From NCBI RefSeq assembly GCF_022095675.1, contig NZ_JAHYSG010000005.1:1-64000 (forward strand): a stretch of 64,000 nt of DNA. The letters run 5' to 3'. Below, in pieces: positions 1-64,000 of the stretch; position 1 is the stretch's first letter; each line of letters starts with the position of its first letter. The DNA is from Dactylosporangium sp. AC04546 (lineage in GTDB: Bacteria; Actinomycetota; Actinomycetes; Mycobacteriales; Micromonosporaceae). The translations under genes and the position numbers were made by a program. Under the pieces are notes generated by a model. It made no database searches, was not told where the DNA came from, and saw only the letters and a program-made list of their open reading frames with translations.

Positions 1-47
1 CTGTGCGGCGAAACCTGTGGAAAGGGGACGAAGCGGGTGAGGTTGGT

Positions 48-65
48 ATACCTGCCAGCAGGTAT
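48..65. promoter_or_regulatory. perfect 8-2-8 inverted repeat, possible operator
   Basis: ATACCTGC and GCAGGTAT flank a CA dinucleotide. A second, weaker inverted repeat (GCGGGT/ACCCGC, six-base loop) follows at 69-86. The pair lies 115 bases before the first gene, where an operator would be expected, but no regulator is linked to it here and the upstream gene is outside the window. Confidence 0.35.
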
Positions 66-180
66 CCGCGGGTGCGGAAACCCGCACCGGGAGAGTCCCG
101 CTGGCGGCGAGGCCATCCCACAGCGGTACGAGAGAACGTGGATGTAGACGTTCCACACCCCGCTTGAACAGGTGATCCCC

Positions 181-432
181 ATGACGACACGCCCGGTCGA
201 CCCGGTCCTGAGCATGGCACTGTTCGTCTCCGACGCCTCCGCCACCCACGACCTGGACGACACCACCATCCGCGACACCGTCCACCACACCCTCGAACAG
301 CTCGGCCCCGACGAGTGCTACGCCCGCGCCGCCCAGGCCTTCGGCGACCACCCCGACACCGCACTGCCCCGCATCCAGTGGGCCCGCGAACTCGCCGCCC
401 GCGCCTACACCCCCGCACTCGCCGCCGCCTGA
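181..432 (+). CDS. small conserved-type hypothetical protein
   Basis: Protein of 83 residues, acidic and helical in character, with no signal peptide or membrane segment. I do not recognise the family. Codon use has the strong G/C third-position bias of the neighbours, which supports a real gene. The ATG at 181 (MTTRPVDP) is preferred; a start three codons upstream at 172 is also open. The motif Gly-Pro-Asp-Glu-Cys-Tyr-Ala near the middle and a terminal Ala run are the only notable points. It stands alone, with 115 bases before the next gene on the same strand, so no function can be inferred from context. Confidence 0.6.
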   Translation: MTTRPVDPVLSMALFVSDASATHDLDDTTIRDTVHHTLEQLGPDECYARAAQAFGDHPDTALPRIQWARELAARAYTPALAAA

Positions 433-547
433 CAACATCCGGCCCAGCACCACCAGACACGCTGGGCCGGTCGCCCGGGTTTTGAGACGCAGCAAATGGA
501 CATATCAGGCCCTACTTGGACCGAAGTGAACGTGGCACACTTTTCGG

Positions 548-1939
548 GTGATGCATACCCCGAGGGTGTTGTCCGGCCGGTACCGGCTGATCGAGACGGT
601 CGGCGAGGGCGGTCCATCGCCGATCTGGCGCGCGTACGACGAGGTGCTCAGGCGGCGGGTCGCCGTCAAGGTGCTGGCCGGCGGGTTGCGTGACGAGGCC
701 CGGCTGCGAGCCGGCGTGCAGGCCGCCGCCTTCCTGAACCATCCCAGCATCAGTGCCGTCTACGACTACGGCGTCGCCGACGGCGAACCGTTCATCGTCA
801 CGGAGCTCCTCGACGGCGTCTCCCTGGCCGAGCGGCTCGTCCGGGGTCCCTTGCCGTGGCGGAAGGCGGCCGAGGTGTGCGGGCACGTCGCGGCGGCGTT
901 GTCGGCGGCACACGAGCGGCGCCTGGCGCACCGTGGCATCGGACCCCGCACCGTGATGCTCACCGGGACCGGCGTCAAGGTCGTCGACTTCGGCATCGCC
1001 GCGCTCACCGCCCCCCGCGAGACCGGCGGTCCGGCCGCCGACGTGTACGACCTCGGCGTGCTGCTGTTCACCACGCTGACCGGCGGACCGCCGGCGCGCG
1101 GGAAGGCGGGACTGTTCCGCGACGACCCGGAGCCGGCGGCACTGCCGGTGATCCCGGGGATGCCGCTGGAGATCGCCGCGCTCTACCAGGACTGCGTCGC
1201 CGCCGAACCCGCCATGCGCCCGTCCGCGGCGGCCGTGGCCCGGCGGCTCGCCGCGTTCGCCGGTGCGGGCGCGGGCGCCGTCGACCTGCGCGACGCGGCG
1301 GGCGGCACAGCACCGTGGCCGGGTACGGAGTCCCGTACCGTCAGGGCCACCGATGAGCTTCAGGTGGCGCCCCGGGCCCGGCGTCGTACGGGCTGGCGCG
1401 TGATCGCGGTGTCGGTGGCGGCGACGGTGGCTGCCGTCGCCGCGGTCGGCATGGCCGCCGCGGTCATCGGCACGGCGCTGTCCCGTGATCCCGTCGCGGC
1501 GCGGTGGTCCGTCCCTGCGGCGCCGTCGGGCGGCTCCGGCGCGGCGCCCGGTGCGGCGTCGTCAGCGCCGGCGTCGGCGGCGGCCGGGACGCAGGCACCG
1601 CCCTCGCTGTCGTGCAGTGTCGCCTACCGCGTGAAGGACACCTGGGACAACGGCGCGAACGTGTCGCTGTCGATCGTCAACACCGGCAAGACCGACGTGC
1701 GGCACTGGGTCCTGAGCTTCGATCTCGGCGCGGGCTCGCAGACTCGCGACGGCTGGAACGGGACGTGGCAGCAGCAGGGCGAGCGGGTGACCGTGGCCGG
1801 CCTGCCGGGCCACGCCGATCTCCCGGCCGGCTCGTCGATCAATGACGTCGGTGCCGGGATCGACGGTCAGCGCGCCGCCGACATTCCCACGAGCTTCACG
1901 CTCAACGGCACGCCGTGCACACTCGCCCCGCAGCCGTAG
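548..1939 (+). CDS. membrane pseudokinase (STK fold) with extracellular CBM2
   Basis: An N-terminal Hanks-type Ser/Thr kinase fold (residues about 10-260) is followed by a charged linker, one membrane helix (about 275-305), a Ser/Ala/Pro-rich spacer and a C-terminal family 2 carbohydrate-binding module (about 355-460, starting at CSVAY and ending near GTPC, with the Cys pair and Trp residues typical of CBM2). The ATP-binding lysine (VAVKV, Lys41) and DFG (147-149) are kept, but the catalytic loop reads HRGIGPRTV instead of HRDxKxxN, so the catalytic Asp, Lys and Asn are lost. It is therefore probably a pseudokinase that couples an outside cellulose/chitin-binding sensor to an inside scaffold. 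The GTG at 548 or ATG at 551 is the start. A strong hairpin follows the gene. Confidence 0.85.
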   Translation: MMHTPRVLSGRYRLIETVGEGGPSPIWRAYDEVLRRRVAVKVLAGGLRDEARLRAGVQAAAFLNHPSISAVYDYGVADGEPFIVTELLDGVSLAERLVRGPLPWRKAAEVCGHVAAALSAAHERRLAHRGIGPRTVMLTGTGVKVVDFGIAALTAPRETGGPAADVYDLGVLLFTTLTGGPPARGKAGLFRDDPEPAALPVIPGMPLEIAALYQDCVAAEPAMRPSAAAVARRLAAFAGAGAGAVDLRDAAGGTAPWPGTESRTVRATDELQVAPRARRRTGWRVIAVSVAATVAAVAAVGMAAAVIGTALSRDPVAARWSVPAAPSGGSGAAPGAASSAPASAAAGTQAPPSLSCSVAYRVKDTWDNGANVSLSIVNTGKTDVRHWVLSFDLGAGSQTRDGWNGTWQQQGERVTVAGLPGHADLPAGSSINDVGAGIDGQRAADIPTSFTLNGTPCTLAPQP

Positions 1940-1973
1940 TGGCGTCCGGCGCGGGGCCGGCCGCGGCGGATGC

Positions 1974-2018
1974 CCGCATTCGTCCCGCCGTACCCCCGCG
2001 ACGGCGGGACGAATGCGG
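1974..2018. terminator. bidirectional terminator-like hairpin, 18-bp perfect stem
   Basis: CCGCATTCGTCCCGCCGT at 1974-1991 is exactly complementary to 2001-2018, with a nine-base loop. It lies between the 3' ends of the convergent pseudokinase gene and the miniprotein gene at 2043-2201, so it can end both transcripts. No T-tract follows, as is common in high-GC actinobacteria. Confidence 0.75.
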
Positions 2019-2042
2019 CGGCTCGGGCTGACGCTCCAGCGG

Positions 2043-2201
2043 TCAGCCCTCCGCTCGACGGTGCACCGGGCATCTCGGGTCGGGTTGGTCGCGTTCGTGC
2101 CAGGTGTCTTCGACACAGCTGCCGTCAAGCAGGTCGATGCGCGCGGTGCAGCGACTCCAGTGGCAGGTACATCCGGCTCCAAGAGCCTCGTCGTAATCCA
2201 T
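2043..2201 (-). CDS. Cys-rich miniprotein (52 aa), unknown
   Basis: The ATG at 2201 is preceded by GGGAGA at ribosome-binding distance and opens MDYDEALGAGCTCHW. Five cysteines occur (CTC, RC, SC, RC), with a terminal CPVH, spaced like a small metal-binding or disulfide-linked fold. There is no signal peptide. The gene ends 25 bases before the strong hairpin at 1974-2018 and could be transcribed on its own or by read-through past nothing else on this strand; the MFS gene ends downstream-to-upstream at 2283, so it may be the last cistron of the MFS transcript. Short length limits certainty. Confidence 0.5.
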   Translation of the reverse strand: MDYDEALGAGCTCHWSRCTARIDLLDGSCVEDTWHERDQPDPRCPVHRRAEG

Positions 2202-2282
2202 GACCGGATTCTCCCGCGCCACCGACGCGACGGGCCCGCGTCGAACCAGGCTCACACGCAGGCCACACTGCCGGCACCGGTA

Positions 2283-3860
2283 TCACCCGGCGCCGGTACC
2301 CAACATCCTGGATGGGTGAGCGCCGCCGGCGCCGTGTGTCCACAACGGACGGCGGGCCGGAATCAGCAGCGCCAGGAGCGCGCTGAGCAGCGCAATGCCG
2401 GCACCGATCCACATGACCGCATGCATGCCGGACATGAACGCGTGCTCGGTCGCGCGGTGGATCGCGGCCGTGGCGAGATCGTCCGGTGGAGCGATGCCCT
2501 GCTCGGCCAGGCCGATGTGGGCGACGACCTGACCCACGGCGGCATCGGGGACGCCGGCGCTGTGGAGCTCCGCCGGCAGTGTCCGTGCGACGATCGTGGC
2601 GATGACCGTCCCGAACACGGTCGTGCCGAGCACGCCACCGAGCTGGTTCGCGGTGGTCTGCAGGCCGCCCGCGACGCCGCTGTGCTCCACGGGAGCCGTC
2701 CCGACGATGGCCTCGGTCCCGGCGACCACGACGATCCCCATGCCCGCGCCCAGCAGGACCAACCACGGCCACTGCCGGCTGTAGGGCGAGTCTGCGGACA
2801 GGCCGGCCAGCCCGACGAAGCTGGCCCCGAGTAGCGCCATCCCGAGGGCCAGCGGCCACCGCGAGCCCAGCCGCTCGGTCAGGCGTCCGCCCAGCGGCGA
2901 GCTGACCATGAACACCGCCATCAGCGGCAGCAGGCGGACACCCGTCTCCAGCGGCGAGTAGCCGTTCACGTTCTGCATGTACAGGCCGATGGAGAACAGC
3001 ACTCCGTACAGCGCGATGTTCCCGGTCACGATCAGGACGACCCCGACCGACAGGGACCGGGAACGAAACAGCGACAGCGGAAGGATCGGCGCGGGGAACC
3101 GGCGCTGCCGGACCACGAACCCCGCGAAGAGGACCGCCGCCGCGACCGCGCCCGTCGCCAGGTACCACCACGCACGGTCGGCGCCGGTCAGCGCCCATAC
3201 CAACACGAACAGCGCCCCGGCCAGCGCACCCGCGCCGACGATGTCGAACCGGTCGGCGCTGCCCGGGGAGCGGCTCTCGTCGACCCACCGCACCGCCAAC
3301 GCGCCGGCGGCCAGTCCGATCGGGGCGTTCAGCACGAAGATCGCCGGCCAGGACAGGTACTCCACCAGCACTCCACCGACGATCGGGCCGGCGGCGGCGG
3401 CGAACGCCGATGCCGCACCCCACGTCCCGATGGCACGGTTCAACTCGGCCGGCGGGAACGTCGATCGCAGGATCGCGAGCGTGTTCGGCACCAGGCACGC
3501 CCCGGCGAGTCCCTGCAGCACACGGAAGGCGATCAGTGCCGGGGTCGACGGTGACAGGGCGCACCCGAGGGACGCGAGCGCGAAACCGGCGACGCCGAGC
3601 ACGAAGACCCGGCGCCGGCCGAACCTGTCGCCGAGCTTGCCACCGACGATCAGCGTCACCGCCAGCGCGAGCAGGTAGCCGTTGGTCACCCACTGCAGGC
3701 CGCTCATCGACGCACCGAGGTCGCGGGCGATCGTCGGGTTGGCGATGTGCACGACGGTGCCGTCCAGGCTGACCATCACCACACCCAGCGCCACCGCGAC
3801 GAGTGTCATCCGTTGCTTCCGCCTCGACGGCCCGGTGTCCGCCGTGTCGATCCCACTCAT
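2283..3860 (-). CDS. MFS drug exporter, DHA2 (EmrB/QacA) family
   Basis: Protein of 525 residues, the usual length for 14-helix DHA2 proton antiporters that expel hydrophobic drugs. Motif C-like and motif A features are visible: LDGTVVHIANPTIARDL in helix 1, and GGKLGDRFGRRRVFVLG between helices 2 and 3 (motif A). A further LGGRLTERLGSR loop marks the second half. The ATG at 3860 follows a GGAGGGG ribosome site; an ATG seven codons upstream lacks one and lies in the operator. It is transcribed away from the TetR gene at 3918, and the palindromes between them imply that the TetR protein represses the exporter until a ligand, probably the exported drug, binds. The substrate cannot be read from sequence. 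Confidence 0.9.
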   Translation of the reverse strand: MSGIDTADTGPSRRKQRMTLVAVALGVVMVSLDGTVVHIANPTIARDLGASMSGLQWVTNGYLLALAVTLIVGGKLGDRFGRRRVFVLGVAGFALASLGCALSPSTPALIAFRVLQGLAGACLVPNTLAILRSTFPPAELNRAIGTWGAASAFAAAAGPIVGGVLVEYLSWPAIFVLNAPIGLAAGALAVRWVDESRSPGSADRFDIVGAGALAGALFVLVWALTGADRAWWYLATGAVAAAVLFAGFVVRQRRFPAPILPLSLFRSRSLSVGVVLIVTGNIALYGVLFSIGLYMQNVNGYSPLETGVRLLPLMAVFMVSSPLGGRLTERLGSRWPLALGMALLGASFVGLAGLSADSPYSRQWPWLVLLGAGMGIVVVAGTEAIVGTAPVEHSGVAGGLQTTANQLGGVLGTTVFGTVIATIVARTLPAELHSAGVPDAAVGQVVAHIGLAEQGIAPPDDLATAAIHRATEHAFMSGMHAVMWIGAGIALLSALLALLIPARRPLWTHGAGGAHPSRMLGTGAG

Positions 3861-3870
3861 GTGCCCCTCC

Positions 3871-3912
3871 AAATGAAACAAGCTGTATCAGTTGGGACAC
3901 GTTGTATCATTT
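3871..3912. promoter_or_regulatory. TetR-type operator region between exporter and repressor
   Basis: TGAAACA-AGC-TGTATCA at 3874-3890 is a 7-3-7 inverted repeat with one mismatch, the typical short TetR-site architecture. A second half-site, TTGTATCATTT at 3902-3912, is the reverse complement of AAATGAAACAA at 3871-3881 with one mismatch, so two dimers could bind on one face. TATCAT at 3905-3910 can serve as the -10 box of the TetR gene, giving a leaderless GTG at 3918; binding here would block both divergent promoters. Confidence 0.7.
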
Positions 3913-3917
3913 ATCGG

Positions 3918-4514
3918 GTGGGCGACGCTAGTGACCTCAACGTGACGGAACACGAACGGCGGCTGGACGCGCGGCGCAACCGGGACGCGGTGATCGCGGC
4001 GGCGATCCGGATCCTGGCGACCGATCCGGAGGCGAGCATGCGGCAGATCGCCGAGGAGTCCGGCGTGGCACGAGTCACCGTCTATCGGCACTTCCCGACG
4101 CGGGAGCACCTCATCCAGGTGCTCATCGACCTCGTCGTCGAGGAGGAGCGAGCCGTTGTCACGACCGCGATCACGCCGGACGCCACCGCCGCGGCGGTCT
4201 TCGATCGCCTCGGCCCCGGAATCATCCGGGTCGGGGAACGCTACCGGTTCCTCGACAACCGTCCCCGCCGCGTCACCGAGGCACCGCTGCGCCGCCCCGA
4301 CCCCGATGAGCCGCTGCTGATGTGGCTGACCGAAGCCGCCGGGAGGGGCGAGCTGCGCGCCGACCTTCCCCCCGAATGGATGTACGCGATGATCCATGGG
4401 CTCGGCCGCGCCGCCAACGAGGAGGTCCTGGTCGGGCGGCGCACCGCCGACGAAGCCGGCCGGCTGCTCGCCCACACCCTGACGGGCGCTTTCGTCGCCG
4501 GCCGCGACGGTTGA
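3918..4514 (+). CDS. TetR/AcrR family transcriptional repressor
   Basis: Protein of 198 residues. The N-terminal helix-turn-helix is clear (RRNRDAVIAAAIRILA, then SMRQIAEESGVARVTVYRHF), the canonical TetR recognition region, followed by an all-helical ligand domain containing a short conserved LLMWLTEAAGRGELR stretch seen in actinobacterial TetR members. The GTG at 3918 is chosen because a TATCAT box lies seven bases upstream, consistent with a leaderless transcript; GTG at 3942 is the alternative. The divergent MFS exporter and the shared operator make it the likely local repressor of drug efflux and of itself. Confidence 0.88.
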   Translation: MGDASDLNVTEHERRLDARRNRDAVIAAAIRILATDPEASMRQIAEESGVARVTVYRHFPTREHLIQVLIDLVVEEERAVVTTAITPDATAAAVFDRLGPGIIRVGERYRFLDNRPRRVTEAPLRRPDPDEPLLMWLTEAAGRGELRADLPPEWMYAMIHGLGRAANEEVLVGRRTADEAGRLLAHTLTGAFVAGRDG

Positions 4515-4517
4515 GCG

Positions 4518-4545
4518 ACCGCCGCCGAACCGGCGGGGGAGCGGT
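4518..4545. terminator. possible hairpin between convergent genes
   Basis: ACCGCCGCCGCC-type bases pair imperfectly with GGCGGGGGAGCGGT across a short GAACC loop. It occupies the 41-base gap between the TetR stop and the oxidoreductase stop, where a shared terminator is expected. Stem irregularity keeps confidence low. Confidence 0.4.
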
Positions 4546-4555
4546 GCACCCGGAC

Positions 4556-7123
4556 CTATCGGGCGATCACCAGGTTCTCGGCGGGCAGTGTCTGGCAGGC
4601 CAGCCGCCAGCCCGCGGCCAGCTCGTCGGCCGAGAACATGCCCCGGGCGTCGGTCTCGTAGGCGCCGGCGAGGACCCGTACGCGGCAGGTGCCACAAGAG
4701 CCCTCACCGCACGACTGCGGCAACGCGACGCCGGCGGCGTTGGCGGCGTCGAGCACCGACTGCCCGGGCCGGCAGGGGAACGCCGGGTCGCCGCCGGCCA
4801 TGCCGATCGTGAACTCGGTGACGCCGGCCTGCGCGGCGGCGAGGGCGATGGCGTGCGCCCGCTCCTGGCGGGTCTCCTTGCTCCGACCCGACACGAACGC
4901 CTCGGTGCGGATCGCCTCCCGCGGTACCCGTTGCTTCGTGAGCTGTCCGATCAGGTCCTGCATCATCGGGGCCGGTCCGCAGAGGTGCACCCGGGTCGAC
5001 GGCCCGGCGTGGGGCCGCAGCTCGTCGAGGCCGATCCGCCCGCTCTTGGCGGTGACGACGATCGACACCTCCAGCCCGGGCAGCCGGGTCCGCAGCGCCA
5101 TGATCTCCGGCCGGAACACCACCTCGTCCTCCGTGCGGAAGCTGGCGAGCAGCACGATCCGGCCCGCGTGACCGGCGTCGGCGGCCGCGAAGAGCACGCT
5201 CATCAGCGGGGTGATCCCGACGCCCCCCGCGATGAGCAGCAGGGTTCGCTCCTCGGCGCCCGGATCCCGGGTGAACTCACCGTGCGGGCCGCTCACCCGC
5301 AACGCCTGCCCGACCGCCAGATCCTCGTGCAGGAAGCTCGAGCCGAGCCCGTCCGGCTCGTGCTTGACGGCGATCTCGAAGTACCGGCGCTGGCCGGGGC
5401 CACTGCAGATCGAGTACGAACGCTCGATCGGCTCGACGGCGACGGGCACGTCGACCTTCACGTACTGCCCGGCCGTGAACGTGAACGGCATGGCGTCCCC
5501 GTCCAGGGGTGCGAACCGGATCCGCCGGACCGTCGGGGTCAGCGCCTCGATCCCGCTCACCCGCAGGTAACCCTGCCAGGGCGTGGCCGGGTCCCGGCGC
5601 ACCCCGCCGGCGCGGATGGCCCGCCACATCCTGCCGACCTGCCGCGGCTTCAGGACCGCGTTGGCCGCCATCAGCCCGCCGGCCAGGGCCCCGACCACGC
5701 CGGGTCCCCAGGCGTCCTGCCCGGCCACGAACAGGCCCTTGACGGGCGTACGGCATCCCGCCCGCGGGGAGCGCAGCCGCTGGGGCGTCGCCGCGAGACC
5801 GTAGAAGGAGCCCAGAACGCTGTGCTGGTACGTCTCGAACGACAGCGGCGTCGCGAGCTCCGCGAACGCGATCGACTCCCGGAAGCCGGGCCATCGTTGC
5901 TCCAGGCGGGCGATCAGACGCCCGGTCAGCGCGTCCTTGAGCTTCCGGTAGCTCTCCGGCCGCTCCTGTTCGGGCGTCCCGCGCCACCGGTCGACCACCT
6001 TCGGATCGACGAGCTCCAGCACCTCGACCGTGTGGAACCGGGCGGCCGGGTTGTTCAGCGAGGCGAACGAGACGTACAGCGTGCCCTCGCCGGGCGGGCG
6101 GTGAACACCCTCGTGGTCGTCGAGGTCCGGCATGAACCAGTGGTTCTCGCCGCGGAGCCCGAACGCGGCCGGCGAGCGGTGCAGCCCGAGGAACAGCATG
6201 ACCGCCGACGACTCCTCGGGCAGGTCCGCCAGCTCCGGGCCTCTGCCGATCAGGGCGTACGTGTTGCGCACGCCCGCCGCCGAGACGACCGTGTCCGTCC
6301 GCACCCGGTAGCGGCGGCCGGTGCCGGTGTCCTGCACGTCGACGCCCGCCACCCGGCCCCGCTCGACAACGATCTCGTCGACCCGCTGCCGGGGGCGCAG
6401 CACCACGCGGTACCGCTGGAGGATCTCCAGAACGATCCGGCCGATCTCCTTCGGACCGCCCACGGGGTGCGCCGTGCCCTCCATGAAGAACGTCAGCGGG
6501 ACCGCGGCGTGATAGCCGAAGGCGCTCGACGCCGGCGCGGTGCCGTACAGCCCCCACCGCGCCGCCAGCACCGCCCGCAGCCGCGGATCGCGGACGCTGC
6601 GGGAAACCTGGTCCCGCAACGATCGGTATGCCGACGGGAACAGCCGCTCGACGATCGGGGCGCCCATGCGCCGCACGCCTGCGGGGAACGACGCGAGGAC
6701 GTTGCGTGCGGCCAGCCCGGACATGGCCCGGCGGGTGGTCCGGAAGAAGCCGTCGATGGCGTCGGCCTCGGCCGGGAAGTGCTCCGCGAGACGCGCCCGG
6801 AACCGCTGCCGGGTGGCCGGGACGGCGAAGTCGAAGCCCGGGAAGTGCAGGACGTCGTACTCGTCCGGCAGCGGCGAGAGCTGCGCCCGCCCGTCCGTCA
6901 TGAACCCGAGGAACGGGCCGGCGTCCGCGCTCATGTAGTGCAGCCCGGTGCCGAACTGGAAGCGCCCCGCCCGGGAGAACTCGTGCGTCATCCCGCCGAG
7001 CGTGTAGTGCTGTTCGAGGACGAGCACCCGCTTCCCGCCGAACTGCGCGATCGCGCGGGCCGCGGCGAGCCCGCCCATCCCCGACCCGATCACGACGACA
7101 TCGGCTTCCTCGTACTCGACCAT
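4556..7123 (-). CDS. three-part fusion: CrtISO/RetSat-like flavoprotein + ferredoxin reductase + 2Fe-2S ferredoxin
   Basis: Residues 1-490 are an FAD-dependent phytoene-desaturase/carotenoid-isomerase-like protein: dinucleotide-binding GSGMGG at 13-18, LGGMTHEF flavin motif, and a C-terminal GLFVAGQDAWGPGVVGA flavin signature. Residues 510-745 form an FNR module with RSYSICS (flavin binding), GGVGITP and LCGPAPM (NAD(P)H binding). Residues 760-855 are a plant-type ferredoxin with cluster cysteines Cys805, Cys810, Cys813 and Cys843. The order implies NAD(P)H to FNR flavin to 2Fe-2S, with electrons perhaps passed to the isomerase/saturase flavin, a reduced-flavin chemistry on a polyene or other lipid. 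Substrate is unknown; no carotenoid genes are nearby. ATG at 7123 has a GGGGGCG site upstream. Confidence 0.85.
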   Translation of the reverse strand: MVEYEEADVVVIGSGMGGLAAARAIAQFGGKRVLVLEQHYTLGGMTHEFSRAGRFQFGTGLHYMSADAGPFLGFMTDGRAQLSPLPDEYDVLHFPGFDFAVPATRQRFRARLAEHFPAEADAIDGFFRTTRRAMSGLAARNVLASFPAGVRRMGAPIVERLFPSAYRSLRDQVSRSVRDPRLRAVLAARWGLYGTAPASSAFGYHAAVPLTFFMEGTAHPVGGPKEIGRIVLEILQRYRVVLRPRQRVDEIVVERGRVAGVDVQDTGTGRRYRVRTDTVVSAAGVRNTYALIGRGPELADLPEESSAVMLFLGLHRSPAAFGLRGENHWFMPDLDDHEGVHRPPGEGTLYVSFASLNNPAARFHTVEVLELVDPKVVDRWRGTPEQERPESYRKLKDALTGRLIARLEQRWPGFRESIAFAELATPLSFETYQHSVLGSFYGLAATPQRLRSPRAGCRTPVKGLFVAGQDAWGPGVVGALAGGLMAANAVLKPRQVGRMWRAIRAGGVRRDPATPWQGYLRVSGIEALTPTVRRIRFAPLDGDAMPFTFTAGQYVKVDVPVAVEPIERSYSICSGPGQRRYFEIAVKHEPDGLGSSFLHEDLAVGQALRVSGPHGEFTRDPGAEERTLLLIAGGVGITPLMSVLFAAADAGHAGRIVLLASFRTEDEVVFRPEIMALRTRLPGLEVSIVVTAKSGRIGLDELRPHAGPSTRVHLCGPAPMMQDLIGQLTKQRVPREAIRTEAFVSGRSKETRQERAHAIALAAAQAGVTEFTIGMAGGDPAFPCRPGQSVLDAANAAGVALPQSCGEGSCGTCRVRVLAGAYETDARGMFSADELAAGWRLACQTLPAENLVIAR

Positions 7124-7309
7124 CCACGCCCCCAGGTGTCCGTGCTGCGGGGCTCAGATTGGCGAAGCCGAGTTGATGCCGAGTGAATGATCTGTGGACC
7201 GCCACACGGAACGGCGCTCGACCGCGTCCATTTCCCGTCCAGTGCGGCGCCGTAGTTTCCCGCCAACAAACGACCGCGACCTTGCCGTCGCCGGGTGAGA
7301 GGTTGGGAA

Positions 7310-8053
7310 ATGCTACGCAATAATCCGAATAATCCGACGATCGTGCTCGTGCACGGCGCCTTCGCGGACAGCAGTGGCTTCGCCGCTGTCGCCAGGCGGC
7401 TGCTCGCCGACGGCTATCCCGTGGTCGCCGCCGCGAACCCGCTGCGCGGGCTCGCCTCCGACGCGGAACAGGTCCGGGCGCTGCTGGACAGCATCGAGGG
7501 TCCGATCGTGCTGGTCGGGCACTCCTACGGCGGCGCGGTCATCTCCTCCGCCGCCACCGGGAACGCCGGCGTGCAGGCGCTGGTCTACCTGGCCGCGTTC
7601 GTGCCGGAGACGGGTGAGAGCACCCAGGCGCTGGTCGAGAAGTTCCCGGGCAGCACCGTGGGCGAGTCCCTCAGGCCCGTGCCGCTTCCCGGCGGCCAGG
7701 TCGACCTCTACATCGACCCGCGGGTGTTCCACCCCCATTTCGCGGCGGACGTGCCGGCCGACGAAGCCGCGCTCTTCGCGATCACCCAGCGCCCGGCCAG
7801 CGCCGCCGCTCTGGGCGAGCCGGCCGCCGGCCCACAGGCCTGGCACACGATCCCGACCTACAACCTGATCAGCGGCGCCGACCGGATCATCCCACCGGCG
7901 GCGCAGGAGTTCATGGCCGAGCGCTCCGGGGCGCGCGTCGAGGTCGTCGAGGGGGCCTCACACATGGTGTTCGTCTCGCACCCGGACAGGACCGCGGCCT
8001 TCATCGAGCAGGCGTCGCTGGAGTCGACGGCCGGCACCGACCTTGGAGCATGA
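7310..8053 (+). CDS. alpha/beta hydrolase
   Basis: Protein of 247 residues with the alpha/beta-hydrolase core: oxyanion motif VLVHGAFAD (residues 13-20), nucleophile elbow GHSYGG with Ser72, acid residue in LISGADRIIPP and catalytic His in EGASHMVF. The sequence resembles the small cytoplasmic esterase/hydroxynitrile-lyase-like family common in actinobacteria; substrate cannot be assigned. The ATG at 7310 has GAGAGG eleven bases upstream and is preferred to the GTG at 7295. Its stop overlaps the next start (ATGA), so it is co-translated with the small 2TM protein. Confidence 0.85.
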   Translation: MLRNNPNNPTIVLVHGAFADSSGFAAVARRLLADGYPVVAAANPLRGLASDAEQVRALLDSIEGPIVLVGHSYGGAVISSAATGNAGVQALVYLAAFVPETGESTQALVEKFPGSTVGESLRPVPLPGGQVDLYIDPRVFHPHFAADVPADEAALFAITQRPASAAALGEPAAGPQAWHTIPTYNLISGADRIIPPAAQEFMAERSGARVEVVEGASHMVFVSHPDRTAAFIEQASLESTAGTDLGA

Positions 8054-8328
8054 CGATGCATGACCGCAAGAGCGCGATCAGGTGGGGCCGGCGGGTCCAC
8101 ATCCTCTGCTACGTCGTCGCCAACCTGGCCCAGGTCGTGCTGTGGTGGCTGCTCACTCCGGAGCACTTCTTCTGGCCCTTGTGGTCGATCCTGGGCTGGG
8201 GAGTCGGGCTGGTGACCCACCTCTCGGCGGCCCCTCCGGGGCTGCACCGGGCCGGCAGGTCCCTGATGAACCGAGGCCGATATGAAGGCGTATCACTCCC
8301 ACATACCCGCCGATCGGGGGCGGGCTGA
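8050..8328 (+). CDS. small 2TM-domain membrane protein
   Basis: Protein of 92 residues with two hydrophobic helices (about 16-35 and 43-60) preceded by a basic N terminus, the pattern of the 2TM domain family. No catalytic residues are seen. It starts in the ATGA overlap with the hydrolase stop and ends two bases before the methyltransferase start, so the three genes form a tight operon. The basic C-terminal 30 residues are probably cytoplasmic. Function unknown. Confidence 0.65.
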   Translation: MTMHDRKSAIRWGRRVHILCYVVANLAQVVLWWLLTPEHFFWPLWSILGWGVGLVTHLSAAPPGLHRAGRSLMNRGRYEGVSLPHTRRSGAG

Positions 8329-8330
8329 GC

Positions 8331-8972
8331 ATGTCGTTCTTTCTTGAGTTCGTCCGTGACCCGTTGACGGTCGCCGCGGTGGCACCGAGCAGCCCGGCCC
8401 TGGCCGAGGTGTCCACCGCGGCGGTACCGCACACCGGTTCCCCGGTGGTCGTCGAGCTCGGGCCGGGCACCGGCTCGTTCACCCGGGCCATCCAGCGGCG
8501 CCTCGCCGGGCGGGGCCGGCACATCGCCGTCGAGGTCAATCCGCGCTTCGCCGGCCGGCTGGCGGCCCGCTACCCCGCCGTCGAGGTCGTCAACGCGGAC
8601 GCGACCGGGCTCGGCGGGGTGCTGGCCGAGCGCGGGATCGACCACCCCGACGTCGTGGTCAGCGGCCTGCCGTGGGCGGCGTTCGGCGAGGACCAGCAGC
8701 GCGACGTGCTGTCCGCCGTGGTCGCGAGCATGCCGCCGGAGGGGGTGTTCACCACGTTCGCGTACGTGCACACCCGGTGGGCGCCGCCGGCCCGGCGGTT
8801 GCTGCGGTCCCTGCGGTCGCGGTTCGACGAGGTGGTCATCAGCCGGACCGTGTGGGCGAACCTCCCGCCCGCGCTGGTCTACGTCTGTCGGCGCCCCGTC
8901 ACCGGGTGGGCCGCCGTGCCGGATGTCGTCACCCGCGGCGGATCCCGGGCTCGGTCGCTGATCACCGGTTGA
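8331..8972 (+). CDS. SAM-dependent methyltransferase, PmtA-like
   Basis: Protein of 213 residues with class I motif I (VVELGPGTGSFT, residues 40-51), an acidic motif II (AVEVNPRFA) and a motif IV-like SGLPWAAF. The opening FLEFVRDPLTVAAVAPSSPALA matches the N terminus of bacterial phospholipid N-methyltransferases (PmtA type) and their rRNA-dimethylase-like relatives, where this segment binds membrane. The likely role is methylation of a lipid headgroup amine, but a small-molecule substrate is possible. Third gene of the hydrolase operon; a strong hairpin follows. Confidence 0.75.
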   Translation: MSFFLEFVRDPLTVAAVAPSSPALAEVSTAAVPHTGSPVVVELGPGTGSFTRAIQRRLAGRGRHIAVEVNPRFAGRLAARYPAVEVVNADATGLGGVLAERGIDHPDVVVSGLPWAAFGEDQQRDVLSAVVASMPPEGVFTTFAYVHTRWAPPARRLLRSLRSRFDEVVISRTVWANLPPALVYVCRRPVTGWAAVPDVVTRGGSRARSLITG

Positions 8973-8996
8973 GTCCCGGCGGTCGCCGACGTTCCC

Positions 8997-9032
8997 CCGG
9001 TAGTGGTGCTCGCTCGCGAGCACCGCTACCGG
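8997..9032. terminator. bidirectional terminator hairpin, 17-bp stem
   Basis: CCGGTAGTGGTGCTCGC pairs with GCGAGCACCGCTACCGG, one G-U pair, two-base gap at the tip. It sits between the convergent methyltransferase and flavoprotein genes and can stop both transcripts. Confidence 0.75.
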
Positions 9033-9052
9033 TCCGGTCGGCGGGAGTGACG

Positions 9053-10672
9053 TCAGCGCCCGGCGAGCACCCGGTGCACCGAGGAGACGGCGGCCGCGCC
9101 CTCGCCGACGGCCGTGGCCACGCGTTTCGTCGAGCCCGAGCGCAGGTCGCCCACGGCGAACACCCCGGCGGCGCTCGTCGCGTACGGCAGGGCGGCACCC
9201 GGCGAGCCCGGGCTCAGCCGGTCGTCGGTGAGCACGAACCCGTCCTCGTCCACGGCGACGCCGGTCAGCCAGTCGGACGCCGGGTCGGCGCCGACGAAAC
9301 AGAACAGCGCCCCGCAGTCCAGCCGGTCCCGGCGCCCACCCGCCCGTTCGACCACGATCGAGTCGAGCAGCTCCTCGCCGCCCAGCTCGCGCACGACGGT
9401 GCCGGTGTGCACCCGGATCCGGGGATGCGCCCGGATCCGCTCGGTCAGGTATGACGACATCCGGGCATCGGGGTTGTGGCCACGCATGATCAGATCCACC
9501 GCCGCACCGTGGCCGGCCAGCGACAGGGCGGCCTGCCCGGCTGAGTTGGCGCCACCGATGACCGTGACCGCCCGCTCCTCGAACCCGCGGACGTCCAGCT
9601 CGGTCGCCGCGTACCGGATGCCACCGCGCTCCTCGAAGTACGCCCACCGCGGGACGTCCAGACGCCGGTAGCGCGCGCCGGTGGCCGCGATCACCGCGCC
9701 GCACTCGATGCTCGTGCCGTCGCCGAGCAGCACAGCGGGCCGTCGCCGGTGGGCCACGTCGAGGCCGGTGATCGCGCACGGCGCGTGTATCCGCACACCG
9801 AACTTGAGCGCCTGGACCATGGCCAGCCGGGTCAGGTCCGCGCCGCTGATCCCCTGCGGAAAGCCCAGGTAGTTCTCGATCCGGGCGCTCATGGCGGCCT
9901 GACCGCCGATCCCGGATCGATCCAGCAGCACGGTGGCCAGGCCCTCGGACGCCGCGTACACCGCCGCGGCCAACCCCGCCGGGCCGGCGCCCACCACGAC
10001 CAGGTCGGGCGGCGGGCCGCCACCCCGGTAGGTGAGCCCGAGCGCCTGCGCGACCGTTCCGGGCGTCGCCCGCCGCAGCACCGAGCCGTGCACGACCGCC
10101 GCGGGCAGGTCGCTCTCCCCGAGCCCGGCGGAGCGGATCAGGGCGTGTCCGGGCGCCGACGTCGCGTCCAGCCAGGCGTGGGGGACGAGCAGCTGGGCCA
10201 CGTACGTCCGCAGCGCCAGCGTGTCCGCCGCGTCCGGCCGGCCGACGATCTCCAGGGCGTTGCCGGCCGCCGCGCCGATGACCTCCCGCCGCACACGGAA
10301 CGCCTCGACCAGCACATCGGCGACGTCGACCTGCTCGGCCAGCGCCCGGCGCAACGCCGCCGGACCGATCCGGACGACCGTCCCGGCCGACGCCACCCTC
10401 GCGGTCAGGTAGACGTGCTGCCCGGTCAGCAGGCTGAGCTCGCCGAGGAAGTCACCGGGCAGGCCGCGGTAGATTCGCCGCGCCGGCTCGATCGCCGTCG
10501 CCTCCCGGATGATGTCCACCGTCGCGGTGGCGAGAAGAAAACAGTCGTAGGAGCTGTCCCCGGTCGCGTACAGCGCCTGGCCGGCCTCGGCCCGCGCCAC
10601 CTCGCCGTACGCGGCGAGCCGGCGGAACTGCTCCTCGTCGAGTACCGGACCGGCCGGCAGTTGCTCATCCAT
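9053..10672 (-). CDS. cyclic-nucleotide-binding domain fused to TrxR-like flavoprotein, no redox CxxC
   Basis: Protein of 539 residues. Residues 15-130 form a Crp-type cyclic-nucleotide-binding domain (phosphate-cassette-like DFLGELSLLTG, 74-84). Residues 223-539 match thioredoxin reductase: FAD site VVVGAGPAGLAAA (225-237), GIGGQ (254-258), NADPH site VIGGANSAGQAA (371-382) and GVFAVGDLRSG. Where thioredoxin reductases have CATC, this protein reads AATEL (355-359), so it cannot do dithiol exchange. It may be a nucleotide-regulated NAD(P)H oxidoreductase with another acceptor. The ATG at 10672 follows GAGGGA; an upstream extension to 10963 has no family support. Confidence 0.85.
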   Translation of the reverse strand: MDEQLPAGPVLDEEQFRRLAAYGEVARAEAGQALYATGDSSYDCFLLATATVDIIREATAIEPARRIYRGLPGDFLGELSLLTGQHVYLTARVASAGTVVRIGPAALRRALAEQVDVADVLVEAFRVRREVIGAAAGNALEIVGRPDAADTLALRTYVAQLLVPHAWLDATSAPGHALIRSAGLGESDLPAAVVHGSVLRRATPGTVAQALGLTYRGGGPPPDLVVVGAGPAGLAAAVYAASEGLATVLLDRSGIGGQAAMSARIENYLGFPQGISGADLTRLAMVQALKFGVRIHAPCAITGLDVAHRRRPAVLLGDGTSIECGAVIAATGARYRRLDVPRWAYFEERGGIRYAATELDVRGFEERAVTVIGGANSAGQAALSLAGHGAAVDLIMRGHNPDARMSSYLTERIRAHPRIRVHTGTVVRELGGEELLDSIVVERAGGRRDRLDCGALFCFVGADPASDWLTGVAVDEDGFVLTDDRLSPGSPGAALPYATSAAGVFAVGDLRSGSTKRVATAVGEGAAAVSSVHRVLAGR

Positions 10673-11160
10673 GATCCCGTCCCTCGGCAGTCGCGTGGTC
10701 AGAGCATGACCGCATCGAGTGGACGAATCCTTTATCGAGTGGACGGATCGTTGGCCGCCGGCACCCACATCAACAGTCGTAACGGGCCCAGGACCTGCAC
10801 ATCCAGCGAAGGTCGGCCGGCCGGCGAAGCTTCGCCGCCGGGCCGGACGGAATGGACTGGCACAGCCACGCCGCTCGACCCTTCGCACGCCGCACGTGGA
10901 CCAGCCGGGTTCTACGGGACTGCCTGACCGCACCGGGGTGCCCGGAATCGTGCGGAAGGTCACCGCCTGAATCCGGTACGTCTTTAAGCCAAACTTAAGC
11001 CGGAAAACCGTAATCGAATGGGGTCGAAGACCCGACCAGCAGCACTGGAAGAGCGCCTTTCTAAGTCTTCCTTTACGTCTTGAACTAAGGCTCTGAGCTG
11101 CAGTAACTTGCTGACCGCACGGATTCCACGACGTCAGCCCAGGACGGCGGAGACAGACGT
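10673..11160. other. 488-base intergenic region between divergent genes
   Basis: It separates the flavoprotein and the DUF1996 protein and should hold both promoters. The half near the DUF1996 gene (10975-11105) is clearly poorer in GC, with repeated AAGCC/TTAAG words (TTTAAGCC and CTTAAGCC) and a CTTTCTAAG/CTTTACG stretch that recalls the chitinase promoter. Short open frames here lack ribosome sites and codon bias. I see no gene. Confidence 0.5.
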
Positions 11161-12630
11161 ATGCACAACGATTCCCCCAACCCGCGCCGAAGGCGCCGGA
11201 CCCGGAACCTCATCATCGGCGCCACGATTGTCGCGGCGGTCGGCGCGAGCGGGGCCTACCTCGCGACCGCGAACGCCGACGAGGCCGCGCCCGGCAAGAT
11301 CGAGGCGGAGAACTGGTCGGCCCAGAGCGGGGCGCGGACCGAGAACACGGCCGACAGCGGCGGTGGCAAGAACGTCGGGTGGCTCGCCGACGGCGACTGG
11401 ATGCGGTACGACAACGTGACCATCGGCGCCCAGCTGAGCGCCCGGATCGCGGCGAACAACCGGGCCGGCGGCTCGATCGAGCTGCACCTCGGCTCGCCGG
11501 CGGGCGCGCTCGTGGCGACGTTCCCGGTCGCGTACACCGGCGGCTGGCAGAAGTGGACGACCGTCACCGCCACCACGGCGAGCGTCCCGTCCGGCCCGCA
11601 GACCCTGGTCGCCGTGATGAGGAGCGGCCAGAAAAGCGACTTCGTGAACGTCAACTGGTTCGCGCTCGGCGCCGGCACGCGCCCGCCGGCGACCGCCACG
11701 GTCGCGCCGCCCGCGCCGAGCAGCGCCGCCCCGACCGGCGGCGCCTCGCCCACCGCCTCGGCCACCGGCTCGGCCCCGGCCGGCGGCTGGGTCGACGTCG
11801 ACCAGGCCAGGTGGCAGGCCGAGCTGGCCGCGTTCAACCAGCTCAAGCAGCTGCCGGTGCCCGCGGGCACCACCCGGGTCGCCGAGTTCCACACCGACTG
11901 TTCGGTGTCGAACGAGGCCAAGGACGACCCGATCGTGCTGCCCGGCCTGCCCGGCGCGTCGCACATGCACACGTTCTTCGGGCCGACCGTCGACGCCAAC
12001 ACCAAGCCGGCCGACCTCTTCGCCCGCAGGACGACCTGCAACGCCCCGGGCGACAACAGCGCCTACTGGGTGCCCCAGCTGCTCAAGGACGGGCAGCCGG
12101 TCAAGATGAAGAGCTTCCGGGTGTACTACGGGTCGCGTCTGCCCGACCCGTCGGCGACGGTACCGTTCCCGCCCGGCCTCGTCATGGTCCACGGCGACGC
12201 CAAGCGCCAGGTCGCCACGCAGAAGGGCGCCCCGGGCCAGTTCTGGTGCGCCGGCAGCGCCGAGGTCGGCCGCAGCGCCGACGGCAACTGGCCGGTCTGC
12301 GCCCCCGGCGGGAACCTCATCTTCCAGCTGACCTTCCAGGACTGCTGGGACGGCAAGCACATCGACTCGCCCGACCACAAGTCGCACATGGGCGGCGCGA
12401 AGAACGGCACGTGCCAGGGCGACTACCCGGTCGCCATCCCGAACCTGTCCTTCATGGTGAACTACGAGTCCCTCGGCGGCGACGGCCTCGCGCTGTCGTC
12501 GGGGATGGCCTCGTCGATGCACGGCGACTTCGTCAACGCCTGGAAGCCGGAGAACCTCGGCCCCCTGGTGAAGGTCTGCCTCAACGCGAAGGCGAAGTGC
12601 GGCATCACCCCGTCCTTCACCGGCGGCTGA
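11161..12630 (+). CDS. secreted CBM6-DUF1996 protein
   Basis: Protein of 489 residues. A basic N terminus and one hydrophobic helix (about 16-38, ending ANA-DEA) give a secretion signal, probably cleaved after ANA. Residues 46-167 are a CBM6 (opening KIEAENWSAQSG, with GWLADGDWMRYDNV and the closing VNVNWF signature), so it binds xylan or another beta-glucan. After a Pro/Ala/Thr/Ser linker, residues 235-475 are a DUF1996 domain, with HMHTFFG, the central CWDGKHIDSPDHKSHM and paired cysteines. DUF1996 has no settled activity; the conserved His/Asp/Cys set suggests metal binding or hydrolysis. A GGAGA site precedes the ATG, and a perfect terminator follows. Confidence 0.88.
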   Translation: MHNDSPNPRRRRRTRNLIIGATIVAAVGASGAYLATANADEAAPGKIEAENWSAQSGARTENTADSGGGKNVGWLADGDWMRYDNVTIGAQLSARIAANNRAGGSIELHLGSPAGALVATFPVAYTGGWQKWTTVTATTASVPSGPQTLVAVMRSGQKSDFVNVNWFALGAGTRPPATATVAPPAPSSAAPTGGASPTASATGSAPAGGWVDVDQARWQAELAAFNQLKQLPVPAGTTRVAEFHTDCSVSNEAKDDPIVLPGLPGASHMHTFFGPTVDANTKPADLFARRTTCNAPGDNSAYWVPQLLKDGQPVKMKSFRVYYGSRLPDPSATVPFPPGLVMVHGDAKRQVATQKGAPGQFWCAGSAEVGRSADGNWPVCAPGGNLIFQLTFQDCWDGKHIDSPDHKSHMGGAKNGTCQGDYPVAIPNLSFMVNYESLGGDGLALSSGMASSMHGDFVNAWKPENLGPLVKVCLNAKAKCGITPSFTGG

Positions 12631-12644
12631 TCCTCGTCCCTCCG

Positions 12645-12674
12645 AACGGCCCCGCCCACGGTGGCGGGGCCGTT
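12645..12674 (+). terminator. intrinsic terminator, 12-bp perfect stem
   Basis: AACGGCCCCGCC at 12645-12656 pairs exactly with GGCGGGGCCGTT at 12663-12674 across a six-base loop, 15 bases after the DUF1996 stop. It separates that gene from the flavocytochrome gene on the same strand. Confidence 0.85.
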
Positions 12675-12697
12675 CCCCGTTCCCATTGGGGTGCGTT

Positions 12698-14011
12698 GTG
12701 CGTACCGCGGCGAAGCTCTTCGCGGCGTCCAGCCTGGCCGTCGCCACCGTGCTGTGGGTGCTCGGCCTGCCCACGTCCGCCCCCGGCCTGGCCGCCGCCG
12801 GCCGGCTCGCCGCGCTGTGGTCCACCGACCTGCTGCTGCTGCAGGTGCTCGGCATGGCCCGGATCCCGTGGCTCGAACGCGCCTTCGGCCAGGACTCCCT
12901 CGGCCGCTGGCACCGCTGGACGGGTACCGCCTCCTTCGCGCTGCTGCTCGCCCACGTCGCCCTGGCCCTGGTGGCGTACGCGCAGCGCACCGGCACCGAC
13001 CCGGCGCGGCAGATGTGGGCGTTCCTGACCGTGTACCGCGGCATGGTCCCCGCGACCCTGGGCCTGCTCGCCCTCGTGCTGGTGACGGCGACGTCGCTGC
13101 GCCCGGTCCGCCGGCGGCTGCGCTACGCCACGTGGCACCTGCTGCACCTGTACGCGTACGCCGGCATCGCCCTCGCGATCCCGCACGAGCTGTGGCTGGG
13201 CAGCGACTTCGGCACCCCGTTCGCGTCGGCGTTCTGGTGGGCCATGTACGGCGCCGCCGCCGGCTCCACCGTCGTGTTCCGCCTCGGCATGCCGGTCTGG
13301 CGCACCCTGCGCCACCGCCTGCGCGTCGACCGGGTCGTCGAGGAGGCCCCCGGCCTGGTCTCGGTCTACCTGCGCGGCCGCCGCCTGGACCGCCTCCGCG
13401 CCCGCGCCGGCCAGTTCTTCGTCTGGCGCTTCCTGGACGGCGAGGGCGGCTGGCGTGGCAACCCGTACTCCCTGTCCGGCCCGCCTCGCGCCGACCGCCT
13501 CCGCATCACCGTGAAGACGGTCGGCGAGGCCACGGCCCGGGTCGCCGAGCTGCGTTCGGGCACGAAGGTGGTCATCGAGGGCCCGTACGGCCGGATGACC
13601 GCCGACACGTACCGCGGCGGCTCGGTCACCATGTTCGGCTGCGGCGTCGGCGTCACCCCGCTGCTGGCGCTGCTGTGGGACCTGCCGTACGGCCACGGCA
13701 GGGCGACCCTGGTGTACCGTACCCGCCACGCGCAGGACGTGGCGTTCCTGCCCGAACTGGAGTGGCTGGCCCGGGAGCGCGGCGTCCGCCTGGTCCCGCT
13801 CGTCGGCCCGCGCGCGGCCCCCGGCTCGTGGCTGCCGGTGGTGTACGCCGACTACGACGACATCGCGGCGCTGCGCTCCCTGGCCCCGGACCTGGCGGAC
13901 CACGACGTCTACGTCTGCGGCCCCGACCCGTGGACCGACGCCGTCCTGCGCGCCGCCCGCCGCGTCGGCGTACCCGCGCCGCGCCTGCACCGCGAGCGCT
14001 TCGCCTGGTGA
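12698..14011 (+). CDS. ferric-reductase-like transmembrane flavocytochrome
   Basis: Protein of about 437 residues. The N-terminal half has six hydrophobic helices of the ferric reductase/NADPH-oxidase type, with His residues in GRWHRWTG, LLLAHVAL, ATWHLLHLYAY and IPHEL placed to hold two haems. The C-terminal half is an FNR module: flavin motif NPYSLSGPP, EGPYGRM, nucleotide site GCGVGVTPLL and VCGPDPW near the end. It would move electrons from cytoplasmic NAD(P)H across the membrane. The GTG at 12698 is preferred; a TTG four codons upstream is open. Position after the secreted DUF1996 protein raises the chance that it supplies reductant outside the cell, but the terminator between them argues against co-transcription. 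Confidence 0.85.
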   Translation: MRTAAKLFAASSLAVATVLWVLGLPTSAPGLAAAGRLAALWSTDLLLLQVLGMARIPWLERAFGQDSLGRWHRWTGTASFALLLAHVALALVAYAQRTGTDPARQMWAFLTVYRGMVPATLGLLALVLVTATSLRPVRRRLRYATWHLLHLYAYAGIALAIPHELWLGSDFGTPFASAFWWAMYGAAAGSTVVFRLGMPVWRTLRHRLRVDRVVEEAPGLVSVYLRGRRLDRLRARAGQFFVWRFLDGEGGWRGNPYSLSGPPRADRLRITVKTVGEATARVAELRSGTKVVIEGPYGRMTADTYRGGSVTMFGCGVGVTPLLALLWDLPYGHGRATLVYRTRHAQDVAFLPELEWLARERGVRLVPLVGPRAAPGSWLPVVYADYDDIAALRSLAPDLADHDVYVCGPDPWTDAVLRAARRVGVPAPRLHRERFAW

Positions 14012-14053
14012 GCCGCCGGGCTGGGGCGCGTGTCAACGGCGGTCAGCGCCGTG

Positions 14054-14092
14054 CGACGGACCGGTCGCGCTGCGGGCGTGACCGGTCCGTCG
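14054..14092. terminator. bidirectional terminator hairpin, 13-bp perfect stem
   Basis: CGACGGACCGGTC and GACCGGTCCGTCG are exact complements around a 13-base loop. The hairpin lies between the convergent flavocytochrome and chitinase genes. Confidence 0.8.
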
Positions 14093-14111
14093 ATGAGCGT
14101 GCCCGTCCGCG

Positions 14112-15419
14112 TCAGCAGGAGAGGTTGCCGCCCGCGGGCACACCCAGGATCGCGACGAACTGGTTGTAGAGGTTGACCCGGCTCTGCACCTGTGCGGGGT
14201 TCCCGCCGTTGCACTCGATGCTGTTGATCGCCCGGATCGTGGTACCGAAGCCCTGCCCGTTCACCATCGCGTTGTGCGACGTCGTGCCCGCGCCGCCGGT
14301 ACCGGTCATCCAGTACCACAGCCCGGTCTGCCACGAGATCGACGCGTTCGTCGCGACGAGGTCCGGGTTGTTCAACAGGTCGACGCCGAGCGCGTCGCCC
14401 GCCGCCTTGTAGTTGAAGTTCCAGCTCAGCTGGATCGGGCCGCGGCCGTGGTACGCCGACTGGCCGGCGGGGCACCCGTACGGCTGGCTCCAGTCGCAGT
14501 ACGTCGGCCAGTTGGCGGTGTTGATCTCGTTGATGTACACCAGGCCACCGGTCTCGTGGCTGACGTTGGCCAGGAACGCCGCGGCCTCCTGACGCTTGAC
14601 CGTGTCGCTGCCGGTCGTGGCGAACGCGGGGTACTTGCGCATCGCGTCGGTCAGCCCGGCGTAGGTGTAGAACGAGTTGCGGCCCGGGAACATCTGGTTG
14701 AACTGAGCCTCGCTGACCACGAAGCCCGAGCCGCCACCGCCACCGCCACCGCCCCCTCCACCGCCGCAGGCGAACGGCGACCAGAACCAGGTGCTGATCG
14801 TCGGGTCGTATCCCGGGTTGTCATGCGTCGCCTGGTAGTACAGGCCGTTGGTGTACCGCACGATCGCACCGGTCGCGTAGAACTGGCCGGCCACCCAGTT
14901 CGGGTAGCTGCACGAACTGCCGCCGCCGCCCGGGACCGTCCACTTCTGGTTGGCCCCGCCGGTGCAGGACCAGATCAGCAGCGGTGTGCCGTCGGCCGTG
15001 CCCCAGCCGGCCGCGTCGAGGCACTTGTTGGCCTGGGGGTTGACGATGTCGTTGGCGGCGGTGGCGACCCACTGCTGGGCGCCGGTGCCGTTGCAGTCCC
15101 AGAGCTGGACCTTGGCCCCGTCGGCGGTGGAGCCGCCGGAGACGTCGAGGCACTTGCCGAGGGCGCGGATCGTGCCGTCGGTGCCCACGGTCCAGGTCTG
15201 GGCGTTGGTGCCGTTGCAGGTCCACAGCTGGACCTGCGTGCCGTTCGCGGTGTTGGCGCCGGAGACGTCGACGCACTTGCTGCCGTAGCCGGTGATCGCA
15301 CCCGTGCCCGCGGCGGCCGCGGTGCCGGGGCTGAACGGGATGAGGACGACGGCGCCGAGGACGGTGGCGGCTGCCGCGCCGAGCATCCGGCGCAGGCGCG
15401 CCGGTCGTGGTCTGTCCAT
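14112..15419 (-). CDS. secreted GH19 chitinase with ricin-type lectin and CBM5/12
   Basis: Protein of 435 residues. Signal peptide 1-37 (RRMLGAAAATVLGAVVLIPF, cleavage after AAAA). Residues 40-168 are a ricin-B trefoil with three KCLDV/QLWxCNGT repeats; 172-220 a CBM5/12 chitin-binding module (YPNWVAGQFY, WFWSPFAC); a run of 12 glycines follows; 235-435 is a family 19 chitinase with the catalytic-Glu motif NVSHETGG and YHGRGPIQLSWN. It is a secreted inverting endochitinase. The ATG at 15419 has AGGAGC nine bases upstream. Expression probably starts at the promoter at 15465-15492. Confidence 0.95.
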   Translation of the reverse strand: MDRPRPARLRRMLGAAAATVLGAVVLIPFSPGTAAAAGTGAITGYGSKCVDVSGANTANGTQVQLWTCNGTNAQTWTVGTDGTIRALGKCLDVSGGSTADGAKVQLWDCNGTGAQQWVATAANDIVNPQANKCLDAAGWGTADGTPLLIWSCTGGANQKWTVPGGGGSSCSYPNWVAGQFYATGAIVRYTNGLYYQATHDNPGYDPTISTWFWSPFACGGGGGGGGGGGGSGFVVSEAQFNQMFPGRNSFYTYAGLTDAMRKYPAFATTGSDTVKRQEAAAFLANVSHETGGLVYINEINTANWPTYCDWSQPYGCPAGQSAYHGRGPIQLSWNFNYKAAGDALGVDLLNNPDLVATNASISWQTGLWYWMTGTGGAGTTSHNAMVNGQGFGTTIRAINSIECNGGNPAQVQSRVNLYNQFVAILGVPAGGNLSC

Positions 15420-15464
15420 GGGGTTGCTCCTGGGCGGGGGAGTAGGGTGGAACATGGACCCGGA

Positions 15465-15492
15465 TCTATAGGGGACTTTTTTCATATCGCAA
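15465..15492 (-). promoter_or_regulatory. probable chitinase promoter
   Basis: On the minus strand TTGCGA (15492-15487) and TATAGA (15470-15465) are spaced by 16 bases, a good sigma-70/HrdB-like match. The segment is locally AT-rich against a very GC-rich background. Start of transcription would be about 40 bases before the chitinase ATG. Words such as CTTTACAGTTAG just upstream may be regulator sites. Confidence 0.6.
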
Positions 15493-15537
15493 ATTCGGCT
15501 AACTGTAAAGAGTCCTTTCTTTTTTCCGGCCTGCCGT

Positions 15538-16551
15538 TCAGTGCCCCACCGAGAGCCAGAACGACGACGGACGCAGGCGCTCGCCCAGGCCCAGGCCCGC
15601 CCACAGGTCGTCGAACAGGCCACCCAGCGCCGGGTCGTCGGCGATGTACGCGTTGGGCAGCTCCACCACGTACCGCCCCCGATCGGCCAGCAGGAACGCC
15701 GCCAGCAGATACTGCTCGGAGTAGGCCCGCCAGCGCCACTCCGGCGGATAGTCGCTCGGCAGCAGGATGTCGTGGATGTGCACCAGCACGCCCGGCCGCA
15801 GCCGGGGCAGCACCTCGAAGAAGAACACCGTGACGTCCGAGCCCATGAACGCCCGGTGCGAGCCGTCGAAGAAGACGATGTCGCCGGCTTCCAGCTCGTC
15901 GAACCGGCTGAGGTCGGTGTGCTCCAGCGGTTCGCGGATCACGGTGTCGCACAGCGCGTCGATCTCGGCTCGGGGTGCCGGGTCGATCGAGGTGATCGTG
16001 GTGCGCAGCCCGTGGTCGGCGATGGCCCGGCGGGCGAACTTCGTCGAGTTGCCCGAGCCGATCTCCAGGTACCGGCGAGGATTGGTCCCCGCCAGAAACC
16101 CGGTGAGCGCCAGCGCGTCCAGCGGCGGCAGCCAGCCGTTGCGCCAGTACGGCATCGGGTCGGTCAGCTCGGCCTGCAGCGGGATCGCCCGGAAGGCGTC
16201 CAGGTGGGCGCGGAAACCGGCCAGGTGCTGGCGGTACCGCTCGCGCCCCTCGGCGAACCGGGCGGCGAGCTGCGGGTGGACCGGCCGCCCGTACCCGTAG
16301 CGGGGCTGCGGATCGCCGAGGTGGTCGACGAACAGCGGGCGGCGCAGCCCGAACGCGGACAGTACCGCACCGTGCAGGACCGGGTGGCGGTCGAGGTAGC
16401 GCACCGGCGCGCGCAGGACCGGCAGCGCGCCGAGCAGCTCCAGGCCGGACGAGGTGCTGACGGCGGCCCGGACGCGCCGCCCCCAGCGGCGGACACCGGG
16501 GCGGACACCGGGGCGGTCGGAGGACGTGGAGGACACCGGGAAGAGGGTCAC
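15538..16551 (-). CDS. class I SAM methyltransferase (Methyltransf_24-like), last gene of glycolipid-type operon
   Basis: Protein of 337 residues. The motif I region RRYLEIGSGNSTKFARRAI, the motif II acid in SIDPAPR and FFDGSHRAFMGSD mark a class I methyltransferase of the type found in sugar and surface-polysaccharide loci; the N-terminal 100 residues are basic and partly hydrophobic, so peripheral membrane binding is possible. Its GTG overlaps the upstream stop as GTGA, with AAAGGA upstream, so it is translationally coupled. In this operon it probably caps or modifies a sugar; the acceptor cannot be told. Confidence 0.78.
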   Translation of the reverse strand: MTLFPVSSTSSDRPGVRPGVRRWGRRVRAAVSTSSGLELLGALPVLRAPVRYLDRHPVLHGAVLSAFGLRRPLFVDHLGDPQPRYGYGRPVHPQLAARFAEGRERYRQHLAGFRAHLDAFRAIPLQAELTDPMPYWRNGWLPPLDALALTGFLAGTNPRRYLEIGSGNSTKFARRAIADHGLRTTITSIDPAPRAEIDALCDTVIREPLEHTDLSRFDELEAGDIVFFDGSHRAFMGSDVTVFFFEVLPRLRPGVLVHIHDILLPSDYPPEWRWRAYSEQYLLAAFLLADRGRYVVELPNAYIADDPALGGLFDDLWAGLGLGERLRPSSFWLSVGH

Positions 16552-17495
16552 GACGAAATCCTTTCGAGGGTGAGCGGGGCGGGAACCCGGGCCGGGCGGA
16601 ACACGCCCAGCGCGGCCAGGACGACCAACGTGGACACCGCGTCGACGACGGTGATGAGGATCCGGCTCAGCGCCACCACGGTGACCAGGGCCGGGCCGGT
16701 GAGCAGGGTGGCCAGGGTGAGCCCGAGCACCAGCTCGCGCACGCCGAGGCCGGACGGGAGCACCAGCGCCACCACCCCGGCGACCACCGCGAGCGCGAAG
16801 CCGCCGATGCCGACGGTGAGCGTGGTGAGTGGATCCGCGCCGAGCGCGACGGCCAGGACCGCCACATGGGTACCGCTGATGAGCCAGCCCAGCGCCATCA
16901 GGGCGGTGGCCTTGCTCAGCGCCGCCCGGCCGGGCAGCTCCAGCGTGGTGGTGCGGCGCAGCAGCCGGGCGCCGAGCGTCAACGGCGCGCGGAGCGTTCC
17001 GGGAGCCAGGACGGGCACCGCGGCGGCGGCGAGCACCGGCAGCAGCAGCCACCACAGTGGACTCACCGCCACCAGGGCGGGCAGGGCGAGCAGCCCGACC
17101 AGCAACCCGGCCACCACCGCGAGCCCCTGACTGGCCAGGAAGGCGGCGGCCAGCCGGACCGGCGGCTCCCCGAGCGACGTGGCCATGCTCGCGTGCGCCA
17201 CGGCCGGCCAGACCCCGCCGGGGATGTAGCGGGCGAGCCCGCCCACGAAGTACACCCGCAGCGCCTCGCGGGTCGGCAGCCGGGTGCCCAGGCCGGCCAG
17301 CAGGATCCGCCAGCCGAACATGCCGGGCAGGCCGCCGACACCCGCGAGGACCGCCGCGAGCAGCGCGCTGCCCAGCCCGACCGTTCGCACGCTGTCGACC
17401 AGGCCGTGCCGCGCCCGCCACAGCTGGCCGACGAGGAACAGCACGACCAGCCCGTACGCGAGGATGCGCAGCACCGCGAAGATCCGTCGTCTCAT
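16548..17495 (-). CDS. LPG-synthase/flippase-like integral membrane protein (UPF0104)
   Basis: Protein of 315 residues with about eight hydrophobic helices. The signatures GGLARYIPGGVWPAVAHASMA and the late LPSGLGVRELVLGL match the lysylphosphatidylglycerol-synthetase membrane-domain family (AglD/UPF0104), whose stand-alone members often sit in glycolipid loci and are thought to move or modify lipid-linked sugars. It has no aminoacyl-transfer domain. It overlaps both neighbours by ATGA/GTGA, so it belongs to the operon. A role in flipping the lipid-linked product is inference from context. Confidence 0.75.
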   Translation of the reverse strand: MRRRIFAVLRILAYGLVVLFLVGQLWRARHGLVDSVRTVGLGSALLAAVLAGVGGLPGMFGWRILLAGLGTRLPTREALRVYFVGGLARYIPGGVWPAVAHASMATSLGEPPVRLAAAFLASQGLAVVAGLLVGLLALPALVAVSPLWWLLLPVLAAAAVPVLAPGTLRAPLTLGARLLRRTTTLELPGRAALSKATALMALGWLISGTHVAVLAVALGADPLTTLTVGIGGFALAVVAGVVALVLPSGLGVRELVLGLTLATLLTGPALVTVVALSRILITVVDAVSTLVVLAALGVFRPARVPAPLTLERISS

Positions 17496-18559
17496 CGTGC
17501 CCTCCGCACGGTCAGCTCGATGCGCTGCAGGCTGTGGTCCGACATGCCGCGCGGGTCGACGAACGCGTACCGCCGCACCGCCACCGCGTCGGACGTGAAC
17601 GCCCAGTCGAGGCGCCACAGGTCGACCGGCCAGTACGAGCGCCACGACGCCGGATACAGGGATCGATCGCCGCTCGCCGCGTCGTGCAGCGAGCCGGCCA
17701 GCCACCGGATGTCGCCCATCGCCGGGCTGGTGTTGAAGTCCCCGGCGACGAGGATCGGGTTGCGGTTGCCCCGCACGTCGTTCTCCAGGGAGGTGTACTG
17801 CCGCTGCCGCGCCGCGTCGCGCAGGCGCAGCTGCCGGTAGAAGCCGGCCGACAGCGGGCTGACCAGGTCCAGCTGGACCGGCATGTGCACGTTGTAGACC
17901 GACAGGGTTCCGCCGCCCGCCGTCACGTCCACGCGCAGCGACTTGACCTGCTCGTACACCTGTCGCCAGCTGCTGCCGGGGGCCGGTTCGGCGGGCAGCG
18001 CGACGACCCGCCGTACCGGTAGGCGGGTGAGCGTCAGCAGCTCGCCGCGCTCGATCGCGGTGTAGCCGGGGAAGTCGCCGGGGTGCAGGCCGTTCTCCGC
18101 GTACTCCTGCAGCAGGTACACGTCGGCGTCCTGGGCGCGCAGGAAGGCGAGGAACCGCGCCGGGTCGTCCCAGTCGTCCCACACCTCCGTGTTCCACGCC
18201 ACGACCCTGAGGTGGGTGCCGGCCACGTCCCCCGGCGGTGGCAGCAGCGCCGCCGGGTTGAAGCCCGCCTGTGCCCCGCCGACCGCAAGGCCGGCCAGCG
18301 CGACCACCAGCGGCCGGCGGCCCAGCCGGAGCAGGGCGGTGCCGGCGGTGAGCCCGGCCGGTACCACGGCGAAGGCCAGTGGTGGCAGCAGACCCGGCAC
18401 GAGCCACAACCACCAGCGACCGCTCAGCGCGACGTTGAGCCCGGCGAAGACCAACCAGGCGACGCCGGCCGCCACGACGACGCGCCGTCCGATGCGGAAG
18501 ATGCGGGCCCGCACCGGCCGGTCGGCCACGGTAGGCGTCGAGGTGATGGTCGCGGTCAT
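17492..18559 (-). CDS. membrane-anchored endonuclease/exonuclease/phosphatase-fold protein (copy 2)
   Basis: Protein of 355 residues: three hydrophobic segments (about 27-100), then an EEP domain with the metal and catalytic motifs RVVAWNTE, LLQEY, NVHMPVQ, VAGDFNTSP and MSDHSLQRIEL. With membrane anchors this fold is more often a phosphodiesterase on lipid or sugar-phosphate substrates than a nuclease. It is paralogous to the protein at 20552-21616 (same anchor pattern, GRWWLWL(V/L)P, GELLTL(T/S)R, PAMGD), so one gene-pair duplication formed both. ATGA overlaps on both sides place it in the operon. Role suggested: dephosphorylation or hydrolysis of a polyprenyl-linked intermediate. Confidence 0.78.
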   Translation of the reverse strand: MTATITSTPTVADRPVRARIFRIGRRVVVAAGVAWLVFAGLNVALSGRWWLWLVPGLLPPLAFAVVPAGLTAGTALLRLGRRPLVVALAGLAVGGAQAGFNPAALLPPPGDVAGTHLRVVAWNTEVWDDWDDPARFLAFLRAQDADVYLLQEYAENGLHPGDFPGYTAIERGELLTLTRLPVRRVVALPAEPAPGSSWRQVYEQVKSLRVDVTAGGGTLSVYNVHMPVQLDLVSPLSAGFYRQLRLRDAARQRQYTSLENDVRGNRNPILVAGDFNTSPAMGDIRWLAGSLHDAASGDRSLYPASWRSYWPVDLWRLDWAFTSDAVAVRRYAFVDPRGMSDHSLQRIELTVRRAR

Positions 18560-19560
18560 GCCGCGAGCCCGGTGTACAGGCGGCGGAACCGCGCGGAGCC
18601 GGCCCACTGCGTGAGACCGACGGCGATCCCGGCCGCCGTCGTGAGGTTCACCAGGTAGTGCAGCGCCACCACGGCGACGGCGAAGCCTGGTCCCCGATGG
18701 CGCAGGGCCGCTCGGAAGAACCGGCGCTCGCCGAGGCACCAGGCGGCGAGGAACGCCACCGGGACCAGCGCGGCGATCGGGCCGAGCAGCGCGGGCGCCG
18801 GTGCCGTGGCCAGGGCGAGCGCCGCGGCGAGGCAGCCGCCGGACTGCTGGCTGGTCGCCACCTGAGCGACCCGGCTGCGGTCGAGGAAGAACGGGATGTG
18901 CAGCCGGGTGCGGTGGAACACCTTGCGCAGCACCACCCGCAGCGTCGGATCGTTGTCGTGCTTGCCGCGCACCGTCGTGCTGAGCAGCATCCGGTGCCGC
19001 GCACCGAGCCGCCGGCCGAAGTCGGCGCCCTCGGTCTCGCGCAGGTGCGGCAGGAATCCGCCCAGCTCGGCGTAGACGGTCGCCGGTATGGCCATGATGG
19101 CGGTCGGCACGAAGTCGTGCAGCTCGCCGGCCGCCGCCTCCAGCCAGTAGTACTGGTGGAAGTTGCGGTACCGCTCGACCACACCGTTGACGATGAGCGG
19201 CTCCGGCTCGTAGGTGCCGGCGACCACGCCGACGGTGGGGTCGGCCCGCAGCGCGGCGACCGCGTTGGCCACCGCGTCCGGGTGCATGGCCACGTCCGAG
19301 TCGACGAAGACCAGGATCTCGCCCGACGCCTCGGCCGCGCCCAGGTTGCGGGCGACCGCGACCCCGCCGTTGACGCCGGTGGACACGACCCGCGCGCCGA
19401 GGGACCGCGCAACCGCGACCGAGTCGTCGGTACTGCAGTCGTCGACGACCAGGATCTCCAGCGGCTGGTAGGTCTGCCGTTGCGCGGCCTCCACGCACAG
19501 GCCGATCGTGGCGCCGTAGTTGTAGTTCGGGATGATCACGGAGACCAGTGGAGTGTTCAT
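18556..19560 (-). CDS. GT2 glycosyltransferase with C-terminal membrane helices
   Basis: Protein of 334 residues. A GT-A fold is clear at residues 1-210: VSVIIPNYNYG, VVDDCSTDDS, ARNLGAAEASGE, the DXD-like FVDSDVAM and the acid in ETEGADFGRRL. Two or three hydrophobic segments close the protein (about 245-325), as in polyprenyl-phosphate-dependent GT2 enzymes. One of three GT2 paralogues in this operon. It probably uses a nucleotide sugar and a lipid acceptor on the cytoplasmic face. ATGA overlaps both neighbours. Confidence 0.85.
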   Translation of the reverse strand: MNTPLVSVIIPNYNYGATIGLCVEAAQRQTYQPLEILVVDDCSTDDSVAVARSLGARVVSTGVNGGVAVARNLGAAEASGEILVFVDSDVAMHPDAVANAVAALRADPTVGVVAGTYEPEPLIVNGVVERYRNFHQYYWLEAAAGELHDFVPTAIMAIPATVYAELGGFLPHLRETEGADFGRRLGARHRMLLSTTVRGKHDNDPTLRVVLRKVFHRTRLHIPFFLDRSRVAQVATSQQSGGCLAAALALATAPAPALLGPIAALVPVAFLAAWCLGERRFFRAALRHRGPGFAVAVVALHYLVNLTTAAGIAVGLTQWAGSARFRRLYTGLAA

Positions 19561-20552
19561 GACGTGGTACCGATCGGGCAGCGGCGGCTCGGGCCGAAGG
19601 TCGGGTCGGTGAGGACGCGCAGCAGGCCGCGGGCGCAGCCGGCCAGCAGCGCGATGTGCAGGAGCAGGTTGACGCCGGTGAAGTACGCCAGGTAGGCGAG
19701 ACCCTTGCGGCGCACGACGAACCGGGCCAGCGGCGGGTCGGCCACCGCGAAGGCGGCCAGCAGCGCGCCGGGCACCGCCAGCAGGGCCGGGTCGAGCAGG
19801 CCCAGCGGCACCGTCGCCAGCATGAGCGCCACGACGGCCACGCCGGTGGTGCGGTTGACGGCCAGCCCGCCGCGGCGCATCCGGTTGCGGGCCGAGAAGG
19901 GCATGAGCTGTGCCCGCCGGTACTGCTCGTGCAGCGCGTCCGGCAGCCGGTCCACCTCGTCGTGGTAGCCGACCATCGTGTCGGTGAGCCGGATCTGGTA
20001 GCGGGTGCGGAGCCGTTCGCTGTACTCGTCGTCCTCCGCGCTGCGCAACCGCTCGTCGAACCCGCCGATCTCGTCGAGGACTCGTCGCGGCATCGCGGCC
20101 AGCGCGAACACCGCGGTCTCGGTCCGCCCGACCTGCCGGGTCAGCGCGAAGTGCAGGTGCAGCACCCGGTGGCGCTCCACCGGGCCGTCGTCGACGAGCG
20201 GCTCCGGCCCGTACACACCGAAGACGCAGCCGCAGTCCGGCTCCGCGGCCAGGATCCGCACGGCCTGCTCGATCGCGTCCGGGGCCAGGGCGACGTCGGA
20301 GTCCACGAAGAAGACGACGTCGCCGCGGCTGGCCGCCACCCCGGTGTTGCGGGCGGCCGACACACCCCGGTTGACCGCGTGGCGCACCACCGTCGCCCCG
20401 GCCGCTTCGGCGATCCGGACCGAGTCGTCGGTGCTGCGGTCGTCGACGACGATCACCTCGACCGGTTGGAGGGTCTGCTGCTGCACCGAGCGCAGACACG
20501 CGCCCAGGGTCTTGCCGTAGTTGTAGTTGGGGATGACGACCGAGACGTTCAT
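19557..20552 (-). CDS. GT2 glycosyltransferase with C-terminal membrane helices
   Basis: Protein of 331 residues, paralogue of the previous entry. GT2 motifs: VSVVIPNYNYGKTLG, VVDDRSTDDS, AARNTGVAASRGD, FVDSDVAL and the acidic SAEDDEYSERL. Membrane segments lie at about 235-275 and 295-320. The ATG at 20552 overlaps the preceding stop by one base (TGATG), and an AAGGA site lies upstream. Its substrate probably differs from its paralogues because the loop around residues 100-150 is divergent. Acts in the same predicted lipid-linked glycan pathway. Confidence 0.85.
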   Translation of the reverse strand: MNVSVVIPNYNYGKTLGACLRSVQQQTLQPVEVIVVDDRSTDDSVRIAEAAGATVVRHAVNRGVSAARNTGVAASRGDVVFFVDSDVALAPDAIEQAVRILAAEPDCGCVFGVYGPEPLVDDGPVERHRVLHLHFALTRQVGRTETAVFALAAMPRRVLDEIGGFDERLRSAEDDEYSERLRTRYQIRLTDTMVGYHDEVDRLPDALHEQYRRAQLMPFSARNRMRRGGLAVNRTTGVAVVALMLATVPLGLLDPALLAVPGALLAAFAVADPPLARFVVRRKGLAYLAYFTGVNLLLHIALLAGCARGLLRVLTDPTFGPSRRCPIGTTS

Positions 20553-21616
20553 CAAGACTGTCCTTTCAGGACGATCCGCACCTGCTGCGCCCGATGGTCG
20601 GAGAGCCCGTCCGTGGCCACCAGCCGGTAGTCGCGGGCGAGCAGCCCGGCCGTGGTGAAGGTCCAGTCGACCCGCCACAGCGGCAGGCCGGCCGGCCACG
20701 ACCCCGGGTACAGTGCGGTGTTGGCGTCGTGCAGGGTCGCGCGCAGCGCATCGAGGTCACCCATCGCCGGGCTGGTGTTGAAGTCCCCGGCGACGATCGC
20801 GGGACGGCTGTTGGCGGCGAGGTCGGACCGCAGCCCGGCGAGCTGGCGGCGCCGCAGCTCGTCGCGCTCCTGGATCAGGCTGAAGAACCGGCGGCTCACC
20901 GCGAGGTCGATCTGGACCGGCAGGTGCACGTTGTAGGCCGAGATGACGTGCCCGTCGACGTCGAGATCGCTGCGCAGCACCTTGGCCGCGGCGAACACCT
21001 GGTCGAAGCCGGCCGTGCGGCCGGCCAGGTCGCGGTCCGGGCCGACCGGCGGCCGGGCCACGATCGGGAACCGGCTGAGCGTCAGCAGCTCGCCGCGGCT
21101 GGCGATCGAGTAGCCGGGGAACGCGGCCCGCAGCGCCGCCTCGTCGTCCACCCGCCGGGCGCCGTCCAGCCCGGCCGTCTCGTCCCAGTGCAGGTACTCC
21201 TGCAGCAGGTAGACGTCGGCGTGCTGGGCCCGCAGGAACGCGTAGAGCCGGTCCCGCCCGACGTGCTGGCCCCAGTACTCGGTGTTCCACGCGAACACCC
21301 GCAGCTCCGGGCCTACGCCGGAGACTCCACCGTGGACGGTGAGGCCGTTGTACGGCCAGCCGAGCACACCGGCCGTGACGGTTCCCGCCAGGACCAGCCA
21401 GGTGGCGTTGGCCGGCACCGGGCGGCCGGACAGGCGCGCGGCCGGCAGCGCGGCGAGCAGCATGACCGGGATGACCAGGAACGTCAGCGGCGGCATCAGG
21501 TCGGGCAGCAGCCAGAGCCACCAGCGCCCGGTGAGCAGCCACTGCAGGCCCACGAAGACCAGCCAGGCGCCGGTCGCGCCGACCAGGACCTGGGTGCCCC
21601 GGCACCACCTGCTCAT
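20552..21616 (-). CDS. membrane-anchored endonuclease/exonuclease/phosphatase-fold protein (copy 1)
   Basis: Protein of 354 residues with three N-terminal hydrophobic segments (about 10-90) and an EEP domain carrying RVFAWNTEY, LLQEYLHW, NVHLPVQ, VAGDFNTSPAMGD and LSDHRAQQ. All metal/catalytic positions of the fold (Asn, Glu, Asp-x-Asn, terminal Asp-His) are present, so it should be active. It follows a GT2 gene exactly as copy 2 does, which supports duplication of a GT2-EEP unit. Possible substrates are polyprenyl phosphates, phosphoglycolipids or sugar phosphates. Confidence 0.78.
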   Translation of the reverse strand: MSRWCRGTQVLVGATGAWLVFVGLQWLLTGRWWLWLLPDLMPPLTFLVIPVMLLAALPAARLSGRPVPANATWLVLAGTVTAGVLGWPYNGLTVHGGVSGVGPELRVFAWNTEYWGQHVGRDRLYAFLRAQHADVYLLQEYLHWDETAGLDGARRVDDEAALRAAFPGYSIASRGELLTLSRFPIVARPPVGPDRDLAGRTAGFDQVFAAAKVLRSDLDVDGHVISAYNVHLPVQIDLAVSRRFFSLIQERDELRRRQLAGLRSDLAANSRPAIVAGDFNTSPAMGDLDALRATLHDANTALYPGSWPAGLPLWRVDWTFTTAGLLARDYRLVATDGLSDHRAQQVRIVLKGQS

Positions 21617-22641
21617 GCTGGCGACAGGCGGATCGGGCGCGGCTGCGGAGCGAGGTCGTACAGGCCGCGGAACTCCCGCGACGCGAGCCACTGCAGCGCG
21701 CCGAAGCCCGCGCCGGCCACGATGGCCACGCTCTGCAGCACCTGCACGCCGGTGAAGAACAGGCCGAAGCCGGTTCCCCGGCGGCGGAACACGAACCGGT
21801 ACATCTCGGCGTCGCACCCGATCGACACGGCGAGCAGCGCGGCCGGGACCAGGGCGAAGAGCGGACTCGCCAGGAGCATCGGAAGGCTCAGGACCGCGGC
21901 GGTGGCGGCGACGCTGCCGAAGATGCGGGCCGAGGTCTCGAAGCCTTTGGCGAACCTGCGCCGCCTGGTGTAGAGCGGTATCCGCAGCCGGCTGCGGCGG
22001 AACAGCTTGCGCAGCAACGGCCACAGCCGCGGCTCGTCGCGGTGCCGGCCGGACAGCGCCGAGGTGAGCAGCACCTGGTAGCGGGTGGACAGCCGCTGGC
22101 CGTACTCGACCTCTTCGGTCTCGCGCAGCCGCGCGTCGAACGGGCCCATCTCGGCGAAGACCTCGGCCCGCATCGCGCAGATCGCGCTGAACAGGAACGA
22201 CACCACGCCCTCGGAGCTGATCCGCCAGTAGTGCGCCTGGAGGCACCGGCACTCCTGCAGCAGGCTGTCGCGCTTGAGCGGGACGTCGTCGAGCATGCCG
22301 CAGACCGCGCCGGCCTCGGGCCGGGCGTCCAGCAGCGCCGTGGCCCGCTCGATCACGGTCGGCGCCAGTTCGACGTCCGAGTCGAGGAAGAGCAGGACGT
22401 CGCCGGACGCGAGCTGCGCGCCGAGGTTGCGGGCCGCCGCCGGTCCGCTGTTGACGGGGGTACTGACGACCCGGACGCCGGCGGCCGTCGCGATCGCCAC
22501 GGAGCCGTCGGTACTGCAGTCGTCGACGAACAGGATCTCCAGTGCCGGCACGGTCTGCGCGCGGACGGCCGCGATGGTGCGATCGAGCGAGTCGGCGTGG
22601 TTGTAGTTGGGCATGATGACCGAGACCCGGGGTACGGACAC
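21613..22641 (-). CDS. GT2 glycosyltransferase with C-terminal membrane helices
   Basis: Protein of 342 residues, third GT2 paralogue. Motifs: VSVIMPNYNHADSLD, FVDDCSTDGS, ARNLGAQLASGD, FLDSDVEL, and the acidic ETEEVEYGQRL. Hydrophobic segments at about 245-330 suggest two or three helices. It starts with GTG at 22641 behind AAGGAG, 30 bases after the UbiA stop, and overlaps the next EEP gene by ATGA. The three GT2 enzymes would add successive residues to a lipid carrier, or act on separate acceptors. Confidence 0.85.
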   Translation of the reverse strand: MSVPRVSVIMPNYNHADSLDRTIAAVRAQTVPALEILFVDDCSTDGSVAIATAAGVRVVSTPVNSGPAAARNLGAQLASGDVLLFLDSDVELAPTVIERATALLDARPEAGAVCGMLDDVPLKRDSLLQECRCLQAHYWRISSEGVVSFLFSAICAMRAEVFAEMGPFDARLRETEEVEYGQRLSTRYQVLLTSALSGRHRDEPRLWPLLRKLFRRSRLRIPLYTRRRRFAKGFETSARIFGSVAATAAVLSLPMLLASPLFALVPAALLAVSIGCDAEMYRFVFRRRGTGFGLFFTGVQVLQSVAIVAGAGFGALQWLASREFRGLYDLAPQPRPIRLSPA

Positions 22642-22671
22642 GGTGCCTTCTCCTTGGTCGGTGGCGGCTGG

Positions 22672-23622
22672 TCAGTTGATGAGGGACTGGAGCCGGTGGG
22701 CGAGCGCCGGGTCGCGCGAGAGCACCAGCGCGGTGACGAACAGCACGCCCCATACCAGGCCGGTGCCGACGATCGCGCGGTCGCGCAGCAGGACGAGGAC
22801 GGGGTCGCCGACGCCACGCACCAGGACCGCCTGGATGTACCGGGCGAGCGCGAAGAGGGCCAGCGGCACCGAGGCCAGCATCGCCGGCTCCGCGAACGCG
22901 CCGAGTTGCGCGTCGCCCCGCAGGTACAGCAGGAACGCCACGGCGGTGAGGACCGCGGTCAGCTGGATCAGGTGGTCGGTGAGTTCGACGGTGTAGCCGC
23001 GCAGGGCGGGGCGGTGGGCGCTGCCGCCGACCGACAGCTCCTGACGCCGCTTGCCGAGGACCAGCAGCAGGCACAGCGAGAAGACCGCCACGAGCAGCCA
23101 GGTGGCCACGGGCGCACCGACGGTGAGGTAGCCCTCCAGCACCCGCAGGACGAACCCGGCGGCGACGCAGCCGGCATCCACCAGCGGTATGTGCTTGAGC
23201 ACCCGGCAGTACAGGACGTTGAGCACCAGATAGGCCAGGATCGGGCCGGGCGGCACGTCCGGGACGGCGATGAGCAGCAGGGCGAGCAGCCCCAGCACGC
23301 CGGTCGCGACCGCCACGGCGACGGCGCCGGAGACCCGGCCGGACGCGATGGGCCGCAGCCGCTTCACCGGGTGCAGCCGGTCGCGGCGACGGTCGGCGAG
23401 GTCGTTGCCGAAGTACACGGCGATCGAGGCGAGGGTGAAGGCCACCGTGGCCAGCAGGACGTGGCCGGCGCTGGACGCCGAGACCGTCGGCACGGCGAGC
23501 AGGGCCGCCGGGACCACCAGGACGTTCTTGACCCAGTGCGCCGGCCGGGCGACCCGGAGGAGATCGAGCAGCAGCGGGGTGGGCACGGCGGTGGATGCGG
23601 GAGTCGTTTCCAGAGTCGTCAT
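22672..23622 (-). CDS. UbiA prenyltransferase, DPPR-synthase-like
   Basis: Protein of 316 residues with about eight or nine hydrophobic helices. The first aspartate-rich motif is NDLADRRRDRLHPVKRLRPI, which with RPAHWVKN matches decaprenyl-phosphate phosphoribosyltransferase (mycobacterial Rv3806c type) rather than menaquinone or haem O enzymes. That family moves 5-phosphoribose from PRPP to polyprenyl phosphate. If so it makes the lipid-linked pentose that the rest of the operon remodels. A fairly weak GGACGGGA site precedes the ATG. Pairing with an epimerase parallels the DPPR to decaprenyl-phospho-arabinose route, but the DprE1 oxidase partner is absent here. Confidence 0.82.
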   Translation of the reverse strand: MTTLETTPASTAVPTPLLLDLLRVARPAHWVKNVLVVPAALLAVPTVSASSAGHVLLATVAFTLASIAVYFGNDLADRRRDRLHPVKRLRPIASGRVSGAVAVAVATGVLGLLALLLIAVPDVPPGPILAYLVLNVLYCRVLKHIPLVDAGCVAAGFVLRVLEGYLTVGAPVATWLLVAVFSLCLLLVLGKRRQELSVGGSAHRPALRGYTVELTDHLIQLTAVLTAVAFLLYLRGDAQLGAFAEPAMLASVPLALFALARYIQAVLVRGVGDPVLVLLRDRAIVGTGLVWGVLFVTALVLSRDPALAHRLQSLIN

Positions 23623-23634
23623 CGCGGTCCCGTC

Positions 23635-24666
23635 CTAGAAGAACACCTTGGCGGCGGAGAGAGCCCCTTGCTTCCACGGCTCCCGGCTGGTGACCCCGCT
23701 CCCGGACGGCGAGCCGCGCTGCTCGCGCCACCAGTCGAACGTGGCCAGGATCGTGTCGCGGTTGGACCGGGTGGGCGCGTAGCCGAGCCGGTTCCGGGCC
23801 TTGGCGATGCTCACGTAGGAGTCGGCGAGGAGCTTGTGCAGCAGCCGCCCGTACACCGGGGACAGCCCGACGCGCTGCAGCAGCGAGAGGACCGCCACGG
23901 CCGGCCGGGCCGGCACGCCGACGACGCGCCGGCCGTGTCCGGCGGCGTCGAGCACCGCCTGGAAGTCCTCGCGGATCGTGCCGAACTCGGCGGCGGCGAT
24001 GTTGTAGGTGTCGCTCGCGACGTCCGGCGGTGCCGCGAGGGCGGTCTGGATCGCGGTGACCAGGTCCTCGACGGCCAGCATCTGCACCCGGACGTCGCCG
24101 CGGCCGAGGACCGGGAAGTTGCGGCCCTCGTCGGCCCACTCGAACAGCATCGCGAACAGCCCCATCCGGCCCGGCCCGAGGAACGTCTTGGGCCGCAGGG
24201 TGGTGAGGCACACCCCGTCGGCGCGCGCCTTGTCCGCCACGACCTCGGCGTCGGCCTTGGCCTCGCTGTAGACGTCGACCGGCTCGCGCGGGTGCTCCTC
24301 GGTGGTGGGCACGACCTTCGGCAGGCCGTAGACCGCGGTCGAGCTGATCTGCACCACGCGCGGCACGCCGGCCTCCCCAGCCGCGTCGAGCACGCTGCCG
24401 GTACCGTCGACGATCACCGATCGGATGACGTCGGCCGGGTAGCTGGGCAGCGCCGAGGCGCAGTGCACGACCGCGGTCGCGCCGGTGAACGCCCGCCGCA
24501 TGGCGGCGGTGTCGCGGATGTCGGCCTCGACGTGCTCCAGCCGGGTGTGCGGTGGCACGGCGCTGCCGCGCCGGTCGACCCCCCGGACCCGCTCACCCGC
24601 CGCGAGCAGCCGCTCGACCAGGTGCGTGCCGAGCATGCCGGCCGCGCCGGTCACGACAACCGTCAT
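23635..24666 (-). CDS. NAD-dependent epimerase/dehydratase (extended SDR)
   Basis: Protein of 343 residues. Rossmann motif VVVTGAAGMLGTHLVERL (TGxxGxxG) at the N terminus, then VHCASALP, the Ser of VQISSTAVYG and the catalytic pair YSEAKADAE (YxxxK). This is an extended SDR acting on a nucleotide sugar or other activated sugar. It is separated from the UbiA gene by 12 bases and overlaps the aminotransferase by ATGA. With those neighbours it may oxidise or epimerise a sugar before amination. Exact reaction cannot be read from sequence. Confidence 0.85.
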   Translation of the reverse strand: MTVVVTGAAGMLGTHLVERLLAAGERVRGVDRRGSAVPPHTRLEHVEADIRDTAAMRRAFTGATAVVHCASALPSYPADVIRSVIVDGTGSVLDAAGEAGVPRVVQISSTAVYGLPKVVPTTEEHPREPVDVYSEAKADAEVVADKARADGVCLTTLRPKTFLGPGRMGLFAMLFEWADEGRNFPVLGRGDVRVQMLAVEDLVTAIQTALAAPPDVASDTYNIAAAEFGTIREDFQAVLDAAGHGRRVVGVPARPAVAVLSLLQRVGLSPVYGRLLHKLLADSYVSIAKARNRLGYAPTRSNRDTILATFDWWREQRGSPSGSGVTSREPWKQGALSAAKVFF

Positions 24667-26084
24667 CGCCCAGTCACCTTCTCGCGGACGAACGAGGTCA
24701 GCAGCGCGGGCAGGCCGCGGCTGAGCGTGGCGTCGAGGCTGTCCAGGAAGTGCTCCACGTCGTCGTCGGAGACGACCAGGCTGGGAGCGACCATGAGCGG
24801 GTTCTCGACGTTCGGGCTGTAGTAGGTGACGATCCCGTGCTCGCGGAACAGGTGGGAGATCACCGACAGCGTGATGAGCTTGGTCTTGAACCGCGGGTCG
24901 TGCGCGAATCCGGGCACCAGCTTGCCGGCCAGGGCCAGGATCCGCGGGCCGCCGTCGAGGAAGACGCCCCACAGTGCCCCCGTCCCCTTGACGTCGCGGA
25001 CGACGTCCGGGTGTGCCTTGGCGATGCGATGCAGTTCGGGGCCGAGCGCCGCTTCCAGCCGTCGGGCGCGGGCCGGGTAGTCGTCCTCGACCACGACGTT
25101 GACCGCCTCGATGGCGGTGGCGGTCTCCTCGCCGAACCCGTAGTACGTGGTGCTGTGCAGGATCACGTCGGCCAGCCGGTCGTAGGCCTTGCGGAACACC
25201 GGCTCCCGGGCGGTGTAGCCGGAGATCGACGCCTTGCCGCCGCCGAGCGACTTCGAGTACGTCAGGATGTCCGGTACCAGGCCGGCGTGCCGCATGAAGT
25301 AGAACAGGCTGCCGGTCTTGCCCCAGCCGGTGTAGATCTCGTCGAAGATCAGAATGATGTCGTTGCGGTCGCAGAGCGCGCGCACGGCCCGCAGGTCGGC
25401 CTCGGACCAGTGCCGCATGCTGGAGGCGCTGAACGGCTCCAGCATGATCGCGTAGACGTCGCAGCCGCCGTCCGGGCGCCGGGCCGTCTCGACCGCCGCG
25501 GTCAGCCCGGCCAGATCGCCGTACGGGTAGACGCCGATGTTCGGCAGGCCCGGGAAGGCGAACGCGTTCTCGGTCGAACCGGTCAGGCTGCCCGCGCCCA
25601 GGGTCTTGCCGTGGAAGCTGATGTCGGCCCGCAGGATCGTGCCGCGGCTGCCGCCGTGGTACTTGTACGCCATCTTGATGGCGCCCTCGTTCGCCTCGGC
25701 GCCGGAGTTGGGGAAGTACGAGATGTTCAGGTCGCCGGGCAGCAGCGCGGCCACGTTGTGGCTCAACGCGGCCAGGTAGGGCGAGAAGAACGCCTTGTGG
25801 ACCTCCATCCGGCCCTGCTCGCCGTAGCGCTGCCGGGCCCGCAGGATGCGGGGGTGGTTGTGGCCGTGGTTGAGCACGCCGACGCCGCCGGTGAAGTCGA
25901 GCACCCGCCGGCCGTCGCGCAGCCAGATCGCCGCGCCCTCGGCCCGTTCGACCAGCTCCCGGCCGAAGCCGAACGTGGTCATCAACGAGACCTGACTGCG
26001 GCTGACATAGCGGCGGTAGAGCTCGTGCACCTCTTTGGTGGACAGCTGCTCCACCCGGTCCAGGCTGATCATGTCTTGTTGCAT
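24663..26084 (-). CDS. class III PLP-dependent aminotransferase
   Basis: Protein of 473 residues. Cofactor-binding features: SGAEANEGAIKMA, the Asp of IFDEIYTGWGKTG, the PLP lysine in YSKSLGGGKA, and HSTTYYGFGEE. This is the acetylornithine/4-aminobutyrate fold, longer than metabolic forms by about 50 residues and carrying a distinctive N-terminal helix. The ATG at 26084 is chosen because GAGAGG lies at the right distance; a TTG 16 codons upstream has none. In this operon it may aminate a keto-sugar or supply an amine-bearing headgroup. It overlaps the epimerase gene. Confidence 0.85.
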   Translation of the reverse strand: MQQDMISLDRVEQLSTKEVHELYRRYVSRSQVSLMTTFGFGRELVERAEGAAIWLRDGRRVLDFTGGVGVLNHGHNHPRILRARQRYGEQGRMEVHKAFFSPYLAALSHNVAALLPGDLNISYFPNSGAEANEGAIKMAYKYHGGSRGTILRADISFHGKTLGAGSLTGSTENAFAFPGLPNIGVYPYGDLAGLTAAVETARRPDGGCDVYAIMLEPFSASSMRHWSEADLRAVRALCDRNDIILIFDEIYTGWGKTGSLFYFMRHAGLVPDILTYSKSLGGGKASISGYTAREPVFRKAYDRLADVILHSTTYYGFGEETATAIEAVNVVVEDDYPARARRLEAALGPELHRIAKAHPDVVRDVKGTGALWGVFLDGGPRILALAGKLVPGFAHDPRFKTKLITLSVISHLFREHGIVTYYSPNVENPLMVAPSLVVSDDDVEHFLDSLDATLSRGLPALLTSFVREKVTGR

Positions 26085-26144
26085 GTGCCGCCTCTCTTCG
26101 AAGTACCGGTCGGAAAGCTGGCGGCAGTCCAACCTGACGACCTA

Positions 26145-26699
26145 TCAGGTGGGCATTCGGTGGCTATTCGGTGACCCTGCGTAGTCGGTCGCCAGGTCCA
26201 CGACGATGAGGCGGCACCCGTGCACCCGGCGGACCAGGGCGGCGAGCAGCACGGCCCGCGGCTCGGCGGCGGTGAGCAGGACGTCGGCGGCGGCCCGCAG
26301 CGGGGCGGGCAGGCACCGTTCGCCGAGACTCAGCACGACCGCGCCCGCCGCGAGCCAGCCGGCCCGGACCGGTGCCGCGTGCACGGCGTCGACCAGGAGC
26401 ACGAGATCGGCGCCGCGCACCACGTCACGGGCGTGCCGGCCGACGCACAGCTGGACGCCGCGGCGGCGCAGCGGCTCGACCAGCCGGTCCCACAGCTCGT
26501 CGGCGGCCCGGTCGTCGGGGTCGAAGAGCGCGACCTGGCTGACGGTGGGCAGCAGCTCGGGCAGCAGTGCGAGGTATTCGCCGGCGGGTGCACCCGCGCC
26601 GAGCAGGCCGACGGTGAGCACTCCGCGATTGACCAGCGCGCCGGCGACCGTCAGCCCCAGGCGGGCGGTGCGTTGCTCGGGTGCGTCCGGATGAACCAC
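26145..26699 (-). CDS. short ornithine-cyclodeaminase-like NAD-binding protein
   Basis: Protein of 184 residues. RTARLGLTVAGALVNRG followed by VGLLGAGAPAGEYLALL corresponds to the middle of ornithine cyclodeaminase/mu-crystallin proteins, and VVRGADLVLLVDAV to their ADI-V-T segment. The N-terminal substrate lobe and C-terminal return are missing, and normal family length is about 320. It may be a degenerate accessory protein or a redox partner of the aminotransferase 60 bases downstream. The GTG at 26699 is the only start after the upstream stop; no good ribosome site is seen. First gene of the eleven-gene operon, whose promoter should be just upstream. Confidence 0.55.
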   Translation of the reverse strand: MVHPDAPEQRTARLGLTVAGALVNRGVLTVGLLGAGAPAGEYLALLPELLPTVSQVALFDPDDRAADELWDRLVEPLRRRGVQLCVGRHARDVVRGADLVLLVDAVHAAPVRAGWLAAGAVVLSLGERCLPAPLRAAADVLLTAAEPRAVLLAALVRRVHGCRLIVVDLATDYAGSPNSHRMPT

Positions 26700-26908
26700 A
26701 ACCGGAGACTGTGCGGTGCCGGGCTATCGGCCCGCTATCCGTGCAGCATTCGCCGACCCGAGTTGGCGGACGAATAGAGCATCGAAATGCGGCGATGTTT
26801 CCGTGATCCCCAGCGGTACCACACGGGTATCCGGCAACCGGGAGGGGACACCGAGATGACGCGCAGACTCGACAGCAACTGGGGTTGATACTGATCCGGA
26901 TTTCGTCA

Positions 26909-27063
26909 GTGACTATCGTCGTGCTCGATGACACCGAACTCGACGACGCTTCGTGCGGGACGTGACTGAGATCCTGACCGCGTTCTGCGCTTGCCTGTAT
27001 GGCCGTCGGTCCGCTGCGCGCAAGGCCAAGGCTGCGATGCGCACTGCCGAGGTGACGGCATGA
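26909..27063 (+). pseudogene. frameshifted C-terminal scrap of IS607-type serine recombinase (tnpA)
   Basis: From 26909 one frame reads VTIVVLDDTELDDA; after a net loss of one base near 26950 a second frame reads VRDVTEILTAFCACLYGRRSA to a TGA at 27061-27063. Joined, these match the tail of IS607-family recombinases (VDD..VRDMTEVLTS.CARLYGRR). The catalytic serine domain is absent, so this is a dead fragment. Its stop overlaps the tnpB start as ATGA, which explains why tnpB has little leader of its own. Confidence 0.75.
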
Positions 27064-28283
27064 CCCGTATGACCCGTGTCAAGCAGGGGTTTCGGGTTGA
27101 ACTCGCACCCACGCCGGAGCAGGCCGAGGTGATGGGTCGCCATGCCGGGCTGTCGCGGTACGTGGAGAACTACGCCTTGGACAAGATTCGCTCTGCGTTC
27201 GCTCAGCGCGCTGCAGAACAGTCGTACGGCGTGCCTGCCGATCAGCTGACCCGCGCCCCGTGGACGGCGGTCGATCTGGAGAAATTGTGGCGTGCCGAGC
27301 ACCCGCGGGTCGCCCCCTGGTTTGCCCGGTCCGGTCTGTCGTCGCGGGTGCCGAAGGAGGCGTGCCGGTTGCGGGCGGCCGGGCTGCAGAACTGGTGGGA
27401 GTCGAAGACCGGCAAACGCAAAGGTCGCAAGGTAGGTTTTCCGAAGCTGCGCAAACGCAAGCACGGATCCCGGTTCCGCTACGACGCCGACCGGGCCAAA
27501 CCCGCCAGCGAACGGGCGGTCATGCTGCCCGGTATCCCCGGCAAGGTGGCCACCCACGAGCCGCTGTCCTGGCTGACCGAACGCCTCGCTGACGGCCGCG
27601 CCCGGATCATCGGCTGTACCGTGCGGGAGCAAGCGGGACGGTGGTGGGTGACGTTTCAGCTTGACGTCGACCGCGCCGACCTCAACGGCCTCCGCGCCGT
27701 TGAGGCGGAAGCGCCGACGTGCGGCATCGACCTCGGCCTGAAGACGTTCGCCGTCATCGTCGACGACACCGGCGAGGTGGAGGAAGTCCAGGCGCCCCGC
27801 GCGCTGAAGGCCGCCCAGCGCAGGTTGCGCCGGGCGAACAAAGCCCTGCACCGCAAGCAAATGGGCTCAGCGAACCGGGCCAAGGCCCGGCAGCGGGTCG
27901 CCGAGATCCACCTCAAAGTTGCCCACCGACGCGGCGATTTCCTGCACCAGCTCACGACGAGGCTCGCGAGAACCAAACGCGCCATCGCCGTCGAGAGCCT
28001 CAACGTCGCCGGGATGATCCGTAACCGGCGTATGGCCCGCGCCGTCTCGGATGCCGGATTCGGCGAGTTCATCCGCCAGCTCACATACAAAACCGACTGG
28101 TACGGATCGAAGGTGTGGGTTGCCGACCGCTGGTACCCGAGCAGCAAGACGTGCTCGGCGTGTGGCGCTGTCAACTCCGGGCTGACGCTCGCGCAGCGCC
28201 TATGGGTGTGCCAGTGCGGCGCCGAGCACGACCGAGACCACAACGCGGCCCGGAACCTGCTCGCCGCGATGCACGCAACCTGA
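27060..28283 (+). CDS. tnpB: TnpB, RNA-guided RuvC endonuclease of an IS607-type element
   Basis: Protein of 407 residues, the usual TnpB size. RuvC-I Asp lies in GIDLGLKTFAV (about 220), RuvC-II Glu in AIAVESLNV, RuvC-III Asp in EHDRDHNAARNL. A zinc ribbon CSACG...CQCG sits between II and III, and the N-terminal KQGFRVELAPTPEQA helix is typical. All three acids are present, so it should be an active omega-RNA-guided DNA nuclease. Start ATG 27060 lies in the ATGA overlap with the recombinase scrap. The AT-richer composition at its N terminus suggests transfer. The guide RNA should be read from its 3' end into the right flank. Confidence 0.92.
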   Translation: MTRMTRVKQGFRVELAPTPEQAEVMGRHAGLSRYVENYALDKIRSAFAQRAAEQSYGVPADQLTRAPWTAVDLEKLWRAEHPRVAPWFARSGLSSRVPKEACRLRAAGLQNWWESKTGKRKGRKVGFPKLRKRKHGSRFRYDADRAKPASERAVMLPGIPGKVATHEPLSWLTERLADGRARIIGCTVREQAGRWWVTFQLDVDRADLNGLRAVEAEAPTCGIDLGLKTFAVIVDDTGEVEEVQAPRALKAAQRRLRRANKALHRKQMGSANRAKARQRVAEIHLKVAHRRGDFLHQLTTRLARTKRAIAVESLNVAGMIRNRRMARAVSDAGFGEFIRQLTYKTDWYGSKVWVADRWYPSSKTCSACGAVNSGLTLAQRLWVCQCGAEHDRDHNAARNLLAAMHAT

Positions 28284-28420
28284 CAACTTCATCGTCGGCC
28301 CGTAGTTCCGGGAAGACGCAAAACGCCTTGTTGGAGGGCATGTAAGACCCCGGCGCGAGCCGAGGCTGAGCCCAGTGAAGCAGGCAGAGAGTCCCCGGGT
28401 TCTCAGAACGGCAGCCCGTT
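28200..28420 (+). ncRNA. probable omega RNA (reRNA) region of tnpB
   Basis: By analogy with known TnpB elements, the guide RNA scaffold spans the tnpB 3' end and the 126 bases to the element's end, and its guide is the first chromosomal bases after that end. Support here is positional: the non-coding tail contains GTGAAGCAGG and terminal stem GTTCT/AGAAC. The guide would start near 28410 (GGCAGCCCGTTC...), at the 3' end of the SARP gene. Exact ends cannot be fixed from one sequence. Confidence 0.4.
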
Positions 28421-31400
28421 CATGCCGGCGGGGTCAGCTCGCTGATCCGTTGCCGGAGGCCGCGAACCTCCGCGGTGTCGTCGTCACGATCGACGTCGCC
28501 CAGCAGGGCTCCCGCGCTGACCGCGGCACGCATGGCGCCGTGCGTGTCGCCGAGGCGCAACCGCAGTTCCCCCAGCACGACCAGCGCGTTGACCTGCTGC
28601 ACGGTCGCTCCGACCGCACCGAACGTCCGCGCCGCGGCGGTGAGCCACTCGCCGGCCCGTGCCGGTTCGTCCCGCTCAATGTCCAGCATGCCGAGCGCCT
28701 GCCGGGCGTGCGCCTCCACCAGCCGGTCCCCGAGCCCCTCGGCCAGCTGCAGCACCTGCGACAAGGCGGTCTCCGCCGCCCCGTGCCGCCCCTCGCGGTG
28801 GCGGACCCGGCCGAGGCCCAGCAGCGCGTACGCCTCGCCGAGCCGATCGCCGTGGTCCCGGGTCAGCCGCAGGACCTGATGGAACGCCTCCGCGCCACGA
28901 TCCAGCTCGTCGCGGCGCAGGTAGACCTCGCCGAGCCGGAAGAGGACCTGCCCCTCGACCCGGCGGCTGCCGGCGATCTGGGTGATCGCCAGTGCGTCGT
29001 CGAGGATCTTCTGCGCCTGGTTGGCGTCGCCCGCGTCCAGCCGCAGCGCGGCCAGGCTGGACAGCACGTGCGCCACCGCGATCTGGTCGCCGGCCTCACG
29101 CAGGATCGGCAGTGCCTGCTCGTACCCGCGGCGGGCCAGGTCCGGCCGTCCGGCGATCCGGTCGAGGAAGGCGAGGTTGCGCAGGACCAGTCCCCGCCCG
29201 TGGTGGTCGTCGCAGGCGGTGAAGCCGTCGAGGGCCTGGCGCAGCCGGTCGCGCGCGTCGGCGTGGCGCTGTTCGACGATGTGCAGCGCACCGAGCGAGT
29301 ACTGCATGGCGGCGATGCCCCGCCGGTTGTTCAGCTGACGGACGAGTGCGAGCGCCAGCTCGGCCGATTCCCGCCAGTCCACCAGGTAGCTGCGCGCCTC
29401 GAACAGCGTGACCAGCGTCAGCGCGAGGTCCCAGGCCAGCTCGTCCCAGCGGTTGCGCACCGCCTGGCGCAGTGCGGCCGTGAGGGCCTGCCGCTCGGCC
29501 TCCAGCCAGCTGAGCGGCTGCTCCAGCAGGGCGGCGGTCGCGCTCTTCGGCAGCGCCCAGCGGGGCTCGGTGCCGTGCAGGACGGTGTACTGCCCGCCGT
29601 ACTCACGGCGGTGCGCCTCCTCGGCCAGGTACAGCCAGCCGGCGAGGGCCCGCCGGACCGCGGCGGCCCGCTGGTCGTCCGGCTCCTCGGACTGGGCCCG
29701 CTCCCGCGCGAACACCCGCACCAGGTCGAGCAGCCGGAACCGGACCGGCCCGTCGGGCGTCTCGGCGAGCACCGCCAGCAGGTGCGCCCCGACCAGGTCG
29801 TCGACCAGGTCCTCGGCGTCGTCCAGGGCCACGTCGAGCAGTGCGGCGGCGGCCCACGAGCCGAACTCGGGCGCGTCGAGGCAGGCCAGCAGCCGCAGCA
29901 GCCGCTGGGCGTCGGGGCCGAGGCCGGAGTAGCTCACCGCGATGCTGGCCCGTACCCCGAGCGCACCGTGCTCCAGCTCGTCGAGCCGGCGGGTCTCGTC
30001 GCGCATCCGGCCGATCAGCCGGCTGGGCTTCCAGTGCGGGCGGGAGGCGAGCCTGGCCCCGGCGATCCGCAGGGCGAGCGGCAGCCCGCCGCAGAGCAGG
30101 GCCAGCTCGGTCAGCGCCGGGTCGTCGCGGCCGGCCCGGGCTGCCCCGACCACCGCCGCGAGCAGGTCGACCGACGGCTCGGGCGGCAGCACGTCGAGCG
30201 ACACGTGCTCGGCGCCGGGCAGCGCGGTGAGCCGATGACGGCTGGTCACGATGACGGCAGCCGGTTCGTTGCCGGGTAGCAGCGGGAGCACCTGGGTTTC
30301 GTTGACGGCGCTGTCGAGCAGGATGAGCATCCGCCGGTCCGAGATCAGGTCGCGGTAGACCTCGCCGAGGGCGTCGACGCCACCGGGTATGGCCAGGCCG
30401 TTGACGCCGAGCGCGCGCAGGAACCGGCCGAGGATCTCCACCGGCTGGACGGGCCAGGTGCCGTCGGACAGGTTGGCGTACAGCGTGCCGTCGGAGAATG
30501 CGGCGCGCAGGCTGTGCGCGACGTGCAGTGCGAGGGCGGACTTGCCGACCCCGCCGGGGCCGGAGATGGCGACGATCGCCGGTTGCCGGGTCGCGCTGCG
30601 GCCGGTCGCGCCGGTGACCGCCGAGGTGACGCGGGCCACCTCGGCGGCGCGCCCGGTGAAGTCCGCGGTGTCCAGCGGCAGCAGGTTCGGCGGTACCGGC
30701 CGGGACCGTGCCGCCCTCGGCGAGTCGTCGGCCATCGGCACCGGTCGGGGCCGTGCCGGAGTCGGCGGATTCCCGGCCGCCGGCACCTCGGCCCGTTCAC
30801 GTCCCTCCTGGGCCCCGGCGAGCACCAGCTGTTCGATGCGCCGCAGCTCCGCCCCGGGTTCGAGGCCGAGCTCGTCGACCAGGACCGTACGGGCCTGCCG
30901 GTACACGTCCAGCGCTTTGGCTCGTCGGCCGCTGCGGTGCAGCGCGGTCATCAGCGCGCCGTAGAACCACTCGTGCAGCGGGTGCTGGAGGATGAGCTCG
31001 CCGAGCTCCCCGACCAGCTCGGCGTGCCGGCCGATCTGCAGCTCGACCTCGATGCGCCGTTCCAGCACGGCGAGGCGCCGCTCTTCGAGGTGCAGGGCGC
31101 TGGCCTCCAGGATCGGGCCGGTCAGCCCGGCGAGCGGCGGACCGCGCCACAGCTCCAGCGCGGAGCGGAACACTCCGGCCGCCTCGTGCAACGCACCGTC
31201 GGCGACCAGCCTCGTCGCCTGCGCCGCCCGCTCCTCGAACTGCCGCGCATCGAGCCGCGCACCGGTGAGCATCAGCGCGTAGCCGGGCGGGCGGGTTTCG
31301 ATGACCACCAGTGGGCCGGCCGGCGCCGCGGCGGCGAACACCCGCCGGAGGGTGGAGACGCAGATCTGGACCTGCGAGCGCGCGGTGGCCGGCGGGTGCT

Positions 31401-31554
31401 CGCCCCAGAGCACCTCGATCAACCGGTCGGTCGGGACCATCCGGCCCGCCTCGAGGCACAACACGGCCAGCACCGAGTGGGTCCGGGGCCCGCCGAGCTG
31501 GAGCGACCGGCCGTCCACCGAGACTTCGACCGGCCCGAGGATGCCGATGTCCAT
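28420..31554 (-). CDS. SARP-type regulator with NB-ARC ATPase and TPR repeats (AfsR/DnrI class)
   Basis: Protein of 1044 residues. Residues 1-95 are an OmpR-like winged helix (MDIGILGPVEVSVDG, PRTHSVLAVLCLEAGRMV), 98-243 the bacterial transcriptional activation domain, about 320-600 an NB-ARC ATPase with P-loop GPGGVGKS and the kinase-2 LILLD, and about 640-1040 a run of TPR helices. This is the AfsR architecture: an ATP-dependent activator of promoters with 11-bp repeats, often for secondary metabolism. The ATG at 31554 has GGAG upstream. No obvious biosynthetic cluster is adjacent, so its targets may be elsewhere or include the glycolipid operon beyond the TnpB element. Confidence 0.9.
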   Translation of the reverse strand: MDIGILGPVEVSVDGRSLQLGGPRTHSVLAVLCLEAGRMVPTDRLIEVLWGEHPPATARSQVQICVSTLRRVFAAAAPAGPLVVIETRPPGYALMLTGARLDARQFEERAAQATRLVADGALHEAAGVFRSALELWRGPPLAGLTGPILEASALHLEERRLAVLERRIEVELQIGRHAELVGELGELILQHPLHEWFYGALMTALHRSGRRAKALDVYRQARTVLVDELGLEPGAELRRIEQLVLAGAQEGRERAEVPAAGNPPTPARPRPVPMADDSPRAARSRPVPPNLLPLDTADFTGRAAEVARVTSAVTGATGRSATRQPAIVAISGPGGVGKSALALHVAHSLRAAFSDGTLYANLSDGTWPVQPVEILGRFLRALGVNGLAIPGGVDALGEVYRDLISDRRMLILLDSAVNETQVLPLLPGNEPAAVIVTSRHRLTALPGAEHVSLDVLPPEPSVDLLAAVVGAARAGRDDPALTELALLCGGLPLALRIAGARLASRPHWKPSRLIGRMRDETRRLDELEHGALGVRASIAVSYSGLGPDAQRLLRLLACLDAPEFGSWAAAALLDVALDDAEDLVDDLVGAHLLAVLAETPDGPVRFRLLDLVRVFARERAQSEEPDDQRAAAVRRALAGWLYLAEEAHRREYGGQYTVLHGTEPRWALPKSATAALLEQPLSWLEAERQALTAALRQAVRNRWDELAWDLALTLVTLFEARSYLVDWRESAELALALVRQLNNRRGIAAMQYSLGALHIVEQRHADARDRLRQALDGFTACDDHHGRGLVLRNLAFLDRIAGRPDLARRGYEQALPILREAGDQIAVAHVLSSLAALRLDAGDANQAQKILDDALAITQIAGSRRVEGQVLFRLGEVYLRRDELDRGAEAFHQVLRLTRDHGDRLGEAYALLGLGRVRHREGRHGAAETALSQVLQLAEGLGDRLVEAHARQALGMLDIERDEPARAGEWLTAAARTFGAVGATVQQVNALVVLGELRLRLGDTHGAMRAAVSAGALLGDVDRDDDTAEVRGLRQRISELTPPA

Positions 31555-31776
31555 GCCGCTCCGCTCTCCAGCCGCCTTCTCCGGCCGCGGCGACGAGGAC
31601 AGAGAGATACACGACGGTGAATGGAGCGTAGCAGCGGACATGATCCCTTGGCCATGTGGAGTAATCGGCCACGGCCACCCCAGTCGGGCGGAACCGGTCA
31701 ACACCGCCCGGCCTCGCCGCCGTCGGCGGCGAGGCCGGTGCGCCCGGAGCATCGGGTCAGCGGCTGGAACGAGCAG

Positions 31777-32616
31777 TCATGACGTTGCGGGGTCTGGATC
31801 GCCGGGGTGGAGTCGCTCGGTGAGGAAGGCGAGGATCTCGTCCTTGGCGCGCATTGTGGGGTGTCCTTGCTGGTCGACGAGGTGGGCGGTGGCGACGCTG
31901 TGGGGGCCGCCGACGATGTCGCGGAAGAAGGGCGGCGGGTTGGGATTGGCCGTCTCGCCCGGGATGACGCGGCCGTCGAACGCGTCGCCGAGAAGCGCCT
32001 GGTAGGCGGCGAATCGCTGGCCGGTACACCATCGGTCGTTGTCGAAGCGGTAGGCGAGCACCTTCAGCCCATCCCGCCGTATCCGCTCCCGGACCTCGAC
32101 GGCGTCCTCGTCACTGATCGCTAGGCCGCCGGGGTCGTCCAACGGCAGCGACGGATGGTTGACGACGGGGGCGATGACGGCTGGTTCGAGTGTCATGGCG
32201 AGCGCAAAGTTGCCGGTGAAGCAGAGTCCGATCGCTCCGACGCCCGGTCCGCCGCATTCGCCCAGCGCCGTCCTCGCCAGCCCTCGCAGCCAGGTTACGA
32301 CAGGGCTCGTTCCGCCTCCGGCGAATGCCCGGAACTCGGCGCTGACGCAGGCGCGGCGGATGACCGTCTCGCCGTCGGCGGTGGGGAAAGCGCCGTCGAC
32401 ACCGAACAGCGATGGAAGGTAGACGGTCAATCCCGCGTCTCGGATCCAGCGCGCGAAGCGGACGACGTCGGGGCTGATTCCGGGCATCTCCGGCATCAGA
32501 ATGACGGCCGGTCCGGATCCGCCGGCGTAGACGGTCTTGCTGACACCCCCGATATCGACAAGCCGCTTTGAGAAGTCCGCGAGAATGTCACCCGGCTGCG
32601 GTTCTGTCATCGCCAT
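31777..32616 (-). CDS. dienelactone hydrolase family protein
   Basis: Protein of 279 residues. The nucleophile elbow GLCFTGNF carries Cys instead of Ser, as in dienelactone hydrolases; the Asp region (ISDEDAVEVRERI/RFDNDRW) and His in VGGPHSVATAH fit the remaining triad. It likely hydrolyses a lactone or small ester in aromatic or secondary-metabolite breakdown. Two in-frame ATGs (32616 and 32610) are possible; AGGACG precedes the first. The GlxA-type regulator is divergent with a 74-base gap, so it probably controls this gene. Confidence 0.85.
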   Translation of the reverse strand: MAMTEPQPGDILADFSKRLVDIGGVSKTVYAGGSGPAVILMPEMPGISPDVVRFARWIRDAGLTVYLPSLFGVDGAFPTADGETVIRRACVSAEFRAFAGGGTSPVVTWLRGLARTALGECGGPGVGAIGLCFTGNFALAMTLEPAVIAPVVNHPSLPLDDPGGLAISDEDAVEVRERIRRDGLKVLAYRFDNDRWCTGQRFAAYQALLGDAFDGRVIPGETANPNPPPFFRDIVGGPHSVATAHLVDQQGHPTMRAKDEILAFLTERLHPGDPDPATS

Positions 32617-32690
32617 GGCCGCATCGTCCTGCGCGGTGCCCGGCCCTGGCCACGGGCGGGATCGCCAACTTGGCGGGTAATCTCGCCACC

Positions 32691-33713
32691 ATGGTGACCG
32701 CCCTTCGCGTCGGAGTTCTTGCGTATCAGGGATGCTTCGCGTCGGAAGTCTTCGGGGTTCCGGATCTGCTCACGATGGCCTCGCACATCGCCGCAGCCGA
32801 TGGGATCAGGGATCCTTGCTACGACGTATCGGTCCTGTCGCCGCGGCGGCAGGTAGTCGGAGCGGGCGGGGCGGTGATCGCCGTCGTACCGGTGCGCCGG
32901 GTGGATGTCCTTGTTGTACCTGGGTTTGAGCTGTATCCCGGACTCGACCTCGATGCGACGCTCACGGCGCTGCGGCCGGAGATCGAGACCATCAGGACCA
33001 GTGCGCGATCGGGGATCGCGGTGGTGTCGATCTGTGTCGGCGCGTTCCTGCTGGCCGAAGCCGGCCTCCTCGATGGTCGGCAGTCGACGACCGCGTGGCT
33101 GTTCGCCGGCGAGTTGGCGCGCCGTTGCCCGGGCACGGACGTCCGGCCGGAGAAGCTGGTGGTCACTGACGGCGGGGTGACCACGACAGGCGCGTTCAGC
33201 GCGATGTACGACTTCGCCCTCGGTCTTATCCGCGAACACAGCGGCAGCCGGGTTGCCCGCGCTACCGCGCGTATCGCACTGGTCGACGACGCGCGGCCGA
33301 GCCAGGCACCGTACGTCGACCTGGCACTGTTGCCGGCCACCGGCAGGGCATTCTCGCAGAACGTCAAGCGCCGACTGGACCGGAAGATGTGCGAGCGGTA
33401 CGACCTCGAACAGCTCGCCGGGGCGTTCCACATCAGCACCCGGACCCTGCTGCGGCGGTTCCGCGCGGAGACCGGCCAGACCCCGCTCGAGTACCTGCAC
33501 TCGGCGCGAGTGCGCAAGGCGAAACACCTTCTCGAGACCACGGACAGAACATTCGCGAGCATCGCTGCCGAGGTCGGCTATCGAGACTCCGGAACCTTCA
33601 GTGCCGTTTTCACCCGGCTCACCGGCCACCGGCCACGGGACTACCGGGCGACGTTCGGCCGGAATACCGGACGTGCTGCCCGGCCGACGAACCCGGTTGG
33701 AGCCATTCGGTGA
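32691..33713 (+). CDS. GlxA-type AraC family regulator with DJ-1/PfpI domain
   Basis: Protein of 340 residues: an N-terminal DJ-1/PfpI domain (residues 1-190; VSICVGAFLLAEAGLLDGRQSTT contains the Cys nucleophile-elbow position) and a C-terminal AraC helix-turn-helix pair (about 225-320; FHISTRTLLRRFRAETGQTP and IAAEVGYRDSGTFSAVF). These sense small ligands and regulate adjacent catabolic genes. The ATG at 32691 fits the DJ-1 start. Divergent from the dienelactone hydrolase. The last few codons run into an antisense IS5-type transposase scrap, so the native C terminus may have been changed. Confidence 0.88.
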   Translation: MVTALRVGVLAYQGCFASEVFGVPDLLTMASHIAAADGIRDPCYDVSVLSPRRQVVGAGGAVIAVVPVRRVDVLVVPGFELYPGLDLDATLTALRPEIETIRTSARSGIAVVSICVGAFLLAEAGLLDGRQSTTAWLFAGELARRCPGTDVRPEKLVVTDGGVTTTGAFSAMYDFALGLIREHSGSRVARATARIALVDDARPSQAPYVDLALLPATGRAFSQNVKRRLDRKMCERYDLEQLAGAFHISTRTLLRRFRAETGQTPLEYLHSARVRKAKHLLETTDRTFASIAAEVGYRDSGTFSAVFTRLTGHRPRDYRATFGRNTGRAARPTNPVGAIR

Positions 33714-33783
33714 TTGCGGCATTGTGCACGGTGGCTTCGTAGCGCACGGCGAGCTTGTCGAACCGGGTGGCCACGGAGCAGCG
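33693..33783 (-). pseudogene. C-terminal scrap of an IS5-family transposase
   Basis: The minus strand reads CSVATRFDKLAVRYEATVHN then AAITEWLQ, the conserved tail of IS5-group DDE transposases (VATRYDKLA.RY.A.V..A.I..WL). No catalytic domain or inverted repeats remain. It overlaps the last 20 bases of the GlxA-type gene on the opposite strand, so the regulator's stop codon lies in insertion-derived DNA. Confidence 0.75.
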
Positions 33784-33835
33784 ACCATTCCCTGGCACGT
33801 CTGTGCGTGCCCGTCCGGCATGACAGCATGGCTCG

Positions 33836-34474
33836 GTGACCAACAGCATCGACTGGCACGACTGGCACCTGCCGTATGCCGACGACACATCGCCGTTGTC
33901 GCGGCGACTGCGGCTCGTGCAACAGCACATCAGCGACTGGCTTGATGAGCGACCGGAGCCCTCGCTCCAGGTCGTCAGCGTCTGCGCGGGGCAGGGACGC
34001 GACCTCATCGGCGTTCTTGCCCAGCGACCGGACGCCGACCGAGTGCGGGCGGAGCTCATTGAGTACGACCCGCGCAATGTGGCCGCCGCCCAGGAAAGCA
34101 TCGCCGCCGCCGGACTCGCCGGGCTCAGCGTGACCAGAGCCGACGCCGGTGACTTCGCCGCTTACCGCACCGCGATCCCGGCGGATTTGATCCTCCTCGT
34201 CGGCGTGCTGGGCAACGTCAGCGACGACGACGTGCGCGCGACGATCGATGCGTTGCCCCGGCTGTGCGCGCCCGGTGCGACGGTGATCTGGACCAGGACC
34301 CGTCGCGCCCCTGACCTCACTCCCGAAGTTCGCGGTTGGTTCGCCGACGCCGGCTTCAACGAGACGGCCTTTCACGCGCCGCGCGACGTGCTGTTCTCCG
34401 TCGGCGTGCACCGGTTGCAGGGAGATCCACAGGACGCTCCGCCGAACGGGAAGATCTTCAGATTTGTCGTGTAG
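33836..34474 (+). CDS. class I SAM-dependent methyltransferase, small
   Basis: Protein of 212 residues. SVCAGQGRDLIGVL is motif I (GxGxG variant AGQGRD), LIEYDPRNV motif II, RADAGDFAAY motif III and LILLVGVLGNVSDDD motif IV. The WHDWHLPYADDTSPLSRRL opening is found in a family of actinobacterial methyltransferases of unknown substrate. The start is GTG at 33836. It follows the IS5 scrap by 50 bases and precedes the repeat protein by 52 bases on the same strand; co-transcription with the latter is possible. Confidence 0.8.
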   Translation: MTNSIDWHDWHLPYADDTSPLSRRLRLVQQHISDWLDERPEPSLQVVSVCAGQGRDLIGVLAQRPDADRVRAELIEYDPRNVAAAQESIAAAGLAGLSVTRADAGDFAAYRTAIPADLILLVGVLGNVSDDDVRATIDALPRLCAPGATVIWTRTRRAPDLTPEVRGWFADAGFNETAFHAPRDVLFSVGVHRLQGDPQDAPPNGKIFRFVV

Positions 34475-34526
34475 GCGCAGCTGGAGCCGCCGCGTCAGGT
34501 GTTGACGGTGATCATTATCGTAAGGT

Positions 34527-36029
34527 ATGCCGATCACACTGGAGATAGTCGCCGAGCCGAGCGTTGCCGAGTTCCGCAGCCTGCCCGACAACGCCGGCAG
34601 GATGGGCGCGATCCGGGTGGCGCGCGAGGACCTCAGCACCCTGGCGGACTATCTCGACCGGCGCTTCGAACTGCCGGGGACCGGGACCGTGGAGGAGCGG
34701 CTGACTGCTGCCATCCAGGCGATGGCCGACCGCGGTGAGATACAGACCCGGTACCGCAGCAACCACGACCACATCGCCACCTACTGCGAGCGGGCCGGGG
34801 TCGCCTACAACCGGAGATGGTTCGACACCAGACGGTGGAGCCCGACGGAACGCCGCACACCACTGTTCCGGACCGCCGAGCCCAACGGCTTCCTGCGCAC
34901 CATGTCGCTGCTGCTGTATCCGTTCGGTGGCGACGGGATCAACCATTCGCGGCTCGGGGTCAGCTTGCAGGAGGACTTCTCCGACCCGGCTGCGTCGTAT
35001 CCCGACGACGTGTACACCGCGTACAGCTACGACCTGTCGATCGCCTACGAGTCGTTCGGGCCGCTGGCCGACCTGCTCGAGGAGCGCTTCGCGCTGCGGT
35101 CCGAGGGGCACATCGAGGAGCGCGCCGAGGCGATCTTCACCGGGCTGGTCGAGCGCGGCGAGCTCGGGTCGCACCTGCCGCCGGGCGACAACCGCGAACG
35201 GCTCGCCGGCTGGTGCCGCGAGGTCGACATCCGGCCGACTTGGGGCGGGCACAACCGCAGGCATGAGATTCTGCGCGCCGAGCAGCTCGGCAAAGCAGAC
35301 GGACTGGTCCTCGAGGTCTCGTTCTGGCCGGCGTTCTGGCCGCCGCCGGTCATCCGTTTCACCGAGGCGTACCGGGTCGGCGACCTTCGTCACGGCGGCA
35401 CCCAATACGAGGTCACCGCGCCGTTCGAGTCGATGCCCGTGCTGGTCGAGGAGTTCGAGCGGCGGCTCCGGCTGACCCCGGCCCCCGGGCGGACGGACGA
35501 CCGGCTCGTCGCCTGCTTCGACGCCCTCGCCGAGCAGGGCCATCTCAGCGCTGGGCTGCCCCGGCAGGGCAACCGCGCGGTGGTGGCCGAGTGGATCACC
35601 GCCGCCGGTGTCACGCCGACGCTTCGCGGGTTTGCCCGGACCGAACGGCTCCTGCAGGTTCACCGCACGTCGACCGACTGCATGTACGAGTTGACCCTCA
35701 CGATGGACTCCGCCGCGCGTGACGGGGGCGTCTCGTTCTCCGAGAAGTACGACTATCTTCCGCGGTCGGGTGACGCCGGCCGGGAGTACGCCTACGGGGT
35801 CAGCACCTCGTATGCGTCGATGGCCGCCCTCGTCGCGTACTTCGAGACCGAGCCCGGTGAAGGAGACCTTGAGGAGCGGCTGACCCGTTGCTTCAAGGCG
35901 CTCGTCGAGCGCGGGGACCTGACCGCTGAGCTGGGGCTCCGCGCGGCGCGGGATCGGGTGACGGCCTGGTTCACGCAGGCCGGGGTCGCCGTCAAGCCCA
36001 GCGACTGGGCCTGGATCAACAGTGACTGA
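34527..36029 (+). CDS. four-repeat protein of unknown function
   Basis: Protein of 500 residues, soluble, with no signal peptide. It is built from four copies of a unit of about 125 residues: a helical block with pattern L..(F/L)ER.....EERL...(F)..L.ERGEL......R......W...AGV..., at roughly residues 24-98, 155-240, 285-365 and 405-490. Between blocks 1-2, 2-3 and 3-4 are strands ending F.E.Y/(DYLP). I do not recognise the family. Repetition of acidic-aromatic surfaces suggests a binding scaffold. ATG at 34527 is the first start; no strong ribosome site. Confidence 0.75.
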   Translation: MPITLEIVAEPSVAEFRSLPDNAGRMGAIRVAREDLSTLADYLDRRFELPGTGTVEERLTAAIQAMADRGEIQTRYRSNHDHIATYCERAGVAYNRRWFDTRRWSPTERRTPLFRTAEPNGFLRTMSLLLYPFGGDGINHSRLGVSLQEDFSDPAASYPDDVYTAYSYDLSIAYESFGPLADLLEERFALRSEGHIEERAEAIFTGLVERGELGSHLPPGDNRERLAGWCREVDIRPTWGGHNRRHEILRAEQLGKADGLVLEVSFWPAFWPPPVIRFTEAYRVGDLRHGGTQYEVTAPFESMPVLVEEFERRLRLTPAPGRTDDRLVACFDALAEQGHLSAGLPRQGNRAVVAEWITAAGVTPTLRGFARTERLLQVHRTSTDCMYELTLTMDSAARDGGVSFSEKYDYLPRSGDAGREYAYGVSTSYASMAALVAYFETEPGEGDLEERLTRCFKALVERGDLTAELGLRAARDRVTAWFTQAGVAVKPSDWAWINSD

Positions 36030-36162
36030 TGGGGCTTCGACCCGGCGCGGTGTTCAGCGCCGAGGAACCGACAGGGTCGGCGAGGCTGAGCCGTTGCGGC
36101 GGCGCGCCGGCCGCCGCAGTCCGACTGGCTGGGTGGCGGCAGTCCGCCGGTCGCGCCGACGC

Positions 36163-37149
36163 CTATCGTCGCTGTTTTCGGCCGAAGTCGACCCGCACCA
36201 TCTCGAAGCGCTTGAATCGCTGCGCGGCCGCGAACGTCGTGTAGATCCGCTGGTCGGCCTCGGTCAGTTCGACATCGTCGGAGAACAGGGCGAGCAGTGC
36301 CCGGGGCCACAGCCGGTAGGTCGCGATCATGTTGATCTCGGCGCAGAGCATCAGCACGAGCGCCTGCAGATAGATCCAGGCGAGCGCGGCGAGGACGAGT
36401 CCGAACGTGCCGTAGAGCGCGCTCGCGTGACTGAGCCGGGCGCCGACGTATCGAGCGCCTGCGGTCTGCAACACCATCCAGAAGGCCGCGGCGATCAACC
36501 CGCCGACGATGACCTGGCGCACCCGCAGCTTCCGGGCGGTCAGCAGCTGCATCGCCCCGGTGAACATTCCGGCATTGATCACGAACGTCAACAGGTAGCC
36601 GAGGGCCTGCAGTCCGGGCCCGGACCGGCCGGTGAGCTCGTGGGCGAAGGCCACGAACGTCGCCGCCGCCGCCGACAGCAGCACCGCGCTGCCGAGTGCC
36701 AACAGCAGCCCGAGGCTGCGCAGCCTGGACCGGATCGGATTGGGCTGTTCGTTGCGCGGGATGCCGTAGATGTGATTGAACCCGGCCTGCGCGGCCTGCA
36801 TCGCCCCCAGCCCGCCGTACAGTGCGCCGAGAACGCTGAGCGCCAGACGCGTGCCGCTGCCGCGCAACCCGCTGACGTTGCGCTCCAGCTCCGGCCCGAT
36901 GGCCGGCAGATCCCCTATCGCCGTGTGCACCAGTTGCTGGTGCAGGTCAGGGTTGGCCTCCAGGAAGAAGCCCAGCGCGGTGAGGAACAGCAGGGTCAGC
37001 GGGAACAGCGAGATGAAGCCGTAGTAGGTCACCATCGCGGCAAGAAACGGGCCACGGTCGTCGACGAACTTGTAGAACACCGCCAGCGGGAATCCCAGCC
37101 AGGCGTGCCGGCGCTGGTACCGATCCAACCACGCGACCACGGTTGCCAC
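36163..37149 (-). CDS. YihY/BrkB family integral membrane protein
   Basis: Protein of 328 residues with six hydrophobic helices and the family signatures DDRGPFLAAMVTYYGFISLFP, LSVLGALYGGLGAM and (F)GLVLAALAWIYLQALVLMLCAEIN. YihY/BrkB proteins are inner-membrane proteins of unclear transport role. Its ATG is at 37149. It converges with the repeat protein (133-base gap) and diverges from the small membrane proteins at 37367. Confidence 0.9.
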   Translation of the reverse strand: MATVVAWLDRYQRRHAWLGFPLAVFYKFVDDRGPFLAAMVTYYGFISLFPLTLLFLTALGFFLEANPDLHQQLVHTAIGDLPAIGPELERNVSGLRGSGTRLALSVLGALYGGLGAMQAAQAGFNHIYGIPRNEQPNPIRSRLRSLGLLLALGSAVLLSAAAATFVAFAHELTGRSGPGLQALGYLLTFVINAGMFTGAMQLLTARKLRVRQVIVGGLIAAAFWMVLQTAGARYVGARLSHASALYGTFGLVLAALAWIYLQALVLMLCAEINMIATYRLWPRALLALFSDDVELTEADQRIYTTFAAAQRFKRFEMVRVDFGRKQRR

Positions 37150-37366
37150 CTACCCTGTCGCCCCAGCGTCACGCTCGGCTGCCCGCTCATCCCCGCTGCG
37201 TGAGGTGGGGGCGCGGTCTCCTCTGGAGGGGGCGTGCTGAAGGGTTGTTCACGCTCCGCGGGGGTAGTCCCGACCTCATCCTTCCCGGATGGCGTTGTGG
37301 GCGCTGACGGGCCACCCGCGCCGCGAGCTTTGTGAACGGCGCCGGCTGAGCGGAGGGGTGGAGAGC

Positions 37367-37798
37367 ATGACGGAGCAACGGGCACAGCAGCGGACGGAGG
37401 TGGGTCGCGAGGAGCCGTCCGGCGGATGGGCCGGTGGCTTCACCGTCTTCGCCGGAATCATGATGATCATTGTCGGCCTGTTCCACATCGCGGCGGGCCT
37501 GGCCGCGATCGTCGAGAACAGGTTCTTCGTGATCACACCGGACTATCTGTACACGTTTGACGTGACCGGCTGGGGATGGATCCATCTCGTCGGGGGCTTC
37601 GTGGTACTCCTGGCAGGCTGCGCGGTGTTCACCGGACGGCTCTGGGCCCGAGCCGTCGGCATCGTGCTGGCCGGACTGAGCGCCATCGCGAACTTCCTGT
37701 TCCTTCCTTACTACCCGCTCTGGTCGCTGCTGATCATCGCGCTGGACGTGTTCGTGATCTGGGCGCTTGCGGTACACGGTCGGAGGGTCCCAGCGTGA
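37367..37798 (+). CDS. DUF7144-type four-helix membrane protein
   Basis: Protein of 143 residues with four hydrophobic helices and short loops, beginning after a charged 24-residue tail. The pattern GGWAGGFTVFAGIMMIIVG and YTFDVTGWGWIHLVGG is common in actinobacterial small membrane proteins annotated DUF7144. GGAGGGG precedes the ATG at 37367. The AI-2E family gene follows after 76 bases, so the two may be one transcript. Function unknown. Confidence 0.78.
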   Translation: MTEQRAQQRTEVGREEPSGGWAGGFTVFAGIMMIIVGLFHIAAGLAAIVENRFFVITPDYLYTFDVTGWGWIHLVGGFVVLLAGCAVFTGRLWARAVGIVLAGLSAIANFLFLPYYPLWSLLIIALDVFVIWALAVHGRRVPA

Positions 37799-37874
37799 TG
37801 GCCGGCGCTGCCGACAATCGCGGGGCGGCCACGAACGGTCCGGCGGATCGCCACGCGGCTCGCGGAGGCCGGCG

Positions 37875-38951
37875 ATGGTGACCCGTACCGGTCGGGCGCC
37901 ATACCGGCGATGGACGCACCGGCTGCGGACCGTGGGCGCTGTGGCCTGGTCACTTGTCGGCGTGGCGCTGTTGGTGGTCGCGGTGATTCTCCTGATCATC
38001 ACCCTGCGGTCCATCGTCATCGCGCTGCTGCTCGCCGTGTTCCTGGCCATCGCGTTCATGCCGGTCGTCGACGGCCTCGAACGGCGCCGGGTACCCCGCA
38101 GCCTCGGCGCCGCTGCCACGCTCCTGCTCGTCATCGCGCTCGGTGCCGGCGCGATCGCGCTTGTCGTCTGGGGCGTGGCGAGCCAGCGGGCACAGATCAG
38201 CCAGAACCTGAGCGCCGCCGTCGGCGAGCTGCACCGCATCCTCACCTCGGCCGGAGTCAACGGCAACATCGCCGAGGCCGGCCAGCAATCGGTGCTCCAG
38301 TCGGGGAACACGATCCTGGCCGGCCTGCTGCCGGCGCTGGGCAACCTGCTGGGCACCAGCGTCAACATCCTGCTCGGCCTGTTCGTGGTGCTGTTCGTCT
38401 GCTTCTTCCTGCTCAAGAACGGTCACGCGATCGCCGCCCGGGCGGCCGGACGGCTGCCGCTGCCCGAGCACCTGGGTCAGCGCCTACTCGCCCGGGCCGC
38501 CATCGTCATCCGGCACTACTACGGTGGCCTGACCCTGCTCGGCGCGTGCAACGCCGTCGCGGTCGCGGCCGGCGCGCTGATCCTGCGGGTACCACTGGTC
38601 GCCGCGATCGCAGTGATCACGTTCCTCGGCACCTATGTGCCCTACCTCGGCGCGGCGGTCGCGTCGGCATTCGCCGTGCTCATCGCGCTCGGAGCCGGCG
38701 GGCAGTCGGCCGCGCTGTGGATGATCCTGGTCGTCGTGCTCGCCAACGGCCTGCTCCAGAACCTCGTCAGCCCCGTCGCCTTCGGCGCCACACTGCGCAT
38801 GAGCCCACCGGCCGTCTTGCTCGCCACGCTGGTGGGCGGCGCGCTGGCAGGCGTCGCCGGGCTCGCGCTCGCCACGCCGGTGACCGCGATCGTGGCCCGC
38901 AGCATCGAGGTCCTGAGAGAACCACCTCCGGCAGATACCGAACCGGCGTAG
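37875..38951 (+). CDS. AI-2E family transporter (TqsA/PerM superfamily)
   Basis: Protein of 358 residues with about eight helices. Two helices at 20-60 with the FLAIAFMPVVDGLERR turn, and the C-terminal FLGTYVPYLGAA(V) and NGLLQNLVSPVAFG signatures, identify the AI-2E exporter superfamily; actinobacterial members are not known to move AI-2 and may act in ion or small-molecule transport. The ATG at 37875 has GCGGAGG upstream. Convergent with the multicopper oxidase (63 bases). Confidence 0.88.
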   Translation: MVTRTGRAPYRRWTHRLRTVGAVAWSLVGVALLVVAVILLIITLRSIVIALLLAVFLAIAFMPVVDGLERRRVPRSLGAAATLLLVIALGAGAIALVVWGVASQRAQISQNLSAAVGELHRILTSAGVNGNIAEAGQQSVLQSGNTILAGLLPALGNLLGTSVNILLGLFVVLFVCFFLLKNGHAIAARAAGRLPLPEHLGQRLLARAAIVIRHYYGGLTLLGACNAVAVAAGALILRVPLVAAIAVITFLGTYVPYLGAAVASAFAVLIALGAGGQSAALWMILVVVLANGLLQNLVSPVAFGATLRMSPPAVLLATLVGGALAGVAGLALATPVTAIVARSIEVLREPPPADTEPA

Positions 38952-39014
38952 CGAACATCGATGCCCGCCTGAGGGACATCCTGGAGGCGCGACATTGTTG
39001 GCGTGGTCAGGGGC

Positions 39015-40874
39015 TCATGCGCCGTGCGCGTGGTGGGACGCCGCCTCATAGCCCTCGTAGGCGAGGTGCACGGCCATGCCTTTGGCCGCGTGTTTGAGGT
39101 TGTGGCAGTGGTTCATCCAGACACCCGGGTTGTCGGCGCGCAGGCCGACCTCCCACACCTCGCCGGGCTGGACGTCGAACGTGTCCATCCACAGTGGACT
39201 TCCTAGGAAGGGCCGGCCGTTGTACCGCAGTGCCAGCACATGGTGGCCGTGCAGGTGCATCGGGTGCGTGTCCCGGCTGCGGTTGACGACCGTGAGGTGC
39301 ACGAGGTCGCCGGCGCGGACCGTCTGCGTGGTGACGTAGGGGTAGGCGCGGCCGTTGACGGTGAAGGCGTACTTCGGCAGGCCGTCCGCCAGGGTCACGC
39401 CCCGGTCGAGCACCATCGTGAAGCGCCGGTCGAACCGGCTGTGCGCGTCGAACGGCGTCGGGGCCGGCGTTCCGTAGCGGGTCTGGTCGAGCGTCGGCCA
39501 GGCCGCGGTGTTGACCGGCGGCGCGGCGGGCGTGTCCGCGGCGGGCGTCAACCGTACCGTGGCCCGGCCGCCGTCGACGTCCAGCGTCACCGGAGCGGCG
39601 CCGGCCGTCACCGCGAGGTCGGCGCGGGCGCCCGCGGGCAGGCGGATCGCCACCCGCTCCAGGACACCGGGCTCGTTGAGGTCGGTGCCGTCGACGGCCA
39701 CCAGCCGGAACGGCGCGGTGAGCGTGAGCCGGTGCGGCCCGTCGTCGGTGTTGACCACCCGCAGCCGCACCGGCGTGCCCGGCGCCACGGTGTGCGTGGT
39801 GGGCTGGTCGCGGTCGCCGACGGTGAGGGCGGTGCCGAACGTGTGCAGCGGCAGCGTGAGGTCGACCCCGTCGGCGGCGGCCGCGCGCGGCCGGACGACC
39901 AGCGTGCCGTACAGCCCCAGCCGGACCGCGCGGTCGGACGCCTCGTGGGTGTGGTACCAGTACGTGCCCGCCTGGTCGGCGCGGAACCGGTACTCGAAGG
40001 ACCCGCCCGGCCGTACCGCCTCCTGGGTCATGCCGGCGACCCCGTCCTCGCCGGCCGGCACGTCGTAGCCGTGCCAGTGCAGCGTGACCCCGGCGGCGAT
40101 GTCGGCGTTGCGCAGCGTCACCACGACGAGGTCCCCCTGCGTCACCTCGAGGGCCGGCCCAGGAACCCGGCCGTCGAAGGTCCACGCCTGGACGCGCTGC
40201 CCCGAGGAGAGGGTGACGGTCGCGGTACGGGCGGTCAGCGTGAACCGGCGCACCGCGATGCCCGACGCCGCCGCGGCCTCGGGATCCGGCCCGCGCACCG
40301 AGCTCACGGGCACGCCGGGCCCAACCTCAGGCGAAGACGAAGACGAGGACGAGGTCGCGGACGCGGACGACGGGACGGCGACGGCGGCGCCGAGCACGAC
40401 CGGCGCCAGCGCCAGCAGCCACACGAACGGCGCCCGGCGCGAGCGGTGCCCCGCCGCCTGCCAGGTGACGACGCCGGCCAGCGCGACCGTGCCGGCGGTG
40501 ACGAGCCCGATGCCCCAGCCGGCCGGATAGCCGGCGAACAGCGCCAGGACCGGCCCGGCGGCCGCGCCGTACGCGGCGACGGCGAGCGCCAGCGCCGTCC
40601 ACCGGCGCGCCGTGAGCGCCACCGCCGCGGCCGCGGCCGCGGTGACCGCCGCCATCGGCAGCGTCAGGGTCAGCTTCTCCTGGACGAACCACCAGCCGGC
40701 CCGGCCGAGCGCCGCGACGAGTCCGATCCGGGCGAGGAACGCGAGGACCGCGACGACGACGAGCACGGCGGCCGGGCGGTGCCGCCGGGTCGCGGCGTAG
40801 CCGGCCGCGGCGAGCCAGGCCGCCGCCGACAGGACGCCGGCGAGCAGTTCCAGGTCGATGAGCCGGGCGGTCAC
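39015..40874 (-). CDS. multicopper oxidase with N-terminal membrane domain
   Basis: Protein of 619 residues. Residues 1-190 hold about five hydrophobic helices; a Ser-rich linker follows; residues 240-615 form a two/three-domain multicopper oxidase with all ligand motifs: HWHGYD, YHTHEAS, HPMHLHGHH and HCHNLKHAAKGM (T1 Cys pattern HCHxxxH...M). The oxidase faces the outside and may oxidise metals, phenols or a membrane reductant. The fused membrane domain is unusual; most such enzymes have a simple signal. It ends in a His-rich ASHHAHGA tail. GTG at 40874 overlaps the upstream stop (GTGA), so it is coupled to the preceding membrane gene. Confidence 0.88.
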   Translation of the reverse strand: MTARLIDLELLAGVLSAAAWLAAAGYAATRRHRPAAVLVVVAVLAFLARIGLVAALGRAGWWFVQEKLTLTLPMAAVTAAAAAAVALTARRWTALALAVAAYGAAAGPVLALFAGYPAGWGIGLVTAGTVALAGVVTWQAAGHRSRRAPFVWLLALAPVVLGAAVAVPSSASATSSSSSSSPEVGPGVPVSSVRGPDPEAAAASGIAVRRFTLTARTATVTLSSGQRVQAWTFDGRVPGPALEVTQGDLVVVTLRNADIAAGVTLHWHGYDVPAGEDGVAGMTQEAVRPGGSFEYRFRADQAGTYWYHTHEASDRAVRLGLYGTLVVRPRAAAADGVDLTLPLHTFGTALTVGDRDQPTTHTVAPGTPVRLRVVNTDDGPHRLTLTAPFRLVAVDGTDLNEPGVLERVAIRLPAGARADLAVTAGAAPVTLDVDGGRATVRLTPAADTPAAPPVNTAAWPTLDQTRYGTPAPTPFDAHSRFDRRFTMVLDRGVTLADGLPKYAFTVNGRAYPYVTTQTVRAGDLVHLTVVNRSRDTHPMHLHGHHVLALRYNGRPFLGSPLWMDTFDVQPGEVWEVGLRADNPGVWMNHCHNLKHAAKGMAVHLAYEGYEAASHHAHGA

Positions 40875-41341
40875 GCTGTCACCTCGCTCAGCGCCTGCTC
40901 GGATCGGGCCGAGGTCTTCTTGGTCCGGGGCGGCGCGGTCCGCACGAACCTGCGGGCCCGCACCACGCCCAGCACCGCCACCGACACGATCGCGAGCCCG
41001 TTGAGCGCGTGGAAGCCGAGGATCCACTGGGCGCCGGGCGTGCTCTGCTCCATGGTCATCTCGGTGACCAGGTGGACCAGCACGAAGATCAGGATCTGCA
41101 CGACCACCAGCCCGAACGGGGCGGCCGCGAGCCCGACCAGCCGGCCGGGCACCCGGGCCGCCGCGGCGACGGCCGTGGTGAGCAGCGACGCGAGCGGGAT
41201 CAGCATGACGCCGTTCACGGAGTGCATCTCGAAGGACGCGTGGTCGCGGGGGATGGAGAACGCGCCGAACGCGGCGAAATAGAACTGGGCCAGCACCGCG
41301 AGCAGCACCAGCCCGCTCATGCCCAGGTATACCTTGCGCAC
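40871..41341 (-). CDS. four-helix membrane protein (DUF6220-like), partner of the multicopper oxidase
   Basis: Protein of 156 residues with four hydrophobic helices; conserved His residues occur in SFEMHSVNGVM, VLVHLVTEM and GFHALNGLA, placed near helix ends and suitable for haem or copper binding. This arrangement recalls DUF6220. The GTG at 41341 is chosen because GGAG lies upstream; a longer frame to 41455 adds a low-complexity tail over the control region. It is co-translated with the oxidase and may pass electrons or copper to it. Confidence 0.7.
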   Translation of the reverse strand: MRKVYLGMSGLVLLAVLAQFYFAAFGAFSIPRDHASFEMHSVNGVMLIPLASLLTTAVAAAARVPGRLVGLAAAPFGLVVVQILIFVLVHLVTEMTMEQSTPGAQWILGFHALNGLAIVSVAVLGVVRARRFVRTAPPRTKKTSARSEQALSEVTA

Positions 41342-41413
41342 CGTCTTGCTCCAGTCTGAGAGAGGTTCTGAGGGAGGTCCTGACTTAGCGGTGCCGTCAC
41401 TGTGCGAGCCGGG

Positions 41414-41479
41414 GCTTGGCGCGCGCTTGGCCTGTACCGAGGGCGGCCTCGCCAAGCCGGCTCCCAGCGGGCGCCAAGC
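41414..41479. promoter_or_regulatory. SARP-like binding sites: 11-bp-period repeats between divergent promoters
   Basis: GCTTGG occurs at 41414 and 41425 (11 bases apart); in the opposite sense CCAAGC, CCCAGC and CCAAGC start at 41452, 41463 and 41474, again exactly 11 apart. Tandem hexamers on an 11-bp period are how SARP activators recognise promoters at the -35 region. One array faces the hemerythrin gene (ATG 41501, apparently leaderless), the other faces the oxidase operon. The same word recurs above the BTAD regulator gene at 45734-45750. Confidence 0.65.
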
Positions 41480-41500
41480 GGCGGTACGCAGGCTGTGGGC

Positions 41501-42220
41501 ATGACTCGCAGTACCAGCTCACCGACGGTCGATCAGGTTCGCCTTCCCGGTCAGGCGGCGGCGCCCGCCGGTCCGCTCGACCTGACCGGCATGTTGGTCA
41601 TGCACTGGGCGTTCCGCCGGGACCTGGACCGTTTCGCGGCCGCGGTGATCCGCACGCCGGTCGAGGACCGGGTGGCGTGGCGCGCGCTGGCGCGCCGATG
41701 GGACCTGTTCCGCCACGTCCTGCACGACCACCACGCCGGCGAGGACGCGGGGATCTGGCCGGCGCTGCGGGCCAAGGCCGATGCGGCGGGGGCGACCGTG
41801 CTCGACGCGATGGCGGCCGAGCACGACGACGTCGACCCACTGCTCGCCACCGTCGCCGAAGGGCTGGACCGGATGGCGGCCACCGCCGACCCGGACGCCC
41901 GGGCGGCGTTGGAGGTCCGCGTGGTCGCCGCCCGGGAACAGCTCGGCCGGCACCTGGCCCACGAGGAGCGCGACGCCCTGACGCTCGCGCAGCGGCACCT
42001 CACGCCGGTCGAGTGGGAACGGATCACGAAGGTGTACTTCGAGCGGACCAAGAACCCGCGCGAGATCGCCGCACTCGTCGCGTGGATGCTGCACGACCTG
42101 CCGGAGCCGGCCGCCACCCGCCTGCTCGCCGGCGCGGCCCCCGTCCGCGTGCTGTGGCGGCTGGTGCTGCGGCGGCCGTTCGCTCGCCGGGAACGCCGGA
42201 TCTTCCGCCACGCGGGCTGA
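41501..42220 (+). CDS. hemerythrin-like (HHE) domain protein
   Basis: Protein of 239 residues. The HHE four-helix core has metal-ligand positions in MHWAFRRDLDRF, FRHVLHDHHAGED, MAAEHDDVDPLL and LGRHLAHEERDAL, matching a non-haem di-iron fold for O2/NO/iron sensing or storage. After about residue 160, extra helices and a basic C terminus follow. No ribosome site is seen and the ATG directly follows the repeats, so the transcript is probably leaderless. It ends one base before the regulator's stop; the two genes are convergent. Confidence 0.85.
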   Translation: MTRSTSSPTVDQVRLPGQAAAPAGPLDLTGMLVMHWAFRRDLDRFAAAVIRTPVEDRVAWRALARRWDLFRHVLHDHHAGEDAGIWPALRAKADAAGATVLDAMAAEHDDVDPLLATVAEGLDRMAATADPDARAALEVRVVAAREQLGRHLAHEERDALTLAQRHLTPVEWERITKVYFERTKNPREIAALVAWMLHDLPEPAATRLLAGAAPVRVLWRLVLRRPFARRERRIFRHAG

Positions 42221-45200
42221 TCAGAACCTGCCGTCGGCGCGCAGTGCCGCCAGCCACTCGGTGACCAGGGGGAGGTTCCACGCCGCGGCGAGGGCCGCCG
42301 CGTCGTCGGCGTGGCGGGCGGCCATGGCCCGCTCGCCGGCCGCCGCGGCGGCGAGGGCGAGGAACGCGTCGACGGGGCCGAGCGCGCCGCCGGACCCCGC
42401 TGTGGCGGGCCGGCCCGCATAGGGGGCCAGGCGCTCGTACACCTCGGCGGCGAACTGCGGCCGTCGTGCCACGTAGGCGGCGTGCGCGGCGATGGCGAGA
42501 TCGGACGTCGCCGCCCACGACCCGCCGTCGGGGACCCACCCGCTGCGCTCCAGCACCGCGGCGGCCTCGTCGCGGTGCCCGGCCCGGACGAGGACGAGCA
42601 GGTAGACGGCGATGGTGAGCGCCGGCGCCGCCTCGTACATCGTGCGGGCCACCGGGAGGAACTCGCCCGCCCGGCCCTGCCAGATGCGCACGAACAGCGT
42701 GGACAGGGCGAAGTACTCGCGGGCGGGCAGCGCGGTGCGCGCGGACAGGGCGTCCGCCTCGGCGATCAGCTGCTCGGTCTCGGCGAAGCGGCCCTGCATG
42801 GCCCGCCACGGCAGCTCGAGATGGTTGAGGACCAGCAGCGGGTACATCAGGCGCAGCCGCTCGGCGCCGGCCCTCGCCTCGGCGACGTCACGCCACATCT
42901 CGTCGATGCGGCCCGTCTCCATCCCGGCGATCGCGCGGAACGTGAGCAGGTGCGTGCGGGCGGCGTCACCGCCGGAGCGCCCCTCGGTCAGCGCGAGCGC
43001 GTCGTCGACGTCGCGCCACCGCTGCTCGGCGTTGGCGGCCTGCCAGGTGGCGACGAACGCGGTCGCCGCCGCCCAGGCGAGCAGTCGCGGGTCGCCGATC
43101 CGCCGGGCCATGGCGAGCCCCTCCTCGGCGAGGGCGTCGCGTTCGCGGGGCGCGTCGGCGTAGTGCAGCTCGCCCGCGAGGGTCAGCAGGGCCCGGCACC
43201 GCAGGTCGCTGTCGCCGGCCGGCAGCTCCCGCAGCACCCGGCGCAGCGCGGCGACCGCCGGCTGGTCGACCACGCCGCGGTCCCGCACGGTCCACACCGA
43301 GCCGTCGGCCGAACCGACCGCGGCGCGGGCGAGCCGCTCGACGTCGCCGAGCTGTTCGGCCGCACGGCAGGCGTGGGCCAGCGCTTCGAGCTGCGTGTCG
43401 CGGTCACCGATCCAGCGGCTGGCCTCGGCGTGGGCCATCAGCAGGTCGTACCGGTCCGCCGGGCCGCACGAGCGGTCCTGCGCCTGGGCGCTCCGCGCCG
43501 CCGCGAGCAGTGCGGCCGCCTCCTCGTAGCCGTGGATCGAGCGCGCCTGCCGGGCCGCCCGAGCGGCGGTCCGCCACGCGACCCCGGCGTGGGCGGGTCC
43601 GGCCGCGAGCCAGTGCCGGGCCGCCTCGGAGAGCCGCTCGTCGCCGTCGTCGCGCAGTGCGGCCGCGACGGCGGCGTGGCGGCGGGCCCGGCGGGTGGCG
43701 GTCTGCTCGCGGTACACGACATCGCGGACCAGGGCATGCGCGAACCGGAACCGGCCCAGTGCCGCCTCCTCCAGCACGACGCCGTCCGCGAGGGCCGGGT
43801 CGAGGTCGTCGAGCACCGCGTCCGCGTCGTGCGCGGCCGCGGCCGCGAGCAGGTCCACGTCGTACTGCCGGCCGATCACGGCCGCGGTCCGCAGCAGCTC
43901 CTGGGTCGCCTCGGGCAGCCGGGCCACCCGCCGGGCGACGACGTCGGTGACCGCCGCCGGGATGTCCGCGGCGGGGGGCAGGCGCAGCAGCTCCACCAGG
44001 AAGAACGGGTTGCCGTCGGTGCGCTCGTGCAACGACGCCGCTCGCGGCGCGGCCGGCGCCTCGCCGGTCACCGCCCGCGCGAGCTCGACGACGCTGGCGG
44101 CGGACAGGCCCGCCAGGTCGAGCCGCAGCGCGTGCCGCCGGCCCAGCCCGGCCACCACCTCGGCCAGCACGCCCGCCGGTTCCGGACGGGGCCGGCGGGT
44201 CACGACGATGAGCAGCCGCGCGTCGGTGAGGTGGCCGGCGAGGTGGTGCAGCAGGCGCAGCGACGACGCGTCGGCCCACTGCAGGTCGTCGAGCACGACG
44301 AGCAGCGGCTGGCGCTCGGCCGCCGCGGCGAGCAGCCGCGCGACGGCGTCGGAGATCCGGAACCGCTCCGCGTCGACCGACGCTCCGTCCGCGCCGACCC
44401 GCGCCACCGGCGCACGCCGGCCGTGGCCTGCCACGGCGGGCAGCAGGCCCGCCAGCCGGTCCGCGTCGGCACCGGCCAGCTCACGCAGCGCGTCGTCGCC
44501 GAGCACGGCGGACAGGGCGCGCAGCGCGCCCGCCCACGGCCAGAACGGCGGCGCGCCCTCGTCATCGGAGCAACGCCCCACGAGCACGGCGAACCCGTCG
44601 TCGGCCGAGTGCCGGGCAAGCTCGGCGACGAGCCGTGACTTGCCGATGCCGGGCTCGCCGACGAGCGACGCCAGCCGGGTGCGGCCCTCGCGAGCCGGGC
44701 CGAGCAGCTCGATCAGCGCGGCCAGCTCCGCGTCCCGGCCGATGAGCGGCCAGCCGCTCGGGTCCGCGGACACGGCGGTCGGCCCGGCGTCCTGCGCCCC
44801 GTCGCCGGTCGGCGTGACCGCGGCGGACGCGGGCGGGACCGGGGCCGAAGCGGGCGCGGCCCCTTGCCCCGCGCTTCGGGCCACCGTCAGGTCCTGCCGG
44901 AGGACTGCCAGCTCCACGGCCCGCAGCTCCGGCCCCGGGTCCACCCCCAGCTCTTCGCCGAGGGCACCACGGATCGCCTGCAGCGCCTCCAGCGCGTCGG
45001 CCTGCCGGCCCGAGCGGGCGAGGGCGAGCGCGCGCAGCGCCCACAGCCGCTCCCGCAGCGGGTGCCGCTGCGCGAGGGCCGTCAGCTCGGCGGCGACGGT
45101 CGCCTGCTCGGAGAACTCCAGCCGGAGCAGTGCGAGATCCTCGACCGCGACCAGCCGCAGCTCCTCGAGCCGGGCCCGCTCGGCGGCCGCCCCGCCGGCC

Positions 45201-45685
45201 TCCTCGAGCTCGTGGAACGGCGTCCCGCGCCACAGGCCGAGCGCCGCCCGCAGGCGTGTCGCCATGGCGGCCAGGTCCGCCGGGCCGGCATCCGGCGGTA
45301 CCGCCGGAAGCGCCGAACCGTCGGCGACCACCAGCCGGCGGTGCACGTCGTCGACGGCCGCCACGAACCGGGTCACGTCGACGTCGTCGTCGGGCATCCG
45401 CAGCGCATACCCGGGCGGCACGGTCACCAGCACGGACGCCCGCTCGCGCGCCGCTCGCCGCGGCTCGACGACCCGGCGCAGGCCGGAGACGTACCCGTGC
45501 AACGAGCTCAGCGGCGAGGGCGGAGGGTCGTCACCCCAGACGAGATCGATCAGCGCGTCGACGGCGACGGCCCGCGGCCGGTGCAGCACCAGCGCGGCGA
45601 GGATCGCGCGCTGCTTCGGCGTGCCGGCGTCGACCGGAACGCCGTCGTCGAGGACCTCGACCGGTCCCAGGACCGCCACGTGCAC
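42221..45685 (-). CDS. giant BTAD/AAA ATPase transcriptional regulator (SARP-type)
   Basis: Protein of 1154 residues. Residues 1-95 are a winged helix (HVAVLGPVEVLDDG, GTPKQRAILAALVLHRPRAV), 100-255 the BTAD activation domain, about 325-600 an AAA-type ATPase with Walker A GEPGIGKS and Walker B LLVVLDDLQWADAS, and the rest an alpha-helical repeat region. The GTG at 45685 has TATCCT as -10 at 45698-45693 and no ribosome site, so it is probably leaderless. The 11-bp repeats upstream of it, and the matching ones beside the oxidase and hemerythrin genes, argue for self-control and control of these redox genes. Confidence 0.88.
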   Translation of the reverse strand: MHVAVLGPVEVLDDGVPVDAGTPKQRAILAALVLHRPRAVAVDALIDLVWGDDPPPSPLSSLHGYVSGLRRVVEPRRAARERASVLVTVPPGYALRMPDDDVDVTRFVAAVDDVHRRLVVADGSALPAVPPDAGPADLAAMATRLRAALGLWRGTPFHELEEAGGAAAERARLEELRLVAVEDLALLRLEFSEQATVAAELTALAQRHPLRERLWALRALALARSGRQADALEALQAIRGALGEELGVDPGPELRAVELAVLRQDLTVARSAGQGAAPASAPVPPASAAVTPTGDGAQDAGPTAVSADPSGWPLIGRDAELAALIELLGPAREGRTRLASLVGEPGIGKSRLVAELARHSADDGFAVLVGRCSDDEGAPPFWPWAGALRALSAVLGDDALRELAGADADRLAGLLPAVAGHGRRAPVARVGADGASVDAERFRISDAVARLLAAAAERQPLLVVLDDLQWADASSLRLLHHLAGHLTDARLLIVVTRRPRPEPAGVLAEVVAGLGRRHALRLDLAGLSAASVVELARAVTGEAPAAPRAASLHERTDGNPFFLVELLRLPPAADIPAAVTDVVARRVARLPEATQELLRTAAVIGRQYDVDLLAAAAAHDADAVLDDLDPALADGVVLEEAALGRFRFAHALVRDVVYREQTATRRARRHAAVAAALRDDGDERLSEAARHWLAAGPAHAGVAWRTAARAARQARSIHGYEEAAALLAAARSAQAQDRSCGPADRYDLLMAHAEASRWIGDRDTQLEALAHACRAAEQLGDVERLARAAVGSADGSVWTVRDRGVVDQPAVAALRRVLRELPAGDSDLRCRALLTLAGELHYADAPRERDALAEEGLAMARRIGDPRLLAWAAATAFVATWQAANAEQRWRDVDDALALTEGRSGGDAARTHLLTFRAIAGMETGRIDEMWRDVAEARAGAERLRLMYPLLVLNHLELPWRAMQGRFAETEQLIAEADALSARTALPAREYFALSTLFVRIWQGRAGEFLPVARTMYEAAPALTIAVYLLVLVRAGHRDEAAAVLERSGWVPDGGSWAATSDLAIAAHAAYVARRPQFAAEVYERLAPYAGRPATAGSGGALGPVDAFLALAAAAAGERAMAARHADDAAALAAAWNLPLVTEWLAALRADGRF

Positions 45686-45692
45686 TCGTCGA

Positions 45693-45750
45693 GGATACGG
45701 TCGCCAGCCCGCGGAACGATCCTGCAGTCGGCTTCAAGCCGACTCCAAGC
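45693..45750 (-). promoter_or_regulatory. promoter and repeat site of the BTAD regulator gene
   Basis: On the minus strand TATCCT (45698-45693) lies seven bases before the GTG start. Further up, TCAAGC (45734) and CCAAGC (45745) on the plus strand are 11 bases apart, and AGTCGGCTT-C-AAGCCGACT (45726-45744) is a perfect 9-1-9 palindrome. This joins the SARP-like word to a dyad and suggests autoregulation. Confidence 0.6.
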
Positions 45751-45792
45751 GGCCCGGTGTCCGACAATCCGTCCCGACACCCCGGCCCCCGC

Positions 45793-46458
45793 TCAGTCCG
45801 CGTCGGCCTCCGGGATCGGGTCGAACGACGTCCCGTCCGCCGGGCCCACCTCGTGCAACCGCCCGTCCCGCACCAGGTACACGAAATTGTGCCGGGTCCG
45901 CGCGGCGAAGTCGGCCCGCTGCTCGTCGGTCCAGTCGTCGTAGTGGGTCCGGGGGTACTCGGTGCGGTCCGGTTCGGTCAGCAACCGGACCACGTAGACG
46001 GCGTTGGCGCGCACCTCGATGCGCCAGCGGTCGTCGGGCCACTCACCCTCGGCCTCGATGACGCCGTCGACGACGTGGTCGAAGGTGAATCCGTCCAGTG
46101 CGGACGGATACACCCGGCCGGGCACCGGATCGACCCGCTCCCGCGCGACGGTGGCGTCCGGCTGCAGGAACGTGTGCACCAGGTACCCCATCCAGAGATC
46201 GGCGTCGTAGAACTTCTCGTTCTCGTTCCAGGCGATCGCGGTACCGCCGGCGGTCGGCGCCCACTTGCACCAGTACCCGGGCTTGCCCGGGTCCGGATCT
46301 CCGGCGCCCTCGAGCTCGTCGCCGTAGCCGAGAGCGTAGGGGCCGGTGGACCTGGGCTCGTGCCTGGTCTCCGCGAACGCCAGCAGATAGTCGACCTCGT
46401 GCTGGTTCAGCGCAGGAGTGATCGTCACGGTGCCGGTGAACCTGGTCTCGTAACCCAC
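45793..46458 (-). CDS. conserved-type hypothetical protein
   Basis: Protein of 221 residues, soluble. It begins VGYETRFTGTVTITPALNQHEVDYL and has an aromatic/acidic middle (GYWCKWAPTAGGTAIAWNENEKFYDADLWMGYLVHTFL) resembling a family of hypothetical proteins seen in many actinobacteria, whose function is not known to me. The GTG at 46458 has AAGGGGA upstream; the longer frame runs into the terminator region at 46547. It stops 108 bases before the BTAD regulator's start, on the same strand. Confidence 0.7.
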   Translation of the reverse strand: MGYETRFTGTVTITPALNQHEVDYLLAFAETRHEPRSTGPYALGYGDELEGAGDPDPGKPGYWCKWAPTAGGTAIAWNENEKFYDADLWMGYLVHTFLQPDATVARERVDPVPGRVYPSALDGFTFDHVVDGVIEAEGEWPDDRWRIEVRANAVYVVRLLTEPDRTEYPRTHYDDWTDEQRADFAARTRHNFVYLVRDGRLHEVGPADGTSFDPIPEADAD

Positions 46459-46546
46459 GGCGGTCCCCTTCCACGAAACGTCGCCTGTGTATACCAGGGC
46501 GGCGTGCAGGAGGTCAGGAGCGGAGCTGACCATGCCGCCGAACGGG

Positions 46547-46583
46547 CGTCGCCGCCGGCCCACGTGATGGGCCGGCGGCGACG
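46547..46583 (-). terminator. terminator of the ThuA-domain gene, 15-bp perfect stem
   Basis: CGTCGCCGCCGGCCC at 46547-46561 pairs exactly with 46569-46583 around a seven-base loop, starting four bases after the ThuA stop. Confidence 0.85.
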
Positions 46584-46587
46584 CGGG

Positions 46588-48723
46588 TCAGGACCGCTTC
46601 AGCGTGAACATCCAGTCCCGCAGCTGGCGGGCCTGGTGGTCGAGCTCGCCGCGCGCCGCGCTGGTGCCGGCGGTGGGGGAGCCACTGATGGCGATGATGT
46701 TGTTGAGCGACGTGGTCGCGGCGTTGTAGTCCAGCCGCAGGTATGCGGCCTGGGCGTCGTCGAGCAACGCCGTGGCGTCTGCGGCGGACTCGGGCGTCAG
46801 GGTGCCGGCGGCCGCGCTCGCCGTGATCAGCGTGCGGGTCTGCCGGAAGGTCGAGCAGTTCGCCTCGATCTGCCCTGCCGTCCAGTTGATGCCGGCCAGG
46901 AGGATCTGGGTGAACGGATCACGGTAGTACTGCGCCCGGTCGTGGCCGAGGATGAGGGAGAACGCGCGGCCTCCGTCGTACTCCTGGCACCACGCGATCG
47001 GGTGGTCGCCGCCCATGAGCGGCAGCGGGTTGTTCGCGGCGTTGCCGCTGTTGAGGCTGCGCCGGTAGGACTCCTCGTCGAGGCTCAGCAGGGTGTGTAC
47101 CTCGGCCCGCGGGTTGTGGTCGAAGTTGTACAGCTCGTCGATCGTGAGCCAGGACTTCGGCAGGTGCGCGGTGGCCGGGTTCGAGGGGTCCTCGGTGTTG
47201 ACCCGCACGTTGATGCAGCTGCCGCAGGTGCCTTCGCCGTTCTGGCCGCCAGGGTGGTTGGTGAACCATGCCCCGACCAGGTCGCGGTACCAGGACACGT
47301 TGTGGATCGCGTCGGACGCGCCGTGCAGCGCGAGGTATCCGCCGCCGGCCCGGATGTAGTCCTGGAACGCGGCCAACTCACTGGCGTTCAGCGCGTCCGC
47401 GCTCGCCGGGCTGTTGGGGTTCGTCCCGTCCACCGGGGAGGAGAAGATGATGGTCTTGTACTTCGCCAGGTCGGCGCCGGAGGTGAACGGCGTGCTCGTC
47501 AGCGACGCCGGGGCCAGCCTCGAGTCCCAGATGTCGACGTCGAAGCCGTGCTGCTGGCCCCACTGCTCGACGAGCAGGGCGGTGTCCGGGATGTGGTCGT
47601 GCCGGAAGCCCTTGGTCGCCGAGAAGTACAGGACCCGGAACTTGGCGCCGGGGAAGTTCGTCGAGGCCACGAGTCCCGTCACCGCTGGGATCGGGTTGGG
47701 CCCGGCGACGGGCGTGACGGTCATGCCGGTCGCCGGGTCGGCCGGCAGGTTGCCGGCGATCTGGTCCTGCAGCCAGCGGGCGTCGCCGACGAGGGTGTCC
47801 CGGGCCTGGCCGGAGTTCGTCCCGCCCTGCACGGCGGCGACGAACTGGTTGAGCGCCCGCTTCGCCTGGTTGGCGTTGCCCGCCTCGGCCAGGCTCGCCG
47901 CCTCCGCCAGCTTGGTGTGCAGGCCGGCCGCGAGTTCGGCGCTGATCGCGCCGCTGGTGACGAAGCCGCCGATGAGGGTGTCGAGGTCCGCGAACGACGT
48001 GGTCACCACGAACGTCTGGTCGAACCGTGCCGCGTTGCCGGCGGCGTCGCTGGCTACCACGCTGATCGTGTGCGCCCCCGCGGCGAGGGTGGAGGTGGCG
48101 ATGGGCAGCGGGGTCGTCTCGAGCTGATCGATCCACATCTTGTGGATGAAGACACCGCCGGAGCCGGGCGCGGGATCGGTCCGGGTCGGGATCAGCGTCG
48201 CGGTGTGCCCGACGTGCCCGTCGACGATGCCGGGCCAGCTGACCACCGGGGCGACGGTGTCGATCCGGACGGTGATGGTGCGGACGGACTCGGCCGAACC
48301 GTCGCCGCCGATGGCCCGGTACCCGACGGTGGTGGTGCCCTGCTGGTTGATCTGCACCGAGCCGGCGACGGTGGCGGGGTACGGGGCGGTCGCGGACACC
48401 GCGGTCTGGAACGGCGCCGTGTTGCCGAGCCGGTACTCCAGGCGCTGGACACCGTTGGCCGCGTCAGTCGCGGACAGGTTCAGGGTGACCGGGCCTCGGT
48501 AGTAGTTGTTGGTTCCGGTCGGCGTCGCCGGTGTGAGGGTGGCCGGCGCGCTGGTCGGTGCGGCCGATGCCGGGGCGGCGATGACGAACGATGCGACGGA
48601 CACGGACGCGGCCAGCACGAGGGCGGCGACCGGCCGGCGTAACAGGTGTCGGTGGGCGTCTCTGCCCGCTTGTCCGGAGGGGTGTGACGTCCGGTCTCTT
48701 GCGGTCGGCGGTTGGCTGGGCAT
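46588..48723 (-). CDS. secreted ThuA-domain protein with Ig-like N-terminal domain
   Basis: Protein of 711 residues. Signal peptide at 25-54 (HLLRRPVAALVLAASVSVASFVIA, cleavage after ASA). Residues 60-255 are Ig/cadherin-like beta domains (TGTNNYYRGPVTLNLSATD, AAGAHTISVVASDAAGN). A helical segment (265-330) resembles the FIMAH-type repeats seen again at the C terminus (620-705). Residues 345-600 are the ThuA (trehalose-utilisation-like, glutamine-amidotransferase fold) domain: FRVLYFSATKGFRHDHIP, GGGYLALHGASDAI, PIAWCQEYDGGRAFSLILGHD. This class is linked to extracellular sugar metabolism; activity is unproven. ATG follows GGAAGGA. Confidence 0.88.
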   Translation of the reverse strand: MPSQPPTARDRTSHPSGQAGRDAHRHLLRRPVAALVLAASVSVASFVIAAPASAAPTSAPATLTPATPTGTNNYYRGPVTLNLSATDAANGVQRLEYRLGNTAPFQTAVSATAPYPATVAGSVQINQQGTTTVGYRAIGGDGSAESVRTITVRIDTVAPVVSWPGIVDGHVGHTATLIPTRTDPAPGSGGVFIHKMWIDQLETTPLPIATSTLAAGAHTISVVASDAAGNAARFDQTFVVTTSFADLDTLIGGFVTSGAISAELAAGLHTKLAEAASLAEAGNANQAKRALNQFVAAVQGGTNSGQARDTLVGDARWLQDQIAGNLPADPATGMTVTPVAGPNPIPAVTGLVASTNFPGAKFRVLYFSATKGFRHDHIPDTALLVEQWGQQHGFDVDIWDSRLAPASLTSTPFTSGADLAKYKTIIFSSPVDGTNPNSPASADALNASELAAFQDYIRAGGGYLALHGASDAIHNVSWYRDLVGAWFTNHPGGQNGEGTCGSCINVRVNTEDPSNPATAHLPKSWLTIDELYNFDHNPRAEVHTLLSLDEESYRRSLNSGNAANNPLPLMGGDHPIAWCQEYDGGRAFSLILGHDRAQYYRDPFTQILLAGINWTAGQIEANCSTFRQTRTLITASAAAGTLTPESAADATALLDDAQAAYLRLDYNAATTSLNNIIAISGSPTAGTSAARGELDHQARQLRDWMFTLKRS

Positions 48724-49056
48724 GAGTTTCCTTCCAGTTCAAGGACGGGAAGTGGAGGCGAACCTCGATGAGCGAGGCGAGCGTGGGGGTCGGCGGAACC
48801 ACGTCGGGTGGCTCAGGGTGTGGCCGGCCTGCATCACGGCACCTCTCCCCTCTGTCGACAGGGGCAGATCGAGGAACGAGCGTCTCGTTGCGAGGTGCTC
48901 CACGGCGGACGGTATCGCTCGAATAAAAGTTAGGAAAGGTTGAAGTAAACTTCGTTGCGTTTCAGCAAAAGGTCCGGCATTCCGGGCATAAGGAAGGGCT
49001 TGACGCCCATTACTACGCCCGGCGATACTACGTCCTACGTAGTAGGAGGCGATTCT
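48724..49056. other. 333-base intergenic region between divergent ThuA and PadR genes
   Basis: It should hold both promoters. Notable pieces are AACGAG-CGT-CTCGTT (48872-48886, perfect 6-3-6), an AT-richer tract at 48915-48960 with GTTAGGAAAGGTTGAAGTAAACTTC-like bases typical of promoters of secreted actinobacterial hydrolases, and the PadR operator at 49026-49044. No gene is supported here. Confidence 0.55.
49026..49044. promoter_or_regulatory. PadR operator, perfect 8-3-8 palindrome
   Basis: TACTACGT and ACGTAGTA flank CCT, ending just before the AGGAGG ribosome site of the PadR gene. It overlaps where RNA polymerase or the ribosome starts, so binding of the regulator would repress its own operon. 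Confidence 0.75.
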
Positions 49057-49368
49057 GTGGCCCTTTCCGAGTTGGGCAGGTTCTCCGAGCCTGGGCTGCT
49101 GGTGCTGATCAGCCTGGCGGACGGCCCGAAGCACGGCTATGCCATCCAGGAGGACATCGGCACGCTGACCGGTGACCGCCCCGGACCGGGCACGCTGTAC
49201 GGGGCGATCAAGCGCCTGGAGGAGCGTGGGCTCATCGAGGCCCTGGCCGCCCAGGACAGGCGCAAGCCCTACCAGCTCACGCCGGTGGGACGGCAGATGC
49301 TCCAGGCGGAGCTGGAACGCACCAGGTCGATGGCCACGGTGGGGCTGCGCCGCCTGGCGGTGACCTGA
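49057..49368 (+). CDS. PadR family transcriptional regulator
   Basis: Protein of 103 residues. The winged helix is typical: GLLVLISLADGPKHGYAIQED, PGTLYGAIKRLEERGLIEA and YQLTPVGRQML. The GTG at 49057 has a strong AGGAGG. Its TGA shares a base with the next ATG (TGATG), so the membrane partner is translationally coupled; this pairing of PadR with a membrane protein is common. The palindrome at 49026-49044 is its probable operator. Confidence 0.9.
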   Translation: MALSELGRFSEPGLLVLISLADGPKHGYAIQEDIGTLTGDRPGPGTLYGAIKRLEERGLIEALAAQDRRKPYQLTPVGRQMLQAELERTRSMATVGLRRLAVT

Positions 49369-50201
49369 TGCGCCGGCTGCACGCGGCCGTGCTCGCGCTG
49401 TACCCCCGAGCGGTGCGCGAGCGCTACGGCGAGGAGATCGCCGCGCTGCTGGAGCAGTCGCGCACCCCGGTGCGCGACCTCACCGACGTGGCCTGGTCCG
49501 CGCTGACGGACCGAGCGGAACAGTTCGTGACGGCTGACCTGCCCGACGCGCTGCGCCGCACGCCCCGATGGCTGCGGGTCGCCTCCGCCACGGTGCTGGC
49601 GTGCCTGGCCGTGCCGCTGCTGGGGTTCAGCGCGGTGCCGGCAGCCGTTGTCCCTGCCGGGCTCGCCGCCGGCCTGCTGTGCGCCAGGCGGGGCGGCGGA
49701 TTCGGCGCGGCGAGCGTCGTCATCGGCGCCGCGCTGGCGCTGTTCACCGCGCCCCACCTGGTCCAGTTGCTGGCCGGGCGGGTCGACCGCATCGCGGAGG
49801 TCGCGAGCACGGCCGCCTTCGTCGTGGCCGCGGCCGGACTGGCCGCGCTGGTGGTCGCCCTGGTGCGCCGCAACCGGCGCACGGCCGCGCTGACCGCCGC
49901 GGTGATCGGTGCCTTCACGCTGCCTCAGCTCGCGACGACGATGCTGGTGTCGATGAGCGGCGCCGGACCCACGGGCAACCCATGGCTGGCGTACTGGGTC
50001 AGCATGCTGCCGTACCGCGGATGGAGCGAAGCGAGCGGAACAGCGTTCGTGCCCGTCCTGTTCGATGTCCTGATCTGGTATCCGGCGCTGCACACCCTCT
50101 GTCTGTCGTTCCTCCTGGCGTTCTGTTTCCGGGCGACGGTCGCCCCGGGCACGCCCGCTCCCACGCCGACAGGGCACCCGGGCGGCATCGCGGAAGGCTG
50201 A
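49368..50201 (+). CDS. multi-helix membrane protein partnered with PadR
   Basis: Protein of 277 residues. The cytoplasmic N-terminal helix pair (LHAAVLALYPRAVRERYGEEI, then ALLEQSRTPVRDLTD) is the permease-prefix-like element of PadR-linked membrane proteins; six hydrophobic helices follow (about 70-240), and the tail is Pro-rich and soluble. No ATPase motif. It is likely regulated by the upstream PadR and may respond to membrane or cell-wall stress. The family is not known to have a defined function. Confidence 0.75.
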   Translation: MRRLHAAVLALYPRAVRERYGEEIAALLEQSRTPVRDLTDVAWSALTDRAEQFVTADLPDALRRTPRWLRVASATVLACLAVPLLGFSAVPAAVVPAGLAAGLLCARRGGGFGAASVVIGAALALFTAPHLVQLLAGRVDRIAEVASTAAFVVAAAGLAALVVALVRRNRRTAALTAAVIGAFTLPQLATTMLVSMSGAGPTGNPWLAYWVSMLPYRGWSEASGTAFVPVLFDVLIWYPALHTLCLSFLLAFCFRATVAPGTPAPTPTGHPGGIAEG

Positions 50202-50207
50202 CCGGCC

Positions 50208-50873
50208 TCAACGAGCCGGTGGCCGGACCAGACCCGTGCTGTAGGCGACGATGACCAACTGGGCGCGGTCCCGGGCGCCGAGCTTCATGAGGAGCCGGCC
50301 GATGTGAGCCTTCGCCGTGGACAGGCTGACGTGCATGTGCGCGGCGATCTCGGCGTTGGACAGGCCGAGGCCGACCAGGGTCAGCACCTCCCGCTCCCGA
50401 TCGGTGGTGTCGGCCAGGTCGACGGCAGGCTGCCGCGCGGACTCCGGGCGGCGGACGAACTCCTCGATGAGCCGCCGCGTGACGCTCGGTGCGAGCAGGG
50501 ACTCGCCGGAGGCGACGACGCGGATCGCGGTGAGCAGGTCGGCGGGGCGGGTGTCCTTGAGCAGGAATCCGCTGGCGCCGGCCCGGAGTGCGGCGAAGAC
50601 ATACTCGTCGATGTCGAACGTGGTGAGGATGATGACCTTCACCGCGGTCATGTCCGGCCGGGCGCAGAGCTGGCGGGTCGCCTCGATGCCGTCCAGGTCG
50701 GGCATGCGGACGTCCATCAGCACCACGTCGGGCCGTTCACGGATGGCGAGGGCGACCGCGTCGGTGCCGGTGGCGGCCTCGCCGACCGCGGTGAGGTCCG
50801 GTGCGGTGTCGACCAGGACCCGGATGCTGCCGCGGACCAGTGTCTGGTCATCGGCGACCAGCACCCGGATCAT
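50208..50873 (-). CDS. NarL/LuxR-family response regulator
   Basis: Protein of 221 residues. Receiver domain with acidic pocket VADDQ, phosphoacceptor Asp in VVLMDVRMPD and Lys in GFLLKDTRP; C-terminal LuxR helix-turn-helix LTDREREVLTLVGLGLSNAEIAAHMHVSLSTAKAHIGRLL. Its ATG overlaps the kinase stop (ATGA), so the two are one unit. It may act on the divergent ABC genes at 52173. Confidence 0.93.
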   Translation of the reverse strand: MIRVLVADDQTLVRGSIRVLVDTAPDLTAVGEAATGTDAVALAIRERPDVVLMDVRMPDLDGIEATRQLCARPDMTAVKVIILTTFDIDEYVFAALRAGASGFLLKDTRPADLLTAIRVVASGESLLAPSVTRRLIEEFVRRPESARQPAVDLADTTDREREVLTLVGLGLSNAEIAAHMHVSLSTAKAHIGRLLMKLGARDRAQLVIVAYSTGLVRPPAR

Positions 50874-52003
50874 GCGTGCTCCGGCTGGGGAACCGGGAAG
50901 GTGGCCGTGATCTGGAAGCCCCGCTGGTCCGGCGGTGGGCCGGCATCGAGGGTCCCCCCGTACATGCGGGCCCGCTCACGCATCCCGGTGATGCCGTGGC
51001 CGGCAGCGGCGGCTGTGCCGCCCCGGCCCCGGTCGGTCACCCGCACCGTGACCGTGGAAGGGCTGCGCTCGATGCGCACCTGGCAGCGGTCTGTCGCGGC
51101 GTGCTTGATGACGTTGGTGACGGCCTCCTGCACGACACGATAGGCCGCGAGATCCACGCCGTCGGGCAGCTCGGGCAGACCGGCCTGCTCGCCGGTGACC
51201 TCCAGCTCGACGTGGACGCCGGCGTCGGCGGCCTGGGAGACGAGCGCCGGGACGTCCGCGAGGCCCGGTGCCGGCCGGACCGGCTCGTCCGGCGCGCGCA
51301 GCACGCCGAGTAACGCGCGCATCTCCTGCAGCGCGGCCCGGCTCACCTCCTCGATCGACGACAGTGCCCGGCGCGCTTCCTCCGGGCGTTGCGCGGACAC
51401 GTGATTGGCCACGCCTGCCTGCAGCGCGATCACGCTCATGCTGTGGGCGACGACGTCGTGCAGCTCGCGGGCGATCCGCAGGCGTTCCTCGGTCAAGCGC
51501 CGCTGGGCCTGTTGCGCGGTGTGCAGTCGTTGCTGCTGCACCGCGTAGCCGACGGCCCACGCGATCGACACCAGCAGCGCGCCTTCGAGCAGCGAGCCGA
51601 GCCGGTTGGGGCCGGGTCTGGCCAGCGGGGCGACGACGAGCCCGGCAGCGCAGAGCAGCAGGGTGCCGGCGAGCACGTGCAGCGCCGCGCGGCGCGGGAA
51701 CCGCGACGGCACCGCATACATCACGAAGGCGGTCACCACCCACGGCGCCGGGAACGCGCCGGCACCCATGGCGACCGGCCCGGCGAGCACAGCGAGACCA
51801 AGCGCGACCAGTGGACGCCTGCGCCGCAGCGCCCCGGCGGCCGACGCCGCCGCCAGCGCGAACCAGAGCGCCCAGGACGGACCCTGCGGCCCCGCCGCAG
51901 CCCGGGTCAGCGCGGTGGAGCCGGCCAGGAGCGCCAGCGCCGTCACGCCGTCGATCGCGACCCACTGGGCGGTGGTGATGCGCTCGATCGCGGGGCTCTG
52001 CAT
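50870..52003 (-). CDS. sensor histidine kinase (HisKA_3 type)
   Basis: Protein of 377 residues. Four or five N-terminal helices (about 15-165), a coiled-coil linker, the phospho-His box ARELHDVVAHSMSVIALQAG, and a HATPase with N-box VQEAVTNVIKHA and G-box GHGITGMRERA. It lacks a large external domain, so the signal is probably in the membrane, as in LiaS/DesK-like kinases. Start ATG 52003; GTG 52012 is also open. The ABC transporter starts divergently 170 bases away and may be its target, as in antimicrobial-peptide sensing systems. Confidence 0.9.
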   Translation of the reverse strand: MQSPAIERITTAQWVAIDGVTALALLAGSTALTRAAAGPQGPSWALWFALAAASAAGALRRRRPLVALGLAVLAGPVAMGAGAFPAPWVVTAFVMYAVPSRFPRRAALHVLAGTLLLCAAGLVVAPLARPGPNRLGSLLEGALLVSIAWAVGYAVQQQRLHTAQQAQRRLTEERLRIARELHDVVAHSMSVIALQAGVANHVSAQRPEEARRALSSIEEVSRAALQEMRALLGVLRAPDEPVRPAPGLADVPALVSQAADAGVHVELEVTGEQAGLPELPDGVDLAAYRVVQEAVTNVIKHAATDRCQVRIERSPSTVTVRVTDRGRGGTAAAAGHGITGMRERARMYGGTLDAGPPPDQRGFQITATFPVPQPEHA

Positions 52004-52172
52004 ACGCAACACGCTAACGCCCGGCGGGACGCCCGTCGTCAGACCGCAGACCGATGCGGCGGGGTGTACCTGAGGCCGACCGGCACCGCGAAAGTCTGGT
52101 CCCAGGGCTGACGATCGAGGCGCCTCGCCGACCGCACGCTGGTGCCCATCTCGAACGCAAGGAGGACGAGCG

Positions 52173-52907
52173 ATGACGGTTGTCGTCGATGCCCAGCGGC
52201 TGGGCAAGCGGTACCGGGGCCGGTGGGCCCTGCGCGAATGCACGATGTCGATTCCGGCCGGGCACGTCGTCGGGCTCGTCGGGCCCAACGGCGCCGGCAA
52301 GAGCACGCTGCTGAACCTGGCGGTGGGGCTGCTCGCCCCGACCAGCGGCACGGTGGAGGTGTTCGGCGGGCCGCCCACGTCCAGCCTGGTCCGGATCGGG
52401 TTCGTCGCCCAGGACGCACCGACGTACGCCACCCTGTCGGTCGCCGAGCACCTCACGCTCGGCGCCAAGCTCAACCCCGCCTGGGACTCGGAGTACGCGA
52501 ACGGCCGCCTGCGGCGGCTGGGACTGGACCTCCGCAAGCGGGCCGGGCGCCTGTCCGGCGGGCAACGCGCACAGCTCGCGCTGACCCTGGCCCTGGCCAA
52601 GCGCCCGGACCTGCTCGTGCTCGACGAACCGGCCGCCAGCCTCGACCCCCTGGCCCGGCGCGACTTCCTCGACGACCTCGCCGAGGCCGTCGCCGCCCGC
52701 GAGATGAGCGTCGTGCTGTCCTCGCACCTCGTGTCGGACCTGGAGCGGATCTGCGACTACCTGATCGTGCTCGACGCCGGCCGGGTTCGGGCGGCCGGGC
52801 GGATCACCGACCTGCTCGCCGCCCAGCATCCCGGCGCCGGCCTGGAGGACCTCGTCCTGGCCATCATGGGTCGCGACCGGCACACCGCGACGGAGAGCAC
52901 CGCATGA
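52173..52907 (+). CDS. ABC transporter ATP-binding protein
   Basis: Protein of 244 residues. Walker A VGPNGAGKS, Q-loop FVAQDAPT, signature LSGGQRAQ, Walker B LLVLDEPAASLD and His-switch SSHLVSD are all intact. It pairs with the permease through an ATGA overlap. A strong AAGGAGG lies before the ATG. Exporter type, typical of antibiotic or peptide efflux; control by the divergent two-component system is likely. Confidence 0.92.
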   Translation: MTVVVDAQRLGKRYRGRWALRECTMSIPAGHVVGLVGPNGAGKSTLLNLAVGLLAPTSGTVEVFGGPPTSSLVRIGFVAQDAPTYATLSVAEHLTLGAKLNPAWDSEYANGRLRRLGLDLRKRAGRLSGGQRAQLALTLALAKRPDLLVLDEPAASLDPLARRDFLDDLAEAVAAREMSVVLSSHLVSDLERICDYLIVLDAGRVRAAGRITDLLAAQHPGAGLEDLVLAIMGRDRHTATESTA

Positions 52908-53956
52908 TCTGGCTGACCTGGCGGCAGTTCCGCGCCCAGGCTTGGGCGGCGACCGGGTGCCTCGCGGTCCTCGCCGCTGCCCTCGCCGTCACCGGCCCGC
53001 GCCTCGCCCACCTCTACGCCACCAGCGGCCTGGGCACCTGCGCCGCCGACGGCGACTGCGCGGCCGCCCAGCGCGCCTTCGCCGGCGGCGTGAAGGCCGA
53101 CGACGTCTACCCGCTGGTGTTCTTCGCCGGCATCGCGATCCTGCACCTCATGCCCGCGGTGATCGGCATGTTCTGGGGCGCGCCGCTGGTGGCCCGGGAG
53201 GTCGAGGCGCACACGTTCCGCCTCGCCTGGACCCAGGGCGTCAGCCGCATCCGCTGGCTGTGCGTCAAGCTCGCCCTCGTCGGCGGGACCGCGGCGCTCG
53301 TCACCGCGCTGCTCAGCTGGGCGATCACCTGGTGGTCCGCACCCATCGACCGGGCCGACGGCCTCCCCGGGGCAGACGTGGGCCTCGGCCTGCCCAACCG
53401 GCTCATGCCGGTGCTCTTCGGCGCACGGGACCTCGCCCCGGTCGGCTACGCCGTGTTCGCCTGCACGCTCGGCGCCGCCGCCGGCGCGCTGATCCGCCGG
53501 ACCGTGCCGGCGATGGCGGTCACGCTCGCCGTCGTCGCCGCGACGCAGCTCATCGTCCCCACCATGGTGCGGGAGCATTACCACAGCCCGGCGACCACCA
53601 CCGTTCCGCTCACGCTCGGTCCCGGCACGCCGCAACAGATCACGATCGACGGCCGCACCATGACGGTGTCCACGCCGGTCAGCATCCCGGGCGGATGGAT
53701 CACCTCGGTCCGCACCGTCGACCCGGCCGGCCGGCCGTTCACCGGGCCCGCCCCGCAGGCCTGCCTCGACCCGTCGAGCTCGCCGGCGGCGTGCGACGAC
53801 GCCATCAACCAACTGCGGCTGCGGCAGCTCGTCACGTACCAGCCCGGCAGCCGCTACTGGCGGTTCCAGCTGTACGAAACGGCCGCTTGCGTGCTCCTGG
53901 CGTTGGTCCTGGCGGGCCTCCTCGTTCGGTACATCAGCCGCCTGCACCCGGCCTGA
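52904..53956 (+). CDS. ABC-2-type permease
   Basis: Protein of 350 residues with six hydrophobic segments and a large loop between helices 4 and 5-6 (about 225-310) that is probably outside the cell. The beginning MIWLTWRQFRAQAW and the PLVAREVEAHTFRLAWTQGVSRIRW turn mark small exporter permeases paired with one ATPase. It overlaps that gene by ATGA. The PadR gene after it has its own control repeat. Confidence 0.88.
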   Translation: MIWLTWRQFRAQAWAATGCLAVLAAALAVTGPRLAHLYATSGLGTCAADGDCAAAQRAFAGGVKADDVYPLVFFAGIAILHLMPAVIGMFWGAPLVAREVEAHTFRLAWTQGVSRIRWLCVKLALVGGTAALVTALLSWAITWWSAPIDRADGLPGADVGLGLPNRLMPVLFGARDLAPVGYAVFACTLGAAAGALIRRTVPAMAVTLAVVAATQLIVPTMVREHYHSPATTTVPLTLGPGTPQQITIDGRTMTVSTPVSIPGGWITSVRTVDPAGRPFTGPAPQACLDPSSSPAACDDAINQLRLRQLVTYQPGSRYWRFQLYETAACVLLALVLAGLLVRYISRLHPA

Positions 53957-53961
53957 TCCAC

Positions 53962-54003
53962 TACTCTGTGATACCGTGTAGCGGTACTCAGTGATACGCA
54001 GTA
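53962..54003. promoter_or_regulatory. direct repeats before PadR gene, possible operator
   Basis: TACTCTGTGATACCGTGTA (53962) and TACTCAGTGATACGCAGTA (53985) are 19-base direct repeats differing at a few positions, 23 bases apart. They contain GTGATAC and TACT words and end 24 bases before the ATG at 54028, fitting two PadR-type sites. Confidence 0.65.
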
Positions 54004-54027
54004 CTGGGGGATCGAAGAGGGGCCGCG

Positions 54028-54354
54028 ATGGACGACCTGACGGAGATGCTCAAGGGCACGCTCGAGGGCTGTGTGCTGGAGATCATCGGTGGTGAGGAGA
54101 CCTACGGGTATGCCGTCACGCGCCGGCTGAACGAGCTCGGCTTCGCCGACGTCATCGAGGGGACGGTGTACACCATCCTGCTGCGCCTGGAGCGCAACGG
54201 ACTCGTCGAGGTGACGAAACGGCCGTCCGGGGTGGGTCCCCCGCGCAAGTTCTATGCGCTCAACGACGCGGGGCGCGAGGAGCTCACGAAGTTCTGGGTG
54301 CGATGGGAGTACCTCTCATCGCGAATCGACAAGCTCAGGGAGGGCGGGAGATGA
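54028..54354 (+). CDS. PadR family transcriptional regulator
   Basis: Protein of 108 residues. Winged-helix motifs: GCVLEIIGGEETYGYAVTRRL, GTVYTILLRLERNGLVEV and RKFYALNDAGREELTKFW. Weak GAGGGG site. It overlaps the DUF1048 gene by ATGA, and the two direct repeats upstream are probable autoregulatory sites. PadR genes with DUF1048 partners are common in Gram-positive genomes and often near exporters, as here. Confidence 0.92.
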   Translation: MDDLTEMLKGTLEGCVLEIIGGEETYGYAVTRRLNELGFADVIEGTVYTILLRLERNGLVEVTKRPSGVGPPRKFYALNDAGREELTKFWVRWEYLSSRIDKLREGGR

Positions 54355-54707
54355 ACTTGTGGGAGCGCATGACAGGCAGCGATCTCAACAGGGAATGGAA
54401 GGCGTTCGAGGCCCGGGCGCAGGCGCTGCCGGCCGACCACCGGGCGGCCTGGGGGCAGATCACGGTGCACCTCTTTCCCTACGGAGACTTCACGGGCCGC
54501 AATCTGATGCCGATTCTCGACAGCGCCCTGGGGCTGCTCGAGGAGACGGCGGCGGACGGGGCGAGCGTGCACGACGTGCTGGGCGAGGACATCGCGGGCT
54601 TCTGCGCGGCGCTGGCCGGCGGGAAAGGGGCTCGAACCTATCGCGACCGGTGGCGCGAGCAGTTGAACAGGAACGTCGCGAGGAAACTTGGCCGGCTGGG
54701 AGGCTGA
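54351..54707 (+). CDS. DUF1048 protein
   Basis: Protein of 118 residues, helical, with the family feature MTGSDLNREWKAFEARAQALPADHRAAW and a C-terminal ARTYRDRWREQLN. DUF1048 proteins accompany PadR regulators and have no known activity. Starts in the ATGA overlap. The next gene is a second DUF1048, so a tandem duplication with divergence is likely. Confidence 0.88.
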   Translation: MNLWERMTGSDLNREWKAFEARAQALPADHRAAWGQITVHLFPYGDFTGRNLMPILDSALGLLEETAADGASVHDVLGEDIAGFCAALAGGKGARTYRDRWREQLNRNVARKLGRLGG

Positions 54708-54708
54708 C

Positions 54709-55035
54709 GTGGGCATCCAGGACATCATCGAGGGCAAGAAGCAGTGGCGGGCGCACATGGCGCGGGTCAAGGCGCTCCCGCCGGACTACCGGATCGTCTA
54801 CAAGGAGATGCAGCGGTATCTCTTCAAGGTCGGACCGGTCGAACTGACTGACGGGCACCTGCTCTCAGGGATCGTCGACTTCTTCGAGGAGGGCGCCGCG
54901 GCCGGCACGGGAGTCCTGCAGCTCATCGGCACCGACGTCGCGGCCTTCTGCGACGACCTGGTCAAGGACTCGCGCACCTACGCGGACATCTACCAGGAGT
55001 CCATCAGCGGGCGACCCGGCGCCGCCGAGCAGTAG
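54709..55035 (+). CDS. DUF1048 protein, second copy
   Basis: Protein of 108 residues, starting GTG 54709 (VGIQDIIEGKKQWRAHMARV) behind GGGAGG. It keeps the pattern LPPDYR...Y..MQRYLF..G and FCDDLVKDSRTYADIY of the previous protein. The two probably form a dimer or work with the PadR protein. One base separates it from the preceding stop. Confidence 0.88.
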   Translation: MGIQDIIEGKKQWRAHMARVKALPPDYRIVYKEMQRYLFKVGPVELTDGHLLSGIVDFFEEGAAAGTGVLQLIGTDVAAFCDDLVKDSRTYADIYQESISGRPGAAEQ

Positions 55036-55081
55036 CCCCCGAGCCCCCGCCGGCCCGGGGCGCTGAGCCCTTCCAACCCGC

Positions 55082-55591
55082 TCAGTCCGCCGTGCCGTCG
55101 CCTTTCGTGGTGCCGGCGGCCTTCGCCGCGGCCCACTGGTCCAGCAGCGCCGGCATGTTGTCCTGGACCCAGGTGTAGAAGTCGCGCATGCCGGCGAGCC
55201 GGGCCCCGGCGACGGTGCCGTCGCCGCCGGCCGCGGCGGCACCCTGGCCGGCGGCATCGGCCAGGGTCTTCAGGAGCGTCATCTTGGCGACCGTCACCTC
55301 GTACCACGAGTCGTCGACGAGGCGGTAGCGGTCGCGGCGGGAGCCGGGCACGTGCTCGCGGGCGAGCATGCCGATGTGGGCCAGGTAGCGCACCGCGCCG
55401 GAGATCGCCGCCGGGCTCGCGGTCAGCCGCTCGGCCAGCTCGCCCGCGGTCAGTGCCCGTTCCTCCGCCGCCATCAGGGCGAACACGACGCGGCCCGCCA
55501 TGCGCGGGAAGCCCCAGTCGGCGAGCAGCCGGGCCATGTCCTCCACGAAGCTGCGCAACGCGGCCTCGTCGCGCCGGCCGTCCTGTGACAT
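55082..55591 (-). CDS. MarR/GbsR-type transcriptional regulator
   Basis: Protein of 169 residues. Winged helix around GRVVFALMAAEERALTAGELAERLTASPAAISGAVRYLAHIGMLAREHVPGSRRDRY, the pattern of GbsR-like MarR regulators, with a helical C-terminal dimer part. A GAGGAGG site precedes the ATG at 55591. It is divergent from the ABC pair, with the 7-2-7 palindrome between, so it probably represses the exporter and itself. Confidence 0.85.
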   Translation of the reverse strand: MSQDGRRDEAALRSFVEDMARLLADWGFPRMAGRVVFALMAAEERALTAGELAERLTASPAAISGAVRYLAHIGMLAREHVPGSRRDRYRLVDDSWYEVTVAKMTLLKTLADAAGQGAAAAGGDGTVAGARLAGMRDFYTWVQDNMPALLDQWAAAKAAGTTKGDGTAD

Positions 55592-55627
55592 GCGTCGCCT
55601 CCTCGTCAAGATTTCGTATTTAGAACT

Positions 55628-55643
55628 TTCACAATGTTGTGAA
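55628..55643. promoter_or_regulatory. MarR-type operator, perfect 7-2-7 palindrome
   Basis: TTCACAA-TG-TTGTGAA lies in the 72-base gap between the MarR-like gene and the ABC ATPase gene, in a locally AT-rich promoter stretch. It is symmetric and within both promoters, so it is the clear candidate for the divergent regulator's site. Confidence 0.8.
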
Positions 55644-55663
55644 GCGAGTGTAGCGTCTGAACC

Positions 55664-56557
55664 ATGGAAAATGCCATCGAGGTCACCGGCCTGACCAAGC
55701 GGTTCGGCCAGACCACCGCGCTGAACGGTCTCGACCTGACCGTCGCGCAGGGCGAGGTACACGGGTTCCTCGGGCCCAACGGGGCGGGCAAGACCACCAC
55801 GATCCGGATCCTGCTCGGGCTGATGCGCGCCGACGGCGGCACCGCCAGGCTCCTCGGCGGCGACCCCTGGCACGACGCCGTCGCGCTGCACCGCCGGCTC
55901 GCCTACGTCCCGGGCGACGTGACCCTCTGGCCCAACCTGTCCGGCGGTGAGGTCATCGACCTGCTCGGCCGGCTGCGCGGCGGGCTCAACCGCAAACGGC
56001 GCGACGAGCTGCTCGAACGCTTCGACCTCGACCCGCGCAAGAAGGGCCGGGCGTACTCCAAGGGCAACCGGCAGAAGGTCGGGCTCATCGCGGCCCTCGC
56101 CTCCGACGTCGAGCTGCTCGTGCTCGACGAGCCGACCTCCGGCCTCGACCCGCTCATGGAGGAGGTCTTCCGCCAGGTCATCGCCGACGAGAAGCACAAC
56201 GGCCGGACCGTGCTGCTGTCCAGCCACATCCTCGCCGAGGTCGAGGCGCTGTGCGACCGGGTCAGCATCATCCGGCTCGGCGCGACCGTCGAGACCGGCA
56301 CCCTCGCCCAGCTGCGGCACCTGACCCGCACGTCGATCGCCGCCGAGCTGGCGACCTCCCCCAACGGCCTGGCCGACCTGGCCGGCGTGCACGACCTGCA
56401 GGTCGACGGCCGGCAGGTGCGCCTGCAGGTCGACTCGGCCGAGCTCGACGCGGTCCTGCGGCAGCTGACCGCCCACGGCGTGCGCAGCCTCGTCAGCCAG
56501 CCGCCGACGCTCGAAGAGCTGTTCCTGCGCCACTACCAGGCGGAGCCGGCGCGATGA
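55664..56557 (+). CDS. ABC transporter ATP-binding protein
   Basis: Protein of 297 residues. Walker [10 protein letters not shown], Walker [13 protein letters not shown], His-switch [11 protein letters not shown]. The signature is altered to [11 protein letters not shown] instead of LSGGQ, as in DrrA-type exporter ATPases. A C-terminal extension of about 80 residues follows, typical of this group. It overlaps the permease by ATGA. Drug or polyketide export is likely. Confidence 0.92.
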
Positions 56558-58161
56558 CCACGCTCACCGGCACCGGCGCGCTCGTCCGGCTCATCCTGCG
56601 CCGCGACCGCGTCCTCATGCCGATCTGGATGCTGTTCATGGCCCTGCTGCCGCTGTCGCTCGCGTCCGGCACCGCCTCGCTGTACAAGACCGACGCCGAG
56701 CGGCAGGGGTACATCGACGACCTCGGCAGCAGCCCCATGCTGCTGCTGTTCTACGGCACCAAGCCCGCTACCGCCAGCCTCGGCGCACTCGTCTTCTGGC
56801 GCTCCGCGACCGGCATCGTCATCATGGCCCTGATCGGGTTGCTGTTCGTCATCCGGCACACCCGCGTCGAGGAGGAGGCGGGCCGCCGGGAGCTGCTCGG
56901 CGCCACCGTGGTCGGCCGGCACGCCGGCCTGGCCGCCGCCATCGCCGCCATGAGCGGCGCGAGCCTCGTCGTCGGCGTGCTCGTCGCGCTCGGCATGATG
57001 AGCCAGCAGACCCCGGCCGCGGGTGCCTTCGCGATGGGCCTCGCCTGGGCCTTCGCCGGCATCCTGTTCGCCGCGATCGGCGCGGTGACCGCCCAGTTGA
57101 GCGAGGGTGCCGGCGCGGCCCGCGGCATCGGCATCGCCCTGCTCGGCGCCTCCTTCGCCGTGCGGGGTGTCGCCGACGTCGCCGGGGGAGGGCTGGCCTG
57201 GCTGTCGTGGGTCTCCCCGCTCGGCTGGGTCTACCAGATCCACGCGTACACCGACAACCGGTGGTGGATCCTCGCCCTCGCCGTCGCCGCGACCCTCGGC
57301 CTGGCCTGGCTGGCCGTGCGGCTCTCGGCCCGCCGTGACCTCGGCGCCGGGCTGCTGCCGCCCCGGCTCGGCCCGGCCGTGGCCGCACCCACGCTGGCCG
57401 GCCCGCTGGCCCTGGCCTGGCGCCTGCACCGCGGGACGCTCTATGGCTGGCTCGTCGGCCTCGGCGTCGTCGGCGGGCTGCTGTTCGGCGGGGTCGCCCA
57501 GACGGCGGGCGAGCTGCTGGACGACAACGAGCAGCTCGCCCAGATCCTGCAACGCATCGGTGGCACGTCCGGCGCCGCCGACATCTTCATCGCCGGGACG
57601 ATGGGCCTCGGCGCGATCGCCGTCGCCGCGTACGGCATCTCGGCGGCGCTGCGGATGCGTACGGAGGAGGCCGCCCTGCGGACCGAACCCCTGCTCGCCA
57701 CCGGCGTGAGCCGGCTCGGCTGGGCGGCCAGCCACCTGGTGTTCGCCTTCCTCGGCCCCACCGTGGTCATGGCGGTCACCGGGCTCACGGCCGGGCTGCT
57801 CTACGGTGCCAGCACCGGCGACGTCGGCCGCGAGGTTCCCCGGGTCCTCGCCGGGGCGCTCGTGCAGCTGCCCGCGATCTGGGTGCTGGCCGGGCTCGCC
57901 GTGGCGAGCACCGGGCTGCTGCCGCGCCGGGCATCCGCGATCGGCTGGGCGGCGCTGTCGCTGTGCGTGGTCCTGGGCCAGATCGGCGCCGCGCTCCAGC
58001 TGAGCCAGGCCGTCCTGGACATCTCCCCGTTCACCCACATTCCCCGGGTACCGGGAGGGTCCGTCACCGTCGCACCGCTGCTGATCCTGACCGCGACGGC
58101 CGCCGCCCTCGTCGCCGCCGGCCTCGCGGGTCTGCGCCGGCGCGACATCCCGGTCACGTAG
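56554..58161 (+). CDS. ABC exporter permease, two-unit (tandem six-helix) type
   Basis: Protein of 535 residues with about 12 helices in two homologous halves (residues 1-260 and 285-535). The [25 protein letters not shown] start and the [25 protein letters not shown] turn are typical of actinobacterial polyketide-antibiotic exporters. Its partner ATPase overlaps by four bases. Control by the MarR-like protein is likely; substrate unknown. Confidence 0.88.
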
Positions 58162-58295
58162 ATCCAGGCGGGCGGTGGCCGGGGCGCCGGGCCGGAGACG
58201 GCAGGCAATGGCGCGGCGCACCCGGCATCGCCCGCGCGACCGCCGCGACCGGGCAGCGGCATTGCTGGCGGCGGCCTGGCCACGGCCGCGTGGGG

Positions 58296-58487
58296 TCAGT
58301 TGTCGGGGTCGAAGGCGCCGTCGAACTCGAAGGCGGGGTTGGTCACGTCGTTGCCGTGGGTGTCGGTGATGGTGGCCAGGCCGACGAGCTTGGACGGGCC
58401 GCCGGCGACGTAGGTGGCGTCGACGTTGGCCTGGACCTCGAACTTGCCCTCCTGCCGCTGGCCCTGGTCGTCGGTGAAGGTGATCAT
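58296..58487 (-). pseudogene. N-terminally truncated hypothetical protein
   Basis: A coding-like stretch reads MITFTDDQGQRQEGKFEVQANVD then strands to ENDN-like end FEFDGAFDPDN. The same frame continues upstream to about 58541 as GANWICMITFTDDQ with a cysteine, but no start codon exists there and it runs into the Spo0M gene's 3' end. This looks like the tail of a DUF4333-like secreted protein whose start was lost. An ATG at 58487 could make a 63-residue protein, but it would begin inside a strand. Confidence 0.45.
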
Positions 58488-58540
58488 GCAGATCCAGTTG
58501 GCACCGGGGCCGACGTCCGCGTGCGCCTCGTCCGTCGCTG

Positions 58541-59566
58541 CTACTCCTCGTCGAAGCCGGCGTCGTCGGCGAACAGGCCGTTCTCGTCGTCCTCGTCCTC
58601 GTCCTCGTCCTCGAAGACCTCTTCCAGGATCTCGCCGGCGACGAGGCCTCCGACCACGCCCGCCGCGCCGGCCGCGACGACCGCTCCCATCCCGGGTCCG
58701 CTGCGGTGCCCATGACCGTCGTGACCGTAACCGTGGTCGTGGTGTCCGCCGTACGAGCCGTGGCCGTACGCGCCCGAGGGCAGGTGGCTGGCGTACCGGT
58801 CGGCCGCCTGCCGGACCCACCCGTCGACGACCGCCGCCCAGTCGGTGCTCCCCGCCGCGTCGTGGCTGATGTGGAACCGGCTGTAGGCGTCGTGACCCGA
58901 CGCGAACATGCCGGACCGCTTGTCGAACTCCAGGATCACCTGGACACCGCTCGGGTCGGCCACGAACGTCAGCTCGACCTCGTTGATCGCGCCGCTGTAC
59001 TGCGGGGCCGGCCAGAACTCGATCTCCTGGTAGATCGGCAGGTGCTGCGAAACCCCGTGGATGTAGCCGTGCTCGACATCGGCCTGCTTGAAGCGGAAAC
59101 CGAGCGTGGCGAAGGCGTCGAGGATCGCCTGCTGGACGGGGAGCGGGGCGACCGCGACGGGGTCGAGGTCACCCTTGTCCCGCCCGCCGGCCACCTCCAG
59201 CTCGGTCCGCACGCCCATGGCCATGCCGCGCAGGTGCTGGCCGTAGACGCTGGTGATCGGCGTCTCCCACGGCACCGGCAGGCGGAACGGGATCGACTGG
59301 GTCTGCCCGGCCGGCACCCGGAAGTGATCGGCGGCCACGATCCGGGTCAGCTCGACGCCGGCCTCATGGTCGTACTCGTCGCCGTCGATCTCGACGCGGG
59401 TGACCAGGGCGACGACGATGTGCTCGATGAGCGCGTCGCTGTCACCGCCGCGGACGTGCACCTGGCCGTCGATGAAGCCGCCGGGCTGGGCGGTCGGTGT
59501 GTCGAGCACGGTGTCGACGCTGGGTCCTCCGACGCCGAACGCGGCGAGCATCTTCTTGAAAACCAT
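58541..59566 (-). CDS. spo0M: Spo0M-family protein with membrane segment and acidic tail
   Basis: Protein of 341 residues. Residues 1-250 are a Spo0M/arrestin-like beta-sandwich (MVFKKMLAAFGVGGPSVDTVL, GQVHVRGGDSDALIEHI, then PVPWETPITSVYGQ). A Gly/His-rich linker (GHGSYGGHHDHGYGHDG), a short hydrophobic segment (GAVVAAGAAGVVGGLVAG) and a strongly acidic end (EDEDEDEDDEN) follow; the His-rich part may bind metal. In Bacillus the family affects sporulation; here a role in membrane or envelope control is inference. ATG 59566 follows GAGGGA. Confidence 0.82.
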   Translation of the reverse strand: MVFKKMLAAFGVGGPSVDTVLDTPTAQPGGFIDGQVHVRGGDSDALIEHIVVALVTRVEIDGDEYDHEAGVELTRIVAADHFRVPAGQTQSIPFRLPVPWETPITSVYGQHLRGMAMGVRTELEVAGGRDKGDLDPVAVAPLPVQQAILDAFATLGFRFKQADVEHGYIHGVSQHLPIYQEIEFWPAPQYSGAINEVELTFVADPSGVQVILEFDKRSGMFASGHDAYSRFHISHDAAGSTDWAAVVDGWVRQAADRYASHLPSGAYGHGSYGGHHDHGYGHDGHGHRSGPGMGAVVAAGAAGVVGGLVAGEILEEVFEDEDEDEDDENGLFADDAGFDEE

Positions 59567-59710
59567 GATCACTATCCCTCGGGATGCGGTCGCGGGGCGC
59601 CGAGACTATCACGCAGAACTGTACGGTTCGTGCCTGTGCGGGGCAGTTCGCATGATCCGCGGTGAATGAACGTCGCTCACCCGTCGGCCGGCTGCTGGAG
59701 CGGCGGGAGA

Positions 59711-60559
59711 TCAGCGACGCGGTTCCGGCTGGAGGTAGATGTGCCGCGCCTCCGGGACGAAGTCGCGGATGTGGGCCCGGGCCCGGGCGAGGGTCGCGGC
59801 GACGTCGGCATCCGCCGCGATGCCGATGCGGGCCGTCACCATGACCTCGTCGTGTGCGACCTGGACGACGGCGAGGTGGTTCACGGACCGCACGTCGGCC
59901 GCCAGCAGTGCGAGCTCGACGCCGGTCAGGTCCGCCGGCGACGCCGGTGCGACGGTGAGCAGGTTCAGCAGCCGGACGGCAAGCAGCAGGTTTACCGCGG
60001 TCACGGCGGCCGCGACGGTACCGGCGGCGACCGCGTCGGTGACCTTGGAGTGGGCGGCGTCGCAGGCCACGGCGCCGCCGAGGACCGCGGTGGTGGCGAC
60101 GAAGGCGGCGCTCTGCAGCACGACGGTCAGCGAGGCGCGGATCCGGGGCGTGTGCCGCAGGTACACCCACCATGACGCCCGGCCGCGGGCCGTGTTCGCC
60201 GCACCGACGACCACGCCGGTGGCCGCCGTCTGCGCCGCGAGCGCCAGCGCCAGCTCCACCCAGATCACCGTGCCCGGTCCGACGCACGGCACCGGCCCGG
60301 CCGGGGTGGCCGCCGCCCAGACGACGCTCAGCGCGGCGGCGGTCGAGACGGCGACGCTCGCGATCAGCGGCAGCAGCAGCCGCCGGGACCGGCCGGTGGC
60401 GGCGTCGGGGGCGCAGTGGACGAGCAGGCTCGCCGCGGCCAGGGCGATCACCGCGATGACCATGAGCGAGCCGGTCGTGACGTACACCTCGCACAGCAGC
60501 CCGACCGAGAGCAACCCGCACAGCGCACCGACACCCCGGACAGCTGTCGTGGTACTCAC
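59711..60559 (-). CDS. degenerate cation-diffusion-facilitator paralogue
   Basis: Protein of 282 residues with about six helices and a C-terminal cytoplasmic domain. The core aligns with the divergent CDF transporter: ASWWVYLRHTPRIRASLTVVLQSAAF here against KTWWQFIRHAKAPELPTILLEDAGA there; the C-terminal domain also matches. The metal-site residues of the transporter (HSLAD and the EDAGA Asp/Glu) are replaced (Gln/Ser and others), so ion transport through the usual site is unlikely. It may be a regulatory subunit or a sensor. GTG at 60559; no good ribosome site. Confidence 0.7.
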   Translation of the reverse strand: MSTTTAVRGVGALCGLLSVGLLCEVYVTTGSLMVIAVIALAAASLLVHCAPDAATGRSRRLLLPLIASVAVSTAAALSVVWAAATPAGPVPCVGPGTVIWVELALALAAQTAATGVVVGAANTARGRASWWVYLRHTPRIRASLTVVLQSAAFVATTAVLGGAVACDAAHSKVTDAVAAGTVAAAVTAVNLLLAVRLLNLLTVAPASPADLTGVELALLAADVRSVNHLAVVQVAHDEVMVTARIGIAADADVAATLARARAHIRDFVPEARHIYLQPEPRR

Positions 60560-60664
60560 CCGGTCATCTTGCCGCACCGCGGGACGCCACCCGCCGGACG
60601 TGCCGATGTGACGTTGGTCTGTGTCCGGATGGGCGGTGGACGGGCCGGGCCGAGCCTCTGAGAA

Positions 60665-60686
60665 ACTGTTGATCGAGGTCAACAGT
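60665..60686. promoter_or_regulatory. operator in CDF promoter, perfect 8-6-8 palindrome
   Basis: ACTGTTGA-TCGAGG-TCAACAGT lies 22 bases before the CDF GTG, after which AGGAG precedes the start. It overlaps likely promoter positions and lies between the CDF pair, so a metal-responsive repressor or activator may bind; no regulator gene is adjacent. Confidence 0.75.
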
Positions 60687-60707
60687 CTCTGGACAGGAGT
60701 GGGTAGC

Positions 60708-61649
60708 GTGGCGGCGGACGGCGGAAGCACCCGTGCGGTGGTGACGGCGCTGGCGGCGAACCTCGGCATCGCGGTCAGCAAGGGTGTCGGCGCGCTCATC
60801 ACCGGCTCGTCGTCGATGCTCGCCGAGGCGGTGCACTCCCTGGCCGACACCACCAACCAGGCGCTGCTGCTCGTCGGCGGCCGCCGGGCGCGGCGGGAAG
60901 CCGACGAGAAGCATCCGTTCGGCTACGCCCGTGAGCGCTACATCTACGCGTTCATCGTCTCCATCGTGCTGTTCACGCTCGGCGGGCTGTTCGCGCTGTA
61001 CGAGGGCTACGAGAAGATCCGCCACCCGCACGAGCTCACCTCGCCGCTCGTCGCCGTGGTGATCCTGGTGGTCGCGATCGGCCTGGAAGGCTATGCGCTC
61101 TACACCGCGGCGAAGTCGGCGAACGCGATCCGCGGGACCAAGACCTGGTGGCAGTTCATCCGCCATGCGAAAGCCCCTGAGCTGCCGACCATCCTGCTCG
61201 AGGACGCCGGCGCGGTCACCGGCCTCGTGGTCGCCCTGCTCGGCGTCGGCCTGAGCGTGCTCACCGGCGACCCGGTGTTCGACGGCATCGGCACCTTCGT
61301 CATCGGCGCCCTGCTGGTGGCGATCGCGGTGATCCTGGCGATGGAGACCAAGAGCCTGCTCGTCGGTGAATCCGCGTCGAAGGCCCACATCGCCAAGATT
61401 CGTGAGGCGTTGCTGGCCGAGCCGCGCTTCGACCGGGTCATCCACCTGCGCACGATGCACCTCGGCCCGGACGAGCTGCTCGTCGCCGTGAAGGTCGCCG
61501 TCGCCCCGGGCGAGGTCGCCGAGGACATCAGCGTCGCGACCAACAACGCCGAGGCCCGCATCCGGGCCCAGCTGCCGATCGCCACGTTGATCTTCGTCGA
61601 GCCCGACATCTACCAGCCGCAGCCCGCGGCGCCCAGCGGCGCGTCCTGA
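60708..61649 (+). CDS. cation diffusion facilitator (CDF) metal exporter
   Basis: Protein of 313 residues with six helices and the C-terminal metal-sensing domain (LLAEPRFDRVIHLRTMHLGPDELLV). Metal motif AEAVHSLADTTNQ in helix 2 and ILLEDAGAVTGL in helix 5 fit the HxxxD/(E)xxxD site of zinc/iron/manganese members; which metal cannot be told. GTG 60708 follows AGGAGTGGG. Divergent from its degenerate paralogue, with a palindrome between. The phosphatase gene follows after 74 bases. Confidence 0.88.
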   Translation: MAADGGSTRAVVTALAANLGIAVSKGVGALITGSSSMLAEAVHSLADTTNQALLLVGGRRARREADEKHPFGYARERYIYAFIVSIVLFTLGGLFALYEGYEKIRHPHELTSPLVAVVILVVAIGLEGYALYTAAKSANAIRGTKTWWQFIRHAKAPELPTILLEDAGAVTGLVVALLGVGLSVLTGDPVFDGIGTFVIGALLVAIAVILAMETKSLLVGESASKAHIAKIREALLAEPRFDRVIHLRTMHLGPDELLVAVKVAVAPGEVAEDISVATNNAEARIRAQLPIATLIFVEPDIYQPQPAAPSGAS

Positions 61650-61722
61650 CGGCGGCCGGATCCACCTCGCCCGGACCCGGTGGGCGGCGGTCTCCCCGCG
61701 CATCGGGCCGCGTCGTTGTGCC

Positions 61723-63723
61723 ATGGTGAGGTCCGTGGCAGTCGACGCGGACCGGGACCGGCGCCGAGCGCCGCTGCGGCTGCGCGGATGGCTGACAGCG
61801 GTCTGGCGTCCGGTGCTGAGGACGGCGCGGACGCTGCTGCGCAATGCCCTCATCACGTTCGTGGTGCTGACCGTGACGCTCTGGCTGCTGCCCGGCGTGC
61901 GCAGCGCCGACGTGGTCGACACGCTGTGGCTGGTCGTGCTCGTCGCCGCCGTCGGCGGGGTGGCGCGGCTGCTGCTGCTCGCCGCGGTGCGCATCGTCGG
62001 CGGGCTCACCGTCATGGTGCTCGGCGCCGGCACGCAGCTCGGGGTCATGGCGATCGCGCTGCGGCTCGACCCGGCCGACCGGGTGACCGGCCTGCCCGCG
62101 ACGGTGGTCGCCGCCGTCATGGCGGTGGTCCTCGCCGCGCTGCTGAACTGGTTCATCGACGCCGGGACCGACACGGCGTTCGTGGCCGAGCTGCGTCGCC
62201 TGATGATCCGCACCCGCCGGGCCCGGCTGCGCCGCCGCCCGGCCGCGCCGGCGGGTCGCGAGCCCGGCGTGCTCATCGTGCAGCTGGACGGTGTCTCGGC
62301 GCCCCTGCTCGACTGGGCGGTGCGAGCGGGGAACCTGCCCACCATCGGCGGCTGGCTGCGGTCCGGCAGTCACGTCATGTCGCGCTGGCACACCGGGCTG
62401 CCGGCGACGACGCCCGCCGCGCAGGCCGGCATCCTGCACGGCGACGACCGCGCCGTTCCCGCCTACCGCTGGTACGACAAGGACCGGGCGCGCATCGTCG
62501 TGGCGAGCCGCCCGCGCGACGCCGCCGAGGTCGAGGCCGAGCTGTCCAACGGCGCCGGACTCCTGCGCGACGGCGGGGTCAGCATCAGCAACGTCTTCTC
62601 CGGCGACGCGCCCGTCTCGCTGCTCACGGTCAGCCGGGCCGCCTTCCCGGGCCGGTCGGCGCGGGGCTGGGCGGTGTTCATGGCCAGCCCCTACGGCCTG
62701 ACCCGCGCCATCGTGCTCGGCCTCGCCGAGATGGTCACCGAACTGCACCAGGCCCGGTTGCAGCGCCGCCGCAACGTCCAGCCGCGCGTCAGCCGCCGCG
62801 GTGCCTTCCTGGCGCTGCGCCCCGCCGCGATGCTGCTGCGCGACGTGAACGTGTCGCTCGTCGCCGAGCAGATGGCCCGCGGCGCCGCCGTCGTCTACTG
62901 CGACCTGGTCGACTACGACGAGGTCGCGCACCACGCCGGACCCGCCCGTCCGGAGGCGCTCAAGGCGCTCGAACATCTCGACCACACCCTCGGCACGCTC
63001 CAGCGCCTCGCCGGTGCCTACGCGCTGCGCGACTACCACCTGGTCGTGCTCTCCGACCACGGCCAGAGCCTCGGCGCGACGTTCCGGCACCGGCACGGCC
63101 GGACCCTCGACGACGTCGTCGCCGGGCTGGCCGGAGGCATGCTGGTCCTCACGTCGGGCAACCTCGCCCTCCTCTACGCCGTCGACCGGCCCGGCAAGGC
63201 GACCCGCGCCGACCTCGAGGCGTCCAAGCCGGGACTCGTCGAGGGACTGGTCGCCCATCCTGGCGTCGGCCTCGTCGTCGTCGACGACCACGACGGTCCC
63301 GTCGCCCTCGGCCGCGGTGGCCGTCACCGTCTCCGCGACGGCGTGGTGGAGGGCGCCGACCCGCTCGCGCCGTACGGTCCCCGCGCCCGCGGCGACCTGC
63401 TCCGCCACCAGTTGGCCCGCCACGTCGGCGACCTCGTCGTGATCGGCGCCGTCGACGCCGCGACCGACGAGGTGGCGGCCTTCGAGGAGCTGGTCGGCTC
63501 GCACGGCGGGCTCGGCGGCGCCCAGACCGCGGGCGTCCTGGTGTATCCGGCCGACTGGCCGCGCGACACCGACGAACTGGACGGTCCGGTCGCCGTGCAT
63601 CACCAGCTGCTCTCCTGGCTGCGCCGTGCGGGCCTGCGCCGGTCCGCACAGGAGCTTGCAGCGGAGGGCGGGACGCAGCGCGGCGAGGACCCGGACCGGA
63701 CCGTGCGGGTCAGCTCGACGTAG
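61723..63723 (+). CDS. membrane-anchored alkaline-phosphatase-fold enzyme with phage-holin-like domain
   Basis: Protein of 666 residues. Residues 35-150 hold four hydrophobic helices of the phage_holin_4_2-like domain; residues 180-600 are a type I phosphodiesterase/nucleotide pyrophosphatase domain: LIVQLDGVSAPLLDW (first metal Asp), GLPATTPAAQAG (Thr nucleophile), YCDLVDYDEVAHHAGP and VVLSDHGQSLG (second metal set). It probably hydrolyses a phosphoester at the membrane surface, such as a lipid, glycan or nucleotide. ATG 61723 is the start. It follows the CDF gene. Confidence 0.85.
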   Translation: MVRSVAVDADRDRRRAPLRLRGWLTAVWRPVLRTARTLLRNALITFVVLTVTLWLLPGVRSADVVDTLWLVVLVAAVGGVARLLLLAAVRIVGGLTVMVLGAGTQLGVMAIALRLDPADRVTGLPATVVAAVMAVVLAALLNWFIDAGTDTAFVAELRRLMIRTRRARLRRRPAAPAGREPGVLIVQLDGVSAPLLDWAVRAGNLPTIGGWLRSGSHVMSRWHTGLPATTPAAQAGILHGDDRAVPAYRWYDKDRARIVVASRPRDAAEVEAELSNGAGLLRDGGVSISNVFSGDAPVSLLTVSRAAFPGRSARGWAVFMASPYGLTRAIVLGLAEMVTELHQARLQRRRNVQPRVSRRGAFLALRPAAMLLRDVNVSLVAEQMARGAAVVYCDLVDYDEVAHHAGPARPEALKALEHLDHTLGTLQRLAGAYALRDYHLVVLSDHGQSLGATFRHRHGRTLDDVVAGLAGGMLVLTSGNLALLYAVDRPGKATRADLEASKPGLVEGLVAHPGVGLVVVDDHDGPVALGRGGRHRLRDGVVEGADPLAPYGPRARGDLLRHQLARHVGDLVVIGAVDAATDEVAAFEELVGSHGGLGGAQTAGVLVYPADWPRDTDELDGPVAVHHQLLSWLRRAGLRRSAQELAAEGGTQRGEDPDRTVRVSST

Positions 63724-63787
63724 CCGGCGCGGACCGCGAGCTGCCGGCCTGTCGCGTGAACGGGCCACCGGCGGGTAGGGGACCGGC

Positions 63788-64000
63788 ATGAGGATCGGAG
63801 TGATCGGTGCCGGCAGGATCGGCTCCACGCTGGCCCACCTGTACACCGCGGTCGGCGACGACGTCGCCATCGCGAACTCCCGAAGTCCGGACACGCTGCG
63901 CGACCTCGAGCACCAGCTCGGCCATCACGCACACGCCGTCACCGCCGAGGAGGCGGCCCGCTACAGCGACGTCGTGATCGTCGCCGTGCCGTTCGGCCAC
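63788..64000 (+). CDS. F420-dependent NADP oxidoreductase-like protein, 5' part, cut by the window end
   Basis: The first 71 residues read MRIGVIGAGRIGSTLAHLY with GxGxxG nucleotide site, then ANSRSPDTL, EEAARYSDVVIVAVPFGH, typical of NADPH:F420 oxidoreductase-like proteins (Fno). A GGTAGGGGA site precedes the ATG. The frame is open to the window edge, so length and the F420-binding half cannot be seen. It is a separate unit, 64 bases after the phosphatase. Confidence 0.75.
   Translation, partial: MRIGVIGAGRIGSTLAHLYTAVGDDVAIANSRSPDTLRDLEHQLGHHAHAVTAEEAARYSDVVIVAVPFGH

Follow-up and report, generated by a model that had tools for sequence, protein, structure and literature searches.

A recurring gene cluster of soil actinomycetes that probably places ribose on a membrane lipid, then oxidises and aminates it

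Lipid-linked pentoses are known donors of ribose, xylose and arabinose, and the three-component pentofuranose systems, in the available part of their description, comprise a PPPRS, a MATE flippase, a GT136 and the SDR epimerase ORF13 (PMC11127046). The same text offers a precedent for one SDR working alone on undP-ribose, namely ORF13 of Citrobacter, and has other PPPRS relying on separate phosphatases from other families (PMC11127046). In the DPPR-DPA pathway of mycobacteria, as far as the accessible text describes it, the PRPP:polyprenyl-phosphate phosphoribosyltransferase is the UbiA-fold enzyme Rv3806c (PMC10994848). Here we describe a gene cluster, recurrent in soil actinomycetes, that probably places ribose on a membrane lipid before oxidising and then aminating it; as such it would form a branch, hitherto undescribed, of the pathway supplying arabinose to mycobacterial cell walls. 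A literature search found no published description of the cluster or its product, and no homologous operon whose product is known, which the first-pass annotation had named as evidence that would count against its proposal of an unknown polyprenyl-phosphate-sugar pathway.

The window, a 64,000-nucleotide stretch of Dactylosporangium sp. AC04546, carries eleven consecutive minus-strand open reading frames at 15538-26699, exactly where the first-pass annotation had placed them. Most genes overlap by 1-4 bases, as also claimed: seven of the ten junctions are overlaps (six of 4 bases, one of 1 base), and the remaining three are gaps of 60 (OCD-AT), 12 (SDR-UbiA) and 30 bases (UbiA-GT2a). Because D. 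sucinum and D. aurantiacum retain all eleven genes in the same order (dN/dS 0.12-0.68 across the operon genes), we regard the operon as more than a chance arrangement. The two outermost genes were each found in only 2/52 other loci, and we therefore place them outside the core, as apparent Dactylosporangium additions and not the pathway members they were first taken to be. One is an OCD-like piece of 184 aa (26145-26699, Rossmann part only) that does match PF02423 (OCD_Mu_crystall, 27.1 bits) but aligns only to profile positions 112-228 of 314, with dN/dS of 0.68 and 0.50 against D. sucinum and D. aurantiacum, respectively. The other is a methyltransferase, MT (15538-16551; PF13578 Methyltransf_24, 49.3 bits; dN/dS 0.15 and 0.22, same order), a putative tailoring gene confined to Dactylosporangium among these loci.

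Comparisons with other genomes rest on 57 scanned loci, in which a gene counted as present if tblastn detected it no more than about 10 kb from UbiA. Five lack the UbiA and SDR pair: three Micromonosporaceae loci with UbiA only (L064, L065 and L101), one with a second SDR, EEP, GT2 and LPGTM (L102; 13.9 kb fetched of a 29.6-kb contig) and one flanking piece with none of the cluster genes (L103). The remaining 52 loci form the reference set. The window itself and the later loci L104-L125 do not enter it, nor do L071-L073, which come from genomes already represented by L031 and L032, or L033 and L034, two loci from other phyla that have UbiA alone. Among 150 sampled Micromonosporaceae genomes, 46 encode such a UbiA and 43 encode UbiA with the SDR. 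The AT-SDR-UbiA module also occurs in Nonomuraea and in Streptomyces-type genomes; in one Streptomyces-type genus, as inferred, an AT of the high-scoring group was found in 19/246 sampled genomes, and all 10 of these 19 that were inspected have the SDR.

The UbiA protein (22672-23622, 316 aa) consists of a single Pfam domain (UbiA, 58 bits) and shares 10 of the 13 PRPP- and lipid-contact residues of Rv3806c, compared with 4, 5, 5, 5 and 7 of 13 in five further UbiA-family members that this genome encodes (one of these controls, L087, has an unsure reading frame). Its predicted model (pLDDT 92) has Rv3806c as best PDB match (8j8j, TM 0.78/0.84, 29% identity). We consider it well supported by these comparisons that the protein would be a PRPP-using enzyme of the DPPR-synthase kind, in agreement with the first-pass annotation. 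Since it scores 187.7 bits against the NCBIfam DPPR-synthase model NF008977, under the curated cut-off of 234, we call it PPPRS-like and not a decaprenyl-phosphate phosphoribosyltransferase. The three differing contacts (Q135N, Y157F and K208P) persist through 50 aligned close relatives. A quinone- or haem-type UbiA, the substrate class that would have told against the original proposal, was rejected on the contact-residue test and the fold match to a PRPP enzyme. Some relatives are named '4-hydroxybenzoate polyprenyltransferase' in databases and SARP-type regulators lie near 42/52 loci, as would suit an aromatic prenyltransferase in a SARP-controlled cluster for a prenylated glycoside natural product; however, K28 and K191, which contact the lipid phosphate (K28 also the 5'-phosphate) in Rv3806c, are retained here and in 0/5 paralogues of the genome, and the top structural match is a PRPP enzyme, making that reading extremely unlikely.

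The regulator in question (28420-31752, minus strand; BTAD/NB-ARC/TPR domain matches) lies upstream of the operon in each of the three Dactylosporangium genomes, directly so in D. sucinum and D. aurantiacum and with a TnpB gene in between in the window. It is likely the cluster regulator; the two SARP-type labels were verified by Pfam on one member each.

The resemblance of UbiA to Rv3806c, together with AT-less clusters whose two SDRs recall the two enzymes DprE1 and DprE2, could also suit an arabinan-type pathway, one that supplies a cell-wall glycan with arabinose by epimerising ribose on the lipid. We consider this very unlikely: the genome has no match to the Emb-type family PF04602 (detected in a C. 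glutamicum control), its two proteins with an ALO domain reach scores of 71.5 and 40.8, where the DprE1 cut-off is 500, and an arabinan pathway has no place for the AT. An arabinogalactan-type pathway was rejected on the same absence of an Emb protein and of a DprE1-scoring protein, and the earlier statement that DprE1 is missing and the operon does not serve arabinogalactan synthesis is thus upheld.

Two genes upstream of UbiA point to amination of the sugar. The class III PLP aminotransferase AT (24663-26084; PF00202 Aminotran_3, 214 bits) starts at ATG 26084, within a frame open to 26132, and K278, D248 and E249 are invariant in 13 sequences; we take these to be the PLP lysine and the cofactor motif of the family. 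The extended SDR EPI (23635-24666; PF01370 Epimerase, 133 bits) has TGxxGxxG and YxxxK motifs, with T6, G7, G10, G13, Y133 and K137 invariant in 11 sequences, and although named an 'epimerase' we read it as a probable keto-sugar-forming oxidase. Neither protein has a TM segment. In each of the 43 AT-bearing loci the AT and the SDR are same-strand neighbours, and the SDR adjoins UbiA in 49/52 loci, including most without an AT.

All 52 loci carry either the AT (43) or a second SDR instead (9); none has both and none has neither. The loci share descent, and these counts are therefore not independent events. Thirteen of these loci were retrieved once the idea of exclusion was already in place, and all 13 fit, although in L088 and L089, chosen for a second SDR near the UbiA hit, only AT absence is a test. 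The two types of cluster coexist within each of two genomes, G114 and G061, so exclusion operates per cluster and not per genome. The UbiA tree forces at least two changes between the two types, with a long-branch warning on five second-SDR-type rows, and the EPI tree is compatible with a single origin of the swap. As reduction of a C5 aldehyde makes no new stereocentre, the swap would favour a ring ketone as the shared intermediate.

A sister AT clade (L105-L117; Streptomyces-type genomes and Embleya) belongs to the same aminotransferase family (62-65% identity). In 13/13 loci its neighbours include a GMC oxidoreductase and a flavin amine-oxidase-like protein, and in 12/13 a GT2; the GT2 tested, in L105, is GtrB/ArnC/DPMS-like. 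These loci appear to repeat the scheme of a lipid-sugar synthase, an oxidase and an AT: they share with the operon the aminotransferase family, a GT2 of the lipid-sugar-synthase kind and oxidoreductases, and have a GtrB/ArnC-like GT2 and flavin/GMC oxidoreductases where the operon has UbiA and the SDR. From its two genomic contexts, the AT substrate may be a keto sugar. Because of the AT/SDR swap and the sister context, an amino sugar is the likely product, which strengthens the 'amino' that the first-pass annotation had put in brackets.

We also weighed whether UbiA makes a plain lipid-linked pentose and the SDR and AT supply the GT2s with a separate amino block to attach (a nucleotide amino sugar, polyamine or amino lipid). 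The AT is nearest by homology to putrescine/acetylornithine-type aminotransferases and PigE, three (L119, L121 and L122) of the ten Streptomyces-type loci that were retrieved lack SDR-UbiA adjacency, and a shared operon alone does not prove a common substrate. We nevertheless find a separate block doubtful, given SDR-UbiA adjacency even in most AT-less loci and the sister clade's own proximity to a GT2 resembling polyprenyl-phosphate-sugar synthases. Apart from this, 35 pattern matches to the AT in viral contigs yielded 0 confirmed cases, and a plasmid collection returned two records, both without gene annotation.

The remaining core genes would act on the lipid-linked sugar. GT2a (21613-22641; PF00535, 110.7 bits) has hydrophobic C-terminal segments at 256-274 and 292-310, and GT2b (19557-20552; PF00535 Glycos_transf_2, 115.7 bits) is 39-41% identical to GT2a and to GT2c (18556-19560; PF00535 Glycos_transf_2, 104.7 bits). 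LPGTM (16548-17495), a polytopic protein of the LPG_synthase_TM/UPF0104 kind with eight hydrophobic segments, is a candidate flippase. Its earlier assignment to UPF0104 stands for the family more than for the protein: its own PF03706 match (26.2 bits; 26-28 bits across searches) is below the cut-off of 33.4, but 14/15 aligned LPGTM proteins match at E 0.01. A PDB profile search with LPGTM gave 0 matches; it is undetected in 8/52 loci at E 1e-12, and a looser search recovers six of the eight. An 800-aa protein in which LPGTM and AT are naturally fused (P0066) gives a hint that the two are functionally linked, but it is represented by two sequences from a single metagenome cluster, and the fusion may have arisen in assembly or gene calling.

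EEP1 (20552-21616; PF03372, 62.3 bits), with three TM helices ahead of its endonuclease/exonuclease/phosphatase domain, and EEP2 (17492-18559; PF03372 Exo_endo_phos, 50.6 bits), a second membrane EEP protein, are 43% identical, and EEP was detected in 48/52 loci. Nine checked positions (N, E, Y, H, D, N, D, D, H), presumably catalytic as in the family, are present in 52/52 sequences. However, charge counts place the domain outside the membrane in 42/52 sequences, so the two dedicated membrane phosphatases first proposed are not obviously cytoplasmic ones, and the domain of EEP1 is probably outside the cytoplasm. This topology, with PDB matches of the EEP1 model (pLDDT 93) that are EEP-fold proteins including a neutral sphingomyelinase, suggests that the EEP proteins could be sphingomyelinase-like phosphodiesterases that detach the completed oligosaccharide extracellularly from its lipid, and not 5-phosphatases. 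We hold this possible but would not favour it, because it leaves no family in at least six loci for 5-phosphate removal: among 19 protein clusters present in at least six loci (Pfam on one member each), EEP is the only phosphatase-type family. At rank 29 the PDB matches of the EEP1 model also include an EEP-fold mannosyl-6-phosphatase (4c1r), which counts in favour of the aminopentose explanation. The phosphodiesterase reading is compatible with the other steps of that explanation.

The aminopentose explanation, to which we give an even chance, is that the operon makes a polyprenyl-phosphate-linked aminopentose and then uses or exports it. UbiA would transfer 5-phosphoribose from PRPP to polyprenyl phosphate, a step well supported by homology and active site. 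The SDR may then oxidise the hydroxyl at ring position C2 or C3 of this lipid-bound pentose, giving a ketone that the AT would convert to an amine; in AT-less sister clusters a second SDR would reduce the ketone to an epimer, as DprE1/DprE2 do for arabinose. The UPF0104-like LPGTM may flip the lipid-linked sugar, the membrane EEP enzymes might conceivably strip off the 5-phosphate or hydrolyse the lipid phosphodiester outside, and the GT2s and MT would elaborate the sugar into a glycolipid, oligosaccharide or glycan decoration. Against the aminopentose explanation stand the apparently extracytoplasmic EEP domain and the lack of TM segments in SDR and AT, the three UbiA substitutions and missed NF008977 cut-off, the putrescine-aminotransferase likeness of the AT, whose clade is also found without SDR and UbiA, the GT2 type of the glycosyltransferases, with no GT-C enzyme in the operon, and the loci without detected EEP (4/52) or LPGTM.

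If true, a lipid-linked aminopentose would be a new kind of donor and would account for a common cluster, and the sister clusters with AT or second SDR would form a natural experiment whose predicted products differ by nitrogen. More tentatively, we suggest an undescribed donor class, polyprenyl-phosphate-linked aminopentofuranoses, whose sugar would be oxidised by an SDR and aminated by a class III aminotransferase directly on the lipid. A sister branch would do the same on polyprenyl-phosphate-hexoses with flavin oxidases. Amination on polyprenyl monophosphate might then be a general way, so far unrecognised, of making amino-sugar glycans or antibiotics.

Among described systems, the gsf and wps exopolysaccharide clusters of Actinoplanes missouriensis belong to the same bacterial family and also have GT2s and methyltransferases (PMC13390465). 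They were rejected as the same system: in the portion of that paper at hand their aminotransferases are of the DegT kind, whereas the operon AT is class III, and its main text lacks the words prenyltransferase, epimerase, decaprenyl and endonuclease (PMC13390465). The three-component systems, as far as their available description goes (PMC11127046), resemble the operon in combining a PPPRS(-like) enzyme with a single SDR on a lipid-linked pentose, here predicted. In contrast to them, the operon genes include no HAD family, a PF03706-like membrane protein is found instead of a MATE flippase, and the GT-C enzyme (GT136) of characterised pentofuranose systems is missing, with a GT87 gene near 10/52 loci; the operon adds an aminotransferase and several GT2s (PMC11127046). 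With the mycobacterial DPPR-DPA pathway, as its accessible text presents it, the operon shares the UbiA fold and contact residues, and it has an SDR and an aminotransferase where mycobacteria have DprE1/DprE2, and EEP in place of Rv3807c (PMC10994848).

The first-pass annotation described an eleven-gene minus-strand operon, a reading upheld by gene order, junctions and conservation. Eleven adjoining genes on the minus strand (15538-26699) encode, in transcription order and with Pfam assignments, an OCD-like fragment, a class III aminotransferase (AT), an extended SDR labelled an epimerase (EPI), a UbiA protein, a GT2, a membrane endonuclease/exonuclease/phosphatase protein (EEP), two further GT2s, a second EEP, an LPG_synthase_TM/UPF0104-like membrane protein (LPGTM) and a Methyltransf_24 methyltransferase (MT). 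Seven of the ten junctions overlap by 1-4 bases, and the remaining three are gaps of 12, 30 and 60 bases. Dactylosporangium sucinum and D. aurantiacum, which belong to the window's genus, keep all eleven genes in the same order, with dN/dS of 0.12-0.68 across the genes when the window is compared with these two relatives. A SARP-type regulator gene (28420-31752, minus strand) lies upstream, 1720 bases from the operon in the window versus ~190-200 in D. sucinum and D. aurantiacum; the gap in the window holds, on the strand opposite to the operon, an IS605-type TnpB gene (OrfB_IS605 with a Cas12f1-like TNB domain; 26991-28283, plus strand). The window also encodes a GH19 chitinase carrying a ricin-type lectin domain directly downstream of the operon (14112-15623, minus strand), another SARP-kind BTAD/AAA regulator (42224-45685, minus strand), and a protein kinase domain fused to a cellulose-binding domain (CBM_2; 551-1936, plus strand).

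Searches of PDB sequences with UbiA (phmmer, E 1 or better) returned two entries, 8j8j and 8j8k, both decaprenyl-phosphate phosphoribosyltransferase. The AlphaFold model (pLDDT 92) has 8j8j as its top Foldseek match (TM 0.78/0.84). Gao and colleagues define residues of the mycobacterial enzyme Rv3806c that contact PRPP and decaprenyl-phosphate (PMC10994848); of 13 such residues compared, 10 are identical in the window UbiA, and the other three differ (Q135 to N, Y157 to F, K208 to P). Their paper notes phenylalanine at the Y157 position in some mycobacteria. The three differences mark a subfamily, since 50 close relatives show no variation at F157 or P205 and hardly any at N135. Five further UbiA-family proteins encoded in this genome, one of them with an unsure reading frame (L087), keep 4, 5, 5, 5 and 7 of the 13 contacts, and the lysines at 28 and 191 are missing from all five. 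These contacts and the fold bear out the earlier description of the protein as DPPR-synthase-like. It scores under the NCBIfam cut-off for decaprenyl-phosphate phosphoribosyltransferase; we infer a polyprenyl-phosphate phosphoribosyltransferase-like protein of predicted activity.

A synteny search across actinobacteria, as the first-pass annotation had suggested, found the AT/EPI/UbiA module in Micromonosporaceae, in Streptomyces-type genomes and in Nonomuraea gerenzanensis, where the full set is present. UbiA of the window kind (E 1e-30 or better) occurs in 46 of 150 Micromonosporaceae genomes, including 3 of 7 from the window's genus; 43 of the 46 pair it with EPI in one locus and 3 do not. 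Around these matches the same gene families reappear in variable order. Among the 52 loci that hold both UbiA and EPI (50 from Micromonosporaceae, 2 from a Streptomyces-type genus), with gene families labelled by eye and each label then verified by Pfam for a single member, GT2 is present in 50, EEP in 48, LPGTM in 44, any SARP-type regulator in 42, GT4 in 21, aldo/keto reductase and polysaccharide deacetylase in 18 each, GT87 in 10, and OCD and MT in 2 each. EPI adjoins UbiA in 49 of the 52, and AT adjoins EPI on the same strand in all 43 AT-bearing loci. In a phylum-wide sample, 3 of 396 genomes have AT at E 1e-130 or better, each with UbiA nearby. Within one Streptomyces-type genus (that of genome G394) such an AT is found in 31 of 246 genomes, 19 of them forming a higher-scoring group; ten of these 19 loci were examined, and EPI is present in all ten and UbiA in nine (one contig ends), with other genes separating EPI from UbiA in three (L119, L121, L122). 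One locus (L050) carries two AT-UbiA pairs in a 20-kb stretch, with no SDR detected between one pair, and a metagenome protein of 800 aa (P0066) joins a UPF0104-like membrane part to AT.

AT is exchanged for another enzyme in sister clusters. In a first sample, seven EPI-bearing clusters lacked AT, and exactly those seven carried SDR17, a classical short-chain dehydrogenase different from EPI. Over all 52 loci, 43 have AT only, nine SDR17 only (L053, L055-L057, L060, L062, L067, L088 and L089), and none both or neither; 13 of the 52 were new, taken in from the remaining UbiA matches, of which 11 have AT without SDR17 and the other two, chosen for SDR17, are without AT. Nine of the ten best SDR17 matches in 150 genomes (>560 bits) lie within ~10 kb of a UbiA, and the tenth, in genome G094, has EEP, GT2 and LPGTM genes beside it. 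Matches scoring 518 bits or less are found at places unconnected with these clusters. Both kinds of cluster coexist in genomes G114 and G061. Well-supported branches of the UbiA tree force at least two AT/SDR17 changes: an SDR17 group of five rows and a pair of distant rows form long branches that, by the program's warning, may be falsely joined, and the other two SDR17 rows are nested, with good support, within the AT group. The best EPI tree also needs two changes, and its supported branches are compatible with one origin. This exchange suggests that the product of EPI is an intermediate, completed by AT in some clusters and by SDR17 in others. A ring ketone fits the swap, as amination would give an amino sugar and reduction an epimer; a C5 aldehyde is a poorer fit because its reduction yields no new stereocentre.

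AT also occurs in a second context. The lower-scoring AT group comprises the other 12 of the 31 genomes; in all twelve loci and in Embleya locus L105, neither EPI, UbiA nor EEP was found at E 1e-8. In these 13 loci (L105, 4825-15888, and L106-L117) AT adjoins a flavin amine-oxidase-like protein and a GMC oxidoreductase, with a GT2 also beside it in 12 (the exception is L117), and the 13 ATs form one clade. The L105 GT2, which is 50-67% identical to the other eleven and scores under NCBIfam cut-offs, matches the structures of sll0501 (5ekp, 194 bits), which we take to be GtrB-type, ArnC (115 bits) and dolichol-phosphate-mannose synthase (76 bits). From this gene content, both contexts bring together a probable lipid-phosphate-sugar synthase, an oxidoreductase and AT. 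The second context shows that AT has no obligatory tie to UbiA, and it speaks for a general amination of sugars carried on lipids. Some of these clusters also encode a presumably Eis-like acetyltransferase (judged by its domain set), a DegT aminotransferase and a ROK protein.

The model of EEP1, one of the two EEPs, combines three TM helices with an EEP domain (pLDDT 93); in structure it comes closest to a Bacteroides EEP protein (3g6s), neutral sphingomyelinase, Tdp2 and nucleases, and a mannosyl-6-phosphatase follows at rank 29. All 52 EEP sequences agree at the nine positions checked, and lysine and arginine counts, a rule of thumb, point to an N-terminus inside and an EEP domain outside in 42 of 52. 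EPI, AT and MT show no hydrophobic segment. With the EEP domain outside, either the sugar would retain its 5-phosphate until flipped across the membrane, or EEP may instead cleave the lipid phosphodiester. LPGTM, in a family where 14 of 15 aligned proteins belong to PF03706, is a candidate flippase.

The earlier proposal that the operon makes a lipid-linked aminopentose is strengthened by the AT/SDR17 swap and the second AT context; it is better supported than before and still an unproven proposal. Its companion claim, that a missing DprE1 speaks against arabinogalactan synthesis, agrees with the genome, in which we found neither an Emb protein nor a DprE1-scoring protein, and the arabinan pathway is disfavoured for that reason. 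We found no description of a homologous cluster in our searches of an open-access library of papers. A further comparison is the system of Kelly and colleagues, which consists of a polyprenyl-phosphate phosphoribosyltransferase with a phosphatase domain, a MATE flippase and GT136, and in which the SDR ORF13 converts ribose to xylose on the lipid (PMC11127046). The window operon lacks the HAD domain, MATE and GT-C protein and is therefore not classed as a member of that system; in common with it are the phosphoribosyltransferase and the idea of an SDR, and the operon appears to work like a relative with an amination branch.
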